From Zygnema cylindricum (taxonomy: Eukaryota > Streptophyta > Zygnematophyceae > Zygnematales > Zygnemataceae), in assembly GCA_037447655.1 (NCBI GenBank), contig JBBHKE010000674.1, positions 1 through 64,000 of the forward strand: a stretch of DNA of 64,000 bases. Reading direction: 5' to 3'. Of this stretch, positions 1-64,000 are shown in pieces. The position numbers and the translations under genes were made by a program. The notes beneath the pieces are model-generated. The model saw only the letters and a list, made by a program, of their open reading frames with translations. It did not search any database and had not been told where the DNA came from. Positions within the stretch are counted from its first letter, which is position 1. Each line of letters begins with the position of its first letter.

Positions 1-1394
1 CTACCCTGTTCTCCTAATCCATTATTCCGAGTTTCTCCTCCCCCCATGATGACAAAGGAGACTAGCGGAGAAGTAATAAAGGTAACTAAAGCTCACTCCC
101 ACAAAGAGAACTTCCATAGCAAAGCTCCTATCCCCTCTAATCCGAGAAGGCAGGTGGCTTTTCAGTACTGTACTTATCCACGGGAAGTCTATAGCATTTG
201 TTTCCTCAAAACCCACTGTTTTAAAAAAAGGAAGTGGCAATTTTTGCTCCGGGAACCTCACGCCAAAGCAAAAGAAACTACAAGCGAATACACAAATGCA
301 CTACCACGTTGACATATAGAAATAAATAGGAATGGCTTTTTCAGATTTAACAATATCACCTTGACCACAGAAATAAAATATAAGATGGAAGATATAAAGG
401 ATGGCGAAGCAAGCTTAACATACCCCGGCAATTTATGATGATAAAGAGAAAAAGGCGTACTCTCTCCCGATGGTAGTGTAAATAGGTATGGTACTCCTTC
501 AACCCTCGGTGTCCGCAGCTCGGAACCGACCAGACTCTTCTCAGTTTAAATCAGCGAAAAATCCAAAAATCACCGAAAGGGACGATAGTGCCAACTACCA
601 GCCCGAACTATGATTCCCACAATGGACAGATCTAAAACAAAGATGGCAATAGAGTCAAACAAACCAAAGATTCTTCCAAAAGAAAGTTTGTTGGATTTTT
701 TGAGGGTTTTCACAGGAGATAGTACTGAAAAGCAACCTGTCTCCTTCGGCCCCAAGTGCCTTATACATCAAAAGCTTGTCCAATTTTGGGTCGAAAAGTC
801 AAACCAAAGCTATCAGCCAATGAGCGGCAAGCAACAGCAACCGAACTGACATAAGACAAAATAATGTGTATTACACTTAGGGCAAAAAGTTAGAACTCTG
901 ACTACGACTAGATCCGCGGCCGGAAGTTATTATTCGTTCCACAGTTTTAAGACAAAGTACGAAAAGGACACAGAAGGGCCAAACTTTGACTTAATGTAAT
1001 AAATGGACCACTAGTCAGCTGAACCTGAACTGAATTGCTACAGACAGCTAACAGCATAATCTAGATTACAGTCCGAAATTCTACATGGCAATCCACAATG
1101 TACCCCCCACTAGGGCTGGTGGAAGCTAGTGCTATGTAACGAAACTGCGATCTTTCAGACGGTAGAACTTTGTCGTCCGGCATCCGTTAGGCGCGAAATA
1201 AAGTGCGGCTTGTTCCGTAGAGGAAATACTATAATCTTTCCGGCTGGTTGTGCTCACTTCTCCGCTATCTGAGAACAGTACGGGTAGGAAGGGTACGGAA
1301 GTCCTCGGTAATATAAAAGGAGGCCTGAAAAGCACTCGAGCTTGACACTGTTTTGGGGTAGTCTTTGGTGCTTCCGAGGGTACATTCATGGGTG
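1..1394. other. Unassigned left flank
   Basis: No gene or repeat boundary could be supported here. Short open frames on both strands lack recognisable motifs, overlap one another and have no convincing splice or start context. The stretch has ordinary plant intergenic composition and ends where similarity to the alpha LTR begins near 1395. Confidence 0.4.
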
Positions 1395-1607
1395 AAAATG
1401 GCTATCAACAACACTTACTGCTCAGGAAAGCAAATTCACAGATTTTTTTTGCTATCGAATCAAGGGAGTCTTGCCTTCAAAATGGTGAAGGTGGTCAGAG
1501 TTTTTGTCTGCCAAGGTGGCATTTATTCTTGGTGAAACACAAAGGGGTCTGGGTTATCCTAGAGGCTACTTGCAAGCTGTCCATTCTAAAGACCTATAGA
1601 GGTCTCA
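1395..1607 (+). repeat. Remnant of alpha 5' LTR (R-U5 end)
   Basis: This segment matches 6760-7075 and the reverse complement of 63095-63300, which are the 3' portions of alpha LTRs. The putative LTR end is placed after GGTCTCA because the - strand copies show a CA at the same alignment position. The bases GGTCTCAGAG at 1601-1610 also resemble the initiator-Met primer site TGGTATCAGAG, so the LTR might instead end a few bases earlier. The upstream part of the LTR is missing. Confidence 0.65.
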
Positions 1608-1619
1608 GAGTTACAAGTT

Positions 1620-2545
1620 ATGGTCCCACCCTATAGGGTACCCATCTTTAATGGAACTGGCTTCATATACTGGAAAAGTATGATGACATGAGCTCTATGA
1701 GAGAAAAGGTTTTGGGAGATAGTGAGGGGACGAGTGGGTCGTCCATCAAGTCTTGGAATCCCTCTACGGTTTGGAGGAAGCAGATTCACCAGGAAAGCAA
1801 ATCCATCTTCAACGGAGGAGACAAATGAAGGGGAGGTGGTGGACAAAGGAAATGAGAAGGAGACAACCACACTAATAGCAACAAGTTCGACATTCATGTC
1901 ACCTATTCCGAGGAACAAGGAGAATGATACTGATACCTAGGACTTCAACAATATGGCAGCAAAGCACTTCATCCTCCGCCATCTTACTCATGGGCTTGCA
2001 TGTCCTTATTTGCAGGTAGAAAAGGGAACTGATCTTTGGATGGCTCTCATAGAGATGTACCGAAGTGGTACAATAAAGCAAAAACAGTTGGCTTATCAAA
2101 AATTTAAGGAGTATGTATACAAAGGGGGGAAGATGTTGGATTTTTGCAATGAACTTGCTACACTTTTCATGGTGCTAGAGAGTGTTGGAAAAGAATTTAG
2201 TGAAAAGGAAAAGGTTAACTGTTTAGTGATGAAGTTACCCGATGAGTTCGAGAACATATTCAACCGTGTGCAGGACTTGTCGGACTCAAGGTTGATATGG
2301 AACTCAGTGATAGGAATGATTCTCGTTCGGAAGAATACGATTGAGATCCGAAGAGGAGGAAAGAGTGGGCAAGCGTTGGCAGCTGGGACTGATTGAAAGA
2401 ACAAGGATTCCCGGAGACCGGTCGGAAAACACGGAGGGGGGGAGTCAAAAAATCAGACCGACGAGTTCGGACCAAGGGCTCCCAAGGGTTTATGTCATTT
2501 TTATAAGAAACCAGGGCACTATATGGTGGAGTGCACTAAACTAAC
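1620..2545 (+). pseudogene. Alpha copia gag, broken
   Basis: Translation from the ATG at 1620 starts MVPPYRVPIFNGTGFIYW, a copia Gag N-terminus in which the aromatic and Trp positions of the family are visible. The leader between LTR and ATG is only about 12 bases. The middle part (1953-2396) carries the helical Gag segment including LVMKLPDEFENI. The zinc knuckle near 2488-2530 reads CHFYKKPGHYMVEC, so the second Cys of the CCHC motif is replaced by Tyr. Frame changes near 1700 and a stop near 2394 break the frame. The 63082-62628 and 60590-59640 - strand copies confirm the reading. Confidence 0.8.
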
Positions 2546-4352
2546 CGAGCATTGGTTAAGAGAGGGGCAGACCAATGGAACCCCAAGAAGAAAGAAAAAG
2601 GCCCTTGTAACACAGGTTCATGAGGTGGAATCCGAAGATGAGGACAATGAGCTCATATTGGATGAGGAGTTCGATGCGACAAATGAGGTAGAAATTCCAC
2701 GAAAGCAGAAATGTGCTTTCGGTGGATTGAAAGGTGAAGCAGGCTGGATTGTAGATTCAGGTGTCTCCATGCACATGTGTAACGATAAACACCTGTTCAC
2801 TAAGATAAGAAAGATTCCCACCGTAGAGATAGAGTACGCGGATGGGGGGATAGTCACTACAACTCTTGTAGGATCGGTAGATCTGAAAATGTTAGTAGAA
2901 GGAAAGACATCCATAGTTACATTCTCCAACGTATTATTTATTCCGGAGATGAACAAAAGCCTCATCTCTACGTCTGTATTAGATGATAAGGGATTTTATA
3001 CTAGCACTAAGAAAGGAATCTTTACGTTTTGAGGAGGAAGTCTATTTCACTGCTGAAAAAGGTAGCCAATGGATGTTTTGGTTGATTTTAAGCAATGAAA
3101 AGAAGAAGCTTTATTATGATGGTGTTGATGATATATTGATCAAGCATAAGAGGCTTCGGCATGTGAATCTAGATAAGTTAAGAGAGATGAAAAAGATGGG
3201 AGTGTTGGAAGGAATTCAGTTCAATGAGAGTGAGAATCTAAGTGATTGTAGTGGATGTGCTCAAGGTAAAGCACACAGATTGCCCTTTCCCAAAACAACC
3301 ACCTATAGGGGAGAAAAAATTCTAGATTTAGTACACACATATATTTGGGGACCGGCCAAAGTGCCCTCATCGGGGGGGAAGAGATTTATGATGACTATCA
3401 CTGATGATTGGTCTTTGTATTCCAGGGTGTATTTTTTGAAAAACTAGTCAGAAGCTCAGGATTGTTTTAGACAAAATAAAGCCTGGAGCGGAAAACTCCA
3501 TGGAACTCGAATACTTCTAACCAGTTTGAGGATTTTTTAAGAGAAGATGGAGTTCAACACCAAAAGATAGTTCCATAAAACCCGAACAGAATGGGGTAGC
3601 TGAACGATTAAATAGGACACTAAGTGATAGTGCTAGAAGTATGTTGTCGGATAAGAAGATAAGAAAAAGGTTTTGGGCAGAAGCAATGATCTGTGCTAAT
3701 TACCTCAAAAATAGAGTTCTTACTTCAACTATAAAAGGTCAAACACCTTATGAGAGATGGACTGGTCGAAAGCCATACATATCTCACTTAAAGGTTTTCG
3801 ACAATCAAGTAATCAGTCTAGATACAGATCGGTCTAATTGGAAGCTAGATCTTAAAGGAAAATCGGGGTATTTACTAGGATATGATGAGGATGTTAAAGG
3901 ATATAGAGCTTATGAACTAAAAAGGGAAGATATAACCATAGTAAAGCATCTAGTAGTTATGGATGAAGGAAAGTTTGTGGATCCCTTCAAGTATACAAAG
4001 TCGGTAAAAATCAGATTTGAGTCAAAAAATTTTGATGACATTTAGCTTCCTATTTATCCAAGTTTTAGAGAAAATGACATCCTTGCAGGTACAAATCAGA
4101 CCGAAAAGGAATCGACTGCGGAAACTCCAGTGACAACTCTAATCGAAGCGGAAGACGTGGTGGAAATTGATTTGGAATCTAGGGACAGGGGAGAAGCCGG
4201 ATTGTTCGAAAGAACCCACAAGAACCATCTATTCCGGCCACAGATTTTGAGGGGGGAAGGAGAAGTAGCAAAAGATTGCCAGAAAAACAGGTTAATAACA
4301 AGGTTACAAAACTATCTCATCAAGATGAACCTCAAACTTATGGAGAGGCGAT
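2546..4352 (+). pseudogene. Alpha copia protease and integrase, broken
   Basis: The aspartic protease active site is visible as GWIVDSGVSMHMC around 2742-2780. It is followed by the GAG-pre-integrase zinc region (RHVNLDKL then DCSGCAQGKAHR, 3150-3285), giving the HHCC pattern. The integrase core start is at about 3310-3447 and ends in a stop. A corrupted stretch at 3448-3590 lacks the second catalytic Asp region. Sequence resumes at 3595 with NGVAERLNRT, which holds the catalytic Glu, and continues through the integrase C-terminal domain (GYLLGYDEDVKGYRAYE) to 4045. The linker to RT is at 4045-4352. The copy cannot make active integrase. Confidence 0.8.
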
Positions 4353-5895
4353 GATTTGTCCAGAAAGGAACCGGTGGAAGAAAGCCATAAATGAGGAGAT
4401 GGCCTCAATTATGTTGGTGGATTGTCCACTTAACCGAGAACGAATCGGTTATAAGTGGGTGTTCAAATTAAAACTGAACCCAGATAACACAATTGAGCGC
4501 TACAAGGCCCGATTAGTGGCAAAAGGATTTACACAAAAAAAAGGAATCGACTATAAGGAAACCTTTGCCCCGGTCGTCAGATTTCCTTTCGTAATAATAC
4601 TTCTCAGTTTGGCAGCAGCGGAAGACATGAAGGTGCACCAAATGGACATCAAGACACCCTTTTTTCATGGGGAATTAGAAGAGGAGATCTTCATGCGATA
4701 ACGCGAAGGATTTGTGGAGGAAGGAGAGGAGAGTAAGGTAAGCCGGCAGATTAAATCTCTTTATGGTTTAAAACACGCGCCTCGACAGTGGAACAAGAAT
4801 CTTGATGAGTTTCTTACCGGTCTGGGATATATCAGGATCAGCTCAGATCACTCAATCATTGTTTTTGAAGATGAGGAAGGTGTTATATTTATTGCAATTT
4901 ATGTTGATGATTTGCTTGTTTTAAGTAAATCAATGGAAAAAAATAATAAACTGAAAACTGATCTTAAGGGGAGATTTGAAATGAAGGATATAGGGAAAGC
5001 AAAATATATTTTGGGAATTCAAGTAGAAAGAGATCAAAAAAGAAAGATTATAAGATTGACTCAAAAGGAAGCAATAGGGAACATGCTTGAAAACTTTTAG
5101 ATGGATAAAGCTAATAGTTGTGCAACTCCAATGGAGTTAAAGAAAAGAAGTGAGGGGAGTGAGGAAGAAGGAGACATAGTCTTAGACGAGGAATTATCTC
5201 TTGAAGACAGAAGTTCATGCAGATTATTCGTTACAGGCAAGTAGTGGGAAGCCTAATCTATTTTATTAATTGTACCCGGCCGAATTTAGCTAAAACTGTA
5301 GGAGGGCTGAGTAGAAGGCTAAATGCTCCCACTAAGACTGGATTGGGAGACAGCTAAGAGAGTCCTTAGATATTTGATAGGTACAAGGATCTATGGTTGC
5401 ACTTTGGTAGGGAGAATACTGACATCACTACTAGGAGTGATGCCAATTATGGTGATGCTCCGATGAGAAGATGCACTTCTAGATATGTATTATATGTGGG
5501 TGATGGGGCTTGCTGTTGAAGTAGCAAATAGCAAAAGGTTAATGCTCAATCCACCATGGAGGCTGAATATATTGCCTCTTGCTCTGGTGTAAAAGAATTG
5601 ATGTGGGTCAAGTCTTTGCTTGGTGAGCTTGGTTACATTAAGAGTGGTGTGCAATTTTTTTTTTGTGATAATCAGACAGCAATCGCTATTTTTGACAATC
5701 CTAAACATCATTTTAAAGCCAAACACTAGGACATTAGACTCAGCTTTCTTAAGGAGAAAGTAGAAAACAAAATAATCAGTTTAGAGTACGACCAGATAGC
5801 GAGATGGTAGCAGATATAATGACCAAACCTGTGCCTTCCCTAAGCTAATTTTTTGCAGGGAGAAGTGTGGTATGAAATTAAAGATTGACTGTAAA
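4353..5895 (+). pseudogene. Alpha copia reverse transcriptase and RNase H, broken
   Basis: The RT domain begins near 4376 with WKKAINEEMASI and includes YKARLVAKGF and the catalytic box YVDDLL, with YVDD at 4900-4911. A stop at 4699-4701 splits RT after the EEEIFMR motif, and another at 5098 ends the frame before the connection. Beyond this the RNase H region is recognisable but out of frame: TRPNLAKTVG, the STMEAEY-like block near 5550 and the H..DIRL block near 5726. The end aligns with the intact - strand RNase H at 9021-9833. Confidence 0.8.
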
Positions 5896-6131
5896 ATTAT
5901 AGGAGCGTAAAAATTGATGGTTCTTTTAGTAGTTTCTAGGTCTAAAATGAAATACAAAAAGAAGCCGAGGCACTCTGCCTCTAACTTCTCTCTCCATCTC
6001 CCACACTTGTTGTAAACACTGAGAAATTGGAGAGGAAGCTAGAGTCATGGCTACCTAGGCTATCCAGAGGTTTACGGGAAATATGTTAGTTGATTGACAG
6101 ATAGGTAGTTTATTTACTAAAAGATTAATGT

Positions 6132-6211
6132 CGCATCTAGGATTTGATCTTGGTACCTGCCGTCCGTTAATTCGGCCAGTAGCCTGTAGACTTATCCATT
6201 AAGTCTAAGAC
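6132..6211 (-). other. tRNA-Arg-like block inside alpha LTR (antisense to element)
   Basis: On the - strand the block begins with an A-box-like TTAATGGATAAG and ends with a B-box-like AGATCAAATCC. The T-loop ATCAAAT is identical in all four alpha LTR copies in the window. The anticodon arm is expanded and degenerate, so this is a tRNA-derived module, not a functional tRNA gene. Confidence 0.6.
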
Positions 6212-6760
6212 TAGAGTTAGATGTTGTAGGGTTTGTTAGTTATTTAAATGTTACCAAGTAGGATAATTCATTAATCGGAAATTGCTTACAGGATACATAG
6301 AGTCACTTATGTAGAACTACAGGTTATGGTAGAGATAAGAAACAAGTACCGCGCATTTGTTTGTATAAACGAAAAAATAACCTCGCAAGTATTTATGACA
6401 GCTCTGATTGAAATCTGCATTCAATCGGACGGCCGGGAAGAATGCCGAGATCGCGGAAGAGAATCTCGGCGGTTTGTTGTCATCCCCACATCAGATGACA
6501 CGTGGCACAATTTCATTCGATTGCGACATCATCGGAGATTACGCGACTGAATCCGGATATGACATGTGTCGACATTTAGGCCATGTCGTACAATATCCGT
6601 ACAAAAAGTACACCGGCAACTATACTTTTGTGTACGGCTGTGTAATACGATTGGTGCCATACATCGGTCGATAGAGTTTTAGAGAGAGATAGGACTTAGA
6701 AAAATTCGGTAGATATGACCCTCTCTCCCAGAGAGCTTTTGTACAAAAGGTCAACTTTGA

Positions 6761-6968
6761 CCCTCAATAACTTACTGCTCAGGGGAGCAAATTCAGATAT
6801 TCTTTTTGCTATCGACTCAACGGAGTCTTGCCTTCACAGGGGTGAAGGTGGTCAAAGTTTTTGTTCCCTCCATAATTTATTGCTCAGGGGAGAAAATTCA
6901 GATATTCTTTTTGCTATCGACTCAACAGGTCTTGCCTTCACAGGGGTGAAGGTGGATAGAGTTTTTGT
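6761..6968 (+). repeat. Tandem duplication within the alpha LTR (2 x about 105 bp)
   Basis: Unit 1 (6761-6865) and unit 2 (6866-6968) both begin CCCTC, continue with TTGCTCAGGGGAG or a close variant, share the TTCTTTTTGCTATCGACTCAAC core and end in GTTTTTGTT. Other alpha LTRs carry this unit once, so the duplication arose in this copy. Confidence 0.85.
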
Positions 6969-7075
6969 TTGCCAGGGTGGCAGTTATTCTTGCTGAAACA
7001 CAAAGGGGTCAGGGTTATCCTAGAGGCTTCTTGCAAGTTGCAAGTTGTCCATTCTGAGGACCTATAGAGGTCTCA

Positions 7076-7920
7076 GAGTTACATAGAACACAATTGAGAT
7101 TAGGGTAGGAGGAAAGAGCGTTCAAGCTCTAGCAGCCGGAAGGAAAAGGTGGATACAGCACCCGAAAAAGCCATACAAAGGAGAAAGAGTTCAGCCTGGA
7201 GGACCAAGGCCCCCAAAGGGCCTTTGTCATTTTAGCAAAAAACCAAGACAATTTATCGCGGATTGTGTCAAGCTGTCGGAGGTGAGGCTCCAGGAGGAAC
7301 GTGGAGGGGGTTATTCCGGAGGGAAAGAAAATGCACTTTTGGTCACAAAACTGACTGGAGAAACCGAGGACGAGTCCTCTGAGGAGGATGGGGAGTTTTC
7401 TCTTGACGAGAGTCTGAAGGAGAAGGAGATATCTTGGAGACAGAATTGTGCCCTTGGAGCAATTCGGGAAGTTCCACAGGAAGGATGGATTATCAACTCA
7501 GGTGCATCCATGCATATGTGTCGAGACAGGACCTCTTCACTAAGCTAAAGAAAATCCCTACTGTAGAAATAGAGAATGGGGATGGGAGAGTGGTTACTAC
7601 ATATCTAGTGGGATCAGTAGATTTGAAAGTTTTAGTGGAGGGTAAGACTTTTATACTCACTTTCTCAGATATGCTCTATATTCCTCAGCTAAATAAATAT
7701 CTTGTCTCTACATCTGTGTTAGATGACAAAGAGTTTGATACCTTCACTAGAAAGGGAGTCTTTACAACTTAGTTTGGGGATGAAGTTTACTTCACTGCAG
7801 ATATGGATAGCGAAAAAATATATAGTCTTAACTTGAGTAATGAAAAGAACAATGCTTACTATGTTGATGATTTGGCATAAGCGGTTAGGTCATGTGCATT
7901 TTGATAAGTTGAGGGAAATA
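7076..7920 (+). pseudogene. Alpha copia copy 2, gag 3' end to pre-integrase fragment
   Basis: Immediately after the shared LTR the sequence jumps into the 3' part of gag (compare 2330 in copy 1), so about 700 bp of gag is deleted. A decayed zinc knuckle (CHFSKKPRQFIADC, second Cys lost), the protease site GWIINSGASMHMC (Asp of the triad changed to Asn) and the segment up to DKLRE of the pre-integrase domain follow. The fragment stops at about 7920, where the LTR of the - strand copy begins. It is non-functional. Confidence 0.8.
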
Positions 7921-8131
7921 TATAATTTTGTGACCTCCATTGGTACACAGAATGTCTAGCTTATGTGAAGCCTGTAGGATAATATATGCACTTTTGATTT
8001 GACAAAGAATAATTCCCACCCTGGGACGTAAAAACTCTGATTGACTACACCCCTGTGTAGCTTGGACTCCCCTGCAAAAAGAATCACTGAATTTGCTCAC
8101 CGGAGCATTATGTTATGGCTATTCAAAGACA

Positions 8132-8142
8132 GCATATTTATA
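8132..8142 (-). promoter_or_regulatory. Candidate TATA box of alpha LTR
   Basis: The - strand reads TATAAATATGC about 200 bp from the LTR end, a position that fits a U3/R boundary. Transcription would start near 8105. This is inferred from sequence and position only. Confidence 0.5.
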
Positions 8143-8510
8143 CAGATGGCCTCTAGGAGAGAGGACTTTCCAAAATTTTGTCTAAGTCCTGAAAAACTCC
8201 TAATAGCAACTCTAAACCAATCAAAGTGAAGTACCCTAATTAATGTACATATAAAGTACATCAGCCGCCGTACTTTATGTACGGATATATTCGGCACCAC
8301 TCCCGATCTGCCACGTGATAAAATAGGTCAATGGAATTCTGCCCTTTTTCTCTTCTGGCATCCAATAGGATGATGCCACGTGTCATTTCTTCCCATTTCG
8401 TCGAACTTTTCCCTGATAGTCGTTTTGGCTTATCGCTACTCACGCGTGCCGTCCGTTCTTTTCACGATGATAAATTGCAGCCGTTTGATCAGACGGCGCG
8501 CCGAATAAAT

Positions 8511-8586
8511 GTTGACCGTTGAATTTCACCGGTCAAAGTTCCGTGTTGACCATTGAATTTTGACGGTCAACATTCCGTGTTGACCG
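8511..8586. promoter_or_regulatory. W-box (TTGAC) array in alpha LTR U3
   Basis: Three degenerate copies of a roughly 33-bp unit, each with GTTGACC and a GGTCAA in opposite orientation, place six TTGAC cores within 76 bp. TTGAC(C/T) is the known core bound by plant WRKY factors. The array lies upstream of the candidate TATA box in the element's orientation. Confidence 0.55.
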
Positions 8587-8783
8587 CTTAAATTTTCTTC
8601 GTGCTTTGCAAGCCATCGATCGCGACATTTTATTTCGTCCATCGAAATCAAATGTTTGTTTCATTTATTTCGTGCGGTACCACATGTTCCATGTTTCGTT
8701 TCGTTCCGTAAGTCGCTAAAAGGAATATGTCGTTGTATCATGTTTATTAAATTATCAAACATCATTTATGTATCGATTCGTTA

Positions 8784-8861
8784 AGACCTAACGGATAAGG
8801 CGAAAGCCTATTTCGTACGGCCTTCGTCCGGAGGTTGCAGGATCAAATCTTGCCTGTGGGT
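8784..8861 (+). other. tRNA-Arg-like block inside alpha LTR (antisense to element)
   Basis: The + strand shows CCTAACGGATAAGGCG, close to the D-arm and A-box of plant tRNA-Arg, and GCAGG-ATCAAAT-CTTGC, a T-arm with a retained five-pair stem (one G-U). The spacing between the boxes is slightly longer than in a tRNA because the anticodon arm is expanded. It is the clearest of the four copies. Confidence 0.65.
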
Positions 8862-9020
8862 AAACAACTTTTGCAGGAGCTTTGTCTTCTTTCAATCTCC
8901 TCATCTGTCTAAGGCAGCCATGGTTGCATGTCAATTCCTAGTGACTACGACAAGTATGAGAACAGGAAGACTCAAAAAGGTAAAATACAAAATATCACTT
9001 TTCAACACTCCCCTTATTTT

Positions 9021-10336
9021 CTAGTCTAACTTTTCTTTCAGCTCACACTTCTCCCTACAAAATTTTAATTTGGGAGAAAGAACCGGCTTAGTCATCATAT
9101 CTGCTACCATCTCACCATCTGCTCTATATTCCAAACTAATGATTTTATGCTCAACTTTCTTCCTAACAAAACACAAACGAATATCCATATGCTTTGCTTT
9201 AAAATAGTGGTTAGGGTTTGCTGCAATTGCAATCGCAGCTTCATTGTCACAAAATACCTTTTGCACTCCGCTCTTCATATATCCTAATTCTTGAAGCAAA
9301 GATTTTACCCACATCAATTCTTTCACAGCTGAACAAGAGGCCATATACTGAGCCTCAATGGTGGACTGAGCAATCACCTTTTGTTGCTTACTGCTCCAAC
9401 AGCAAGCCCCATTCCCAACATACAACACATACTTAGAAGTACACCTCCTCATCGAAGCATCCCCATAACTAGCATCACTCCAAGTGGTGATGTCAATATT
9501 GTCCCCTCCCAAATGCAACCATAGATCTATTGTTCCTATCAAGTACCGCATGACCCTTTTGGCCGCTTCCCAATCTTTCTTCCTATGATCATTCAGACTC
9601 CTACTTAATACTCCCACAGCTACAGCTATATCAGGACGAGTACAGTTCATAAAGTATATCAAACTATCGACAACCTGTCTATACGGAATAGTTTGCATGA
9701 ATTTGCTTTCCTCAGGTCCTAGCTCATTATCCAAGATCAAGACTCTCTCTAATGAGCTCCCCTCATTTCCCTTTTTTAAGTCCATTGGAGTCGTAAAACT
9801 GTTTTCTTTTTCCATTTGAAATTTTCCAATCATATTCCCGATTGCTTCCTTTTTGAGTTAGCCTAATTGTTTTCTTTTCTCTATCTCTCTCCATTTGAAT
9901 TCCCAAAATGTACTTCGCCTCCCCCAAATCTTTCATTTCAAATCTACCTTTTAGATCTTTTTTCAATCTATTAATTTTCTCCATTGATTTACTCAAAACA
10001 AGCAAATCGTCAACATATCTGGCAATGAAAATTATACCTTCCTCATCCTCAAATAAATAGATAGAATGATCCGAACTGATTCGAATATATCCCAAACTCG
10101 TCAGAAACTCGTCCAACTTTTTGTTCCATTGGCGTGGAGTTTGCTTTAGTCCATAAAGGGACTTTATCAATCTGCACACCTTGCTTTCCTCTCCTTTCTC
10201 CACAAATCCTTTCGGTTGTCGCATGAAGATCTCTTCTTCCAATTCTCTGTGTAAGAAAGCGGTTTTGATGTCCATCTGGTGCACTTCATGTCTTCCGCTG
10301 CCGCGAGACTGAGTAAAATCCGGACGGAGGGAAATC
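9021..10336 (-). pseudogene. Alpha copia RT (C-terminal part) and RNase H, frameshifted
   Basis: The upstream open part (10284 to 9763) begins MHQMDIKTAFLHREL and carries the RT box YVDDLL near residues 88-93 and GEAKYILGIQ. A frameshift near 9830 leads into a 270-residue open RNase H part (9833 to 9021) with TRPDIAVAVG, WSDASYGD, STIEAQYMA and the HMDIR block, ending at TAG 9021-9023. The catalytic Asp and Glu positions of RNase H appear intact. The polypurine tract follows at once. The N-terminal half of RT is absent, so the copy is inactive. It is the best-preserved alpha RNase H in the window. Confidence 0.8.
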
Positions 10337-10919
10337 TACACACCGCTCCCCTACACGAGTGTCCACACTAAATCGGAACGCTTCTGCACCCGCAGGGCAT
10401 CGGCTACTTACAAACACCTTTAGTGCTCTGGTGAGCACTAAGGGTGAACCAAACTTGTTCGAATCAAGTCGAGTTTTGCAGAGCTCTCTGGGATAAAATT
10501 CGCTCCACGAAATTCGCTCCGAGCAACGTCTCCAAAATAACCCTCCGCAAAACCCGTCAGTACAGTGAAGATGTACGCCGTGGAAGTGAAGATGTACGCC
10601 GTGGAATGCTAGGGGACCAATGGAAGGAAGGGAAGAAAGCGTTCGGTGGAAGAAAAATAAACAATAAGACACACAAATACGATAGATAGGAAAAGTGTGT
10701 TAGAATAAAGTAGGAGGTTGCTCAAACTCTAGATATACAGCCAAACTTGTGACCACAATAATCCAAAGCTAGCAGCCAACCCTAATTCCACTTGGAAAAC
10801 CCTAATTCCAAAGCCAAACCCTAATTATAGACGGCCAAGACTCCAAATCTGCAGCCAAAGAATAAAAGGATACCGACCTAAGAACTGGAATCAAAAGGAA
10901 TAAACCCTAAATATGCTGC
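10337..10919. other. Unassigned spacer with short repeats
   Basis: No gene is supported. Two tandem 21-bp units starting AGTGAAGATGTACGCC lie at 10564-10605. An inverted repeat with 11-bp arms surrounds GAGCACTAAGG at about 10421-10446. From 10780 onward, scattered ACCCTAATTCC units appear that grade into the next repeat. Part of the stretch may be LTR sequence of an element I could not delimit. Confidence 0.45.
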
Positions 10920-11045
10920 AACCCTAATTTTGCAGCCAAAACCCTAATTTTGCCTCCGAACCCTAATTCTGCAGATTAACCCTAATTTTACAGATTAACC
11001 CTAATTTTGCAGATTAACCCTAAATTTGATACAAAATTTAGGTTT
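10920..11045 (+). repeat. Telomere-like CCCTAA minisatellite
   Basis: Units such as AACCCTAATTTTGCAGATT (19 bp) recur about four times in a row at 10960-11030, with looser copies back to 10780. Each unit holds the plant telomere-type core AACCCTAA separated by a TTTGCAGATT spacer. It is a spaced interstitial minisatellite, not a run of the TTTAGGG heptamer. Confidence 0.75.
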
Positions 11046-11932
11046 AATACAAAAGCCAAGAAATATAGTGGCAACGAAATAAAAGACAAAGATTGAAAGA
11101 AAGAAATAGCGGAAAACAAAAACGAAATGCTATTTTTTTTTTATATAAAATAAAATTTATATTTTTAATAGATTTTTTATTTTTATTTTCTTTTGGACAA
11201 GAATACTCTGCCGCAAGGTAGCCACTAGGCTCTTGGGTCTTCAACGTATTCTTTACAAGAGTTATCTCGTACGAAAGCAACGAAGCAAAATAAATAATTC
11301 CAACCAAAAACAAGGAAAACTCAAAATTCGGCCAAAATTCACCCTTCCATTCCCAACCGAAAATACAAACAACACAAAAACAAACACCCAAACCGTTCAG
11401 CTGTCCGTGGGAAGGGCAGCCGGATCTAGATGCTTCTCCACACGAACTCCAATCCACCACCTCCCAAAATGACACAAGTTGGAGGGAAACCTTCCGGACT
11501 TGGCTTTGAGCCGCGTGGATTAAAAGCGTGGGCAGAATTACAAGGGAGAATGTACGTAAACTATTTAGCCTCTACAGCTAGCTAGCAAAGAAAGGAAGAA
11601 ACTTGAGCAATCGGTGAGAGAGAGAGCAAGAGAAAAGCTCCGCCGCCAAGAGAAAATTCTTGTCTAAAAGCTAGAAATTCTAAGTCTGAAAATAGACTAA
11701 GTATTAGCTACGCTACGCCTACGCAAACCCTAACCTAAGTCTAGGCTAGTTCTCATGAACGAACTACTTAAGATGTTTGGCCAATAGGCGACCAATCATC
11801 GTCTGCCGTACGCGTAAAAAAAATCCACCGTCCGAGGGTAAAAACCCTCCCTATCTACATGTATGTGTGAACCTATGTGGGTTCACGACTTTAAGGAATA
11901 AGAGTACATTGAAGCGCCACCAATGCTCCCGG
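11046..11932. other. Unassigned AT-rich spacer
   Basis: The section is rich in poly-A and poly-T runs, with a short GA run near 11620. Open frames on both strands here are low-complexity readings of these runs. No motif, splice pattern or transposon end could be supported. Confidence 0.4.
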
Positions 11933-12124
11933 AAATCGCGCTTCGTCGCCAAACGATACTTGGCGTCTATACTCCAAAATCGCGTACGTACGCACGAAAC
12001 GAAACATATCGCACAAAATACTCCAAGAAATCGCGACGCGTCGCCCAAACGATATTGGCGAAAGTACCATCGAGATCGTGTACCTACGAAATGAAACGAA
12101 ACAAACAGTACGCACAAAATTAGT
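11933..12124 (+). repeat. Imperfect tandem duplication (2 x about 95 bp), CG-rich
   Basis: Both units begin AAATCGCG, contain CGTCGCC(C)AAACGATA and TTGGCG, then ACGAAA(T)GAAACGAAACA, and end in GCACAAAAT. Unit 1 is about 11933-12027 and unit 2 about 12028-12124. Confidence 0.7.
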
Positions 12125-12199
12125 ATGCATTCAATTAGACGCGTACGCGAATCGTGTACACGTCAGAAAAAGTGAACCAACATGACTCCGCACGTGCGA

Positions 12200-12340
12200 A
12201 CGAAACTTATGTATGCCTGCCGAAATATCGCGCGTGCGTGCATGATATCGTGCGCGCGCGTTTGATAACTCCCGTGAGTGCACGATATCGTGCATGCGTG
12301 CGAAATATCGTGCATGCCTGCTACCGATATCATGCGGCAT
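12200..12340 (+). repeat. Degenerate GATATCGTGCATGCGTGC repeat patch
   Basis: Several near-copies of CGATATCGTGCATGCGTGC and AAATATCGTGC follow each other. The motif is self-complementary in part (GATATC, GCATGC), so the patch can form several small hairpins. No function is evident. Confidence 0.6.
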
Positions 12341-12369
12341 GACAGTTCACCTCTGCTATCCGCCTTCAT

Positions 12370-13110
12370 TTGGGTTTGCCTCACCCTCCGCTTCTTGGGC
12401 GCCTCAACTATGTTTGCAACCAACTTGTTGACTCCGACGACATCCATTTACTTCGTTGTTCGCGGGGGGGTGAACGTACCGTCGCGCATGATTTGGATCG
12501 TGATGCGGTTGCTGTGATTGATGTTGAAGCAGGCTACATTGTGAAGCGGGAGGTTTCTCATATCTTACCTCCTCGTCCCCAATCTAGTGGTCTCCGAAGC
12601 CCTCAGGTTGACTTGGTTTTCCAACATGGGACTGGGCGGACTTTGGGTGATGTGGTCCTTACTGATCCGACTGGGACCCACATTTCTTCTCGCGCGGCTG
12701 TGCATTCAGGCATGGCGGCTCGGGACGCAGCGGCTTCTAAGGAAAGGGATTACGCTCACCGGGACCCGGCGGACCAGTTTGTCCCATTTGCCGCCGAGAT
12801 TTTTGGTTCTTTGGACAAGTCTTTCGATGATTTTCTTCGCAACTGTGCTAAGAGAGCTTTTGATTCAAGGGGTCCAGGGAGCCCTCCCCCAAGCCTTCTG
12901 GTTGCTTTTTATCGGCAACGTGTATCGGTCGCCCTTCAACGTGCGCAAGCTGCGGCCCTTCGCCGTCGAAGCACGGTGGCGGACGATTGGCGAAGCCTCC
13001 CAGACCTTCCTCCACGAGATCCAGTCCACATCCACGATCTTCGGGGGTGTGAAATTTATTTGGCTGGGGTTGTGGGGCATCATATAGAGTGGGTATTTCC
13101 TTTTTTTGTC
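12370..13110 (+). pseudogene. C-terminal domain of a non-LTR-type ORF, partial
   Basis: The open frame is about 247 residues. It begins with LGLPHPPLLGRLNYVC and a following HLLRC, a possible Cys/His metal-binding pattern. GGERTVAHD, VDLVFQHGTGRTLGDVVL and a helical tail with FYRQRVSVALQRAQAAALRR follow. I recall this sequence type from the C-terminal ends of reverse-transcriptase-related repeat ORFs in plants, but I cannot verify it here. The D-x(n)-DVVLTDP arrangement could suggest a nuclease fold, which is speculation. No RT motifs remain upstream, so the copy is truncated and inactive. The start shown is a TTG codon and not a real start. Confidence 0.45.
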
Positions 13111-13301
13111 TAGTCATCTTTGGATTTTCGTTTTGTCTTGCTAGTTAGCCTAGTTGCTTTTGTTTTTCCTCATTTGTTTGATTTGTTTTGCTTTGTTTTG
13201 TTTTCCTAGCTGCTGGCTCTTGTAGTCTTTAAATGTTCTATTTCTATTTTTTACCCTCTTTGTACTTTGATGGTTTTTCCATCGCACATTGTGCAAAAAA
13301 A
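12370..13301 (+). mobile_element. 5'-truncated LINE 3' end
   Basis: A protein-coding fragment (12370-13110) is followed by a T- and G-rich 3' untranslated region that ends in TTTGTACTTTGATGG, a short CACATTGTGC patch and a run of seven A at about 13295-13301. This layout matches a 5'-truncated non-LTR element. It is inserted beside an inverted-repeat end at 13302-13330. No target duplication was found. Confidence 0.55.
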
Positions 13302-13330
13302 CATTAACACTAATAGCGATTCGTGGTGTA
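13302..13330 (+). repeat. Orphan MITE terminal repeat
   Basis: The segment closely matches the right terminal inverted repeat of the element at 35952-36457 (core CTAATAGCGATTCGTGGTG). A similar but weaker end lies at about 15860-15885. No partner end was found nearby. Confidence 0.5.
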
Positions 13331-14770
13331 CTTTCCCGTACGATTATCCGACCGATTTCAGGTTGCATTTGTAACATTTTATCGTGGCATCACATCGGAA
13401 AGGCGCATAGTATCGGTAAAAAGGCCGATGTACATCTCTAGACCAACCACATTCGCTTTCCCATATGTGTCGTTTTGCGATGTGGGCCGATACGCTCGAC
13501 AAGACAAAAGAAATAAAACAGCTGAAAAGACAAAAAAACTTAAAAGACAACAATCCGGTAACAGAAAAGACAAATAATATTTCAAAAAGACATGCCCAGA
13601 TAGTACCAGTACAGAAAAGCCTTGATTTTCTGATTTTCAACGTCGGTCAGAAAATCTTAAATGGATAAGGCTGTTGAGAAAGCTGACAAAAAACAGCTGT
13701 CACGTCACACGACGCTTTGTGTAACTTTGCGGTCCCGTGTTTATGGTTGGAAACTATGATTGGTTGACAGAGATTCTTCCAATCTAGCATCGACATTGTT
13801 TTAACATTCAGGTAGCATCAAGCTGTTACAAAGCATAATTTTGTCGTTTATGAATCTTGTACGGCCAATAAAAATCACGTGAACCATAGACTCCTGCACC
13901 AGATATGTCACACCACAACCAGATAAATTAAGGAATTTTTGTCTTTTTGGAGTAATGTGGTTTGTCCGTTTTACCGCTACAATAGTTGCTGTCCATGTAT
14001 TCGTTTAATCACCAAGTATTTCGTGACTCGTAGATTTTGTCTTTTAGTTGTATAACACGTGGCAAATAAATTAACGCCCGATTTCTCCTTTAAGAAATTA
14101 TTCGATGGTTGTTTCTTAAGAAAATGAAAAATAAGCCTACCTGAGATTTTATGGTACATCCGTACATATCTACATGGCTGGTTCGATAGGACAATTTCTT
14201 GCCAGTCTACCGTACGCCGTTCCTTTCACCTGAAAAACTGTCAACAAGTCATTTCCCATAAACGACAATATAGAGACTCATGACAGTACGACGGTTGAAA
14301 CCTTCCCCTTAAGTCGAATATTGTACAAAAAGTCCAAAAGACTTGACGGGATTTTGCACGGTTCCACTACCTGCCGTACACTCTATTCGCATTGTCAGAT
14401 GCGACAAAAAAGTACTTTACCTCATTTCCACGCGGTCGAGAGGGAATTGCGTTGTGGAATTCGAAACAAATTTAACAGCAAAAAAATGACATGATCGGAC
14501 GGCTGAGATTTACCGCCGAAAAACAATAACAGGACCCTTATCCATTTTCGGTTTCCTATATTTTCCACAAATCCAAATTGCTGTCCAAAAAAATTCCCAC
14601 AACAACACGGAGGAAAAAATGCATTTTTGATTTTTTTATTTCTTGCTTTGCCTTTCGCAATTTTTATTTCGATAAATTTTCTCTTCCCAGTTTTCTCCTC
14701 TTCCTCCCATTTATTCCTTCTCCTTTCCTTTTTTCTCTCCCATTTTACTTTTTTTGGTTTCACAACCGCC
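13331..14770. other. Unassigned spacer ending in a possible promoter and 5' UTR
   Basis: No gene is supported between 13331 and about 14500. From 14640 to 14760 the + strand becomes strongly CT-rich (CTTCCCAGTTTTCTCCTC and similar), typical of plant 5' leaders, just ahead of the ATG at 14771. A clear TATA box was not found. The nearest AT-rich candidate is TCCTATATTTTCC near 14553. Confidence 0.4.
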
Positions 14771-15026
14771 ATGGCCTCCACCTTCTCTCTTTCGCCATGG
14801 ATTCTCCTTACTCTCTCAATTCTTCTCCTCTCTCTCTCCCCCTGTCTCTCTCGCATCCCCTCTCTCAGGGATATCTCTCTCTCCTCCTCAGCCCAAGAAG
14901 AAGAAAGCGATGACCACTCTCTCTCTTCCTTCCTTCCCGGAAAGTTCGTACAAATAGAAGAGATAGACAAAGAGTCCATGGATTCCTTCACTTCTAGAAG
15001 ACGTCAGCTTCATAAGAAGAGGAAGA
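14771..15026 (+). CDS. Partial first exon of a putative secreted or membrane protein
   Basis: The ATG at 14771 sits in a strong plant start context (CCGCCATGGCC) after a CT-rich leader. About 85 codons follow: an N-terminal hydrophobic stretch (PWILLTLSILLLSLSPCLS, residues 9-27) that looks like a signal peptide or anchor, an acidic Ser-rich stretch (QEEESDDHS), then a basic end (RRRQLHKKRK). A possible splice donor (GTGAGA) follows at 15027, and then a pure CT microsatellite that runs into the assembly gap at 15102. No continuation was found after the gap. I do not recognise the family. The hydrophobic N-terminus and start context make a real exon plausible, but it may be only a fragment. 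Confidence 0.4.
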
Positions 15027-15035
15027 GTGAGAAAT

Positions 15036-15111
15036 ATCTCTCTCTATTCTCTCTCTCTCTCTCTCTCTCTACCCCTTCCCTCTCTATCCTCCCTCTATAG
15101 CNNNNNNNNNN
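15036..15111 (+). repeat. CT microsatellite and assembly gap
   Basis: A (CT)n run at about 15036-15072 is followed by CT-rich sequence and then ten N at 15102-15111. The gap size is arbitrary, so sequence on the two sides need not be contiguous. Confidence 0.9.
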
Positions 15112-16289
15112 CCGCTATTGACATGTCTGGCATGTCTATTTACATGCCATACATGTGAGTTGACATGCAGAATAAGAAGCCCGCACATGTTCGTCTCTTT
15201 TATGGCATCGGCGGTACTTTAGACATGTTAAAACTATGCCTAGGTTATTTTTGCTACATGGAAAGTGTAGGCTGCGGTACAGAAACAGGAATTAAGGAAG
15301 TTTAGGTAACCCCTGGACGGTGCACAGTTAGACAGCCGAAAAAACCGTTTTCGACGGTTTTTTCGGTAAGACGTGGCAGGTCCCCAATGGATTTGAAGGA
15401 ATTAAGGACAAAGACATGGCGTCGGATGTGAAAGGTACATCGTTTTTATTGGATCCGTATCAAAATTGTACAGATTTCATGGCGGCTACGGTACTTTCTA
15501 TGCTTGTACACGTCCGGAGAATAAGACGTACAGTTGAGTGTACATACCGTACATTTATCTGTACGGTCTGTACAGTTATCGCCGATAATTATCGTTATCG
15601 GCATTATCGCCGATAAGTACCCGATATTATCGGCTACTTATCGGCGATAAGACCGATGTCGATATATCGTACCAATATATCGATTATCGGATACCCGAAA
15701 AAAGGCCCATATCGGTTATCGGCAAATCCTTACCGATACACAACACTACAAATTACCATAACCAAACAATTAGAATGTATGATTTTTTCCAAAATTTTTA
15801 AATTCTTAAATAGCGTACACCACGGTAATTATTTTTATACGCTAAAAAAACTTACACGCTAATAACGATTGGCGGTGTACTTTAACCCGACTTCAATATC
15901 CCCCAATTTTTTGAGGAAATAAGTTTGTACGGTTTTCCGAAAAATTATTCCGTCTGTTGCGGAAATGATTTTTTTTCCGGTGGGAACAGGCTATGAGGTT
16001 CCTTCTACAAGAATAATTTTGTACTGCGCGTTTAAACGACTTTATTTAACCAGCCGAGTCTAAACGTCCTAGTTTAACTGGCAGAATCCAACGGCTAGGA
16101 TTGCTTCGCAAGTCTCGCTTTCGGTTTCCATCCGAACCGTTTGGCTGGCCTCCCAATGAGCCCAACCGGACCAAGTACGGAAGTACAGATGCCGGGCTTG
16201 CAAGGATGTACCTTTTTGTCCTTTCTGACCAACGCTCGGGTTTTGAATATTGGATCGTGTACAAAAAACGATAAACATGCATTAATAGG
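15112..16289. other. Unassigned spacer with TATCG/CGATA-rich core
   Basis: No gene is supported. The centre (15580-15740) is dense in TATCG and CGATA words and holds the hairpin at 15604-15650. GTAC-containing words are frequent at 15500-15580. A weak inverted-repeat end related to 35952-36457 lies near 15860-15885. Confidence 0.4.
15604..15650. repeat. 47-bp near-perfect hairpin
   Basis: Arms TTATCGCCGATAAGTA (15604-15619) and TACTTATCGGCGATAA (15635-15650) are perfectly complementary over 16 bp. The 15-base interval holds a second small dyad, CCGAT-ATT-ATCGG. Confidence 0.9.
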
Positions 16290-16815
16290 TCGATGAAAGA
16301 CCGTACGCTCCCTTATTTGTCGGTTTGAACGGAGACTTGGCAGTACAGCTTGGAGCTTTCTAGAATATTTGATAACAGTTGACTTGTTATATGGATGGAT
16401 CATGTGACGTGTCAGATTACGTTTACATGACGTCACAAACTGCTGGATTCACTGTCGAAAGAATTGAGTTTGTCGTTTGTGGCGTTAATGAGCGACGGTA
16501 AAGGGTTGTGCCCATGTGTACAAGTCAAGCTTTTTTTTGTCGTTTGGACACGAAACTGAAACTGCAACGAAAAATCGAACGCCGTACGAAATATTGGCGT
16601 CATGTTTGACCTTTGTATGTACTTCTGATTTGGCGACTTACGGGGTGTGGAAATCTATCACCGTACGCAAAGCATTACCGTACGTCATCTTTCAAGTTTC
16701 AAGAATTGGCGGCATGTCCGAAAGTTTCGATTATTTGATACTCATTGACATCATAATACAAATGGATCTTGTGACGTGTACCATTGCATTTCCGTGACGT
16801 CACAAACTGTTGGAC
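16290..16815 (+). repeat. Diverged duplication with CRE-like TGACGTCA ends (period about 365 bp)
   Basis: The segment at 16385-16445 (GGATCATGTGACGTGT ... ATGACGTCACAAACTG) recurs at 16760-16815 (GGATCTTGTGACGTGT ... GTGACGTCACAAACTG). Weaker matches extend upstream of both, such as TATTTGATA. TGACGTCA is the palindromic bZIP core. The remainder is diverged. Confidence 0.6.
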
Positions 16816-17492
16816 TCTCAAGATGAGCGGGAATCACGTGCCCGCGGGTCGAAAAACGTGAGAAGCATTTCGACTTTTGTGGCAGTACCGTACATACCGT
16901 ACAAACCGTACAGTGAGATAGTACACCGGTACCGTACATTCAGATTGTGCACTGAACGTGGCGACGTGATTAAGAAAATGAAAGAAAGGAAAAGAAAAAC
17001 GTTTACTTCTTGCGACCGATCAGAGCCCGACAGCCGTCGTTTCAAAGCCGTACAAATGATTGGGCAGATAAGGACGCCTCAGATTCAAAATCGTACGGCC
17101 ATAAAGATCTTGGTATAATCCTTCTCGAACCTTTGGGAGCCTGCACGTGTCAACCGAAAACATAAGGACAAAATACGAAAAGACAAAAAAAAAGGAAACA
17201 TGTCTACAGAATTAAAAAAAAAACAAGAAAGTAAAAACGAAGAGACAAAAGTACAGGGAAAAGAAAGTAACAGAGAAGAGAAAAGAAACTAAATAAAAGT
17301 ACAAAAAAAAACAAAAAAAGGAAAGAAAAAATAAAAAAAGTCGCCCACACGTGAACCTCGTCCATGCGTCGCCCCACCTTCTTATCTCCTTTCTCTCTTC
17401 CTCTTTAACTTTTTCGTTTAAACATATTTTCATCCTCCGCCATATTCCTGAGCAGGGTGACGTGACTACCGTGACGTGACATCTATAAATCC
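16816..17492. other. Spacer with CCGTAC words, A-rich tract and possible promoter
   Basis: CCGTAC-type words cluster at 16880-16945. A purine-rich AAAAG(A)C(A) tract fills 17150-17340. Two GTGACGTGAC words at 17458-17480 and a CTATAAAT at 17483-17490 lie just upstream of the ATG at 17493 and could be promoter elements, although the TATA-like word is too close to that ATG for normal spacing. Confidence 0.35.
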
Positions 17493-17574
17493 ATGGCGGC
17501 CATACTGACGCTCCTGATGGCCATGGCGGCCATCTCTCTCACAAGGGGACAGATTACAATGAACGCAGGAGACC
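17493..17574 (+). CDS. Partial first exon with signal-peptide-like start
   Basis: From the ATG at 17493 the frame encodes MAAILTLLMAMAAISLTRG followed by about nine residues, and stops being open-like at an ideal splice donor (GTAAGT at 17575-17580). The following sequence is a CT-rich intron-like tract that is cut at 17845 by the beta copia element. The N-terminus is hydrophobic, as in a secretory signal. No further exon was found on either side of the element. The family is unknown, and it could be a decayed gene start. Confidence 0.35.
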
Positions 17575-17580
17575 GTAAGT

Positions 17581-17790
17581 ATTCTCCTCTCCCTCTCTCT
17601 CTCTGTGTGTCTCTCTCTCCCCTCTCTATTCTGCTCTCTTTCTCTCTCTCTCTCTCACTCTCTCTCTCTGTGTGTGTCTCCCTCTTTCCCCTCTCTTCTG
17701 CTCTCTTTCTCTCTCTCACTCAAACTCCTCTTCTCTCTCGCTCTCCCTCTCTTCCTTCTTCTTTCTTATTCCTGCCTCCTATTGCTCTCT
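17581..17790 (+). repeat. CT-rich microsatellite tract
   Basis: Mixed CTCTCT, TGTGTG and TTCTCT runs continue for about 200 bp, directly after the GTAAGT donor. Open frames of either strand in this tract are low-complexity artefacts. Confidence 0.85.
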
Positions 17791-17844
17791 CTTGCTCCCT
17801 CCTTGGCATACTTCACCACTAATACCCTAATAAGTACGAATTTT

Positions 17845-18540
17845 TGTAAGATCTTAGGCAAAAGAGTTTCACTTAAAATAATTCTCAAAACATAAATCAT
17901 TACACAGCGGAAGCTCATAAAAGACAAGAGGAATATTCAGCCAAAAAGATTTATAAGTGTTCTTGGCTGAAGCCTCTTTACAACATCTCTCTTCTCTCTT
18001 CTCTCTCTTCACTCTTCTCTTTAAATAATCTCTACTCCAAGATTAATCCTCTATGATTAATTGGTTGATTAATTAATACACTACACATCTACACTGCTGC
18101 CTATATATACTCGCTACACTGCACTAACAGACAACAAGATAAGACTAAGAGACAACAAGATAAGACAAGACTAAGAGACAACAAGATAAGACAAGCAGAA
18201 CTTAGCGTAGCGACGAAGTCTGTCCCTAGCTGACTGTGCACTCTTCAATGAAAATTCCACGAAGGAAGGCGCACACGTTTCTTCCTTCGAAACAACAAAA
18301 CTCCAAACGTTGACTTAACACGTGCCGCTTCACGAACACACCTGCACGCAAATTGAAACACCTGCGCACGAAACAAACAAGTGACGCGAAACGAAATAGT
18401 ATGTTTCGTTTGCGGACAACAAAAATACTGTCGCGAAACGACATCGTACTTTTTGTATGATGACGCGACAGTTCGCGTCAAACAAATTCAAGTTGGAATG
18501 ACGTTTCGCGAAATGTCGCGAAAACGACAATATCCCAACA
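17845..18540 (-). repeat. Beta 3' LTR with expanded minisatellite
   Basis: On the - strand it starts TGTTGGGATATTG after the polypurine tract and ends at 17845. A TATATATAGG box lies at 18111-18120. At 18127-18200 a unit of about 26 bp built on AGACAACAAGATAAGACAAG occurs three times, against once in the 5' LTR, which accounts for the 50-bp length difference. Confidence 0.85.
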
Positions 18541-18573
18541 ATCCCCCTCTTATTGTCGGATTCGCCAAACTCT

Positions 18574-20136
18574 TCAAAATAATCCAAGTTTCGGTCGCCC
18601 CCTCTCAAACACATCATGTGTGGCAGCCTTTGTCAACAAATCAGCCGCCTCCTCTTTTGTTGGTACGTACGAAAATTCAATCTCGTTCGCCGTAACCAAA
18701 TCTCTTACAAAATGCCATTGGATCCTGATGTGTTTCGTCCTCTTGTGAAACACAGGATTTTTCGCCAAAGCCATTGAACTCATGCTGTCAGAATAAATCG
18801 TCATACAACCAATAGGAACACTTAACTCACGTAACATCTCCTTAATCCAAATGGAAGCCTTAGCTGCATGACACGCAGCCATATACTCAGATTCTGTGGA
18901 ACTCAATGCAACCGTAGGTTGTAGTCTAGAACTCCACGAGATCGCAGCTCCTCCAAAAATAAATGCATATCCTGACGTGGACTTACTTGAATCAAAATCG
19001 CCGCCCCAATCCGCATCACAATACCCAACACACACAAAAGAATTTTTGTCAGAAGTAAAGAAAAGTCCAAAATCAATCGTACCAACCAAGTATCGAAAGA
19101 TACGTCGTACGACCTCCCAATGCGCCTTCTTTGGCTCATGACAATAACGGCTGACGATAGAAACCGCGGCCGAAATATCTGGACGAGTACCAACGCTAAG
19201 GTACATAAGTGAACCAACCGCCTCTCGATATGGTACGTCGATAGAATCCTCCTCCTCAAACTTAAGAATGTGTAGGTTTGCATCCAATGGTGTAGAAAGC
19301 GGTTTCGCGTCAGTCATACCAAATCTCTCCAAAATCTCCTTACAATATTGAGCTTGACTCAATTTAATGTTCCCCTCCTTGTCACGTATCACTTCAATCC
19401 CCAAAATATATTGTACCTCTCTAAGATCTGTTACTTTGAAATGTAATCCAAGATAACGTTTCAACTCATTAATGCGCTCTATCTTGTCGCATGCCATCAA
19501 AAAATCATCCACATAAACGGAAAAGATGATTTGATCAACTCCTTTACCTTTCACGTAAACTCCAGAATCGGACGTAGTCCGTACAAATCCAAACTTCAAT
19601 AGTACTTGATGAAGTCTCAAATACCTAGTGCGTGGTGCTTGTTTCAAACCATATAATGACTTTCGCAAACGCCATACATTTCCTTCCTTCAAAGGAGAGA
19701 CACCTTCCGGTACCTTCATATATACCTCTTCCTCCAACTCACCATTTAAAAATGCGGTTTCAACATCCATTTGATGGACGTGCTTTTTCCCCATCGCTGC
19801 AAGTGCGATAATAATCCGTAGTGAATCGAACTTCACCACGGGAGCATAAGTCTCCTTGAAATCGATTCCCTCACGTTGTTGGAACCCCTTACAAACAAGC
19901 CTCGCCTTGTATTTAATTATTTCACCCGACGCTCCAGTTTTGGTTTTAAACACCCACTTTGCATCAATCGCCTTTTTCCCCTCCGGTAATTTCACTTCCT
20001 CAAAAGTTCGATTATCAACCACCGACTTAAATTCTCTCTCCCATGCCGGTTTCCACTTACTCTCCCAATCAACCGACCTTCTAGCCTCGACATAAGATTG
20101 AGGGTCGCTGGTCATATTTTCCGTAAGTGATTGCTA
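18574..20136 (-). CDS. Beta copia reverse transcriptase and RNase H
   Basis: About 513 residues are open from the ATG at 20115, and the frame is open back to the UAG at 20134-20136. Visible motifs are KARLVCKGFQQREG, HQMDVETAFLNGELEEEVYM, the catalytic SVYVDDFLMACD, YLGLHFKVTDL, TRPDISAAVS, then RNase H with YCDADWGGDFD, STSGYAF, STESEYMAA and KRTKHIRIQWHF. It ends in TGA at 18574. This half appears intact and could encode an active enzyme if it is translated. RT and RNase H convert the element RNA to cDNA in the virus-like particle. How it is expressed past the UAG is the open question. Confidence 0.88.
20128..20136 (-). promoter_or_regulatory. In-frame UAG-CAA-UCA between integrase and RT (beta copy 1)
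   Basis: The - strand reads TTTCTTTTG-TAG-CAATCA. UAG followed by CARYYA is the known leaky-stop context of tobamoviruses. The same bases also form a pyrimidine-rich tract ending in an AG, as at a 3' splice site. The identical nine bases occur at 31122-31130 and 46779-46787. Confidence 0.6.
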
Positions 20137-20165
20137 CAAAAGAAACTCCGTCTCCTTAGCATCGG

Positions 20166-23100
20166 TTAGAAAATATTGCGAATTCGATGCATTTTCCCCT
20201 TTTTGATCGTAAGTGAGTTTCTCCGGTTTCTTCCCTTTTGTAATCCGAGAGCTCCTCCTAATAACTTGCTCCTCCTCCTTTTCCTCTTCTCTTCTTCGAA
20301 TTCAATTTCAATTTCTTTCTCACACGATTTAAAACTCGATTTAGAGCTTTGAGATTTCCGAATGTTCGAAGGCACTCGGGAATCCAAAGATCCATGACTC
20401 TTACTTTCAAATTCAGTTTCAACCGATTTCTTCAAATTCTTTTTCTTAGTTTTCTCATTCGGTTCCACATCGGATTCCGAATCCCCAATGAACGGAAAAC
20501 TCTCAATTTCACTCTCCTCATAAAAATCCAAATTTTCTTTAAATTTCTCAACGGAATTCATGGCGGATTTGAGATCCTCATGAAAATCCACATTCCGAGA
20601 TTCCTCCACGGTGTGACGAGCCGGATCATATACTCGGTATAAACTCCCCTTCGCACTATATCCAATAAAAATTCCCGGCCAACTCCTTGGTGCAAATTTC
20701 CCCTTCCTCTTAATTGATTCCACATAAACCGTAGCATGACATCCCCAAATTCTCAAATGATGAACCGTGGGCTTTCTACCACTCCATAACTCCTCCGGTG
20801 TTTTACTTCCTGAAACCGAAGTGAGTCTTCGGTTACAAATATAATTCGCCGTAAGAATCGCATCTCCCCACAAAAACATCTCTCGTCCGGAGCTATGAAC
20901 CATCGCACGGACCATTTCTTGTAAGGTACGATTCTTCCTCTCGGCCACTCCATTTGACTCCGGAGGATAAGACGCCGTGAATTGGTGCCTTATCCCCCAC
21001 TCCTTACAATACCCCTCAAAAACAACAAACTCCCCTCCATTATCCGATCGAATAGATTTAAGCTTCTTATCAATTTGCCTTTCGGCCATCACATGCCATT
21101 CTTTAAATTTTTCAAATGCATCCGATTTCTTTTTTAATAAATAAACCCATGACTTCCGGGAGAAGTCATCAACAATCACCAAAGTATACTTGTTACCTCC
21201 AATTGTCTCGGGTTTAATATGTCCACAAAGATCGATGTGAACAACCTCCAAAGGACTTTGAGCTCGATGCTTGATGTCTTTATTCGGATGAGATTTCCGA
21301 ATTTGACGTCCTTTGCTACATCCTCCGCATCCATTCACCTTCTCACCGGATGCGAGGTCCAAACCTCTCACCGAAGAATGACGAATCATCTTCTTCAAAC
21401 TTACCTCGGATGTGTGACACATTCGATGATGCCACAAGGTAAGATCACCTTTCAACTCCGAAATTTGGTGTGAAATTCCCTTGGTGGGAACTTTAGATTT
21501 CGGCCTCCTCCATAAGAGCCGACTATGATTCGCATCCGTTACAACTCCTTCTCCAATTACATTCCCCTCCTCATTCCAAATCTCGATAGATTGATCACCT
21601 CTCGCAAGTAAGCTTCCACCACTCTTTTGGATTTGTGGAACACTTAACAAATTAACCGAACCGTCCGGAAGGTAAAGAGTATTTTGAAGACTATACTCCG
21701 TCGATTTCTCCTTCCCATTAATATCCCATGAAAGAAGATCAAGCCGAACCGTGCCAACCGTATCAACCGAGATGACATGGCCGCTTGCTACCGTAATGAA
21801 CTTTGGAACCGTAAGTTCCCTCATGTCATCAAACAAGGTAGCATCCGTGCAAACATGGTGAGATGCCCCCGTATCAATGATCCACTCTTTCTCTAAATTT
21901 CCTTCACTACTCACCGAATCAAGTGTAAGGTTAAGAACCGGAAAAACATCACCGGTTTCATTACCATAGTCGAAGTAATTTGCATTACCATAACCTCGAC
22001 CACCACCATGGTCTCCTCCTCGACCGCCACCTCGGCCACCTCTATCACCTCCTCTACTTCCTCTTCCACCTCCGGAATCACGACTCTTCGAATAACATTG
22101 AGAGATCGTGTGTCCCCACTTACCACAAAAATGACATTGCTTGTCCTTATCCGGACAAGATGAAGACAAATGTCCAAGCCGGTTACACCGGTAGCATGTC
22201 ACATTGGAAAGATCCGAAGGGACCTTCGGTGGACGACCTTGCTCCCTCTTGTTGCCTCGGCCGCCACCACCACCTCTCGGGCCACCTCCTCTACCACCTC
22301 CTCTACCACCGGCATAGTTGAGATCCGGGGTTTCGGGAGTAGTAGAGTTGAGAACTCCTCCTCCTCCACTTGAAGAAGCCGATGGAGTTCCCTCCGACAT
22401 TTTGATAAAATTAACGGTGAATCCGAAAGTATTATCCGCCTTCGCTCGTAAAATAGCCTTAAGATGCGAAAGCTTCTCGGGCAAAGCGTTAAGAAAAACG
22501 CTTAATTTATCCGCATCCAAAATAACTCGACCATTGTTGAGTAATTGCTCGAGTATAATATTGAAGCGCTTCACGGCATCATCCATCATTTCATTTGATT
22601 TGATTTTAAAATTCATAAAGTCCGTATAGACATATTGACCCTTGTTCTCAACACCTTTCTCATATTGCTCCTCAAGTGCTTGCCAACACTCATGGGCCGT
22701 ACCGTGAGCAAGGAAATGATCAAGCACGGAAGAAGTGCAATTCTTCATCAAACCGGTCGTTGCCGCAATATCCTTCAATCTCCATTGAGCACGTGCCTTG
22801 CTCTCCGTTGGCATCTTCTCTTCTCCATTGACAATCCTCCAAAGCCTCTTGAGAATAAGTTGATTTGAAATAAATTTCTTCCAAACCGCATAATTGGTGC
22901 CATTAAAGGCCACGGATTTCCCCGACATATTATAATCATCTTCATTATCCAATGCCTCTTCAAAATCTGAATCTTCCTCTATCTTTGCTTTACCTTTCCT
23001 AATTCTCTCTTTTATCTCACTCTCATTAGCTCCTCCACTGAATGGATCGGCAGCCTGAAATGAAGCAAATTCTCTTTTCTCACTAGATTGAGTTTGAAAT

Positions 23101-23258
23101 CGTGAATCTACATATCTCATTAATGTATCAAACATCTCCTCAAATTTTCTCTCCGTATTCCGAGTCTCCTCAAATTGAGAACCCGAAAAACTGAACTCTC
23201 TTGCTCTCTCCGAAGTCGACATGGGGGTAGGAGTATTTCTGTTCTTCTTCCTCCCCAT
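20166..23258 (-). CDS. Beta copia Gag-protease-integrase
   Basis: The frame starts MGRKKNRNTPTP at 23258 and is open for 1030 residues. In order: a charged N-terminal extension; the Gag core (FNGTNYAVWKKF); an RGG-rich stretch; two CCHC zinc knuckles (CYRCNRLGHLSSSC and CHFCGKWGHTISQC, near residues 352-390); a second RGG-rich stretch; the aspartic protease (EWIIDTGASHHVC, near 460); the pre-integrase HHCC zinc domain; and the integrase core with Asp near 675 and 738 and Glu in GVAERKNR. A one-base deletion near 20283 shifts the last 38 residues out of frame and causes the stop at 20166. The related copy at 31128-31430 keeps the correct frame to the UAG. Otherwise the domains look intact. Confidence 0.88.
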   Translation of the reverse strand: MGRKKNRNTPTPMSTSERAREFSFSGSQFEETRNTERKFEEMFDTLMRYVDSRFQTQSSEKREFASFQAADPFSGGANESEIKERIRKGKAKIEEDSDFEEALDNEDDYNMSGKSVAFNGTNYAVWKKFISNQLILKRLWRIVNGEEKMPTESKARAQWRLKDIAATTGLMKNCTSSVLDHFLAHGTAHECWQALEEQYEKGVENKGQYVYTDFMNFKIKSNEMMDDAVKRFNIILEQLLNNGRVILDADKLSVFLNALPEKLSHLKAILRAKADNTFGFTVNFIKMSEGTPSASSSGGGGVLNSTTPETPDLNYAGGRGGGRGGGPRGGGGGRGNKREQGRPPKVPSDLSNVTCYRCNRLGHLSSSCPDKDKQCHFCGKWGHTISQCYSKSRDSGGGRGSRGGDRGGRGGGRGGDHGGGRGYGNANYFDYGNETGDVFPVLNLTLDSVSSEGNLEKEWIIDTGASHHVCTDATLFDDMRELTVPKFITVASGHVISVDTVGTVRLDLLSWDINGKEKSTEYSLQNTLYLPDGSVNLLSVPQIQKSGGSLLARGDQSIEIWNEEGNVIGEGVVTDANHSRLLWRRPKSKVPTKGISHQISELKGDLTLWHHRMCHTSEVSLKKMIRHSSVRGLDLASGEKVNGCGGCSKGRQIRKSHPNKDIKHRAQSPLEVVHIDLCGHIKPETIGGNKYTLVIVDDFSRKSWVYLLKKKSDAFEKFKEWHVMAERQIDKKLKSIRSDNGGEFVVFEGYCKEWGIRHQFTASYPPESNGVAERKNRTLQEMVRAMVHSSGREMFLWGDAILTANYICNRRLTSVSGSKTPEELWSGRKPTVHHLRIWGCHATVYVESIKRKGKFAPRSWPGIFIGYSAKGSLYRVYDPARHTVEESRNVDFHEDLKSAMNSVEKFKENLDFYEESEIESFPFIGDSESDVEPNEKTKKKNLKKSVETEFESKSHGSLDSRVPSNIRKSQSSKSSFKSCEKEIEIEFEEEKRKRRRSKLLGGALGLQKGRNRRNSLTIKKGKMHRIRNIF

Positions 23259-23286
23259 GCGCTCCCTCTCTATCTCCGAAGCACTA

Positions 23287-23298
23287 GCTCCGATACCA
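23287..23298 (-). other. Beta primer-binding site
   Basis: The - strand reads TGGTATCGGAGC, two bases inside the 5' LTR. It matches the complement of the plant initiator tRNA-Met 3' end (TGGTATCAGAGC) at 11 of 12 positions. The same G variant occurs in the gamma element at 50154-50165. Confidence 0.75.
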
Positions 23299-23300
23299 AC

Positions 23301-23946
23301 TGTAGGATCTAGGGCAAAAGAGTTTTGCTTAAAATAATTCTCAAAACATAAATCATTACACAGCGGAAGCTCATAAAAGACAAGAGGAATATTCAGCCAA
23401 AAAGATTTATAAGTGTTTTTGGCCGAAGCCTCTTTACATCATGTCTCTTCTCTCTTCTCTCTCTTCACTCCTCTTTGAATAATCTCTACTCCAATATAAA
23501 TCCTCTATGATTAATTGGTTGATTAATTAATACACTGCACATGTACACTGCTGCCTATATATACTCGTTACTCTACACTAAGAGACAACAAGAAATGACA
23601 AGCAGAACTTAGCGTAGCGACGAAGTCTGTCCCTAGCTGACTGTGCACTCTTCAATGAAAGTTCCACGAAGGAAGGCGCACACGCTTCTTCCTTCGAAAT
23701 AACAAAACTCCAAACGTTGACTTAACACGTGTCGCATCACGAACACACCTGCACGCAAATTGAAACACCTGCGCACGAAACAAACAAGTGACGCGAAACG
23801 AAATAGTATGTTTCGTTCGCGGACATCAAAAGTACCGTCGCGAAATGACGTCGTACTTTTGTATGATGACGCGACAGTTCGCGTCAAACAAATTCAAGTT
23901 GGAATGACGTTTCGCGAAATGTCGCGAAAACGACAATATCCCAACA
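23301..23946 (-). repeat. Beta 5' LTR
   Basis: On the + strand it starts TGTAGGATC next to the primer site and ends CCCAACA. TATA box TATATATAGG is at 23555-23564 on the - strand. Two dyads lie in U3: CAAAAGTAC / GTACTTTTG at 23827-23861 and GACGCGA-CAGT-TCGCGTC at 23868-23885. Both dyads recur, with changes, in the other beta LTRs. Confidence 0.88.
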
Positions 23947-24342
23947 GTTTCATACTAATCCGTACCTCTTTTTTTTTGAAAGAAAAACATCCTAACGGAA
24001 GAGTCTCCGAGATTGTATGCGTAAAACCTGACCGTCGGATGTATTGCACTTTTTATCCAAGACGCCACTTCGGTAACCTTACAGTGTGTGGCGAATGTCC
24101 TCGAAGAGGACACTTTGCACAGACTGAACGTGTAAAATTGGGCTGCGTGGAAAGGGTAAAAATAATCCACAATGAGCGCGCGATTATGTGTACGTCGCAC
24201 AGGCCTTGTGCTTTCCGCCAAGGTAGATGCAAATCCACCAAAATTTTACCGTCACGCTCCCACCACCAAAGTTTGCCGCCGCCTTTTTGTCCTAACGTTT
24301 TCAAATTTTAGATAGTTGGTGATTCCTTTTAATTTATTTGTT
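23947..24342. other. Spacer holding a dispersed repeat
   Basis: The part at about 24110-24250 (GAACGTGTAAAATTGG ... CTGCGTGGAAA ... AAATCCACC) is similar to the reverse complement of 53635-53800 and more weakly to 54895-55035. It is a repeat of about 150 bp of unknown class. No coding capacity is supported. Confidence 0.5.
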
Positions 24343-24677
24343 TAGTGTGGATCCGGGTATCGATCGTTACATTTTTAGTACATCAACACTCCCCCTTGAG
24401 AGGTAGCCGGTCACAATATCCATGTAAACCCTGATCCCCGTGGCTTTGATACCATGTTAAGATTCATAGAATCGGAGGATATAATGGACGATCCCAATAA
24501 AAGAAATGATGAGCCAGCCTGGATTTGAACCTCAGACCTTTCATTTAAGTTGTGAATGCACTAACCACACTGCTATAAGCTCAAATGTTGAGATTGGGGG
24601 CCCCACTTAATAAGTTTTCTACTTTGGATTTTACCACAAATCCAGGAATCGATCGGCATGTTTCACGTATCTCAACA
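24343..24677 (-). mobile_element. Miniature LTR element (TRIM-like), one LTR truncated
   Basis: A right LTR at 24455-24677 (223 bp, TG...CA) and a left LTR remnant at about 24343-24388 share the CAACA end with ATCGATCG upstream of it. They flank only 66 internal bases. On the - strand those bases hold a primer site TGGTATCAAAGCC beside the right LTR and a polypurine tract AAGGGGGAG beside the left LTR. There is no coding sequence. Short LTRs with only primer site and polypurine tract define TRIM elements. The left LTR is missing most of its length, so this may instead be a deletion derivative of a longer copia element. Confidence 0.6.
24511..24582 (-). other. tRNA-Lys-like 72-nt block inside the TRIM-like LTR
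   Basis: On the - strand the 72 nt fold as a decayed cloverleaf: acceptor GAGC..../..GGCTC, D-arm GCA/TGC with TAGCAGTGTGGTTAG, anticodon arm TTCAC-AACTTAA-ATGAA (four of five pairs, CTT at the anticodon position), and T-loop in the perfect B-box GGTTCAAATCC. Stem mismatches make a working tRNA unlikely. The A-box and B-box could still form a pol III promoter. Confidence 0.6.
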
Positions 24678-26654
24678 AGATGGATGAGGTCCAATTGCAC
24701 TCGGAAAGGTAGGGGGGAACTAATGGATTTTTTTTAAAAACAGAGCTTTTGTCAAGGGAAAATGTAGGTGCTTCAAGACAAACAAAGTCTCGTGACCCCT
24801 AGACGAAAGATTGGAGGAAGGGTCAGAACTACATCTAGAGGAGAATGCATTAACTTGGGTCTCGAAATGAAAATCTCTTGTGAGGAACGACAAGGCTCCA
24901 GTAAATATATCCGCCCATTAACCCTTTTCCAACTTGCCTAATTAAGGCAAGGGTGCTGCATTGAAAAAGTGATGTTAGGGGAAGGTAAGCGATAAAAACT
25001 TTTGCGCAGGGAGAACACCACAACCGCAAGTGGAAGCAACCCTCATGATAGAAGCAGCGAATATGGAATTGGCGAACTTAAGGGATGTACAATGATGAAG
25101 AATAGCTAAGTGAACCTTTAAGAAGGCTAAAGTTTACTTTTGCCCAAGATTCTAGGATTGATTAAGCCTTAAAGGCTAAAAGAACGAAATGAGGAACAAA
25201 GTTCAAGTTTGTTAAAATGCAAGGCGCCAAAAATGCAAGTACCAGAAATAAATTTGGCCAGCGTTCAGGTGCCCGATGTGTACGTGTCAAAAATGCAAGT
25301 GCCAGAAATAAAAGGGTTTTAAATGACCAATACCACGAGTAAGGTTACTTTGAGGGCACATGTGGGAGGAGTCAAAACCAAAGTCCTAGCCCTCAGAACA
25401 TCATAAGCCCATATGGAGGTGGAGTAGTTACCGGGAGCACATCCTTGACCCTTAGAAAGGGCTTGTTACGGAATTATACCAAGAGAGGGAGAAAACCCAT
25501 GTTGAGCAAAGACTTAGGGAATTATGCCTAGAAAGGGAGAAAACCCATGATGAGTAAGGACCTCGGGATCAACAGAAAAGGAGGAACCACATAAATCCAA
25601 TCTCTCCTCTATGAAATCACCACGGGCTAGAAAACACTATTGGGATCTAAATGAGGGGTGTTAAGAACTTAAAAGAGAGGATGAATCTGCGTCATCTTTT
25701 GAAAAGCAAGAGATTGAATATGTAATTCTAGTGCAAGTTGAGGAAGGAGGAAGGAGGGAGCACAAACACGATTTGAGGGGGACCGTTGTTGCAGGTAACG
25801 GGTTGAAAAGATGGTTGGATTGATATTATATGGGGGAAGCTCACTGAAAGTCGAGTTGCCCCACCATTGCTATGAAGGAGCTCAGGAGAATGTGACAAGG
25901 TGAGAAAGGAATTCCCTCCTAACTACTCCCATATACCCATAAGAGAAGGCAATTGCTATCGCAATCGCAATCGCAGTGAATCATTCAAAGGGTTTGGCAT
26001 ACAAAAGTGGTTGACGTAAAGGGTGAAATAAAACCAGTGGATAAAAATTGTGCTCCGGACTACTCGAGATAAAAATTGTGTTCCTGACTACTCGGGCCCA
26101 TTCCAGTTGAGCGTGAGATAATTTAGGGGAAGGCTTCTAGCCGACACCCATCCCATCTCCAAGCCAACAAGATTTAATCTCTTTAATGGAAAAATTGGTT
26201 CAAGAAATGAAGAGGACGCTAGAAGCGGGAAAACAAGAATTCTGACAACAGTAGTTCAAGTACGAGGATTTTGAAGACAATTCAAACGAATCACGGAATT
26301 TCGGAGTACCCTCAAAAGGACGTGACTGGTAGGAAGGAACGGAAAGAATGGAGGCGACGTCCTAAAAGAATAGAGGACCCAGCTATTCTGAAAGTGGGGA
26401 GTCAAAGTGGGGAGTCGTCAACAAGGGCGGTTCCTAATGAGAAATCGGAGTCCATACCCACAAAAGAAAAGGACCCAAAAAGAAATAGTAGAATAACCCT
26501 AGGTCAAATGACAGAATTGGAAAATTGAAATAGACATTCGAAATCCAAATGACCCTCCTCCAAGAAGAAAATTGTTGAATGGAAGCAAAGGAGAGGGGAA
26601 GTATCAAACTTCAACCAAAGGAAGATTTTATGCTAAACGAAAATAGTTCAACGA
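24678..26654 (+). other. Degenerate sequence, probably decayed retroelement
   Basis: No intact frame is present. The purine-rich composition, the GAGAAAACCCATG units repeated at about 25480-25550 and the AAAATGCAAGT(A/G)CCAGAAATAAA units at about 25230-25315 suggest internal sequence of an old LTR element upstream of the protease remnant at 26655-26823. Basic, gag-like peptides occur at 26271-26528. This assignment is tentative. Confidence 0.35.
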
Positions 26655-26823
26655 AAATACTTCAACCACTCAGGAGGAGGTGACATCGTACCGGTTCCAA
26701 CTCTGTTGCTTTACTGCTAACACTGGAGGTGGGAACAAACTCGAGTGGGTAATGGATTTCGGGGCTTCAATATACATGTGTAAGCACCAAAGCAGAAAGA
26801 AGTTTTTTCAGATCCCTCCCACT
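26655..26823 (+). pseudogene. Copia protease remnant
   Basis: The frame reads GGGNKLEWVMDFGASIYMC, matching the copia protease motif WI(I/V)D(S/T)GAS.HMC with Ser changed to Phe after the catalytic Asp. It runs directly into the assembly gap at 26824. The family cannot be decided from this fragment. Confidence 0.6.
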
Positions 26824-27010
26824 NNNNNNNNNNGAGAGAGAGAGAGAGGGAAAGGGAGCGGAGGAAACAGAAGGAGAGGGAGAAGGAGAGGGAGAGGGGA
26901 AGAAAAAAGTTGGGAGAGAGGTTGTGGGATTGGCAGGGGGAGAGGGAGAGGGAGAGGGAGAGTGTCCCGTTCTGTCTACGAAGTTTGACTTAGAGTTTGA
27001 GTTTTGCGAT
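26824..27010 (+). repeat. Assembly gap and GA-rich microsatellite
   Basis: Ten N (26824-26833) are followed by GAGAGA and GGGAGA-type runs to about 26965. Long frames crossing this point are artefacts of the repeat and the gap. Confidence 0.85.
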
Positions 27011-27152
27011 ATCGGAATCATGTGTGAGGAGTTCATGATGGTGCTGTTCGGGAACGAGAGTTATTAAAAGGTGAAAAAGAAGGTAGACACTACGGAGTAC
27101 AGTTAGTTGGTGTTCGAACGGGAGAGGAACGGCGTTTGAGACCAGAAAGATT

Positions 27153-27395
27153 TGTAGTTTAGTGGTAAGATTTGAGAACTACTGAAAGCTCAACAAGGTC
27201 CTGTAGGAAGACCAGAGTTTGCGGCAAGGAGAGGGCAAGCTTGTGGTTGATTGACATGAGGCATCACAGATGGAAGAAAAAGTGGAAAATTATTGAGAGC
27301 AAGGGCTTGTCGTGGTAGTACTTGAGGAGTGTGTACTAAGGCTATAGCGTTTTGAGTTTGAGATTCAGTTTGAAGCATCTGTCTTGCCCTGTGAG
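27153..27395 (-). pseudogene. Duplicated fragment of the Gln-rich gene
   Basis: This segment aligns along its length, with small differences, to 40866-41106 in the same orientation. The - strand peptide around LPRQALALNNFPLFLPSVMP matches LPQQALALNNCPHIFPSLMP of the Gln-rich gene, and HVNQPQA and SGLPTGPC are shared. Changes include lost codons and a frame break. Both flanks are GA-rich microsatellite. There is no sign of an intron edge, so this is a piece of exon copied out of context. Confidence 0.8.
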
Positions 27396-27566
27396 AGGGA
27401 GAGGGAGAGGGAGAGGGGGACGGTTAGGGTGTTGGAGAGAGGGTTGAAAAAAGAAGGGGAGAGGGAGAGGAAGAGGGAGAGGAAGACAAAGGAGGCGAGG
27501 GAAAGGGAGAGAGAGAGAGAGGGAAAGACAAAGAGAAGGAGAGGGAGGGAGGGAGGGAGGGAGGCA
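27384..27566 (+). repeat. GA-rich microsatellite
   Basis: GAGAGGGAGAGGGAGAGG-type runs continue to about 27566, ending in GGGA repeats. A similar GA-rich run lies in the first intron of the Gln-rich gene (about 43390-43465 as read on the - strand), so the repeat may have travelled with the gene fragment. Confidence 0.8.
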
Positions 27567-27571
27567 AGGCC

Positions 27572-28215
27572 TTAAATTTTTATGGCAAATTTAATGCATA
27601 AACTAAAATTTGTCGCTTCAAAGTGGCTAATTGCATGAATTTGTCGCTTCAAAGTGGCTAATTGCATGTTATTCATAACCATACAGTCTACGTTGCTCTC
27701 ATACGGAGGTTTTGGAAGCGGATGACCTAATTGCAGAATCTTAGAGCCTCTAGTACCAATATTCGCGGTTACTGGTGTAGCTATGGCAATAGTTATGGGA
27801 AGAGATGGAGATGGAAGAGGAGGAGTTGATGCTGGAGATGGTTGTAATGCTATACTTGTATCTTTTGGAGCCTTTGCTCTTGCGACTTCAGCATCCATTC
27901 TAATTACAATCAACCACTGATGAACATATTGTAGATTGCCTAGAAAGAGCATCCGGGAGAATTGACACATTTTTTTTTAAAGCACAGGCGTACAGAGTTT
28001 AGTACAGAACCACAAAGAGTGATAGCCTGTTCCCATCGGAGCATTTGTAACCTTTTGCCCATTCCTATGATTCTCCGAGAACTCATCGGAAAACGGGTCT
28101 TGTTCCCACCAAAATTTTGACATGTAACTCTGATTGAACGTGTCCTATGACACGTCACACGCTTTGACATCATCAAACATAGGCGCGAAAACAAACCTGC
28201 AGTTTTTTAAACTTA
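27572..28215. other. Unassigned spacer with a 31-bp tandem repeat
   Basis: Two perfect tandem 31-bp units with the core GTCGCTTCAAAGTGGC lie at 27607-27637 and 27638-27668. The rest holds no supportable feature. A 132-residue open frame on the - strand is low complexity and has no motif. Confidence 0.5.
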
Positions 28216-28788
28216 CATAATTCAAAAGTAGGCGTTTTTATGGTAGGCCTTTGGTAGGCGCACAAAGCTTGGCACAAAACTCGCGCAACGTAGGCATACT
28301 GTATTTGTGTGTGTTGTGCACACCCCTGTACGAGCGTACGAATCTTACGTATGCTCATAGTACAGCGCACGCCGCCGAACGAAATTTTTTAGCAAACTGA
28401 CACGGTGTAGGATGACACTGCGCGGGAAAAAAAATCGGAAAAAAAAACCCGCAAACGAATCTAACGATAGTCCTGTCATAAGTTCTGTTATGGGCTTTTC
28501 ATGTGATCTTCTTAGATCGTTACTTTTATCAACGACCGTCAGATCATCCGAATTTGACGGTTTAAATAAAAAGTCGCTCAAAACTCACAGAAAAAGATTT
28601 TTTTGTCCTTTTTTTTTTTCAAATTTAGACATGACGTTTAATTCTCTATTGAACCATGTGCAAATCAACCTTGTTACTGTTTTATTTCATTTTGCGGCCA
28701 ATAAAATATGGGTCTTAAGGTAGTATTATAAAATTTACGTACAATAGGCATATTGTATTGGTGTACTGTCACCTACTTTTGAACTATT
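28216..28788 (-). mobile_element. MITE copy 1 (TTCAAAAGTAGG family), interrupted
   Basis: Ends CATAATTCAAAAGTAGGCG and CACCTACTTTTGAACTATT are inverted repeats. The interior, read on the - strand, matches copy 2 at 28972-29329, including the ACCGTCAGAT and CATGTGATCTTCTTAGATCG segments. It also contains about 230 bp near 28270-28480 that copy 2 lacks. No clear target duplication remains. Confidence 0.65.
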
Positions 28789-28796
28789 CTTACTAA

Positions 28797-28963
28797 TAAT
28801 GAAATGTTCAAAGGACAACGACGGAGGTTCAAAGTGTTGCAGCTTTTTCGCGCGATTACAATGAAATTGTATTATTTTAAACTTGCAAATAAAGAATGTT
28901 TGAAGGACGACAATAGTGGCTCAAAGTCCTTCAACTTTTTCCCGCGATTACAATGAAATAGTC
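28797..28963 (+). repeat. Diverged tandem repeat (about 92 bp x 2)
   Basis: GAAATGTTCAAAGGACAACGAC ... CGCGATTACAATGAAAT is repeated as GAATGTTTGAAGGACGACAA ... CGCGATTACAATGAAAT. It lies between the two MITE copies. Confidence 0.65.
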
Positions 28964-28971
28964 GTTCGGGT

Positions 28972-29329
28972 CATAGTTCAAAAGTAGGTGAAAGTAGGCC
29001 CATACAATATGCCTATTGTACGCAAAACTTACAATATGACCTTAAGACCCATATTTTATTGGTCGCAAAATGAAAAAAAAAAGTAACAAGGTTAAGTTGC
29101 ACATCGATCGATAGAGAATTAAACGTCATGCCTAAATTTTGAAAAACATTCGGACATATTTTTTTGTGAGTTTTGAGGTATTTTTTACTTAAACCGTCAG
29201 ATTTGGACAATCGAACGGAAGCTGATCAAAGTAGCGATTTAAGAAGATCACATGAAAATCCCATAACAAAACTTACGAGAAAGGCGCCTACAAAAATCCT
29301 CCAATAGAAACGCCTAGTTTTGAACTATG
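28972..29329 (+). mobile_element. MITE copy 2, hAT-like, with 8-bp target duplication
   Basis: The 358-bp element has terminal inverted repeats CATAGTTCAAAAGTAGG and CCTAGTTTTGAACTATG (one mismatch). It is flanked by a perfect 8-bp duplication, GTTCGGGT at 28964-28971 and 29330-29337. An 8-bp duplication fits hAT transposons. There is no coding capacity, so it is a non-autonomous element. Confidence 0.8.
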
Positions 29330-29337
29330 GTTCGGGT

Positions 29338-29594
29338 GTTGTTTTTGCTACGTCAACTTTTGGGGTTACCGTTGGCTTGTTTGAAGGAAAGACGCAACTT
29401 TAACTCGAATTCAATATCCTCAAATATTTTGAGAAAGTTCGTTTGTACGATTTTCCGAGGAAAACAACAAAGTCGGTGCTCACAAATCCGTACATTATTC
29501 GAACGCACGTCTGTTGCGGAAGTGATTTTTTTTCCGGTGGGAATAGATTATGGGAGAGTATAAGAGAAGATTCCAAGGTTCCATATGAAAATTG
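29338..29594. other. Unassigned spacer
   Basis: Nothing supportable was seen. The part at about 29400-29560 (TTGAGAAAGTTCGTTTGTACG, TCTGTTGCGGAAGTGATTT) resembles 15900-15985, so it is probably an old dispersed repeat. Confidence 0.4.
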
Positions 29595-30255
29595 TGTAGG
29601 ATCTTAAGCAAAAGATATTTACTCAAATTGATTCACAAAACATAAATCATTACACAGCGGAAGCCCATAAAAGACAAGAGGAATATTCAGCCAAAAAAAA
29701 AATTATATGTGTTCTTGGCCAAAGCCTCTTTACATCATCTCTCTTCTCTCTTCTCTCTCTTCTCTATCCTCTTTAAATAATCTCTTACTCCAAAATTAAT
29801 CCTCTATGATATAATCATTTAAAATCCAGTTGATTGATTACTCGGCACATGTACACTGCTGCCTATATATACTCGCGACTCTACACTAAGAGACAACAAG
29901 ATAAGACAAGTATAACATGGCGTAGCGACAAAGTCTATCCCTAGCTGAATGTGCACTCTTCAATGAAATTTCCATGAAAGAAGTCGCACGCGCTTTCTTC
30001 CTTTGAAACGTCTAACTCCAAACATTGACTTTACAAGTGTCGTTTCACGAACACACCTGCACGCAAATTGAAACACCTGCGCACAAAACAAACAAGTGAT
30101 GCTAAACGAAATAAAACACTTCGTTCGCGTATACCAAAAGTACCGTCGCGAAGCGACATAGTACTTTTTGTAGGATGACGCGACACTTTGCGTCAAACAA
30201 ATAAAAGTTGGTATGACGCTTCGTGAAAATACCGCGAAACGACAATATCCCAACA
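29595..30255 (-). repeat. Beta 3' LTR of copy 2
   Basis: On the + strand it runs TGTAGGATC ... CCCAACA (661 bp), matching the LTRs of copy 1. The U3 dyad with arms around AAAAGTAC / GTACTTTT is retained. The polypurine tract beside it is altered (AGAGAGGGAT). Confidence 0.8.
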
Positions 30256-33200
30256 ATCCCTCTCTTGTTGTCTGAATCGCCAAATCCTCAAAATAAACCA
30301 AGTTTTGGTCGTCCCCTCTCAAATACATCATGTGTGGCAGCTTTCGTCAACAAATCTGCCGCCTCCTCTTTTGTCGCGTATCACTTCAATCCCCAAAAAA
30401 AATATTGTACCTCTCCAAGATCCGTAACTTTGAAGTGTAATCCAAGGTAGCGTCTCAACTCATCAATGCCCTCCAATTTGTCGCATGCCATCAAGAAATC
30501 ATCCACATAAACAGAAAAGATGATTTGGTCAATTCCTTCACCTTTCACGTAAACTCCAGAATCGGACGTAGTGCGTACAAATCCAAACTTCAATAGTACT
30601 TGATGAAGTCTCAAATACCAAGTGCATGACGCTTGTTTTAAACCATATAAAGACTTTCTCAAACGCCATACATTTCCTTCCTGCAAAGGAGAGACACCTT
30701 CCAGTACCTTCATATATATCTCTTCCTCCAACTCACCATTTAAAAACGCGGTTTCAACGTCCATTTGATGGACGTGCTTCTTCCCCATCGCTGTAATTGC
30801 AATAGTAATCCGAATTGAGTCGAACTTCACCACGGGAGCATAAGTCTCCTTAAAATCGATTCCCTCACGTTGTTGGAATCCCTTACAAACAAGTCTCGCC
30901 TTGTACTTAATTATCTCACCCGAAGCTCTAGTTTTGGTCTTAAAGACCCACTTTGCATCAATAGCCTTTTTCCCCTCCGGAAATTTCACTTCCTCAAAAG
31001 ATCGATTATCAACCACCGACTTAAATTCTTTCTCCCACACCGGTTTCCACTTACTCTCACAATCAACCGACCTCCTAGCCTCGACATAAGATTGTGGGTC
31101 GCCAGTCATATTTTCCGTAAGTGATTGCTACAAAAGAAACTCCATCTCCTTAGCATCGGAAAGAAAATAATGCGAATTTGATGCATTTTCCCCTTTTCGA
31201 TGGTAAGTGAGTTTCTCCGGTTTCTTCCCCTTTGTAATCCAAGAGCTCCTCCTAATAACTTGCTCCTCCTCCTTTTCCTCTTTCACTTCCTCGGATTCAA
31301 TTTCAATTTCTTTCTCACTCGATTTAGAACTCGATTTAGAGCTTTGAGATTTCCGAATGTTCGAAGGCACCCGGGAATCCAAAGATGCATTACTCTTTCT
31401 TTCAAATTCTATTTCAACCCATTTCCCCAATTTCTTTTTTTTTAGTTTTCACATTCGGTTCCTCATCGGATTCCGAATCTCCAATGAATGCAAAGTTCTC
31501 AATTTCACTCTCCTCATAAAAATCCAAATTTTCTTTAAACTTCCCAACGGAATTCATGGCGGATTTGAGATCCTCATGAAAATCCACATTCCGAGATTCC
31601 TCCATGGTGTGACGAGCCGGATCATATACTCGGTATAAAATCCCCTTCGCACTATATCCAATAAAAATTCTCGGCCAACTCCTTGACTCCACATAGACCG
31701 TAGCATGACTTCCCCAAATTCTCAAATGATAAACCGTGGGCTTTCTACCACACCACAATTCCTCCGGTGTTTTACTTCCGGAAACCGAAGTGAGTCTTTG
31801 GTTACAAATGTAATTAGCCGTAAGAATTGCATCCCCCCACAAAAAACATCTCTCGCCGGAGCTATGAACCATCGCACGGACCATTTACTGTAAGGTACGA
31901 TTCTTCCTCTCGGCCACTCCACTTGACTCCAGAGAATAAGGTGTCGTAAATTGATGCCTTATCCCCCACTCCTTACAATACCCCTCAAAAACAACAAACT
32001 CCCCTCCATTGTCCGACCGAATGGACTTAAGTTTCTTATCAATTTGCCTCTCGGCCATTACATGCCATTCTTTAAATTTTTCAAAGGCATCCGATTTCTT
32101 TTTCAATAAATACACCCATGACTTCCGAGAAAAGCCATCAACAATCACCAAAGTATATTTAATACCTCCAACTGTCTCGGGTTTAATATGTCCACAAAGA
32201 TCAATGTGGACAACCTCCAAAGGACTTTGCTCGATGCTTGATGTCTTTATTCGGATGGGATTTCCGAATTTGACTTCCTTTGCTACATCATCCGCATCCA
32301 TTCACCTTCTCACCAGATGCGAGGTCCAAACCCCTCATCGAAGAATGACGAATCATCTTCTTCAAACTTACCTCGAATGTGTGACACATCCGATGATGCC
32401 ATAAGGTAAGATCACCTTTTAACTCCCAAATTTGATGTGAAATTCCCTTGGTGGGAACTTTAGATTTCGGCCTCCTCCATAAGAGCCGACTATGATTCGC
32501 ATCCGTTACAACTCTTTCTCCAATTACATTCCCCTTCTCATTCCAAATCTCGATCGATCGATCACCTCTCGCAAGTAAGCTTCCACCACTCTTTTGGATT
32601 TGTGGAACGCTTAACAAATTAACCGAACCGTCCAGAATGTAAAGAGTATTTTCAAGACGATACTCCGTCGATTTCTCCTTCCCATCAATATCCCATGAAA
32701 GGAGATCAAGCCGAACTGTGCCAACCGTAGCAACCGAAATGACATGGCCGCTTGCTACCGTAATAAAATTTGGAACCGTAAGTTCCCTCATGTCATCAAA
32801 CAAAGTAGCATCCGTGCAAACATGGTGGGATGCCCCCGTATCAATAATCCACTCTTTCTCCAAGTTTCCTTCACTACTTACCGAATCAAGGGCAAGGTTA
32901 AGAACCGGATAATCATCACCTGTTTCATTACCATAGTCAAAGTAATTTGCATTACCGTAACCACGACCACCACCGCGACCTCCTCCTCGGCCGCCACCTC
33001 GGCCGCCTCTATCACCTCCTCTACCTCCTCTTCCACCTCCGAAATCTCCACTCTTTGCATAACATTGAGGACTCGTATGCCCCCACTTACCACAAAAATG
33101 ACATTGCTTATCCTTATCCGGACAAGAGGAACACAAATGTCCAAGCCGGTTACACCAGTAGCATGTCACATTGGAAAGATCCGAACGGACTTTCGGTGGA

Positions 33201-33553
33201 CGACCTTGCTCCCTCTTGTTGCCTCGGCCGCCACCACCACCTCTCGGGCCACCTCCTCTACCACCTCCTCTACCACCGGCATAGTTAAGATCCGGGGTTT
33301 CGCGAGTAGTAGAGTTGAGAACTCCTCCACTTGAAGAAGCCGATGGAGTTCCCTCCGACATTTTAATAAAATTGACGGTGAATCCGAAAGTGTTATCCGC
33401 CTTCGCTCGTAAAATAGCTGTAAGATGCGAAAACTTATCCGGTAAAGCCTTAAGAAAAACGCTTAATTTATCCGCATCCAAAATAACTCGACCATTGTTG
33501 AGTAATTGCTCGAGTATAATATTGAAGCGCTTCGCGGCATCATCCATGTTCAA
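30256..33553 (-). pseudogene. Beta copia gag-pol remnant, copy 2
   Basis: Open pieces cover a 3' part of Gag with RGG stretches, one altered zinc knuckle (CYWCNRLGHLCSSC) and one intact knuckle (CHFCGKWGHTSPQC), the protease (EWIIDTGASHHVC) to the pre-integrase domain (33553-32288), integrase (32301-31414 in two frames) and the linker (31430-31128). The in-frame UAG and an RT part with YVDDFLMACD (31109-30381) follow. RNase H is deleted. Frame changes at about 32290, 31880 and 31430 make it inactive. It is informative because it keeps the linker in frame up to the UAG, unlike copy 1. Confidence 0.85.
31122..31130 (-). promoter_or_regulatory. In-frame UAG-CAA-UCA between integrase and RT (beta copy 2)
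   Basis: The bases match those at 20128-20136 (TTTCTTTTG-TAG-CAATCA). The linker frame above and the RT frame below are the same, so the UAG is the only break between them. Confidence 0.6.
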
Positions 33554-33554
33554 T

Positions 33555-33996
33555 CGATTAATCCTCTATGTTATAATCATGTAAGATCCAATTGATTGAT
33601 TACTCTGCACATGTTCACTGCTGCCTATATATACTCACTACTCTACACTAAGAGACAACAAGATAAGACAAGCAGAACTTAGCGTAGCAACGAAGTATGT
33701 CCCTAGCTGACTGTGCACTCTTCAATGAAAGTTCCACGAAGGAAGGCGCAGGCGCTCTCTTCCTTCGAAACGTCTAGCTCCAAATATTGACTTACACGTG
33801 TCGTTTCACGAACACACCTGCGCACGAAACAAACAAGTGACGCAAAACAAAATAGAACATTTTGTTCGCGTATACCAAAAGTATCGTTGCGAAGCGACGT
33901 AGTACTTTTTGTATGATGGCGCGATGCTTCGCGTCAAACAAATAAAAGTTGGTATGACGCTTCGCGAAAATATTGCGAAACGACAATATCCCAACA
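33555..33996 (-). repeat. Partial beta 5' LTR of copy 2
   Basis: This is the 3'-ward 440 bp of the LTR as written on the + strand, including the TATATATAGG box near 33625-33634 and the terminal CCCAACA. The part next to the primer site is deleted. Confidence 0.8.
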
Positions 33997-34120
33997 GATT
34001 GCCCATGATGTTTTTAAGTTTTTTAGTTCGCATACAATTCGATACCCTTACACGATTCCGTGCGAAGCCAAACTTTAAAAAATATTGTACAATCGGATGC
34101 CTCTCACGTGCACTAATTTA

Positions 34121-35061
34121 GGGTACGTCCCCATGTACTAAAGTATCTACTTTCATTGTCTTTTTGCCCTAAAATTTAGGGAACTTTGGCAAAAACTTTA
34201 GTCGTACGAGAAAATTATTTTTACCAAAGTAGAGTGAATGTCAATTCACACTTCGGATGTGCGGCGTGTTTGTCGTCACGTGAACGCATTTTGGCGTTTT
34301 CCCCTTTTCGACCACCGGGCAAGAGAATCCAGCCCAAAAAAAAACTTCATCAAAATCACCTCGAGGGGGGGATTTTAGTTCAAGTACTGCTCAAACAGCG
34401 AATAAAAAACGAGCCATGCACGCTCCACAAGCGTGGGAAAAGGATGAGGGAGAGTCCTCACTATTTTTCTCCGTGCCCGTCATGCGGATGTACGGAGAAA
34501 AAATTGTAGGGGTCTCGGACCTCCACTTTCATTCATGGGGTCCTTTGCAAAATTTTGCGCCATCATCACCTCTCCCCTCTCCCTTTCATAATGTCGCTTT
34601 TATCTCACAGTTTTTAGAATGAGACACAACAATATTGGTATAAAATGAAAGATCTTTTAAAAATGTATTATTTTTCAATATTTAGGTTTTTTTTTAATTG
34701 TAAGTCGAGTGAGAAAAGTACAAAAAACGAAATCACGAAACCATGGCGGAAAGTTATTTAACCACTGACGTCGACGTTGTCAAAAGTGAGCATGACGCCA
34801 CAATGTCACCAAACCCTAAACATCTACAATTTCACAAAAATCTAGGTTTCTACCGCTGTCGCTGTTTTTGTTGGCTTCACTACTCGTCCGGAATTTCAAA
34901 GTCGTCTTCCACCATCACAAGTTCTACTTACGTCTACAACGTCACATTTCAAAGTTCTGATTTCATTTTTGCACATAAGGACGCTCTCCAAAGTAGTACG
35001 GAGAATCTTTACTACAATCCAAAATGCTTTATCAAAGTATCGATTGCATGGGGACGTACAC
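34121..35061. mobile_element. PIF/Harbinger-like inverted-repeat element
   Basis: Terminal repeats GGGTACGTCCCCATG (34121-34135) and its complement at 35047-35061 match at 14 of 15 positions. Both sides are flanked by TTA (34118-34120, 35062-35064), the usual target duplication of PIF/Harbinger and Tourist elements. The 941 bp contain no transposase motif that I can see. Open frames inside are short and unconvincing. Confidence 0.65.
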
Positions 35062-35064
35062 TTA

Positions 35065-35951
35065 GTATTTTTTATTTAACAAAAAGTTTGTGTTTACAAT
35101 GTCAACTTTTCATGAGAAATAAATAACGCGCTAATATATGTTTCGCACTAAAACTTTTCTTGTACACATGCACGCACTACGAAGTCCGTGCACATAAATC
35201 GTTGTAAAGTCTAGATTTTAATTGGATTTGCGCCCGACCACTAAGTTAGACCGAATGTTCCTCAAGTGGACCAAAAATCCCAAATTCTCTAAGTTTTAAA
35301 ACCCTAAATTTATAGATTTTGGAAATTTAAAACTTTTCCCAGATTCCTAATCACATTATGCTCGACTTGGTGCTTCCTGCCTACAGATTGCTAAAAAATT
35401 GTTCACATATCTGTTCTTTTGAATTTGAGAAAGTTAGATAATGTGATGCACTTCCTCGCTAAATTTTCGTTTTTGTACTTTAAGCACAATGAAGTATCAT
35501 TTCTCTGTGTGTTAAGCGTTTCACTGTCCGGACTAAATTTCCGTAGTTTAGTTCTAAACGTACGTCATACATGGCATTCCATACAGTATATAATGTATGT
35601 GTTGTAGAATACTATATTGTAAAAATATCGTGATGATGTTTGTTGGTCCTGGAGCAATATAATTGGCCCCCTAACCGCTCGATGTTCTTATCGAATTTAT
35701 CGCGATAAGAAATCTCCCAATACACAACACTATAAATAAAAACCGAAGCTGCAAAACATCTTCACAATTCTAAGAATAAGTTTTAGTGAATGATTCCCGC
35801 TAGTGGTGTTTGGGAAATAATCATTTTGGATGATGAGCAGAACATTATTGATATTCTTTCCAGACTAAAAGCAAGAGTTTTTTTTTAAGAACAAGGTCTT
35901 AATGCGAATTGAAATTTTTTGTTCTTCTGCTATGAGACCAAAAGGGAATAG
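35065..35951. other. Unassigned AT-rich spacer
   Basis: No gene is supported. A short TTATCGAATTTATCGCGATAAG dyad followed by ATACACAACACTATAAAT at 35690-35735 resembles the TATCG-rich block ending CACAACACTACAAATT at 15600-15755, which points to a shared dispersed repeat. Confidence 0.4.
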
Positions 35952-35988
35952 TACACCGTGTATCGCTATTAGTGTTAATACTTATTTC

Positions 35989-36264
35989 TATAGTTCAAAA
36001 GTAGGTGAAAGTAGGCCTATACAATATGCCCATTGTATGCAAAACATACAATATAACCTTAAGACCCATATTGTTTTCGGACCTATTCGGACCAATTAAT
36101 ACATTCGGAACACAAATTTGCATTTACACCGTCAGATTCGGACGATCGGACGGTCGCTGATCAAAGTAGCGATCTAAGAAGATCACATGAAAAGCATATA
36201 ACACAACTTACGATAAAGGCGCCGACCAAAGGCCTACCATTAATACGCCTACTTTTAAACTATG
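35989..36264 (+). mobile_element. MITE copy 3 (TTCAAAAGTAGG family), inner
   Basis: The ends TATAGTTCAAAAGTAGG and CCTACTTTTAAACTATG and the interior (ACCGTCAGATTCGGAC, AAGTAGCGATCTAAGAAGATC) match copy 2 at 28972-29329 in the same orientation. It is 276 bp, a shorter derivative, nested in the outer element. Confidence 0.75.
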
Positions 36265-36273
36265 TTTTTTTTG

Positions 36274-36419
36274 CCACTTAAAACATATTTTTCTCCGTAC
36301 ACATTTGTCCTATTATCAATTTGAGAGCGCCAACCGGAAGCTAAGAATCTTACCTTTCAATCGCAACCGTCAAATCCACAATCCAAAAAGTGTGTACGGA
36401 GAAAATATGTTTTAAGTGG
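36274..36419. repeat. Inner inverted repeat with 29-bp arms
   Basis: Arms at 36274-36303 (starts CCACTTAAAACATATTT) and 36391-36419 (ends ATATGTTTTAAGTGG) are complementary with at most one base slip around 87 bp. It may be a third nested MITE or a subterminal repeat of the outer element. Confidence 0.75.
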
Positions 36420-36457
36420 CGAAAAATTTATTAACAGTAATAGCGATTCACGGTGTA

Positions 36458-37301
36458 GTGGAAAGAGGTAAGCACCAAGTAGAAAAAACTGGGGGGACAT
36501 TGCTCAGAATAAGAAAATTTGTAAGTAAGGGTAAGGTTTCATCAGGCGAAAAGTGGGGATGTTTACACAAATCCGCGACTCTCCGTACCAAATCGTACTG
36601 GCTATTTTGTTTTTATACGAAAAACAACATAACATAGAATCTTCCCAATACTCTTCGAAGGTCTTAGAGGTAATACTAGCCGTCGGATGTTGATCTGCGA
36701 AGAGATCACTTCATTTTTCTTTGTAACTGTCAACCCACCTCGAGGAGGTAGGTTGGCAGATACAAAAAAAAAAATCATGACACGCTGGACAATTAAGCTA
36801 CGTGTCATGATGGAAAACCAACGAAAATTCTTAAGATTTGCACATGACACGCGCTTTCCAAAATACAATTGGAAATAAAAACGAAATTTCGCAACATTCC
36901 TTCGTCACGCTATTTTCGATAACTTTTGTTCGTCACACTATTTATCTCAAAGGACTTTCGTTATGTTCGAAAACATAAACCCTAAAAAATGAGTTGGCGT
37001 ACTGACGGGCGTCTGTAAAAAGTATAAAAGTTTTGTCGCATGATTACTTCGTACGCAGGTACATGGTACGAAAGTGAAGATTTGAAGTTAAGCTTGTCGG
37101 TGCTAAAAATCTGAAAGATATTCAATTTCGGATCGTACCTTGCGCCAATCAATTTAGAACACGTGGCTTACAAACTATTCGTGATGGAACATCGACTCAG
37201 GGTGAACCTCCATCAGGCGAAAAGAGAGGTTCATTACTGGAAAAATTGCATTATAGTACAGGTCCAGCTCATTTCGTACATGGCTTTACTGTTTTTTTTT
37301 C
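36458..37301. other. Unassigned spacer
   Basis: No gene is supported. The words CATCAGGCGAAAAG occur at about 36540 and 37211, hinting at an old dispersed repeat. A dyad CCACCTCGAGGAGG is at about 36735. Confidence 0.35.
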
Positions 37302-38367
37302 TATATTTTATGCATAGTCCTCTATAATGGCATCTGCCGAAAACCCCCCCACATTCCAATGGCATTATGTCGCAAATCTCTGAATTAAAAGGCGATTTAA
37401 CCTTGTGGCACCATCGGATGTGTCCCACATCTAAGACGAGTTTACGACGGATGATTAAAAAAAAGAGCTCAAGGGGATCAGATTTGGCGTTGGGGAAGAA
37501 AATTAACTGGTGTGAGGGATGTAGTAAATGGAGACAAATTTAAAAGCCGCATCTGGCTAAAAATCCTATGCATCGATCTTAGCACCCGCTTAATCTAGTG
37601 CATATTGATTTATGTGGGGACGTAAAATCGGAGACGATTGGAGGAAACAAATGTATTAGAGTGGTGGACGACTTCTCTCGCTTCACATGGGAAATATTAC
37701 TTAAACACAAATCCGAAGCATTTTTCCGCTTTCAAGAGTCGCATGTGATGGCTGAGAGGCAATGTGAGAGAAAACAAAAGTCTATTAGATTGGATAATGG
37801 AGGGGAATTTCTTGCTTTAGATCCTTATTGTAAAGAGTGGGGAATTTCTCACCAATATACTACATCTTACGCACTGGTATCAAATGGCGTAGCCGAAAAA
37901 AAGAACCGCATTCTTCAAGAGACGGTACAAGCCATGGTACATGGATCTAGAAAGAGCATTAATTTATGGGGCAATGCGAATTTGACGGCGAAATATATTT
38001 GCAACCAGAGGATTACATCGGTTTCGGGAGATAAAACTCCGTACGAATTGTGGTATGGCTGAAAACCTACTCTTCACCACATTCGGATTTAGGGATGCCG
38101 TGCGTCGCTTTATATTCAAGCACAAAAGAGAAAAGGTAAATTTGCATCGAGGAGTTGGAGTGGTTACTTTGTGGGATAAAGCACTAAAAGGAATCTTTAT
38201 CGAGTTTATGGTATGATTCGAAATACCATTGAAGAATCCAAGAATGTGGAATTTCACGAGGATTTATTATCCACAATCTCTCGATCGACTAAGCGACTTT
38301 CTTATTTTGATTTTCATGAAGAATTTGAAATTGGTGATCTTAATCACATTGAGGGTTTGGATTCACT
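37302..38367 (+). pseudogene. Gamma copia fragment (pre-integrase to integrase)
   Basis: The sequence follows the gamma element (48170 down to about 47140, reverse complement) without LTRs. It covers the zinc region (LWHHRMC), the integrase core with HIDLCGDV, LDNGGEFLA and NGVAEKKNR, and the linker HFHEEFEIGDL-like end. The open part at 37598-38062 holds most of the catalytic core. A stop at 38060-38062 (TGG to TGA) and several small indels break it. Both edges are abrupt, so it is a piece left by deletion or carried by recombination. Confidence 0.85.
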
Positions 38368-39125
38368 GGAGATTAGTTGAGATTCTCCAAACTTTTGGGG
38401 GACAACGTTGCCAGTTCGACTGTGTTTTCGAAGCAAACGCTCCTTCTGTCCAGGCGACTCTCCTCAACTGTTCTTGTCTTTAGGAGGAGACTAGCTAGAA
38501 GCTGGACATGTAAAATTTTAGCGCGTGGAATGGCTACGTGCGATCCATAATAAAACCCTACAAGTGGCATACGCCACGCGCCTTCGAACATATGCCACGC
38601 GCCTTCGGACAGGCGGGAATCAAATCCCAAAGAAAACCACGAGAAAATCTTTGTCGAAGAATGTGCAGTGACGCCTCCTCCACCATCCGTTGACATCCGG
38701 AATTTCCGGCGCCACGACGAAACACGAACGACAAAACAACGATAAAAAAGGACAACACACGAACTTACAAATTGTACATTCACGTAACTTAATTTTGCGG
38801 CTGGCTGTACGGAGTTGAAATCATATATTGTGCTTTTGGAATATTTGACATGCTCGCCGTCAGAACATGAACCTGCGTGCATCCAATCGAAAGAAAACAC
38901 TAACGCGATAGATTCCGTTGTTGACACGAATTGATGGAGAAGTGAACGAAATATTACTGCCAGTAAACGTATTCGTACGATTACTGTCGGCGCTTGATGG
39001 GGGTTCACCTTTCAATCGACCCGGTCTGTAGTTGTAGAGTTGGCCGTACAATGACAGAAACGTCTGATGGAACTCGACCCTAAGACGCCCTAGTGAACAA
39101 CAAAGGAGAATGACGCAAAAGGAAT
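38368..39125. other. Unassigned spacer with a short tandem repeat
   Basis: Two units around CATACGCCACGCGCCTTCG occur at about 38568-38605. The stretch 38490-38660 has faint similarity to the dispersed repeat at 24110-24250. A 211-codon open frame on the - strand crosses these repeats and is not believed. Confidence 0.4.
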
Positions 39126-39357
39126 CTATGCGAAATAAATATGCGCATTGCATTCTCGCTTTTGGTCAATGTATTGGTATATAACTTTTTGAGCCTCTCT
39201 GGCGCTCGCTTTTTGAGCAACCGCTTTTAGTTTCATTGCAGCTAGTTGCCTCTTAAAAACAGGATTTTGTATTTGACTGTTTGACAATGTCTCAAGAAAT
39301 AATTGGTTTTCAGGAATGATTCGAAAAAACAACCAAAAGGAATTATTTTCTTGTCTA
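39126..39357 (-). CDS. Exon-like segment, uncertain
   Basis: On the - strand a pyrimidine-rich stretch ending CTCCATAG (acceptor near 39358) is followed by an open frame encoding a Lys- and Ala-rich helical peptide (LAAMKLKAVAQKASAREAQK near its centre) that ends at TAG. It lies about 590 bp downstream of the apparent end of the Gln-rich gene, on the same strand. It could be an exon of that gene, of another gene, or chance. No family is recognised. Confidence 0.25.
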
Positions 39358-39368
39358 TGGAGAGACAA

Positions 39369-39945
39369 AGATCAGCGAAGTATACCACCTTATGGTGATT
39401 CTACTGTTGTGATTTTCTTCGCCAAGGAACCATGGTGATAAACTGACAAGCTTGACATAAGAGGCTAAAACAGGAACAGGAAACAATTCAATGATTTTTT
39501 TTGCTGTAAGCATATAACATGTATAATTTTTGGAATAATTGCATGCTAGAAAAATAAATTTGAGGCTCATACAGTTTATTAGTCTAAACAATTTAACAAC
39601 ATGAAGATCTTAACGAGTTCGTGTTTCACTCACAGAAAGATGCACCAGCTAATAATTAAGACAAAGACGTTACTTAGAAAACTAAGCCGCACTTTCCATA
39701 ATACAACATATCAACCTTCCCTTCCCTCCCCTCTTATCAAAAAACTCATCCTTCAAACACCTACCGCGAGATTTCCAGCCTACTGCTGAAATGGTTCCTA
39801 TGTGATTTTTAACGTGTCTATCTATTTACAGAACGAGGAAACAATCCAAAATTCAAAACCTCAGTCTTGCTACTGCTAAAACCTAGATGCAAACATTACT
39901 CCTACAAGACCCGGATTTCTTATTTTTATTGAACCACGGAGCATA
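39369..39945. other. Probable 3' flank of the Gln-rich gene
   Basis: AT-rich sequence with no supported coding part lies downstream of the TGA at 39946. It may contain the 3' UTR. Candidate poly(A) signal words occur but none is decisive. Confidence 0.35.
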
Positions 39946-41196
39946 TCACAGATGTAACGACGTGTCTAATGCACTTGTCACTATGTCATCATCTCCATCG
40001 CCTTCTTCAACCGACTCTTGTGAAACATTGAAGTCCTTCGTTTTCGGTTCGTCCTCGGTCTTGGCGCATTTTGTTTCACACTTTGGAGGTTTGCTTTCAA
40101 AAGAAAAGAATGGAAATGCACATGCTGGTGGCATTTCATTCGTCGACTGCGAGGTTTGTGACTGCAGATTGGTTCCTGGAGGAAGTATTACACCACTGGA
40201 CCACGGCATTGACTGCTATGGATCAATATACCGAGCTTGCAAAACTGCTGATTTTCCAGCCCACTCCAAACCCGTCTGACCTGGAACACATACTTGAATA
40301 GGAACCTGGACAAGCTCCTGGGTATTGTTCAACTGCCTCTGCTGTGAGGTTCCCTGAGAACTGAAGTTTCCTTGCTTCCCCTTCAAAATGACATCTCGAG
40401 TTCCTTGGTTTCCTGGAGCTCCCTTGTATCTTGACGAACCAGCTTGCTCATAGGGCACCACAGGAGTAGGAACATCTCCAAACCCCGGTTGACTGCTAAA
40501 AACAGCTGGTTGACCGAGCCTTACGCTATTCCTTCTCTGCAGATTTCCTGAGTAAGAAGATTGTGTTCCTATAAACTGTGGCCATGTTCCAATCGCTTGT
40601 TGTCTATCATTGTTCACAACTTCTGGACATTGCTGAATCCCAGAGCCTTCCTTTCCTATTTGAGGCTCTGCTCTTGATATTCCTTCATTCCTTCCTCCCA
40701 TTGAAGTTCCTGTATGGATTCCTCCTCCATCTCCACGTGGTTGTTGTTGTTGTTGTAATTGCTGTTGCTGTTGTTGGAGTTCAAGCTTAATCTGCTGTTG
40801 TAAAAGCCAAAGGTGATGTTGTTGCTGTAAAATTTGCTGAAAATTTTGTTGAACCGGAGATCCCTGGTTCAGTGGTAAGATTTGAGAATTACTGACAGCT
40901 CCACAAGGTCCTGTAGGAAGACCAGAGCTTGCGGCAAGGAGAGGGTAAGCTTGTGGTTGATTGACATGAGGCATCAAAGATGGAAAAATATGCGGACAAT
41001 TATTGAGAGCAAGGGCTTGCTGTGGTAAGACGGGGGGACTCTGTACTGAGGGTACAGAGTTTTGAGTTTGAGATTCAGCTTGAGGCATTTGTCTTGCTCT
41101 GTCTAAAAGCTGCAATTGTTGCTGGAGAAACAACTGTTGTTGGAGATTCAAGGCTTGAAATAATGGCCCACTGGTCCCATGCAAAGTCAACTGTTG

Positions 41197-41234
<38 letters not shown>

Positions 41235-43626
41235 GCGATGTCTGATCAAGAGGAGAAACCCCTTGAAAATTTTGTTGAGCCTGTTGCATTTGTATTTGCT
41301 GCTGTAACAGATATGCTACAAGAGGCATATCAGCAGTTGGCAACATCTGCAAGTTTGGTGGTGAAGTTGGCAATTGACCTGGTTGTTGTAACCATTGTCC
41401 TCTTTTATCAACAGAAGTTGGAGGTGGAGGACCTACAGAGATGTTTCCACCGCTACTATGTGAAGAAGACTCACACGGTCCCTCTACCCCCCTCTGTGGC
41501 AGTGTATACTCCTCTTTTCGGTTCACATAATTCCCCTAGTGCCTTTTCTTCTTCCTTTCTATAGCTCTGCGATTCCGTGAAAAAGCAACACTCCCAATAT
41601 TTGGAGGAGATCCTTGTTCCTTTCCTCCCGGCCAAAAGACACTCGGTTCTGTCTCACTTCTCAGCTTTTTCGAACCAGGTGTCTCACTTACACCTTCAAC
41701 CTCAGAAGGTAGTCTCCTCGGTATTAAGGGATTTTGGCGCCCTGTTGACTGCAACTGACTTTCTGTTACAGGCATCGATTCCAATTGCTTATGTTTGTCA
41801 TATGCCCGGGTCTCCCCAATGCTTTGTCCGGACCGTCGTGTTCGATCACTCCAAAAATTGTCGGTGACAATAGTCCCTTTCTTGTCTACACACAAAAATC
41901 AGAAAGATACAACAGGATATAGCACGTTAACGCTCATAGCCCAAAAAGCTAGACATACTACACTTGAAGCCAGTAGTTGTATATGTACAGCCCTGCATCT
42001 TCCTTGACAATTCAGTGGCCAGTGGTCCATTTGATTGTATTGATAAAGTTAAGACCGGAAATACAACAGTCAAACTTGATGTGAGCCACACACCAGTCTG
42101 AGAAAACTTGACAGCTGTACGGTCTTCAGTAGAAGTGAAACATCTATGAATATGGTTTATGAAACGCATGAAACTTTCCTGCTAGTATCTGTGTCTAGTC
42201 ATCCTATTAATACAGCTGCGTGAAAAATTCCCTATGTCGGAATCATTGTACCACCGCCAACCCAACACATTAAAAGAAAACTATTTTAAATGGAACGAAT
42301 CAAAGTTATCTGCACTGAACATCCGTACTACCTTACAGTGAACAGGGCACAAAGCCTGATACCTGCCAGTGTGTGCCTCCGACCACCGAGGAGTGACTGC
42401 CAATACTTCCATTGTGGGGGCTCATACCATGTTGTAGGAATGCCATGAGACAGTGGCGCATGCTCACCTGCTGCTACGGGCGCAGCTACTGGACAAGCGG
42501 TACTGATATCCTCAGCGGAGAGGCTTGTTGTTGTTAAAGCTGATCCAGCACTCTGACTTGTTTGTTGTATAGGAAGTATCATTGACATTTGAGCCAACGA
42601 ACTATTTCCTTGCGGCTTCTCAGCTGCTAGTTCCAAATGTTGTTGTAAACAAGCTTTCAGGATGTCTGAATTGCAAAGTCTTGGAAGACTCTCTGGGAGA
42701 GAAGGTGTCGTTGAGGGACTTGCAGCCAAGGCTGAATTTGCGCACACTGCTTTGGTCACCGTCTCTTTTTTGGTATGAATTGCAACTTCCCCGCGTGGAT
42801 TTGCCCGCCCTCCATTAAGAAGAAATTGTTTCGTCTCTGTTACGGTCACGGAAAAAAAGTGTGAATGGAAATTGGAAGTGAAAGGGCTTGCGAATCCCCT
42901 TCCCATCAACTCTGATTAAAATTTATCAGCCCATGGTCCGTCGTGCTTGATGCTTCTAATAAACTAAAACTACGCTTAGGTTATCTTTTATCAGCAACAG
43001 CGGCCAAATTATGAAACATCTAAAACACTACTCTGTTATGACCAGGTCAGATTCAGCAGATCAGAAGCTACAGATAAGTTCTGTACAATCTACACAATCT
43101 ATTTTACAGTCTACTATACAAACATTTACTATACGATCTACTAAAAAAAAATCTACTATACAAACATCTACTATACAGTGACCATCAACTGGCACTAGAT
43201 CTTCTGGCTAAGTTGAGACCAAATGATTACATTATGGAGGAAACTAGAAATTATAATCTTCTAGCTTTGATCGAAAATTTGACAACTAATCATGAACCTC
43301 TTTGCCACACCTTAAGCCTAACGTAATACCTTTCTTATAGTAGTATGTTACTTTAAAAAAATACACAACTTCTTCGCAAATACCTGCATCATCACCCTCT
43401 TTCCTCCTCCCTCTCCCTTTTTCCTCTCCCTCTCCCTTTCTCTCTGCTATCTTTCCCCCTCTCACTCTCCCTCTCCCTGTAGATGAGAGAGCGGAGAAAG
43501 CAATAAGTGATGCCATTCCGTACCAGAGCTTTGCATTGAACTGATTCGAGGGTAGAGGTTGATAAGTCCTTCCACTGCAGCTTGTACTTCCTGATCTTTT
43601 GGATCAATATGAGTGCCCTTATTCAT
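39946..43626 (-). CDS. Gln-rich, probably nuclear protein of unknown family (multi-exon, interrupted model)
   Basis: The proposed model has exon 1 at 43626-43466 (MNKGTHIDPKDQEVQAAVEG start, then a GA-rich intron), exon 2 at about 42836-42363, and exon 3 from 41885. The intron 42362-41886 has GT (GCAG|GTATC) and AG (GTGTGTAG|AC) edges and joins codons in phase. The exon 1 to exon 2 junction does not fit in phase as drawn, so at least one edge or an exon is missing. Exon 3 encodes a basic stretch (RRAIERKKKRH), then long Gln-rich segments (runs of 11 and 9 Gln), repeated LQQQ motifs and an acidic tail (EEGDGDDD), ending in TGA at 39946. Two in-frame TAG codons, at 41536-41538 and 40216-40218, interrupt exon 3. 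Each can be the end of a small in-phase intron, or they mark a decaying gene. Gln-rich low-complexity proteins of this kind are often transcriptional co-regulators, but no domain confirms that here. Confidence 0.55.
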
Positions 43627-44609
43627 GTTATGACCGTTTTAACAGATAGACGTCTCAATATCAATCTGCCAACAACCTGGACCCTCCATAACAAAGAGAT
43701 GTTAGTCATATTTAACAAAGTTTGATGTGTCTACACTTTTCTAAAACGACTGGCAACTTTTAAGCAGGCTTTCTATTCAACATATTTAGTAAAAAATCCA
43801 AACTGAATTGGGCAAATCTTTATATTCTCACTATACAAAAGTTATCAACGGCAGAAAACACTATGCAAAATAATCAAAATTGGTTAAGCTTAGTGGCTAA
43901 GACAGAGCTGAGATAAAGAAAACCAACAACATAAGTTTTGAAATTAGAAAAGCAATAATATAATAATTTTGATATCAGAAAACCAACAACGTTGTATTTG
44001 ATGATAAAAAAAACCAACAATAATGCTTTGCAGTGAAAAGCCACAATTGTAATATCTTGAGATTAGAAAACCAATAGTGCAATATTTTGAGATCAGAAAA
44101 TTAATTTAGAGTATTTTAAGAACAGAAAATCAATAATATAACGTTGATTCGTTTGAGATCAGAAAATTGATAAGGTAATATTTTGTGCTTACTATAATTT
44201 TTATTCCGATTAACTAAATTTACCGAATATGACAAAGAAATATACACAGACTGTTAAAGCAACAAGTATTTTACACTCAAAATCGAGGAATAGATTAAAT
44301 GCAACGATTCTATACTATATTAAACAACTCTATACTCATACAATAATTCATGGAGTGATTTGTTTAAAACCTTCTCCCAAACTCTTAGTTGTTTGGATGA
44401 GGCTTAAGGAATGAGAATTGAATACTTTTTAGCTTCATTTCTCAAAACTTTATCTGAATAAAAATAAATATTGTTGGGGAAGTAATTTAAATGTCAGCGA
44501 CAATTGCATAGAACTACTGAACTATTCAAACAGAGAAACTTGACAAAAGGGAAAAGAAGGAAACACAAACAGCAATTCATTTTTTGAGAATGTCAACAAT
44601 TGCCATTTC
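43627..44609. other. Upstream region of the Gln-rich gene, with AT-rich minisatellite
   Basis: The segment between the ATG at 43626 and the gamma insertion is AT-rich. At about 43925-44190, units resembling TTTTGAGATCAGAAAA followed by CCAATA recur roughly every 30-60 bp with much drift. No TATA box could be chosen with confidence. It probably holds promoter, leader or intron of the gene. Confidence 0.4.
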
Positions 44610-45203
44610 TGAAAGGATCTTACACAAAAATCAGAGTGCAAGACTACAACGGAAGCAAAAATAAAACATACAGATAAGAACGAACTGTCCACAAAAGCCA
44701 ATATATTTCATAGACATTTTCTCCCATAAAAGATTTTTTTTCCTACTCCCTCTAATCTGCAGTATATAGTACAGTTACTGTGACGTCACTACTTCAAACT
44801 ACAAATCAACCCAAATCATATAGTGCGCACTAAGTGCGTACAAGTCAATACGTGTCAACAGCGAAACTCAAAGAACTGCCGGCACAACTCACACGTACGA
44901 CCAAAACTAACTAAAGACAAAACATACATACTAACCGTACACACCAAACGAAACATAACCTGGTCATAGTCAAACTGAATCTCCAAGAATCCAAGAAAAC
45001 TACAATCCACTACACGACTAAATAAAACCACTCGTGACCACTAACTTAGCGTAATGACAAATTAATCACACTAACTTAACGTAACGACAAATTAGCCAGC
45101 CGCGCGACAGACCGCGACGGCCGACTACAACTTTGACTGAAAAAGACAGAATAGTCGGCCGCGCGATAGGCCGCGACGGCCGATTACAAATTTTGACTTA
45201 ACA
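44610..45203 (-). repeat. Gamma 3' LTR
   Basis: TG...CA ends, 594 bp. The part at 45094-45198 holds two copies of a GC-rich unit (CCGCGCGA(C/T)AG.CCGCGACGGCCGA) about 58 bp apart, and 45035-45090 holds two copies of an ACTAACTTA(A/G)CGTAA unit. A TGACGTCA palindrome lies at 44781-44788, close to a TATATAGTAC patch at 44763-44772. Confidence 0.95.
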
Positions 45204-45227
45204 ATCCCCCTCTCAAACTTGTAATCA

Positions 45228-46784
45228 TCACATCAAACCTAATTTAGGTCTCCCCCTCAAAAGTACATCATGGGCCGCGGCTTTTGTCAACATATCCGCT
45301 GCTTCCTCCAACGTCGAAACATATAAAAATTCAATTTCCTTTGCCGTGACCAAATCGCGTACGAAATGCCACTGAATCCTAATATGTTTTGTCCTCTTGT
45401 GAAAGACAGGATTCTTCACCAATGCCATCGAACTCATACTGTCAGAAAATATTTTCATACAACCTATTGAAATCCCCAATTCGCCAAGTAGTTCCTTGAT
45501 CCAAATCGACGCCTTAGATGTGTGACACGCCGCCATGTATTCTGCTTCGGTTGAACTTAAAGCAACAGTTGGTTGGAGTCGTGAACTCCAAGAAACTGAC
45601 GCGCCGCCAAAAACAAAAGCATATCCAGACGTTGATTTTCCTGTGTCAAAATCTCCACCCCAATCTGCGTCACAATATCCCACGCACTCCAAAGATGTCC
45701 GTCCAGATCGGAACAATAAACCAATCTCGATTGTACCCGCAAGGTAACGAAATATCCTCTTCACGGCCTCCCAATGAATCTTTTTAGGAGCCTGACAAAA
45801 TCGGCTCACGACAGAAACTGCGGCTGAAATATCCGGTCGCGTGGCCACACTTAAATACATTAAACTTCCAACGGCCTCACGATAGGGCACGTGGACAGTT
45901 TCCTCCTCCTCAAATTTGCGATATTGTAGTTTGGAATCTAGTGGTGTCAAAACCGGCTTAGAGTCCAACATAACAAATTTTGTTAGTACTTCTTTGCAAT
46001 ATTGCGCTTGCGACAATTTAATATCTCCATTATCGTATCTTAAAACTTCCACTCCAAGAATATATCGTACGTCCCCCAAATCCGTGACTTTAAAATGTAG
46101 ACGTAGGTACTCCTTCAATTCCGCGATTTGCGTCAACTTGTCACATATCATCAAAAAATCATCCACGTAGACAGAAAATATAATTTGATCTTCCCCCTCA
46201 CCTTTTACGTAAACTCCAGAGTCTGAAACTGTTCGGACGAATCCAAATTCGGTAAGGACCTTGTGTAATCGTAAATACCAAGTCCGCGGTGCCTGTTTTA
46301 GTCCGTACAAGGACTTTCGCAGCCGCCATACCTTCCCCTCCTTCGACACTACTCCCTCCGGAACTTTCATATAAACCTCCTCCTCTAAGTCACCATTCAA
46401 GAACGCCGTCTCTACGTCCATTTGGTGAATGTGCTTTTTGCCGGCAGCGGCAATAGCAATAATCATCCTCAAAGAATCAAACTTAACAACCGGTGCATAT
46501 GTCTCCGTATAATCTATCCCCTCCCTTTGTTGAAAGCCCTTGCAAACTAGCCGAGCCTTATGTTTTACTACTTCCCCCGATGCACCAGTTTTGGTTTTAA
46601 AAATCCACTTCGCATCAATAGCCATTTTACCCTCCGGTAGGCTTACCTCCTCAAACGTACGGTTGTCGATAATAGATTGAAGTTCTCGCTCCCACGCCGG
46701 TTTCCAATGCTTCTCCCAATCGCATGATTTTCGTGCTTCCACATACGATTGTGGATCGCCCGGCTTATTTTCACATAATGATTG
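45228..46784 (-). CDS. Gamma copia reverse transcriptase and RNase H
   Basis: The frame continues from the codon after the UAG at 46785-46787 to the TGA at 45228. Counting from the ATG at 50108, the RT catalytic box YVDD is at residues 1314-1317 (VYVDDFLMICD). KARLVCKGFQQREG, HQMDVETAFLNGDLEEE, TRPDISAAVS, the RNase H blocks YCDADWGGDFD, STEAEYMAA and HKRTKHIRIQWHF are all present, and catalytic residues appear intact. The first in-frame ATG after the UAG comes only about 45 codons in, within RT, so reinitiation there would truncate the enzyme. Expression therefore depends on reading past, or splicing out, the UAG. Confidence 0.9.
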   Translation of the reverse strand, partial: QSLCENKPGDPQSYVEARKSCDWEKHWKPAWERELQSIIDNRTFEEVSLPEGKMAIDAKWIFKTKTGASGEVVKHKARLVCKGFQQREGIDYTETYAPVVKFDSLRMIIAIAAAGKKHIHQMDVETAFLNGDLEEEVYMKVPEGVVSKEGKVWRLRKSLYGLKQAPRTWYLRLHKVLTEFGFVRTVSDSGVYVKGEGEDQIIFSVYVDDFLMICDKLTQIAELKEYLRLHFKVTDLGDVRYILGVEVLRYDNGDIKLSQAQYCKEVLTKFVMLDSKPVLTPLDSKLQYRKFEEEETVHVPYREAVGSLMYLSVATRPDISAAVSVVSRFCQAPKKIHWEAVKRIFRYLAGTIEIGLLFRSGRTSLECVGYCDADWGGDFDTGKSTSGYAFVFGGASVSWSSRLQPTVALSSTEAEYMAACHTSKASIWIKELLGELGISIGCMKIFSDSMSSMALVKNPVFHKRTKHIRIQWHFVRDLVTAKEIEFLYVSTLEEAADMLTKAAAHDVLLRGRPKLGLM

Positions 46785-46787
46785 CTA
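46779..46787 (-). promoter_or_regulatory. In-frame UAG-CAA-UCA between integrase and RT (gamma)
   Basis: The - strand reads TTTTCTTTTA-TAG-CAATCA. The stop is in frame with both the upstream Gag-IN frame and the downstream RT frame. The core matches the beta copies although the surrounding proteins have diverged. Leaky stop and 3' splice site are both possible readings. Confidence 0.65.
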
Positions 46788-49700
46788 TAAAAGAAAATCG
46801 TCCTCCCTCTCCGCCGAGATAAAATAATATGAATTTTCCACATTCCCCTTACCATCAAAAGAAAGACGAGCCGGTTTCTTTCCCCTATTTTCTCGCATAC
46901 TCCTCCTCGGCTCAAATTCTTTCTCCTCCTTTGCCGATTCCTCCTCGATGACATGTGGACCACTCGATTTAGAAGACGAAGATTTCCTCGTGTCCGAAGA
47001 CATTCGGGAATTTTCGCTTCTCCAATCCCCACCAATGTTACCAAAATTTACTTTCTCCTTAATTTTACCTTTCCCCCACTTAACATTGGATGTGGATTCC
47101 GGCTCAATTTCCCAATCCGAACCCTCAATGTCATTAAGATCACCAATTTCAAATTCCTCATGAAAATCAAGATTAGAATGTCGATTAGCCGATCGAGAGA
47201 TTGTGGATAATAAGTCCTCGTGAAAATCCACATTTCTTGATTCCTCAATGATATTTCGAATCGGATCATAAACTCGATAAAGGCTCCCTCTCTCACTATA
47301 TCCGACGAAATAACCACTCCAACTTCTCGATGCAAACTTACCCTTCCTCTTTTGTGCTTGAATATAAACCGACGCACGACATCCCCAAATCCGAATGTGG
47401 TGTAGAGTAGGCTTGCGCCCAAACCACAACTCATACGGAGTTTTATCACCCGAAACCGACGTGATTCGCCGATTGCAAATATAATTTGCCGTTAAAATTG
47501 CATCGCCCCATAAATGAATACTCCTCCCGGATCCGTGTACCATGGATCGTACCATTTCTTGAAGAGTACGATTTTTCCTCTCGGCAATGCCATTGGATTC
47601 CGGTGAGTAAGATGCGGTATATTGATGAGAAATTCCCCACTCTTTACAATAAGGATCAAAAGCAAGAAATTCCCCTCCGTTATCCGATCTAATAGATTTT
47701 AACTTTCTCTCACATTGCCTTTCGGCCATCACATGCCACTCTTGAAAGCGTAAAAATGCTTCGGATTTGTGTTTAAGTAATATTACCCATGTGAGGCGAG
47801 AGAAGTCGTCTACCACCACCATGATATATTTGTTTCCACCAATCGTCTCCGGTTTCACGTCCCCACATAAATCAATGTGCACAAGATCAAGCGGATGCTT
47901 AGATCGATGCATCGGATCCTTAGCCGGATGCGGCTTTCGGATTTGTCTCCCCTTACTACACCCCTCACATCCGTTAATTTTCTCTCCCGACGCCAAGTCT
48001 AATCCCCTTACGCTTCCATTTTTAATCATCCGTCGTAAACTCGTCTCCGATGTGTGACACATTCGATGGTGCCACAAGGTTAGATCACCTTTCAATTCGG
48101 AAATTTGCGAAATAATGCCATAAGAATTTGGTTGGGATTTCGGCCGACGCCATTTTAGTCGACTATGCATAAAATCCGTGACCTCTCCTTCACCTATTTG
48201 TACACCATCAGATCGTACAATTTTTATTGTGGAATCTCCGTACGCAAGTACACTGCCGCCCGCTCGTTGAATCTGCGGTACACTGAGAAGGTTCACTGAA
48301 CCTTCGGGTAAGTACAAAACATTAGTTAATTGAGTTTGCATAACTTTTTCTACTCCACGTGAGTCCAAACTTGGTAAATCCAACCGTACAGTACCCACGG
48401 TACTTATCGAAATCACTTGTCCACTTGCGACAGTGATTCTTTTTGGTACCGTAAGTTCGCGAAAATCGTCAAATAGTGAAGCGTCGGTACAAACGTGATG
48501 TGACGCTCCAGAGTCAATAATCCACTCTTTTTCGTGTAACGTAGAACCTGCCAAAAGATCAACCGACAGGTTAAGGGCGGAAAATATTTGTGCTTCGTCG
48601 CCTCCCTCAAAGTAATCGTCACCCATAAAGTGTCCTCCTCCTCTTCCATTGCGGCCTCCACGACCACCGCGGCCGCCAAGACGACCGCCACCGCGTCCAC
48701 CGTATCGACCGCCGCCGTCTCCTCTACCGACGCCGTTTCCTCTAGCGCCGCCGCCTCCTCTACCGCCCGCTCCTCCATTTTCAGCCTTTGAATAACATTG
48801 GGGGCTTATATGGCCCCATTTCCCGCAAAAATGGCATTGACACTCCTTGTCCGGGCAAGAAGCCGCCATGTGACCAAGTTTGCCGCACTGAAAGCAAGCA
48901 ATATTGGTTAGATCTGAATATCCGGGTTGGGAAGGAGATCTCCCGGCCCTTTCGTGTCCTCTTCCCCCTCTTCCTCTCGGATTTCCACCTCTTCTACCTC
49001 CTCTTCCCCGAAGATAATTAAGATCGGGCGTTTCCGGTGTCGTCGCATTGAGGGAACCGGTCGGTTGGGGTCCCCTCGATGAACTCGGACGATTCGCCTC
49101 GGTGGATTTGAGGAAAGTAATAATCGAATCCAAAGTGTTCGAATCCCTCGATAAAAGAATGTCCCTCAAATGTATCATTTTTTCCGGTAAGGCATGGATG
49201 AAGACCGATGCCTTATCACTCTCATCGATGAACTTTCCCAAGTTTGTGAGTTGCTCGATAATAATATTGAATCTCTTCGCGGCTTCATCGATCGACTCAC
49301 TCGACTTAACCTTAAAGGAGGTATAATCGGTATAAATGTGTTGCCCCTTATTTTGAAGACTCTTTTCGAAGTGATTCTCAAGAGCCACCCAACAATCATG
49401 GGCAAATCTTCGGGTAAGGAATAGATCATGTATAGAAGTGCTACATGATTGAAATAAACCGCCGATAGCGGAAAGATTTTTCTTCGTCCACACACGATAA
49501 GCTCTCCGATCCGAGGTAGGCATCTTGTCCACCCCTTTTACCACCTTCCAAAGCCGTTTCAATTTAAATTGACCTTTGATATATTTCTTCCACGATTGAT
49601 AATTTGTACCATTGAAGATGACAATCTTGCCGGACATAGATTCAACCGGTTCGTCCCCTTCACTCCAATCATCGAGATCGGAATCATCATCGATTGGAAG

Positions 49701-50108
49701 TTTCCCCTTTCGAATAAATTCCCTCGTCTCCTCCTCATCTCCTCCACCTTCTTCCGTATCGCCGATGCTTTGATCCGGAATCGGATCTCCGAATAATGGA
49801 GATCTAGTAACACGGTTTGCCTCGGAGATTCGCTGATCCACATAACGGAAAAGACCATCCATCAGTTTTTGGAGACGATCTCCCATCGCGTCATCTTCCT
49901 CCTTCTTTTTCCCCTCATTCTCCTCTTTTTGACCGACAGGATCGATCGGAACGGTCTCCTCAAAAGTTTTGCCGGTGAAAGCAAATGGAGTTTCTACTTC
50001 CGGATCCGAAGATGATTCGGATGGATCCGGAGGATCCGGATCCGGAGGTTGCGGAAATATCGGAGAAGGCATCAAAGGAGAAGGGGTATTTTTCTTCTTT
50101 CTCCCCAT
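46785..50108 (-). CDS. Gamma copia Gag-protease-integrase
   Basis: I chose the ATG at 50108 (MGRKKKNTPSP, context GCCATGG), because the beta copy starts at the same motif; the frame is open 15 codons further up. There are 1107 residues before the UAG. Order: an acidic, Pro-rich N-terminal extension; the Gag core (IVIFNGTNYQSWKKYI); an RGG-rich stretch; zinc knuckles at 405-418 (CFQCGKLGHMAASC) and 425-438 (CHFCGKWGHISPQC); a longer RGG-rich stretch; the protease (EWIIDSGASHHVC, Asp532); the HHCC zinc domain; the integrase core with Asp746, Asp809 and Glu843; and an acidic-basic linker ending FLL before the UAG. All catalytic residues are present. It would supply particle shell, maturation protease and integrase. 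Confidence 0.92.
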   Translation of the reverse strand: MGRKKKNTPSPLMPSPIFPQPPDPDPPDPSESSSDPEVETPFAFTGKTFEETVPIDPVGQKEENEGKKKEEDDAMGDRLQKLMDGLFRYVDQRISEANRVTRSPLFGDPIPDQSIGDTEEGGGDEEETREFIRKGKLPIDDDSDLDDWSEGDEPVESMSGKIVIFNGTNYQSWKKYIKGQFKLKRLWKVVKGVDKMPTSDRRAYRVWTKKNLSAIGGLFQSCSTSIHDLFLTRRFAHDCWVALENHFEKSLQNKGQHIYTDYTSFKVKSSESIDEAAKRFNIIIEQLTNLGKFIDESDKASVFIHALPEKMIHLRDILLSRDSNTLDSIITFLKSTEANRPSSSRGPQPTGSLNATTPETPDLNYLRGRGGRRGGNPRGRGGRGHERAGRSPSQPGYSDLTNIACFQCGKLGHMAASCPDKECQCHFCGKWGHISPQCYSKAENGGAGGRGGGGARGNGVGRGDGGGRYGGRGGGRLGGRGGRGGRNGRGGGHFMGDDYFEGGDEAQIFSALNLSVDLLAGSTLHEKEWIIDSGASHHVCTDASLFDDFRELTVPKRITVASGQVISISTVGTVRLDLPSLDSRGVEKVMQTQLTNVLYLPEGSVNLLSVPQIQRAGGSVLAYGDSTIKIVRSDGVQIGEGEVTDFMHSRLKWRRPKSQPNSYGIISQISELKGDLTLWHHRMCHTSETSLRRMIKNGSVRGLDLASGEKINGCEGCSKGRQIRKPHPAKDPMHRSKHPLDLVHIDLCGDVKPETIGGNKYIMVVVDDFSRLTWVILLKHKSEAFLRFQEWHVMAERQCERKLKSIRSDNGGEFLAFDPYCKEWGISHQYTASYSPESNGIAERKNRTLQEMVRSMVHGSGRSIHLWGDAILTANYICNRRITSVSGDKTPYELWFGRKPTLHHIRIWGCRASVYIQAQKRKGKFASRSWSGYFVGYSERGSLYRVYDPIRNIIEESRNVDFHEDLLSTISRSANRHSNLDFHEEFEIGDLNDIEGSDWEIEPESTSNVKWGKGKIKEKVNFGNIGGDWRSENSRMSSDTRKSSSSKSSGPHVIEEESAKEEKEFEPRRSMRENRGKKPARLSFDGKGNVENSYYFISAEREDDFLL

Positions 50109-50153
50109 GGCGGCCAAACTAGCCACCCTTCTACACCTCAAAGGAGCACACAA

Positions 50154-50165
50154 GCTCCGATACCA
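50154..50165 (-). other. Gamma primer-binding site
   Basis: The - strand reads TGGTATCGGAGC, two bases inside the 5' LTR, 11 of 12 positions complementary to the plant initiator tRNA-Met 3' end and identical to the beta site. Confidence 0.8.
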
Positions 50166-50167
50166 AT

Positions 50168-50761
50168 TGAAAGGATCTTACACAAAAATCAGAGTGCAAG
50201 ACTACAGCGGAAGCAAAAATAAAACATACAGATAAGAACGAACTGTCCACAAAAGCCAATATATTTCATAGACATTTTCTCCCATAAAAGATTTTTTTTC
50301 CTACTCCCTCTAATCTGCAGTATATAGTACAGTTACTGTGACGTCACTACTTCAAACTACAAATCAACCCAAATCATATAGTGCGCACTAAGTGCGTACA
50401 AGTCAATACGTGTCAACAGCGAAACTCAAAGAACTGCCGGCACAACTCACACGTACGACCAAAACTAACTAAAGACAAAACATACATACTAACCGTACAC
50501 ACCAAACGAAACATAACCTGGTCATAGTCAAACTGAATCTCCAAGAATCCAAGAAAACTACAATCCACTACACGACTAAATAAAACCACTCGTGACCACT
50601 AACTTAGCGTAATGACAAATTAATCACACTAACTTAACGTAACGACAAATTAGCCAGCCGCGCGACAGACCGCGACGGCCGACTACAACTTTGACTGAAA
50701 AAGACAGAATAGTCGGCCGCGCGATAGGCCGCGACGGCCGATTACAAATTTTGACTTAACA
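50168..50761 (-). repeat. Gamma 5' LTR
   Basis: 594 bp, identical by eye to 44610-45203 except one base. It would drive transcription of the element on the - strand, toward the Gln-rich gene. Confidence 0.95.
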
Positions 50762-50766
50762 ATTTC

Positions 50767-52400
50767 CACTCTAGAAGGTTTACTTTCCTTCCATTAAAAA
50801 TACTTTTAAAATGTTTAATTTCCTGTCATCAAAAATTTCACAAACCTGCCTGTTGACTCTAGCACTGTGAAAAACAAAAACATGTTACTACAGAAGTAAC
50901 GCAAATAGTTTTAATGTCTGAAAGCAATTTAGTTGAATTTTGTTTCGGACTGATAATTCTTCAATTTGTTTTTCTTTTTCTTGTTAAGGCTCTATAAAAC
51001 AAACTCCAAACTTACAAACCTTTGATGATTATAGAGCCAGAACTTCAATTAGTTTTTGTTTTTTCTTTCTCAAACTTCATAGCACATAGTACAAACTTCA
51101 AATAGTTGCAAATTACTCACTCAGCTTATCATGCACCTATCAGAAATAAGTTTTTGAATTCCATCATGATTCAAGATAAATAGACTCAGATAAGTAAAAA
51201 ATCCAGACTAATCATGAACTGAAACGACCAGGTCTCACCTAACAAAGTGAAACAAAAAGCATGAAAGCTCAAAGCGTTCAGAATCCACTTAAGCTTGAGC
51301 TCCTTCACCCTTTCCAAACTTTTCAATTTTCAAACTTTTCAAAAGCATCTCAAATCCAGAGAAGTTTTCAGCATTGAGATTCACGCGCACTCCAAGGTTG
51401 AAACTTAACTTGCAGAGCTTCAAAATACAGTACACTCAATTTCACCTTTGGCTTTCAGTACAGTCAGTGTTGAAAGTACTGTACCTATCTTACAAAGAAT
51501 CTAGAAGCTGGTTGGTCAGCAACACGTCAAAATCCACAAAAAAGGTAATGACAATTTTGTACAGTTTACTTTGTTAATAATCAATTTGTTGTTTGGCTAA
51601 AAAAAAAATCACAATTTGCCGGCGGCCGACATCATAGCGATGACGTCTATAATTTTTCCCATGATAAATTCTTTAAGTGCACCCTGAGTCCTTTACTTTC
51701 AACAACTTTGGTTTCAAGAGATGCAAAAGACGTTTAACTTTTTCGTGCACTCTGCAATTAAATCCTGCCCGAAACCTAAAATGTATTAATATTTACGCTC
51801 CCTGATCTCCCGAAAGTTTGGCGACTGGTGTCAGTTTGAGAACCGCGATCGGTAAGTCTGGGAAGGTCTTTCCTGATAGACCGAATTTGAAACGTGCGAA
51901 AACGTGCCAAAAGCCCGAAACCCTGACAGTGCAGTATCTCTGCCAATTCTAGTGAAATACGCGTATATTAAATGGATAACGCATATAAAGTTTTCAAACT
52001 TCTGCCATTTTTCGCACTTTAAGCTTTGATTACAAATTTTTTCTTTATTTACTTTTTGCACACTTGACCATTCGCGTTTCCTGTACAAAAGATCTTTTCA
52101 CATGGGGCGACCGTCTGAACCACTTATAGACTGACACGGAAGCCGGATCCTCGTGAACGCCGTTTTGGATGCATGCATAAAGCAAGCCATGGATCAAAAG
52201 TACCTCATTTTATGATCAGACGTAAAAACCCCAATTCATTAAATGCGCATGTAGCTGCTTAAAATACGTGTGCACAAATGCACACCATATAGTTGACGTC
52301 ATATTTGCTGTACCGTGACAAAACCAGGCGTCAGGTACATTATTGGCTCGATCGGGCGCCCTCATCTCAAATAGTGTTCCTTATCATGGAAAATTGAGGG
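50767..52400. other. Unassigned spacer
   Basis: AT-rich sequence continues from the pre-insertion host DNA to about 51600. Short open frames have no motif. No gene or transposon end is supported. It could include distal upstream sequence of the Gln-rich gene. Confidence 0.35.
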
Positions 52401-55400
52401 CGATATTCGCGCTCTCAGCTGATTTGCATAATCGGGAAATTCTAAGATCGGTATTTATCAGCAAACGACAACGATGACGTTAACAAGACAAGAAAAGGTT
52501 GACAGTGTGGATTAAGACTGTATTATATCTAAACGCGTGTACACGAGTGAGAAAGTAAATGTCCTCGTGTATACATGTGCGAGCATGATTGTGCATTTTT
52601 GCCTGTACAAATTGAAACGTCATCAAAGCGTGCAACCCGAACACAAGCGTGAACGCTGGAACGGATAGAAAGGACAAATCCACATGTCCCCTAAACAGTA
52701 GAATCTCAAAAAGGTGAAATCCTATTGGATCCATTTTCGCGGGAAAAAGCAATTTCCAAACGTTCGTAAATGTCCCGCGGGGGCGGGACACGATTTCGGC
52801 GAAATGTTCTTGTTTTTGTCTTTTCCACCAAAATCAATGTTTCGGCACAAACATTGTCGCTCGTCACGTGTCACTGCTCGAAGGCGGGTGTGAGAAGCCG
52901 AAACTCCAAAGTTGCACACTTGCGAAACCAGGTTTTAATGCAACAGCGTAAAATAATAGTTGCAAGTAGATTTGTACAAGGACTAGTATCACCTGTGGGG
53001 TCGGCCAGAAGTGTTGTGGCAGACGACGTGATATGGATTAAAGTGGTAAGGGTCCTCGAAATTATAGACATTCCTACGGAAATAGTTGTCATGTTTCGGC
53101 ATAAAACATTAGAGGCTGCATTATTCTATGACATTACATCCGTTCAGTTCCAAAATTCGACGACTATTACATTTATACCTTAAGGTCGTGGTTCCATCTG
53201 GTGGTTCTCCGTAATTGTACGGACAACATTGCTAGCCGTATATTAGGACTTGGTGCCGTCGGGTAATGTTTAAAGAGCTAAGGCCGGACTTCCCTTAGGC
53301 GGTCTCGGTAAATGTACGGATGTATTTACTGGTTGTCGTGTCTTTCATTCTGTGTCGTTCATTCTATCGGGTCAGTAAACAACTATTTATTTGCGTGGCT
53401 CATTATGGTTGGTACCACCTAGGTTAAAGCTATGATGTTGAAAATCTACAAAGAATCTTTGAATGCAAAGTTTGAACGTAGTATTATACCAATGCGAAAT
53501 TTGAATCAAAACATGTGCGCGCGGAAGAAACTTAAGATTTGTAAAAGCTTACAAAAATGTCAGATTTGTACAACAAAGTCAGTGGATGGCGAAAGAAGCG
53601 TTAAAGGTGATCCTCCATCAAATATTTTCTCGCGGCTTTGGGTGGACTCGCATCTACCACGACGGAAGACACATAGCCTATACGACGTGTAGGCACCTGA
53701 TTGTGCGTTCATCGTGGATATATTTTCTTTTTTCCACGCAGACCAAACTTTACACGTCCAATTTGTGCGTATTATCCTCTTTGACGACATTAACCACACA
53801 CTAAAGGGTTCGAGCGATGGCATATCGGATTCTAAAAAGCATAACATTTGACAGTCAAGGTTTACACGTATAAACATGATAAATCTAGTGAGTCCTTTGG
53901 TAAAGATGTTTTCCTAAAAACAAAAAAAAACAAAATATGGTACGGACCTGTACGAAAGAGTACGACCTACGTCCTTCAGTAAACAACTTCACTTTTTCGC
54001 TAATGGAAGTACGGCCTAAGTGTCCTCATTTGAGTGGTACCACGTAATTTTCAGATCATATATTGAAAATTGTGAAGAGATTTTACAAACTGACCAGTTT
54101 CAATGCAATAGTTATAGTTTTATACTACATCATTGTACAAAATATGCGTATAATGTCATTGTACCACCGAAACCCCCTCTTCTTTGCATACGCTCTGTCG
54201 TTTTTAGCAGTCAACCTATGTTTTTCAGAAACGGAAACTCGAAGTATGGGAAACTAATAAGTTGAAGGCGAGGTGATAACTTCCGACAAAGACTTTATGA
54301 TGGATTTAGGTGGATCCGCGCCCACCTTGTTAGAAGACGCATGGCATTTGCAACTTGTGACAATATCGGTGGTAGTCCATTTTGTACCACGAGTCTATAT
54401 CATCCAAATGAAGGAATTCCACACATACTACAATAGACTACTCACCTCCTCAAGGTGGGTAGTCCATTATAGATCGATGGAAAGATTGCATCGCGGATGA
54501 AGACCCAAACATAATCGAACGGTCAATGTTTTCGCCAAAAATCCTGGAGAATAACACTCGATCTTTTCTTATGTTTTATTTAAAAAAAATATAAAAAATA
54601 AATAGTACCATATGGTGTGGCGAAGTACAAGATCTTGTAAACAACCTCAACTTTCGTCTTATGGAACTCCACCATCAAAGTGGACCTCCATTAGCTGAAA
54701 ACGTGAGTTATTTTTTTATGTCGTACATTTTGGTACCATTCATTACCATATTTTTCATTTTTATTTGAGAAACATATACACTGGAGATATTTTAATTTCA
54801 TTTAAGCTTACAGGCATAAACATTCACCGTCCGGTTGTTTGTTTTTTTACATTCACGACGCAATCCCTCAAACCGTAGCCACAAACTAGTCGCGTGCAAT
54901 TGGTCCACGCGAAAAATTTGGATGATATTCGTGATAAACAAGCGATGAAAGCCTTACACATCGTATTGGCCATGTGTCTTTTGACAAGTTGGATACAAAT
55001 CCACCAAAAGTCGCGAGAAAATCTTTTTGCATAAGATCCTTTTTGGCCCTCTTTTGGTCATCCATAAACAGTAGTGGAAGGATGTTTAAGTTATAAAAAG
55101 TTATAAGAAAGTTTATACATTAATATAGTAGGCACATAAAAATTTGCAATTTGCGTACGATTTACAAATCGCAATTTTCGTCCGCATGGACAAAATTTCA
55201 TTCAAATTTTACGCTTGAAGAATATTTGATTATTAATAACGTATGAACATAAGCCTACGTAGTACCAATAAAAATAAAACACCTAAGTGAAAAGCCGCTT
55301 ATGGGCAAGAACGTATTAAATGATTTTGTATAATATCAATGAGACTAAACCTGTCCATATGTTTATTGGGACTGCCTAATGGATATGAGGCCTAGCCCGT

Positions 55401-55519
55401 CTCTCATTCAAGAGTTGTAGGTATTGGACGAAGACATTTACTGGTTAAATTTCTCAAGTCAAATTTCCATCAAGTTGTGCCACTAAATGAGACTGAAACA
55501 TGTGTCTTATCTGCAGTTT
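52401..55519. other. Unassigned repeat-like spacer
   Basis: Two copies of the dispersed repeat seen at 24110-24250 lie at 53635-53800 (- strand) and, weaker, at 54895-55035 (+ strand). A dyad CTCACCTCCTCAAGGTGGG is at about 54441-54459. The 137-codon frame at 52770-53183 has no recognisable motif. Nothing else is supported. Confidence 0.4.
53635..53800 (-). repeat. Dispersed repeat copy
   Basis: The reverse complement aligns with 24110-24250 through GACGTGTAAAGTTTGG, CTGCGTGGAAAA, ATCCACGATGAACGCAC and GGTAGATGCGAGTCCACC. The class is unknown. Confidence 0.55.
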
Positions 55520-56406
55520 TGTGGTCTCCATTGACCCACAAAATGCCCCTTCCTCTTTCTCAATGAATAGGTGCCACCCTGGCACACAAGTATTTTGACC
55601 ACCCTCACCCCTGTGAGGACCCGACTCCCGTGATGCAATCGTAAAAAGAATCATTGAATTTGCTCTCTTGAGTAGTAAGTTATTGCTGGTCAAAAATGAC
55701 CTTTAGATATACTAGGTCTCTTAGGGAGAGGTACCTTAATTCCACTAAGTCCTCGTTTGCCTACTCACAACTACCTACTACTAGATCCTAGTTCAATAGG
55801 AACATTGTATAGTACAAGAAGGTACAATGGATGAAGTACTTGTTATACAGAATTTGTACGACATGACCTTCAAGGTGACGTTTGTCAAATCGGGAGCCAT
55901 GGTTCCTCCTCCCATCTTCAGTGGTATCCAATAACGTGGCGCCACGTGGCATTGAGTGACGTTATCTCCAAAGGCCGCCAAAAAGGTCATTCCGCGTGGC
56001 GACTACAACGATGGGTCCGATCAAATATATTTACACGGTTCGGATTCGCGTATGTATATGAATTGTTTTACATGCACGTCGTCGCCAGTTTGGGGTGAAT
56101 TAACCGTTGCATCATTGTTTATTTTTTTATCAAACCTGATACGTGTATCATTTATTTAACGACATAATGGATAAGGCATCATGTTATACGGGCTTCCCAG
56201 GATCCAGGATCAAATCATGGCCAGGGTAAAATTTTGGTAAAACGCCATCTACTTCAATCTGCCACCTTCTGAATAAGGCAGCAGCCATGGCTTTTCTTTG
56301 ATCCTCTCGATCTCTTTTTAGATTCTAACTAAAATAGAGAAGTGAACCATTAATTACCTCTTCTTCAAACCTAGAAAATACTCAAAGAAAGCCATTGATT
56401 TCTACA
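55520..56406 (-). repeat. Alpha 3' LTR
   Basis: On the - strand it starts TGTAGAAATCAATGG after the polypurine tract and ends CCACA. It is 887 bp and contains the antisense tRNA-like block at 56159-56226. Confidence 0.75.
56159..56226 (+). other. tRNA-Arg-like block inside alpha LTR (antisense to element)
   Basis: ATAATGGATAAGGC (A-box region) and CCAGG-ATCAAAT-CATGG (T-arm, four of five pairs) are present at near-tRNA spacing. The T-loop is identical to that in the other alpha copies. Confidence 0.6.
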
Positions 56407-56429
56407 CTCCCTTTATCTTCTAGTCACCT

Positions 56430-57909
56430 TTTAATTTGAGACCACTTCTCCTTGCAGAAAATTAACTTAGGAGAGGGCATAGGTTTAGTCATCATATTGG
56501 CTACCATCTCACTATCTGGTCTATACTCTAAACTGATTAATTTGTTTTCTACCTTCTGGCTAACAAAGTTTAGTCTAATGTCCATGTTTTGGCTTTGAAG
56601 TGGTGTTTAAGATTGGCATCGATTGCAATGGCTGCCTGATTTACAAAAAAAAATATTCACGCCACTTTTAAGATGAACAAGCTCACCAAGCAAAGACTTG
56701 ACCCACATCAACTCTTTTACAACAAAGCAAGAAGCTATATACTCAACCTCCATAGTGGACTGGGCAATTACCTTTCGTTGTTTACTGCTCTAACAACAAG
56801 CCCCATCTCCCACATAAAACACATATCCAGAGGTATACCTCCTCATACAAGCATCCCCATAACTAGCATCACTCCAAGTGGTGATGTCGCTATTGTCCCC
56901 TCCGAAATGCAACTATAGATCCCTAATCCCTATCAGATATCTAAGGACCCTCTTAGCTGCCGCCCAATCATTCTTAATGGGAGAATTCAGACTCCTAATT
57001 AGCACTCCTATTGGTGCAGCTAAATCCGACCGGGTACAATTTATAAAGTAGATTAAGCTGTCATCTACTTGCCTGTAAGGAATAGCTTTCATGAACTTTT
57101 GCTCTTCAGAACCTAATTCATCATTCAACATTATAACTCCCTCTTCCACACTCCCTTCACTTCCCTTCTTTAGCTCTATTGGAGTTGTACAACTATTAGC
57201 CTTTTCCATTTGAAATTTCTCCAGCATGTTTCCAATGGCTACCATCTAAGTTAATCTGATTATTTTCCTATCTCTGTCCCTAAATTCCCAAAATGTACTT
57301 TGTCTCCCCCATATCTTTCCTTTCAAATCTACCTTTTAGATCCGTTTTCAGTTTATTAATTTTATCCATAGATTTATTTTAGATAAGCAAATCATCAACA
57401 TAAATAGCAAAAACAATAATTCCTTTGTCATCTTCAAACAGATAAATTGAGTGATCTAGGCTGATCTGAATGTATCCCAAACCTGTAAGAAACTCATCGA
57501 GCTTCCTATTCCGTTGGCGGGGCGCCTGTTTCAGTCCATACAGAGATTTGATCAATCGACATACCTTGCTCTCCTTCCCTTACTCCACAAACCCTTCGGG
57601 TTGCCTCATAAAAATCTCCTCTTCCAACTCTCCATGCAAGAAGGTCGTTTTGATGTCCATTTGATGCATTTCCATGTCTTTCGTTGCTGCCAGACTGACA
57701 AGTATCCGGACGGAGGGAAATTTGACGACCGGAGCAAATGTCTCCTCGTAGTTAATTCCCTCTTTATGATCAAATCCTTTTGCCACTAACCGAGCCTTGT
57801 AGCGCTCAATGGTGTTATCCGGGTTAAGTTTTAGTTTAAATACCCACTTACACCCGATTAGTTTATGGTCACGTAGACAGTCCACAATTTCCAATATATT
57901 TGCCGCCAT
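56430..57909 (-). pseudogene. Alpha copia RT and RNase H, broken
   Basis: RT begins near 57905 and reads LKLNPDNTIERYKARLVAKG and VHQMDIK-like HQMDIKTTFLHGELEEE in the open part to 57580. The YVDDLL box near 57395-57412 is intact but is followed by a stop. RNase H pieces run from 57245 (MLEKFQMEKANSC) to about 56450, with stops and missing bases. It is inactive. Confidence 0.8.
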
Positions 57910-59560
57910 TCAGTCATTCCCATTACTATTGTCTACCTGGTTTCTCTGATGATAGTTCATCGCCTCACCATAAGTTTGGGGTTTATCGAGGCGAGACAGT
58001 TTGGTTACCTTGTTTTTAGCTTGTTTTTTTTGCAGTCTTTTGCTGCTTCTCCTTCCTCCTTCAAAATTTGATGCCGGAATAGATGGTTGTTGTGGATTCT
58101 TTTGAACAATTTTGACTTCTCCCCTATCCCTTGATTCTCGATCTATTTCCACCATGTCTTTCGCTTCTAGTTGAGTTATCACTTGAGGTTCCACGGCTGA
58201 TTCTTTCTTTATCTGATTTGTACCTGCAAGGTTTTCATCTCTTTGAAAATCTTGGTAGTTAGGAAAATCAAAGTCATAAGAACTTTTTGACTCAAATCTG
58301 ATTTTGACTAACTTTGTATGCTTAAAGGGATCTACAGATTTCCCTTCATCCATAATTACCAGGTGCTTAACTAGAATTTTGTCTTCTTTTCTAAGATCCT
58401 AAACACTACACCCTTTTACATCCTCATAATATCCTAGCAAGTATCCTAGTTTTCCTTTAGGATCTAACATCCAGTTTGATCGATCTGTATCTAGACTGAA
58501 CAGTATACGACCGAAAACCATTAAGCGTGATACATCTGGTATTTGGCCAGTCCATCTCTCATAGGGCGTTTGTCCTTTGCTTTACTCCATGATGTTGTAC
58601 TCCATCTTTTCTAAAAAAATCCTCAAACTGGTTACTCCCACTTGTTTAAGTATGCTCAAACTTCCCTCCATTATCACTTCTCACTCTCTTGATTGGGGTT
58701 TCATGGAGTTTCTCACTCCATGCTTTGTATTGCTTAAATTATTTTGGGGCTTCTGATTTATATTTCAGAAAATATACTCTTAAATATCGAAACCAATCAC
58801 CAGTGATGGTCATCATAAACGTTTTATCTCAGGGTGACAGCACTCTTGCTGGTCCCCATATATCTGTGTATACTAAATTCAAAACTTTTTCTCCTAAATA
58901 AGTGGCTGCTTTTGGGAAGGGTAACATGTGTGCCTTACCTTGAGCACATCCGCTTCAATCACTTGGATTCTCATTTTCTCCAAACTGAATTCCTTTCACT
59001 TTGCCCATCTTGTTCATTTCTTTTAACTAATCTAAATGCACATGTCCAAGCCTCTTATGCCACAACATTATATCATGAAAACCAGAATAATAAAGTTTTT
59101 TTCTTCTCATTGCTTAAAATCAGCCTAAACATCCCTTGGCTACCTTTTTCAGCGGTGAAATATAAACTTCCTCCTCAAAACTAGCAGTGAAGACTCCTTT
59201 CCTTCTGCTAGTTTCAAAACCTTTATCATCTAACAGTGATGTTTATATGAGATTTTTGTTCAACTCAAGAATAAACAACCATCAAAAGAATGTAACTATG
59301 GATATTTTTCCTTTCATTAATACTTTCAGATCCACCGATCCTACCAAAGTAGCAGTGACTATCCTCTCATCCCCATTCACTATCTCTCCGTTTGGATTCT
59401 TTCTCATTTTGGTGAACATGTGTTTATCATTACACATGTGCATATAAGCACCTGAATCCACAATCCAACCTGCTTCACCTGTCAACCCCTCGAAGGTACA
59501 TTTTTGTTTTTCGTGGAATTTCGACCTCGGTCTTCACCTCCATCTCCTCATCCAACAAAA
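57910..59560 (-). pseudogene. Alpha copia protease and integrase, broken
   Basis: The protease is read at 59485-59282 (GWIVDSGAYMHMCNDKHMF). The pre-integrase and integrase regions at about 59140-58380 are recognisable only in short pieces. The linker (58353-57910, MDEGKSVDPFKHTK and EGGRRSSKRLQKKQ) is open and ends at a TGA. It is inactive. Confidence 0.75.
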
Positions 59561-60590
59561 GCTCATTGTCCTCGGTTACCTCCTCACGTACCTACGTCAT
59601 AAGAGATTTATTTTTTCCTTTCGTAGGTTTAGTCTGCCCGTCTTTTAACCGGAGTGCAGCTAGTTTAGAGCACTCTGCCATATAGTGTCCGAGTTTCTTA
59701 CAAAAGTGACACAACCCCTTAGAAACCCCCGGTTTCGGATTCATCATACTGATTTTTTTGTCCACTTCCTCCATAACCTCGAAATGGTTTCCTCGGATCC
59801 TTGTTCCTCCAATCTGTCCCAGCTGCCAAGGCTGGTCCGCTCTTTCCTCCCCTCCGAATCTCTATCGTATTCTCTCGAACGAGATTCATCCCTACCACAG
59901 GGTTCCAAGTCCACCTGGAATCTGGTACATCTTGTACGCGGTTAACTATATTTTCATAATCATTGGGTAACTTTATGAGTAGACAGTTAACCTTTCTCTT
60001 TTCGGTTTCTACCTGTCCAACACTCTCTAACTCCATAAAAAGTGTAGCAAGCTCATTACAAAAATCTAGCATCTTCCCTCTATATGCATTTTTTTTCTGA
60101 TCTATCTGTTGTTGCTGAATTGTTCCACTTCGATAAATTTCTATGAGTGCCACCCATAGATCAGATGTCATTTCTACTTGCAAATGAGGAGATACAAGCC
60201 CTTGAGTGAGATGGTAGAGAATGAAGTGCTTTGCCGCCATATTATTATAGTCGCATGTATCAATATCATTATCCACTTTCCTTGAAATAGGTGTCATGAA
60301 TGATGACCCGGTTGCTATCGGTGTTGCCATCGGTTTGATTGTCTCCTTTTCTTTCCCCTTTTCCATCTCAATGCTTCCCCCATCCTTACTTTCCTCCGGT
60401 GGAGCTGGATGTGATTTTTTGGTAAACCTAGTCCTAGCAAACCCTGGAGGAATGCCCAGGTTGGATGGACGCCTCACTTGTCCACTCAGTATCCCCCAAA
60501 AACCTTTTCTCGCGCAGAGCTCCTATCATCATACTCTCCCAGTATATGAAGCTAGTTCTATTAAAGATGGGTACCGTAGAGGGTGCGCCT
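59561..60590 (-). pseudogene. Alpha copia gag, broken
   Basis: VPIFNRTSFIYWESMM near 60565 is the Gag N-terminus; its ATG has become ATA. The main open part (60477-59719) covers the helical Gag region (FILYHLTQGL, LLIKLPNDYENIVNRV). The zinc knuckle at about 59745-59690 is complete (CHFCKKLGHYMAEC), the only intact alpha knuckle in the window. Frame changes separate the parts. Confidence 0.8.
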
Positions 60591-60928
60591 ATAACCTGCA
60601 TTTCTCTAGTCTCCATTGACTCACAGAATGGGCAACCAATGTAAAGCCTCTGGGATAATTTATGCCCTTTCCTCTTTCTCAATGAATAGGTGCCAACCTG
60701 GCACACAAACATTTTGACCACCCTCACCCCTGCGAGGACCTGCCTCCGCTGAGCCAATCGCAAAAAGAATCATTGAATTTGCTCAAGGCCAATCGCAAAA
60801 AGAATCACTGAATTTGCTCCCCTAAGCAGTAAGTTATGGCTGGTCAAAAATGACATTTATATATACAAGCTCTCTAAGAGAAAGGTACCTAAATTTCACT
60901 AAGTCTTGGTCTGCCTACTCACAGCTGT
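60591..60928 (-). repeat. Truncated alpha 5' LTR
   Basis: Matches 55520-55770 in the 3' LTR, including the GGTCAAAAATGAC word, and ends abruptly at 60928. A short direct repeat (CCAATCGCAAAAAGAATCA twice at 60755-60810) is present. Confidence 0.75.
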
Positions 60929-60984
60929 TGTTCAACAACCACCGTTGCAGACGGAGAACCAGCAGTAGTAGTAGAAGTAGACAT
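60929..60984 (-). pseudogene. Start of a delta copia gag, truncated
   Basis: The - strand ATG at 60984 begins MSTSTTTAGSPSATVVVEQQ, a plausible copia Gag start, and is cut after about 19 codons at the junction with the alpha LTR. It lies downstream of the delta LTR. Confidence 0.45.
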
Positions 60985-61034
60985 GAAAAACAGCAGAAAT
61001 TATCAAAGTACCTACTCAACAGCCAACTTTGAAC

Positions 61035-61921
61035 TGACACAAAATATAACGCAAAACCCCAATATGTTTCAAATTTTATACAGTGATACACAATAGAGTA
61101 AACGGTAAATTCCCAAAATTTCAGCCCAAATGACCCAGTAAACCATAAGATATGATGTCTAGAAGTTTCCCAAAAACAACCCTTAGAAAATCATATTCCA
61201 AATTTGGATACTACAAAATTGGCTAAGTCCTAATTTATATACTCACAGTGTGTATCTACTGATCTACACTAATTCGGGTAACCGTTACTATGGTTATTAT
61301 CCTGATTAACGACAAAGCATCCTACCCGTACGTCATTGTACCTCAAAAACCCTAATTACTAATTTCTAAAAACCTGATTAATAGAAAACTATTTTATATC
61401 ACACTAAACGACAAACTAATGTTATTCAAATATTTACAAAAATTGAAACGTACACAAAACGTTCTAACCGTACACAAAACGTTCCAAATGCTTAGTCAGC
61501 GGTGACCGCTAAAGTCCAGCCGAATGTGGTCGTGTAATACGAATCACCTGAGTGCTTCGTCACTTGTGGTCCCTCGTGAATCATGCTTATGGTCCCAGGT
61601 GAATCGCGTCCGTTGGAACAGATTCGATTGACGGTGGAACCGTCGATCTGTATCATATGTTTCCGGAATACTCGGGACAGATCTCGTTCGTCCGATCATG
61701 TGAATCGCATTGTCAACTTTTTGACACGTATGCTTGACTGTCGGCGCTACTCCGAAAAACCTGCATACGTTCTTTTGCCAACATGTGTCCCTGCAAAAGT
61801 ACAATACACTCTACTGTACCTTTTGCTACTCTAACACTAATTAAGGTAAGTATTACTAGAAAAAATATCCTAAGTTATTTTAACCCCTACAAACTGAAAT
61901 AAAGATTTATAAATTCCAACA
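61035..61921 (-). repeat. Delta LTR (inner boundary tentative)
   Basis: On the - strand it starts TGTTGGAATTTATAAATC directly after a polypurine tract (TTTAGGGGAG, 61922-61931). The other end is guessed at a CA near 61035 because gag begins at 60984. No primer site could be confirmed. It is flanked by RNase H on one side and a gag start on the other, so it serves two internal regions. Confidence 0.5.
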
Positions 61922-61934
61922 CTCCCCTAAATCT

Positions 61935-62382
61935 TTAGACTCAGTTACTCTCTTAGTCCAATAGCATGTCTGCAAAACTGTAACTTAGGAGCAGGAAGGG
62001 CTTTTGTTAACATGTCAACCACCATCTTCTAATCTGGTAAATAACATAATTTAACGACTTTTGCAAGTACTTTTTCTCTAACAAAATGAAGTCTAACATC
62101 CATGTGTTTGCTCTTAAAGTGATGGCTAGGGTTAGAGGCAATTGCTATGGCAGCTTGGTTGTCACACCATATAGCTTGAGGGCAAGTTTGCATATACCGA
62201 AGTTCCAGTAGAATGGACTTGACCCATAGGAGCTCCTTCAGGGCGAAAGCTGCTGCCATATATTCTGACTCCATTGTGGATTGAGCTGTAACCTTTTGTA
62301 ATTTGCTACTCCAGTAGCAAGTTCCATCTCCAATCTTCAGTACGAAGCGGGTCGTAGATTTCCGGCTTGGCATGTCCCCATA
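61935..62382 (-). pseudogene. Delta copia RNase H, 3' end
   Basis: The frame reads YGDMPSRKSTT, CYWSSKLQKVTAQSTMESEY, WCDNQAAIAIASNP and the HMDVRLHFVREK block, which is RNase H of a copia polymerase. A TAG near 62029 interrupts the last segment before VVDMLTKALP. The fragment is cut on its 5' side by the gap at 62383-62392. It differs clearly from alpha, beta and gamma. Confidence 0.8.
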
Positions 62383-62627
62383 NNNNNNNNNNGCTCTTTT
62401 CCAAAACCCCCTATCACTCATCAGCTCACCCCGCAGGTAGTTCAGAACCTCAGGGAGGTCCCAAACCTCCTCGTCTAAGTCTTTCTTTCGTCTAGGTAGA
62501 AGTTGCCTCCTCTGTTTCCTACCTCTCCACCACCTGTTTCGTAGCCTCTTCCTCTGCTGGAGTGGTTACCGTTGACCAAGTTGTAAGTACAGTGGATAAG
62601 ACTACTTGCTCCTCTTACTATCACTAT
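62383..62627. other. Assembly gap and unassigned stretch
   Basis: Ten N at 62383-62392, then about 235 bp with no recognisable feature. It may be linker sequence of a copia polyprotein on the - strand (EEEATKQVVER is readable), but this is weak. Confidence 0.45.
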
Positions 62628-63082
62628 GGACGTACCACTTCAGTACATCTCTATGAGAGCCATCCAAAGATCGGATGCCTTTTCTACCTGCAAATCAGGA
62701 CATGCAAGCCCTTGAGTAAGATGGCGGAGGATGAAGTGCTTTGCCACCATATTGTTAAATTCCCAGGTATCACTATCATTCTCCTCGTTCATCAGAATAG
62801 GTGACATGAATGTTGAACCAGTTGCCATTGGTGAGGTCGTCTCCTTCTCCGATGCTTTGTCCACCACCTCTCCATCCTTTGTCTCCTCCGTTGAAGATGG
62901 ATCTGCTTTCTTTCTGAATCTGCTCCTCCAAACCCTGGAGGGACTCCAAGACTTGATGGACGCCCCACTCGACTACTCACTATCCCCCAAAACCTTTTCT
63001 CGCATAGAGCTCCTATCATCCTACTTTCCTAGTATATGAAGCCAACTCCATTGAATATAGGCACCCTAGATGGTGGGCCCAT
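62628..63082 (-). pseudogene. Alpha copia gag, 5' part
   Basis: From the ATG at 63082 the frame reads MGPPSRVPIFNGVGFIY and then a stop (Trp codon TGG to TAG). A later open piece (62867-62640) carries FILRHLTQGLACPDLQVEK. Similarity to copy 1 stops at about 62628. It is a truncated and broken gag. Confidence 0.8.
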
Positions 63083-63094
63083 AACGTGCAACTC

Positions 63095-64000
63095 TGAGAC
63101 CTCCATAGGACCTCTGAATAAGCAGCTCACACGAAGCCTCTAGGATAACCTTGACCCTTTTGTGTTTCAGCAAGAATAAACGCCACCCTAGCAAACAAAA
63201 ACTCTGACCACCTTCACCCATATAAAGGCAAGAATCCCTTGAGTCAATAGCAAAAAGAATCTCTGAATTTGCTCCCTTGAGCAGTAAGTTATGGAGGGTC
63301 AAAGCTGACCTTTTTGTACAGAAGCTCTCTGTGAGAGAGGGTCCAATCTACCAATTTTTCTAAGTCCTATCTCTCTCACAAACTCTATCTACTGGTGAAC
63401 AGCACCAATCATATTGCACTGCCATATATAAAAGTACAACTGCCGGTGTACTTTATGTACGGAATTTGTACGATATGGCTTAAATGTCGACACATGTCAT
63501 ATCCAGATTCGGTCCCGTAAATCTCGGAGATGCTGCAATCCAACGTAATCGTGCCACGTGTCATCTGATGTGGCGATGACCACAAACCGCCGAGAATCTC
63601 TTCCGCGATCTCGGCTTTCTTTTCGGCCGTCCGATTGAATGCAAATTTCAATCGTAGCCGTCATAAATGCTTGTGCGGTATTTGTTTTCGTAAAAGAAAC
63701 AAAATGCGCGGTACTTTTTTCTTGTCCATACCGAAATCCGTATGTTTACATAACGGGATCTATCTAACCGTAAACATCTGCCGTTAAATGAATTTTCCTA
63801 CGTGGTAACATATGAATACATATCAAACCCACTAGTATGTATTGGAACTTTTAGACTTAACGGCTAAGGCTACCGGCTACCGGCGCTTTGACGGTCGGTA
63901 GGTACCAGGATCAAATCCTGTCACCGACATACTTCTTTTAGTAAATAAACCTTCCTATCTGTAAATTAACTAATATATTTCCCGTAAACCTCTGGATAGC
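63095..64000 (-). repeat. Alpha 5' LTR, running off the window
   Basis: Aligns with the shared LTR at 5906-7075 (for example the GACACGTGGCAC, GACATGTGTCGACATTTA and GTACACCGGCA segments) and carries the tRNA-like block at 63852-63928. The outer end lies beyond 64000. Confidence 0.75.
63852..63928 (+). other. tRNA-Arg-like block inside alpha LTR (antisense to element)
   Basis: TTAACGGCTAAGGC (A-box region) and CCAGG-ATCAAAT-CCTGT (T-arm, four of five pairs) are present. GACTT at the 5' side and ACCGAC at the 3' side weakly resemble an acceptor stem. Confidence 0.6.

Follow-up and report, generated by a model that had tools for sequence, protein, structure and literature searches.

A single polyprotein is the usual product of copia elements, and the source of their excess of Gag over enzyme is an old question. 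In the window, i.e., the whole 64,000-nucleotide stretch of DNA analyzed here, the element that we call gamma raises the question of what an in-frame stop is doing within pol: its coding frame, from the ATG at 50108 to the UGA at 45228 on the minus strand, is interrupted solely by a UAG at 46785-46787, between integrase (IN) and reverse transcriptase (RT). We find that this stop is real, old and selected, and that it lies in a type I readthrough context. Comparison with its relatives points to readthrough as the best-supported mechanism, with splicing as the only serious rival.

The gamma element and the stop in the window

Gamma is a complete Ty1/copia element (44610..50761, sense on the minus strand) with TG...CA LTRs of 594 bp each (5′ LTR, 50168..50761; 3′ LTR, 44610..45203) that differ by a single base, marking it as young, and it is flanked by an ATTTC target duplication (44605-44609 and 50762-50766). 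On the same strand are a tRNA primer binding site (TGGTATCGGAGC, 50154..50165) and a polypurine tract that we read by eye (45204..45214), completing the end features of Ty1/copia elements, namely TG...CA LTRs, a short target duplication, a primer site and a polypurine tract. The TGGTATCGGAGC site resembles what we take to be the site for the initiator tRNA-Met. Where plant copia lineages are primed by complete tRNAs, the primer is tRNA-Met, according to a survey of plant LTR elements (PMC6317226). The form of the element would suggest a plant.

The Gag-protease-integrase frame, ORF1 (46788..50108, minus strand; 1107 codons up to the UAG), displays the Pfam domains Retrotran_gag_2, zf-CCHC, Pol_BBD, gag_pre-integrs, rve and SH3_retrovirus, and its structure matches in PDB include 7z0h_W (named Integrase), PFV integrase and nucleocapsid zinc knuckles. 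The RT-RNase H (RT-RH) frame, ORF2 (45228..46784, minus strand; 518 codons plus UGA), is recognized by RVT_2 (PF07727, E 1e-78), while a PDB search with the RT gave no match; it ends shortly 5′ of the polypurine tract and the 3′ LTR. We take 7z0h_W to be the Ty1 integrase, and the protease (PR) region in ORF1 and the RNase H in ORF2 are presumptive assignments from motifs only. The domain order is thus that of Ty1/copia elements, with Gag, PR and IN preceding RT-RH. Rfam and tRNA scans across the window returned no matches.

The initial annotation of this DNA had singled out the UAG as the sole break in a 1626-codon gamma frame, and its coordinates and the frame (1107 codons, the UAG and 518 codons, followed by the terminal UGA) were verified. 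It had also placed the same nine bases, TAGCAATCA, at the IN/RT junction of two copies of a second family, beta, and given UGA as the terminal stop of gamma and beta copy 1, and both observations stand. In gamma, the UAG is followed by the CARYYA hexamer CAAUCA (46779..46784, minus strand). Beta copy 1 has its UAG at 20134..20136, CAAUCA at 20128-20133 and an open RT-RH frame of 519 codons at 18574..20133 (RVT_2); beta copy 2 has its UAG at 31128..31130, CAAUCA at 31122-31127 and a truncated RT frame of 248 open codons at 30381..31127 (RVT_2), all likewise on the minus strand. The three sites (46779-46787, 20128-20136 and 31122-31130) are the only occurrences of TAGCAATCA in the window, against 0.43 expected, and none of 100 shuffled windows held three or more; each marks the boundary of IN and RT, and homologous protein continues in frame to either side of it. 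On the sense strand, gamma and beta copy 1 each hold a single stop with CARYYA after it, in both cases at this junction, and the terminal UGA of gamma is directly followed by a second UGA. The LTRs of beta copy 1 are 88.5% alike, and the two beta copies share 92% over 3.2 kb of interior.

RNA folding 3′ of the stop yielded no structure beyond that of shuffled sequences (three z values: -1.27, -0.77 and -0.67), which we count against readthrough, though type I sites are not known to require one.

Conservation of the stop and its hexamer across the genome

We searched the genome from which the window comes (352.8 Mb, 2689 contigs). The pattern TTTCTTTTRTAGCAATCA with at most two mismatches occurs at 377+372 sites versus 62+55 for the reversed pattern, and all 28 inspected exact places (8 + 20) are flanked to the left and right by residues resembling those of gamma or beta, some with a nearby frameshift or stop; these places were selected by the motif and thus form a biased sample. 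A motif-independent set was obtained by searching with RT residues 21-260, a query that excludes the stop. It gave 151 matches, and the best 150 of 21306 candidates scored, i.e., the nearest copies, comprise gamma, beta copy 1 and 148 other places, all of which were retrieved. Prior to alignment, the UAG stood exactly at the expected position in 125 of these 148 places among the matches listed, with many others shifted by small indels. Removing three places with non-homologous junction sequence (L071, L073 and L164) and adding gamma and the two beta copies left 148 aligned rows, of which 147 were found by the stop-less query and one, beta copy 2, was added. The sample covers copies with at least 79% RT identity to gamma, and the conservation figures below refer to that range. 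The cluster tree, from which the 18 bases surrounding the stop were omitted, was cut at 0.6, a value of our choosing, and each cluster is represented by the copy with the fewest stops and gaps.

Among the matches listed, the codon at the site is UAG in 138 of 148 aligned copies, UAA in five, UGA in none and sense in five (three AAG, one UAC and one UGG). UAG is the usual codon in each of the seven clusters (55/63, 39/39, 15/15, 14/15, 13/14, 1/1 and 1/1 of the matches listed), with the ten other copies each forming a single tip of the tree, two of them (L061, AAG, and L103, UAA) as sisters. The hexamer conforms to CARYYA in 135 of the 148 and occurs together with UAG in 125, again among the matches listed, the combination being found in all seven cluster representatives. 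CAATCA predominates in five clusters, including one of the two single-copy clusters; the other single-copy cluster has CAACTA, and the remaining cluster has CAATTA (14/14). Hence, codon +2 switches between Ser and Leu from cluster to cluster while UCA, UUA and CUA all preserve CARYYA. A sense codon in most young copies had been named beforehand as grounds for abandoning the readthrough interpretation; instead, 39 of the 40 copies with a terminal branch of at most 0.01 have UAG (among the matches listed). The exception, L050 (AAG, terminal branch 0.005), indicates that not all recent copies have the stop, which we count against readthrough.

The expectation, likewise set beforehand, that the UAG and CAAUCA would be more conserved than their neighbors was borne out: UAG-CAA-UCA ranks first of 210 three-codon windows by between-cluster codon identity. 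Among 212 codons taken singly, the ranks are 9, 4 and 54 for codons 0, +1 and +2, compared with 69, 105 and 108 for codons -3, -2 and -1. Of the 68 columns with four- or six-fold degeneracy in all seven representatives, codon +2 alone has an invariant wobble base, and the CAA at +1 is one of three invariant-wobble columns among 70 two-fold columns. These invariant wobbles and the top rank point to a nucleotide-level constraint centered on CARYYA, as predicted by readthrough and not by coding alone. Conversely, there is no conservation of the base directly 5′ of the UAG across the copies, which counts against readthrough.

This retention of the motif beyond coding need is seen genome-wide and not in the gamma-beta1 pair alone, in which 26 of 940 other six-codon windows match or exceed the identity of the best stop-containing one, so that the window by itself is no proof of excess conservation of the nine bases. 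We therefore set the pair aside as proof of codon constraint, its CAA and UCA being unremarkable (same-codon shares: Q 0.88, S 0.42). Likewise, a TTTCTT upstream of the UAG that seemed the more surprising feature of the pair lost that standing in the genome-wide set.

The pair is informative with respect to protein-level selection: the gamma and beta1 RTs differ at 270.1 of 339.7 synonymous but 163.9 of 1214.3 nonsynonymous sites, and their fourfold sites are near random (42 of 157 identical). The first 53 codons after the gamma UAG, which precede any in-frame AUG, show pS 0.82 and pN 0.16 against beta1 (Fisher P 4e-12). The RT has therefore been selected as a protein despite the UAG in both families. 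Across the 21 cluster pairs, median pS and pN are 0.81 and 0.12 beyond the UAG, against 0.80 and 0.23 for the 40 codons leading up to it; in the first part of RT, pN of 0.08-0.15 contrasts with pS of 0.67-0.95. Accordingly, the sequences on either side of the UAG have been translated, in a common frame, for as long as it has persisted. Fourfold identity between cluster representatives ranges from 0.18 to 0.50, with three pairs at 0.43-0.50, so that saturation is incomplete in places and nearly reached overall.

Open frames flank the stop outside gamma as well. Gag-PR-IN frames ending at the UAG are open in three clusters (L203, 1101 codons; L192, 1082; L198, 1086), as are the RT frames that follow (518, 517 and 518 codons, respectively), and their Gag-PR-IN proteins are ~55-58% identical between clusters over 1072-1123 aligned residues. 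Upstream pieces were read for 20 copies, of which L202 (partly masked), L208 and L209 were left out; in 14 of the 17 usable copies the upstream frame is broken, at various points. We rejected reassignment of the stop codon in the host, as there is one UAG in the 1626 gamma codons and the L192, L198 and L203 Gag-PR-IN frames are free of stops before theirs.

Proposed readthrough and the competing explanations

We consider it likely that the conserved UAG and its CARYYA hexamer constitute a programmed leaky stop, i.e., a type I readthrough site that limits RT-RH relative to Gag-PR-IN, as the initial annotation had proposed; that proposal is supported by what we observe, namely the conserved stop and hexamer and the open, selected frames to either side, whereas readthrough itself, its rate, the inserted residue, packaging and dosage are inferences. 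Under this mechanism, most ribosomes would terminate at the UAG and release Gag-protease-integrase, in which the integrase would already possess its own C-terminus, while a minority would insert an amino acid and continue into a Gag-PR-IN-RT-RH fusion that the element's protease could then cleave. RT-RH would thereby be made in smaller amounts than Gag, protease and integrase, with its packaging tied to Gag. More broadly, and with somewhat less confidence, we posit that this copia clade moved its recoding point from the gag/pol to the integrase/RT boundary, such that protease and integrase would be made at the level of Gag, the integrase C-terminus would be set by termination, and only RT-RNase H would be metered, via a tobamovirus-type leaky stop maintained over near-saturated divergence.

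UAG followed by CARYYA is, as had been recognized at the outset, a well-known tobamovirus-type context, the hexamer being what drives readthrough in TMV; in mammalian cells, it is far more effective with UAG and UGA than with UAA (PMC4132726). The matches listed here have 138 UAG, five UAA and no UGA.

The principal competitor, which we regard as improbable, is a long intron under regulated splicing, with a donor in the leader or gag and the UAG ending the intron, which would provide a separate RT mRNA. The suspected 3′ splice site has a genuine pyrimidine tract: in gamma, TTTCTTTT (46789..46796, minus strand) precedes N-UAG, and the corresponding tract is the richest of 633 8-nt windows across the seven cluster representatives, with eight pyrimidines and NTAG in six of them and seven of eight pyrimidines in the other, and with at least seven of eight in 146 of 148 copies among the matches listed. 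By pyrimidine content, the UAG is among the best three YAG sites of gamma (94 sites) and the best six of beta1 (79 sites). Such a tract is expected of a 3′ splice site and is counted against readthrough, and BARE1 and Drosophila copia are known to be spliced (PMC3735527). However, the bases of the tract differ between clusters, and the tract encodes a peptide, usually Phe-Leu-Leu or Phe-Ile-Leu, that is pyrimidine-rich by itself, so that much of the pyrimidine content comes free. On the donor side, among 30 GTs common to gamma, beta1, L192 and L198, none is a conserved strong donor, the best reaching 5/9 of the consensus in its weakest copy. Moreover, splicing predicts neither the conservation of CARYYA nor the invariant A in codon +2.

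Reinitiation or internal entry after termination at the UAG is, in our estimate, highly unlikely as the source of RT. Both beta copies offer an in-frame AUG 18 nt past the stop, but in gamma the first is preceded by 53 codons, which themselves show selection. The earlier observation that no AUG closely follows the gamma UAG thus holds for the reading frame, in which the first lies 159 nt away; it fails out of frame, where an AUG occurs at +8 nt, although this nearest AUG is immediately followed by a stop. CARYYA is again unpredicted.

Slightly less probable still is a short intron as in Ogre, whereby splicing of a subset of transcripts would remove a few hundred bases ending with the UAG and so join the frames. 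It shares the splice-like pyrimidine tract, and donor-like GTs lie 264 nt (gamma) and 268 nt (beta1) upstream of the UAG; these, however, are at non-aligned positions, and there is no GT common to the seven representatives in the ~400 nt upstream (L154 is partly masked there). The 40 codons before the UAG look coding, with pN below pS in 21/21 cluster pairs, which disfavors their being intronic. The would-be intron is slightly more U-rich than the downstream stretch in gamma but less U-rich than the upstream stretch in all three window copies.

Least credible is an inherited lesion, the UAG marking trans-mobilized elements or dead copies: many copies are decayed and 5/148 (among the matches listed) have sense codons, but an unselected triplet would rarely survive at the fourfold identity of gamma and beta1, and there is purifying selection on RT and the integrase tail at near-saturated divergence, with UAG usual in every cluster.

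Known systems and distant relatives

The closest parallel to a readthrough stop of this kind is the tobamovirus type I site, with the same stop, the same hexamer consensus (one cluster here has CAAUUA) and no following structure found; unlike it, the present site is known from sequence, belongs to a copia retrotransposon, lies between IN and RT, and has an unconserved preceding base. SIRE1, a copia element of soybean from the Sirevirus group, is described as suppressing an in-frame stop, but that stop divides pol from an envelope-like gene (PMC2829016), whereas the stop here splits pol ahead of RT. Murine leukemia virus (MuLV), Candida Tca2 and Verticillium VdLTRE5 also have an in-frame stop between polyprotein parts; in them, the stop is described as following gag and is a UAG with a pseudoknot in MuLV and UGA in Tca2 and in VdLTRE5, the latter being said to lack CARYYA (PMC2194720, PMC3441728). 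Ogre and BARE1 are plant LTR elements that control the production of different portions of the polyprotein (PMC6317226, PMC3735527), but by splicing, after GAG-PROT in Ogre and at the end of gag in BARE1, whereas no conserved strong donor was found here. The survey of plant LTR elements describes groups with one ORF or with two, the first then being GAG or GAG-PROT (PMC6317226). The CARYYA motif is already known, and the searchable open-licence literature yielded no description of a conserved stop that separates integrase from RT. If the readthrough interpretation is true, one copia lineage would meet the Gag-excess problem with a leaky stop of the plant-virus type at an unexpected position; integrase may then be needed in quantity, with RT as the limiting enzyme, and the genome would hold a natural family of type I sites, with variants, for probing the rules of the motif.

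Beyond the gamma-beta group, two distant copia elements in the window, both decayed, have no stop at the homologous place. Protein scans of viral contigs recovered no relatives, and a pattern scan matched nine contigs, none of them related (best E 0.82). Among prokaryote-labelled genome contigs, a first scan found no relatives and a second found five distant copia loci; in four of these, the 300 residues upstream of RT are free of in-frame stops, as are 246 residues in the fifth. These five loci are probably eukaryotic contamination, and two of them (L002 and L005) share one contig.

Beta copy 1 and terminal stops of RT

Beta copy 1, a copia element related to gamma, occupies 17845-23946. Its two LTRs are only 88.5% identical; despite this divergence its RT frame of 519 codons is open, and most of Gag-PR-IN upstream of the UAG is spanned by a single frame of 1090 codons. 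By-eye reading of the bases flanking the LTRs found no target duplication match, and the LTRs of this copy are possibly a mosaic. Its RT frame terminates in one UGA. The gamma RT frame closes with two consecutive UGA codons (45225-45230), a double stop that contrasts with the single UAG in a leaky context.

Gamma-like copies

One genomic copy in the cluster holding gamma (L050), which sits on a very short terminal branch, displays AAG in place of UAG, and its frame accordingly runs continuously through the IN/RT junction. A gamma-like integrase fragment on the forward strand (37305-38363; 85% DNA identity) stops short of this junction.

Distant copia sequences

The window also features a distant, decayed copia family with two copies in mutually opposite orientations (1413-7083 and 56369-63340), which are 74-78% alike across their longest matches and lack a stop at the IN/RT junction. 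Five further loci (L001-L005) encode Copia polyproteins in contigs labelled as an archaeon MAG, a Trichormus MAG and Robertmurraya kyonggiensis, the last of these contig names giving a coverage of 0.317; these sequences are probably eukaryotic contamination within prokaryote assemblies.
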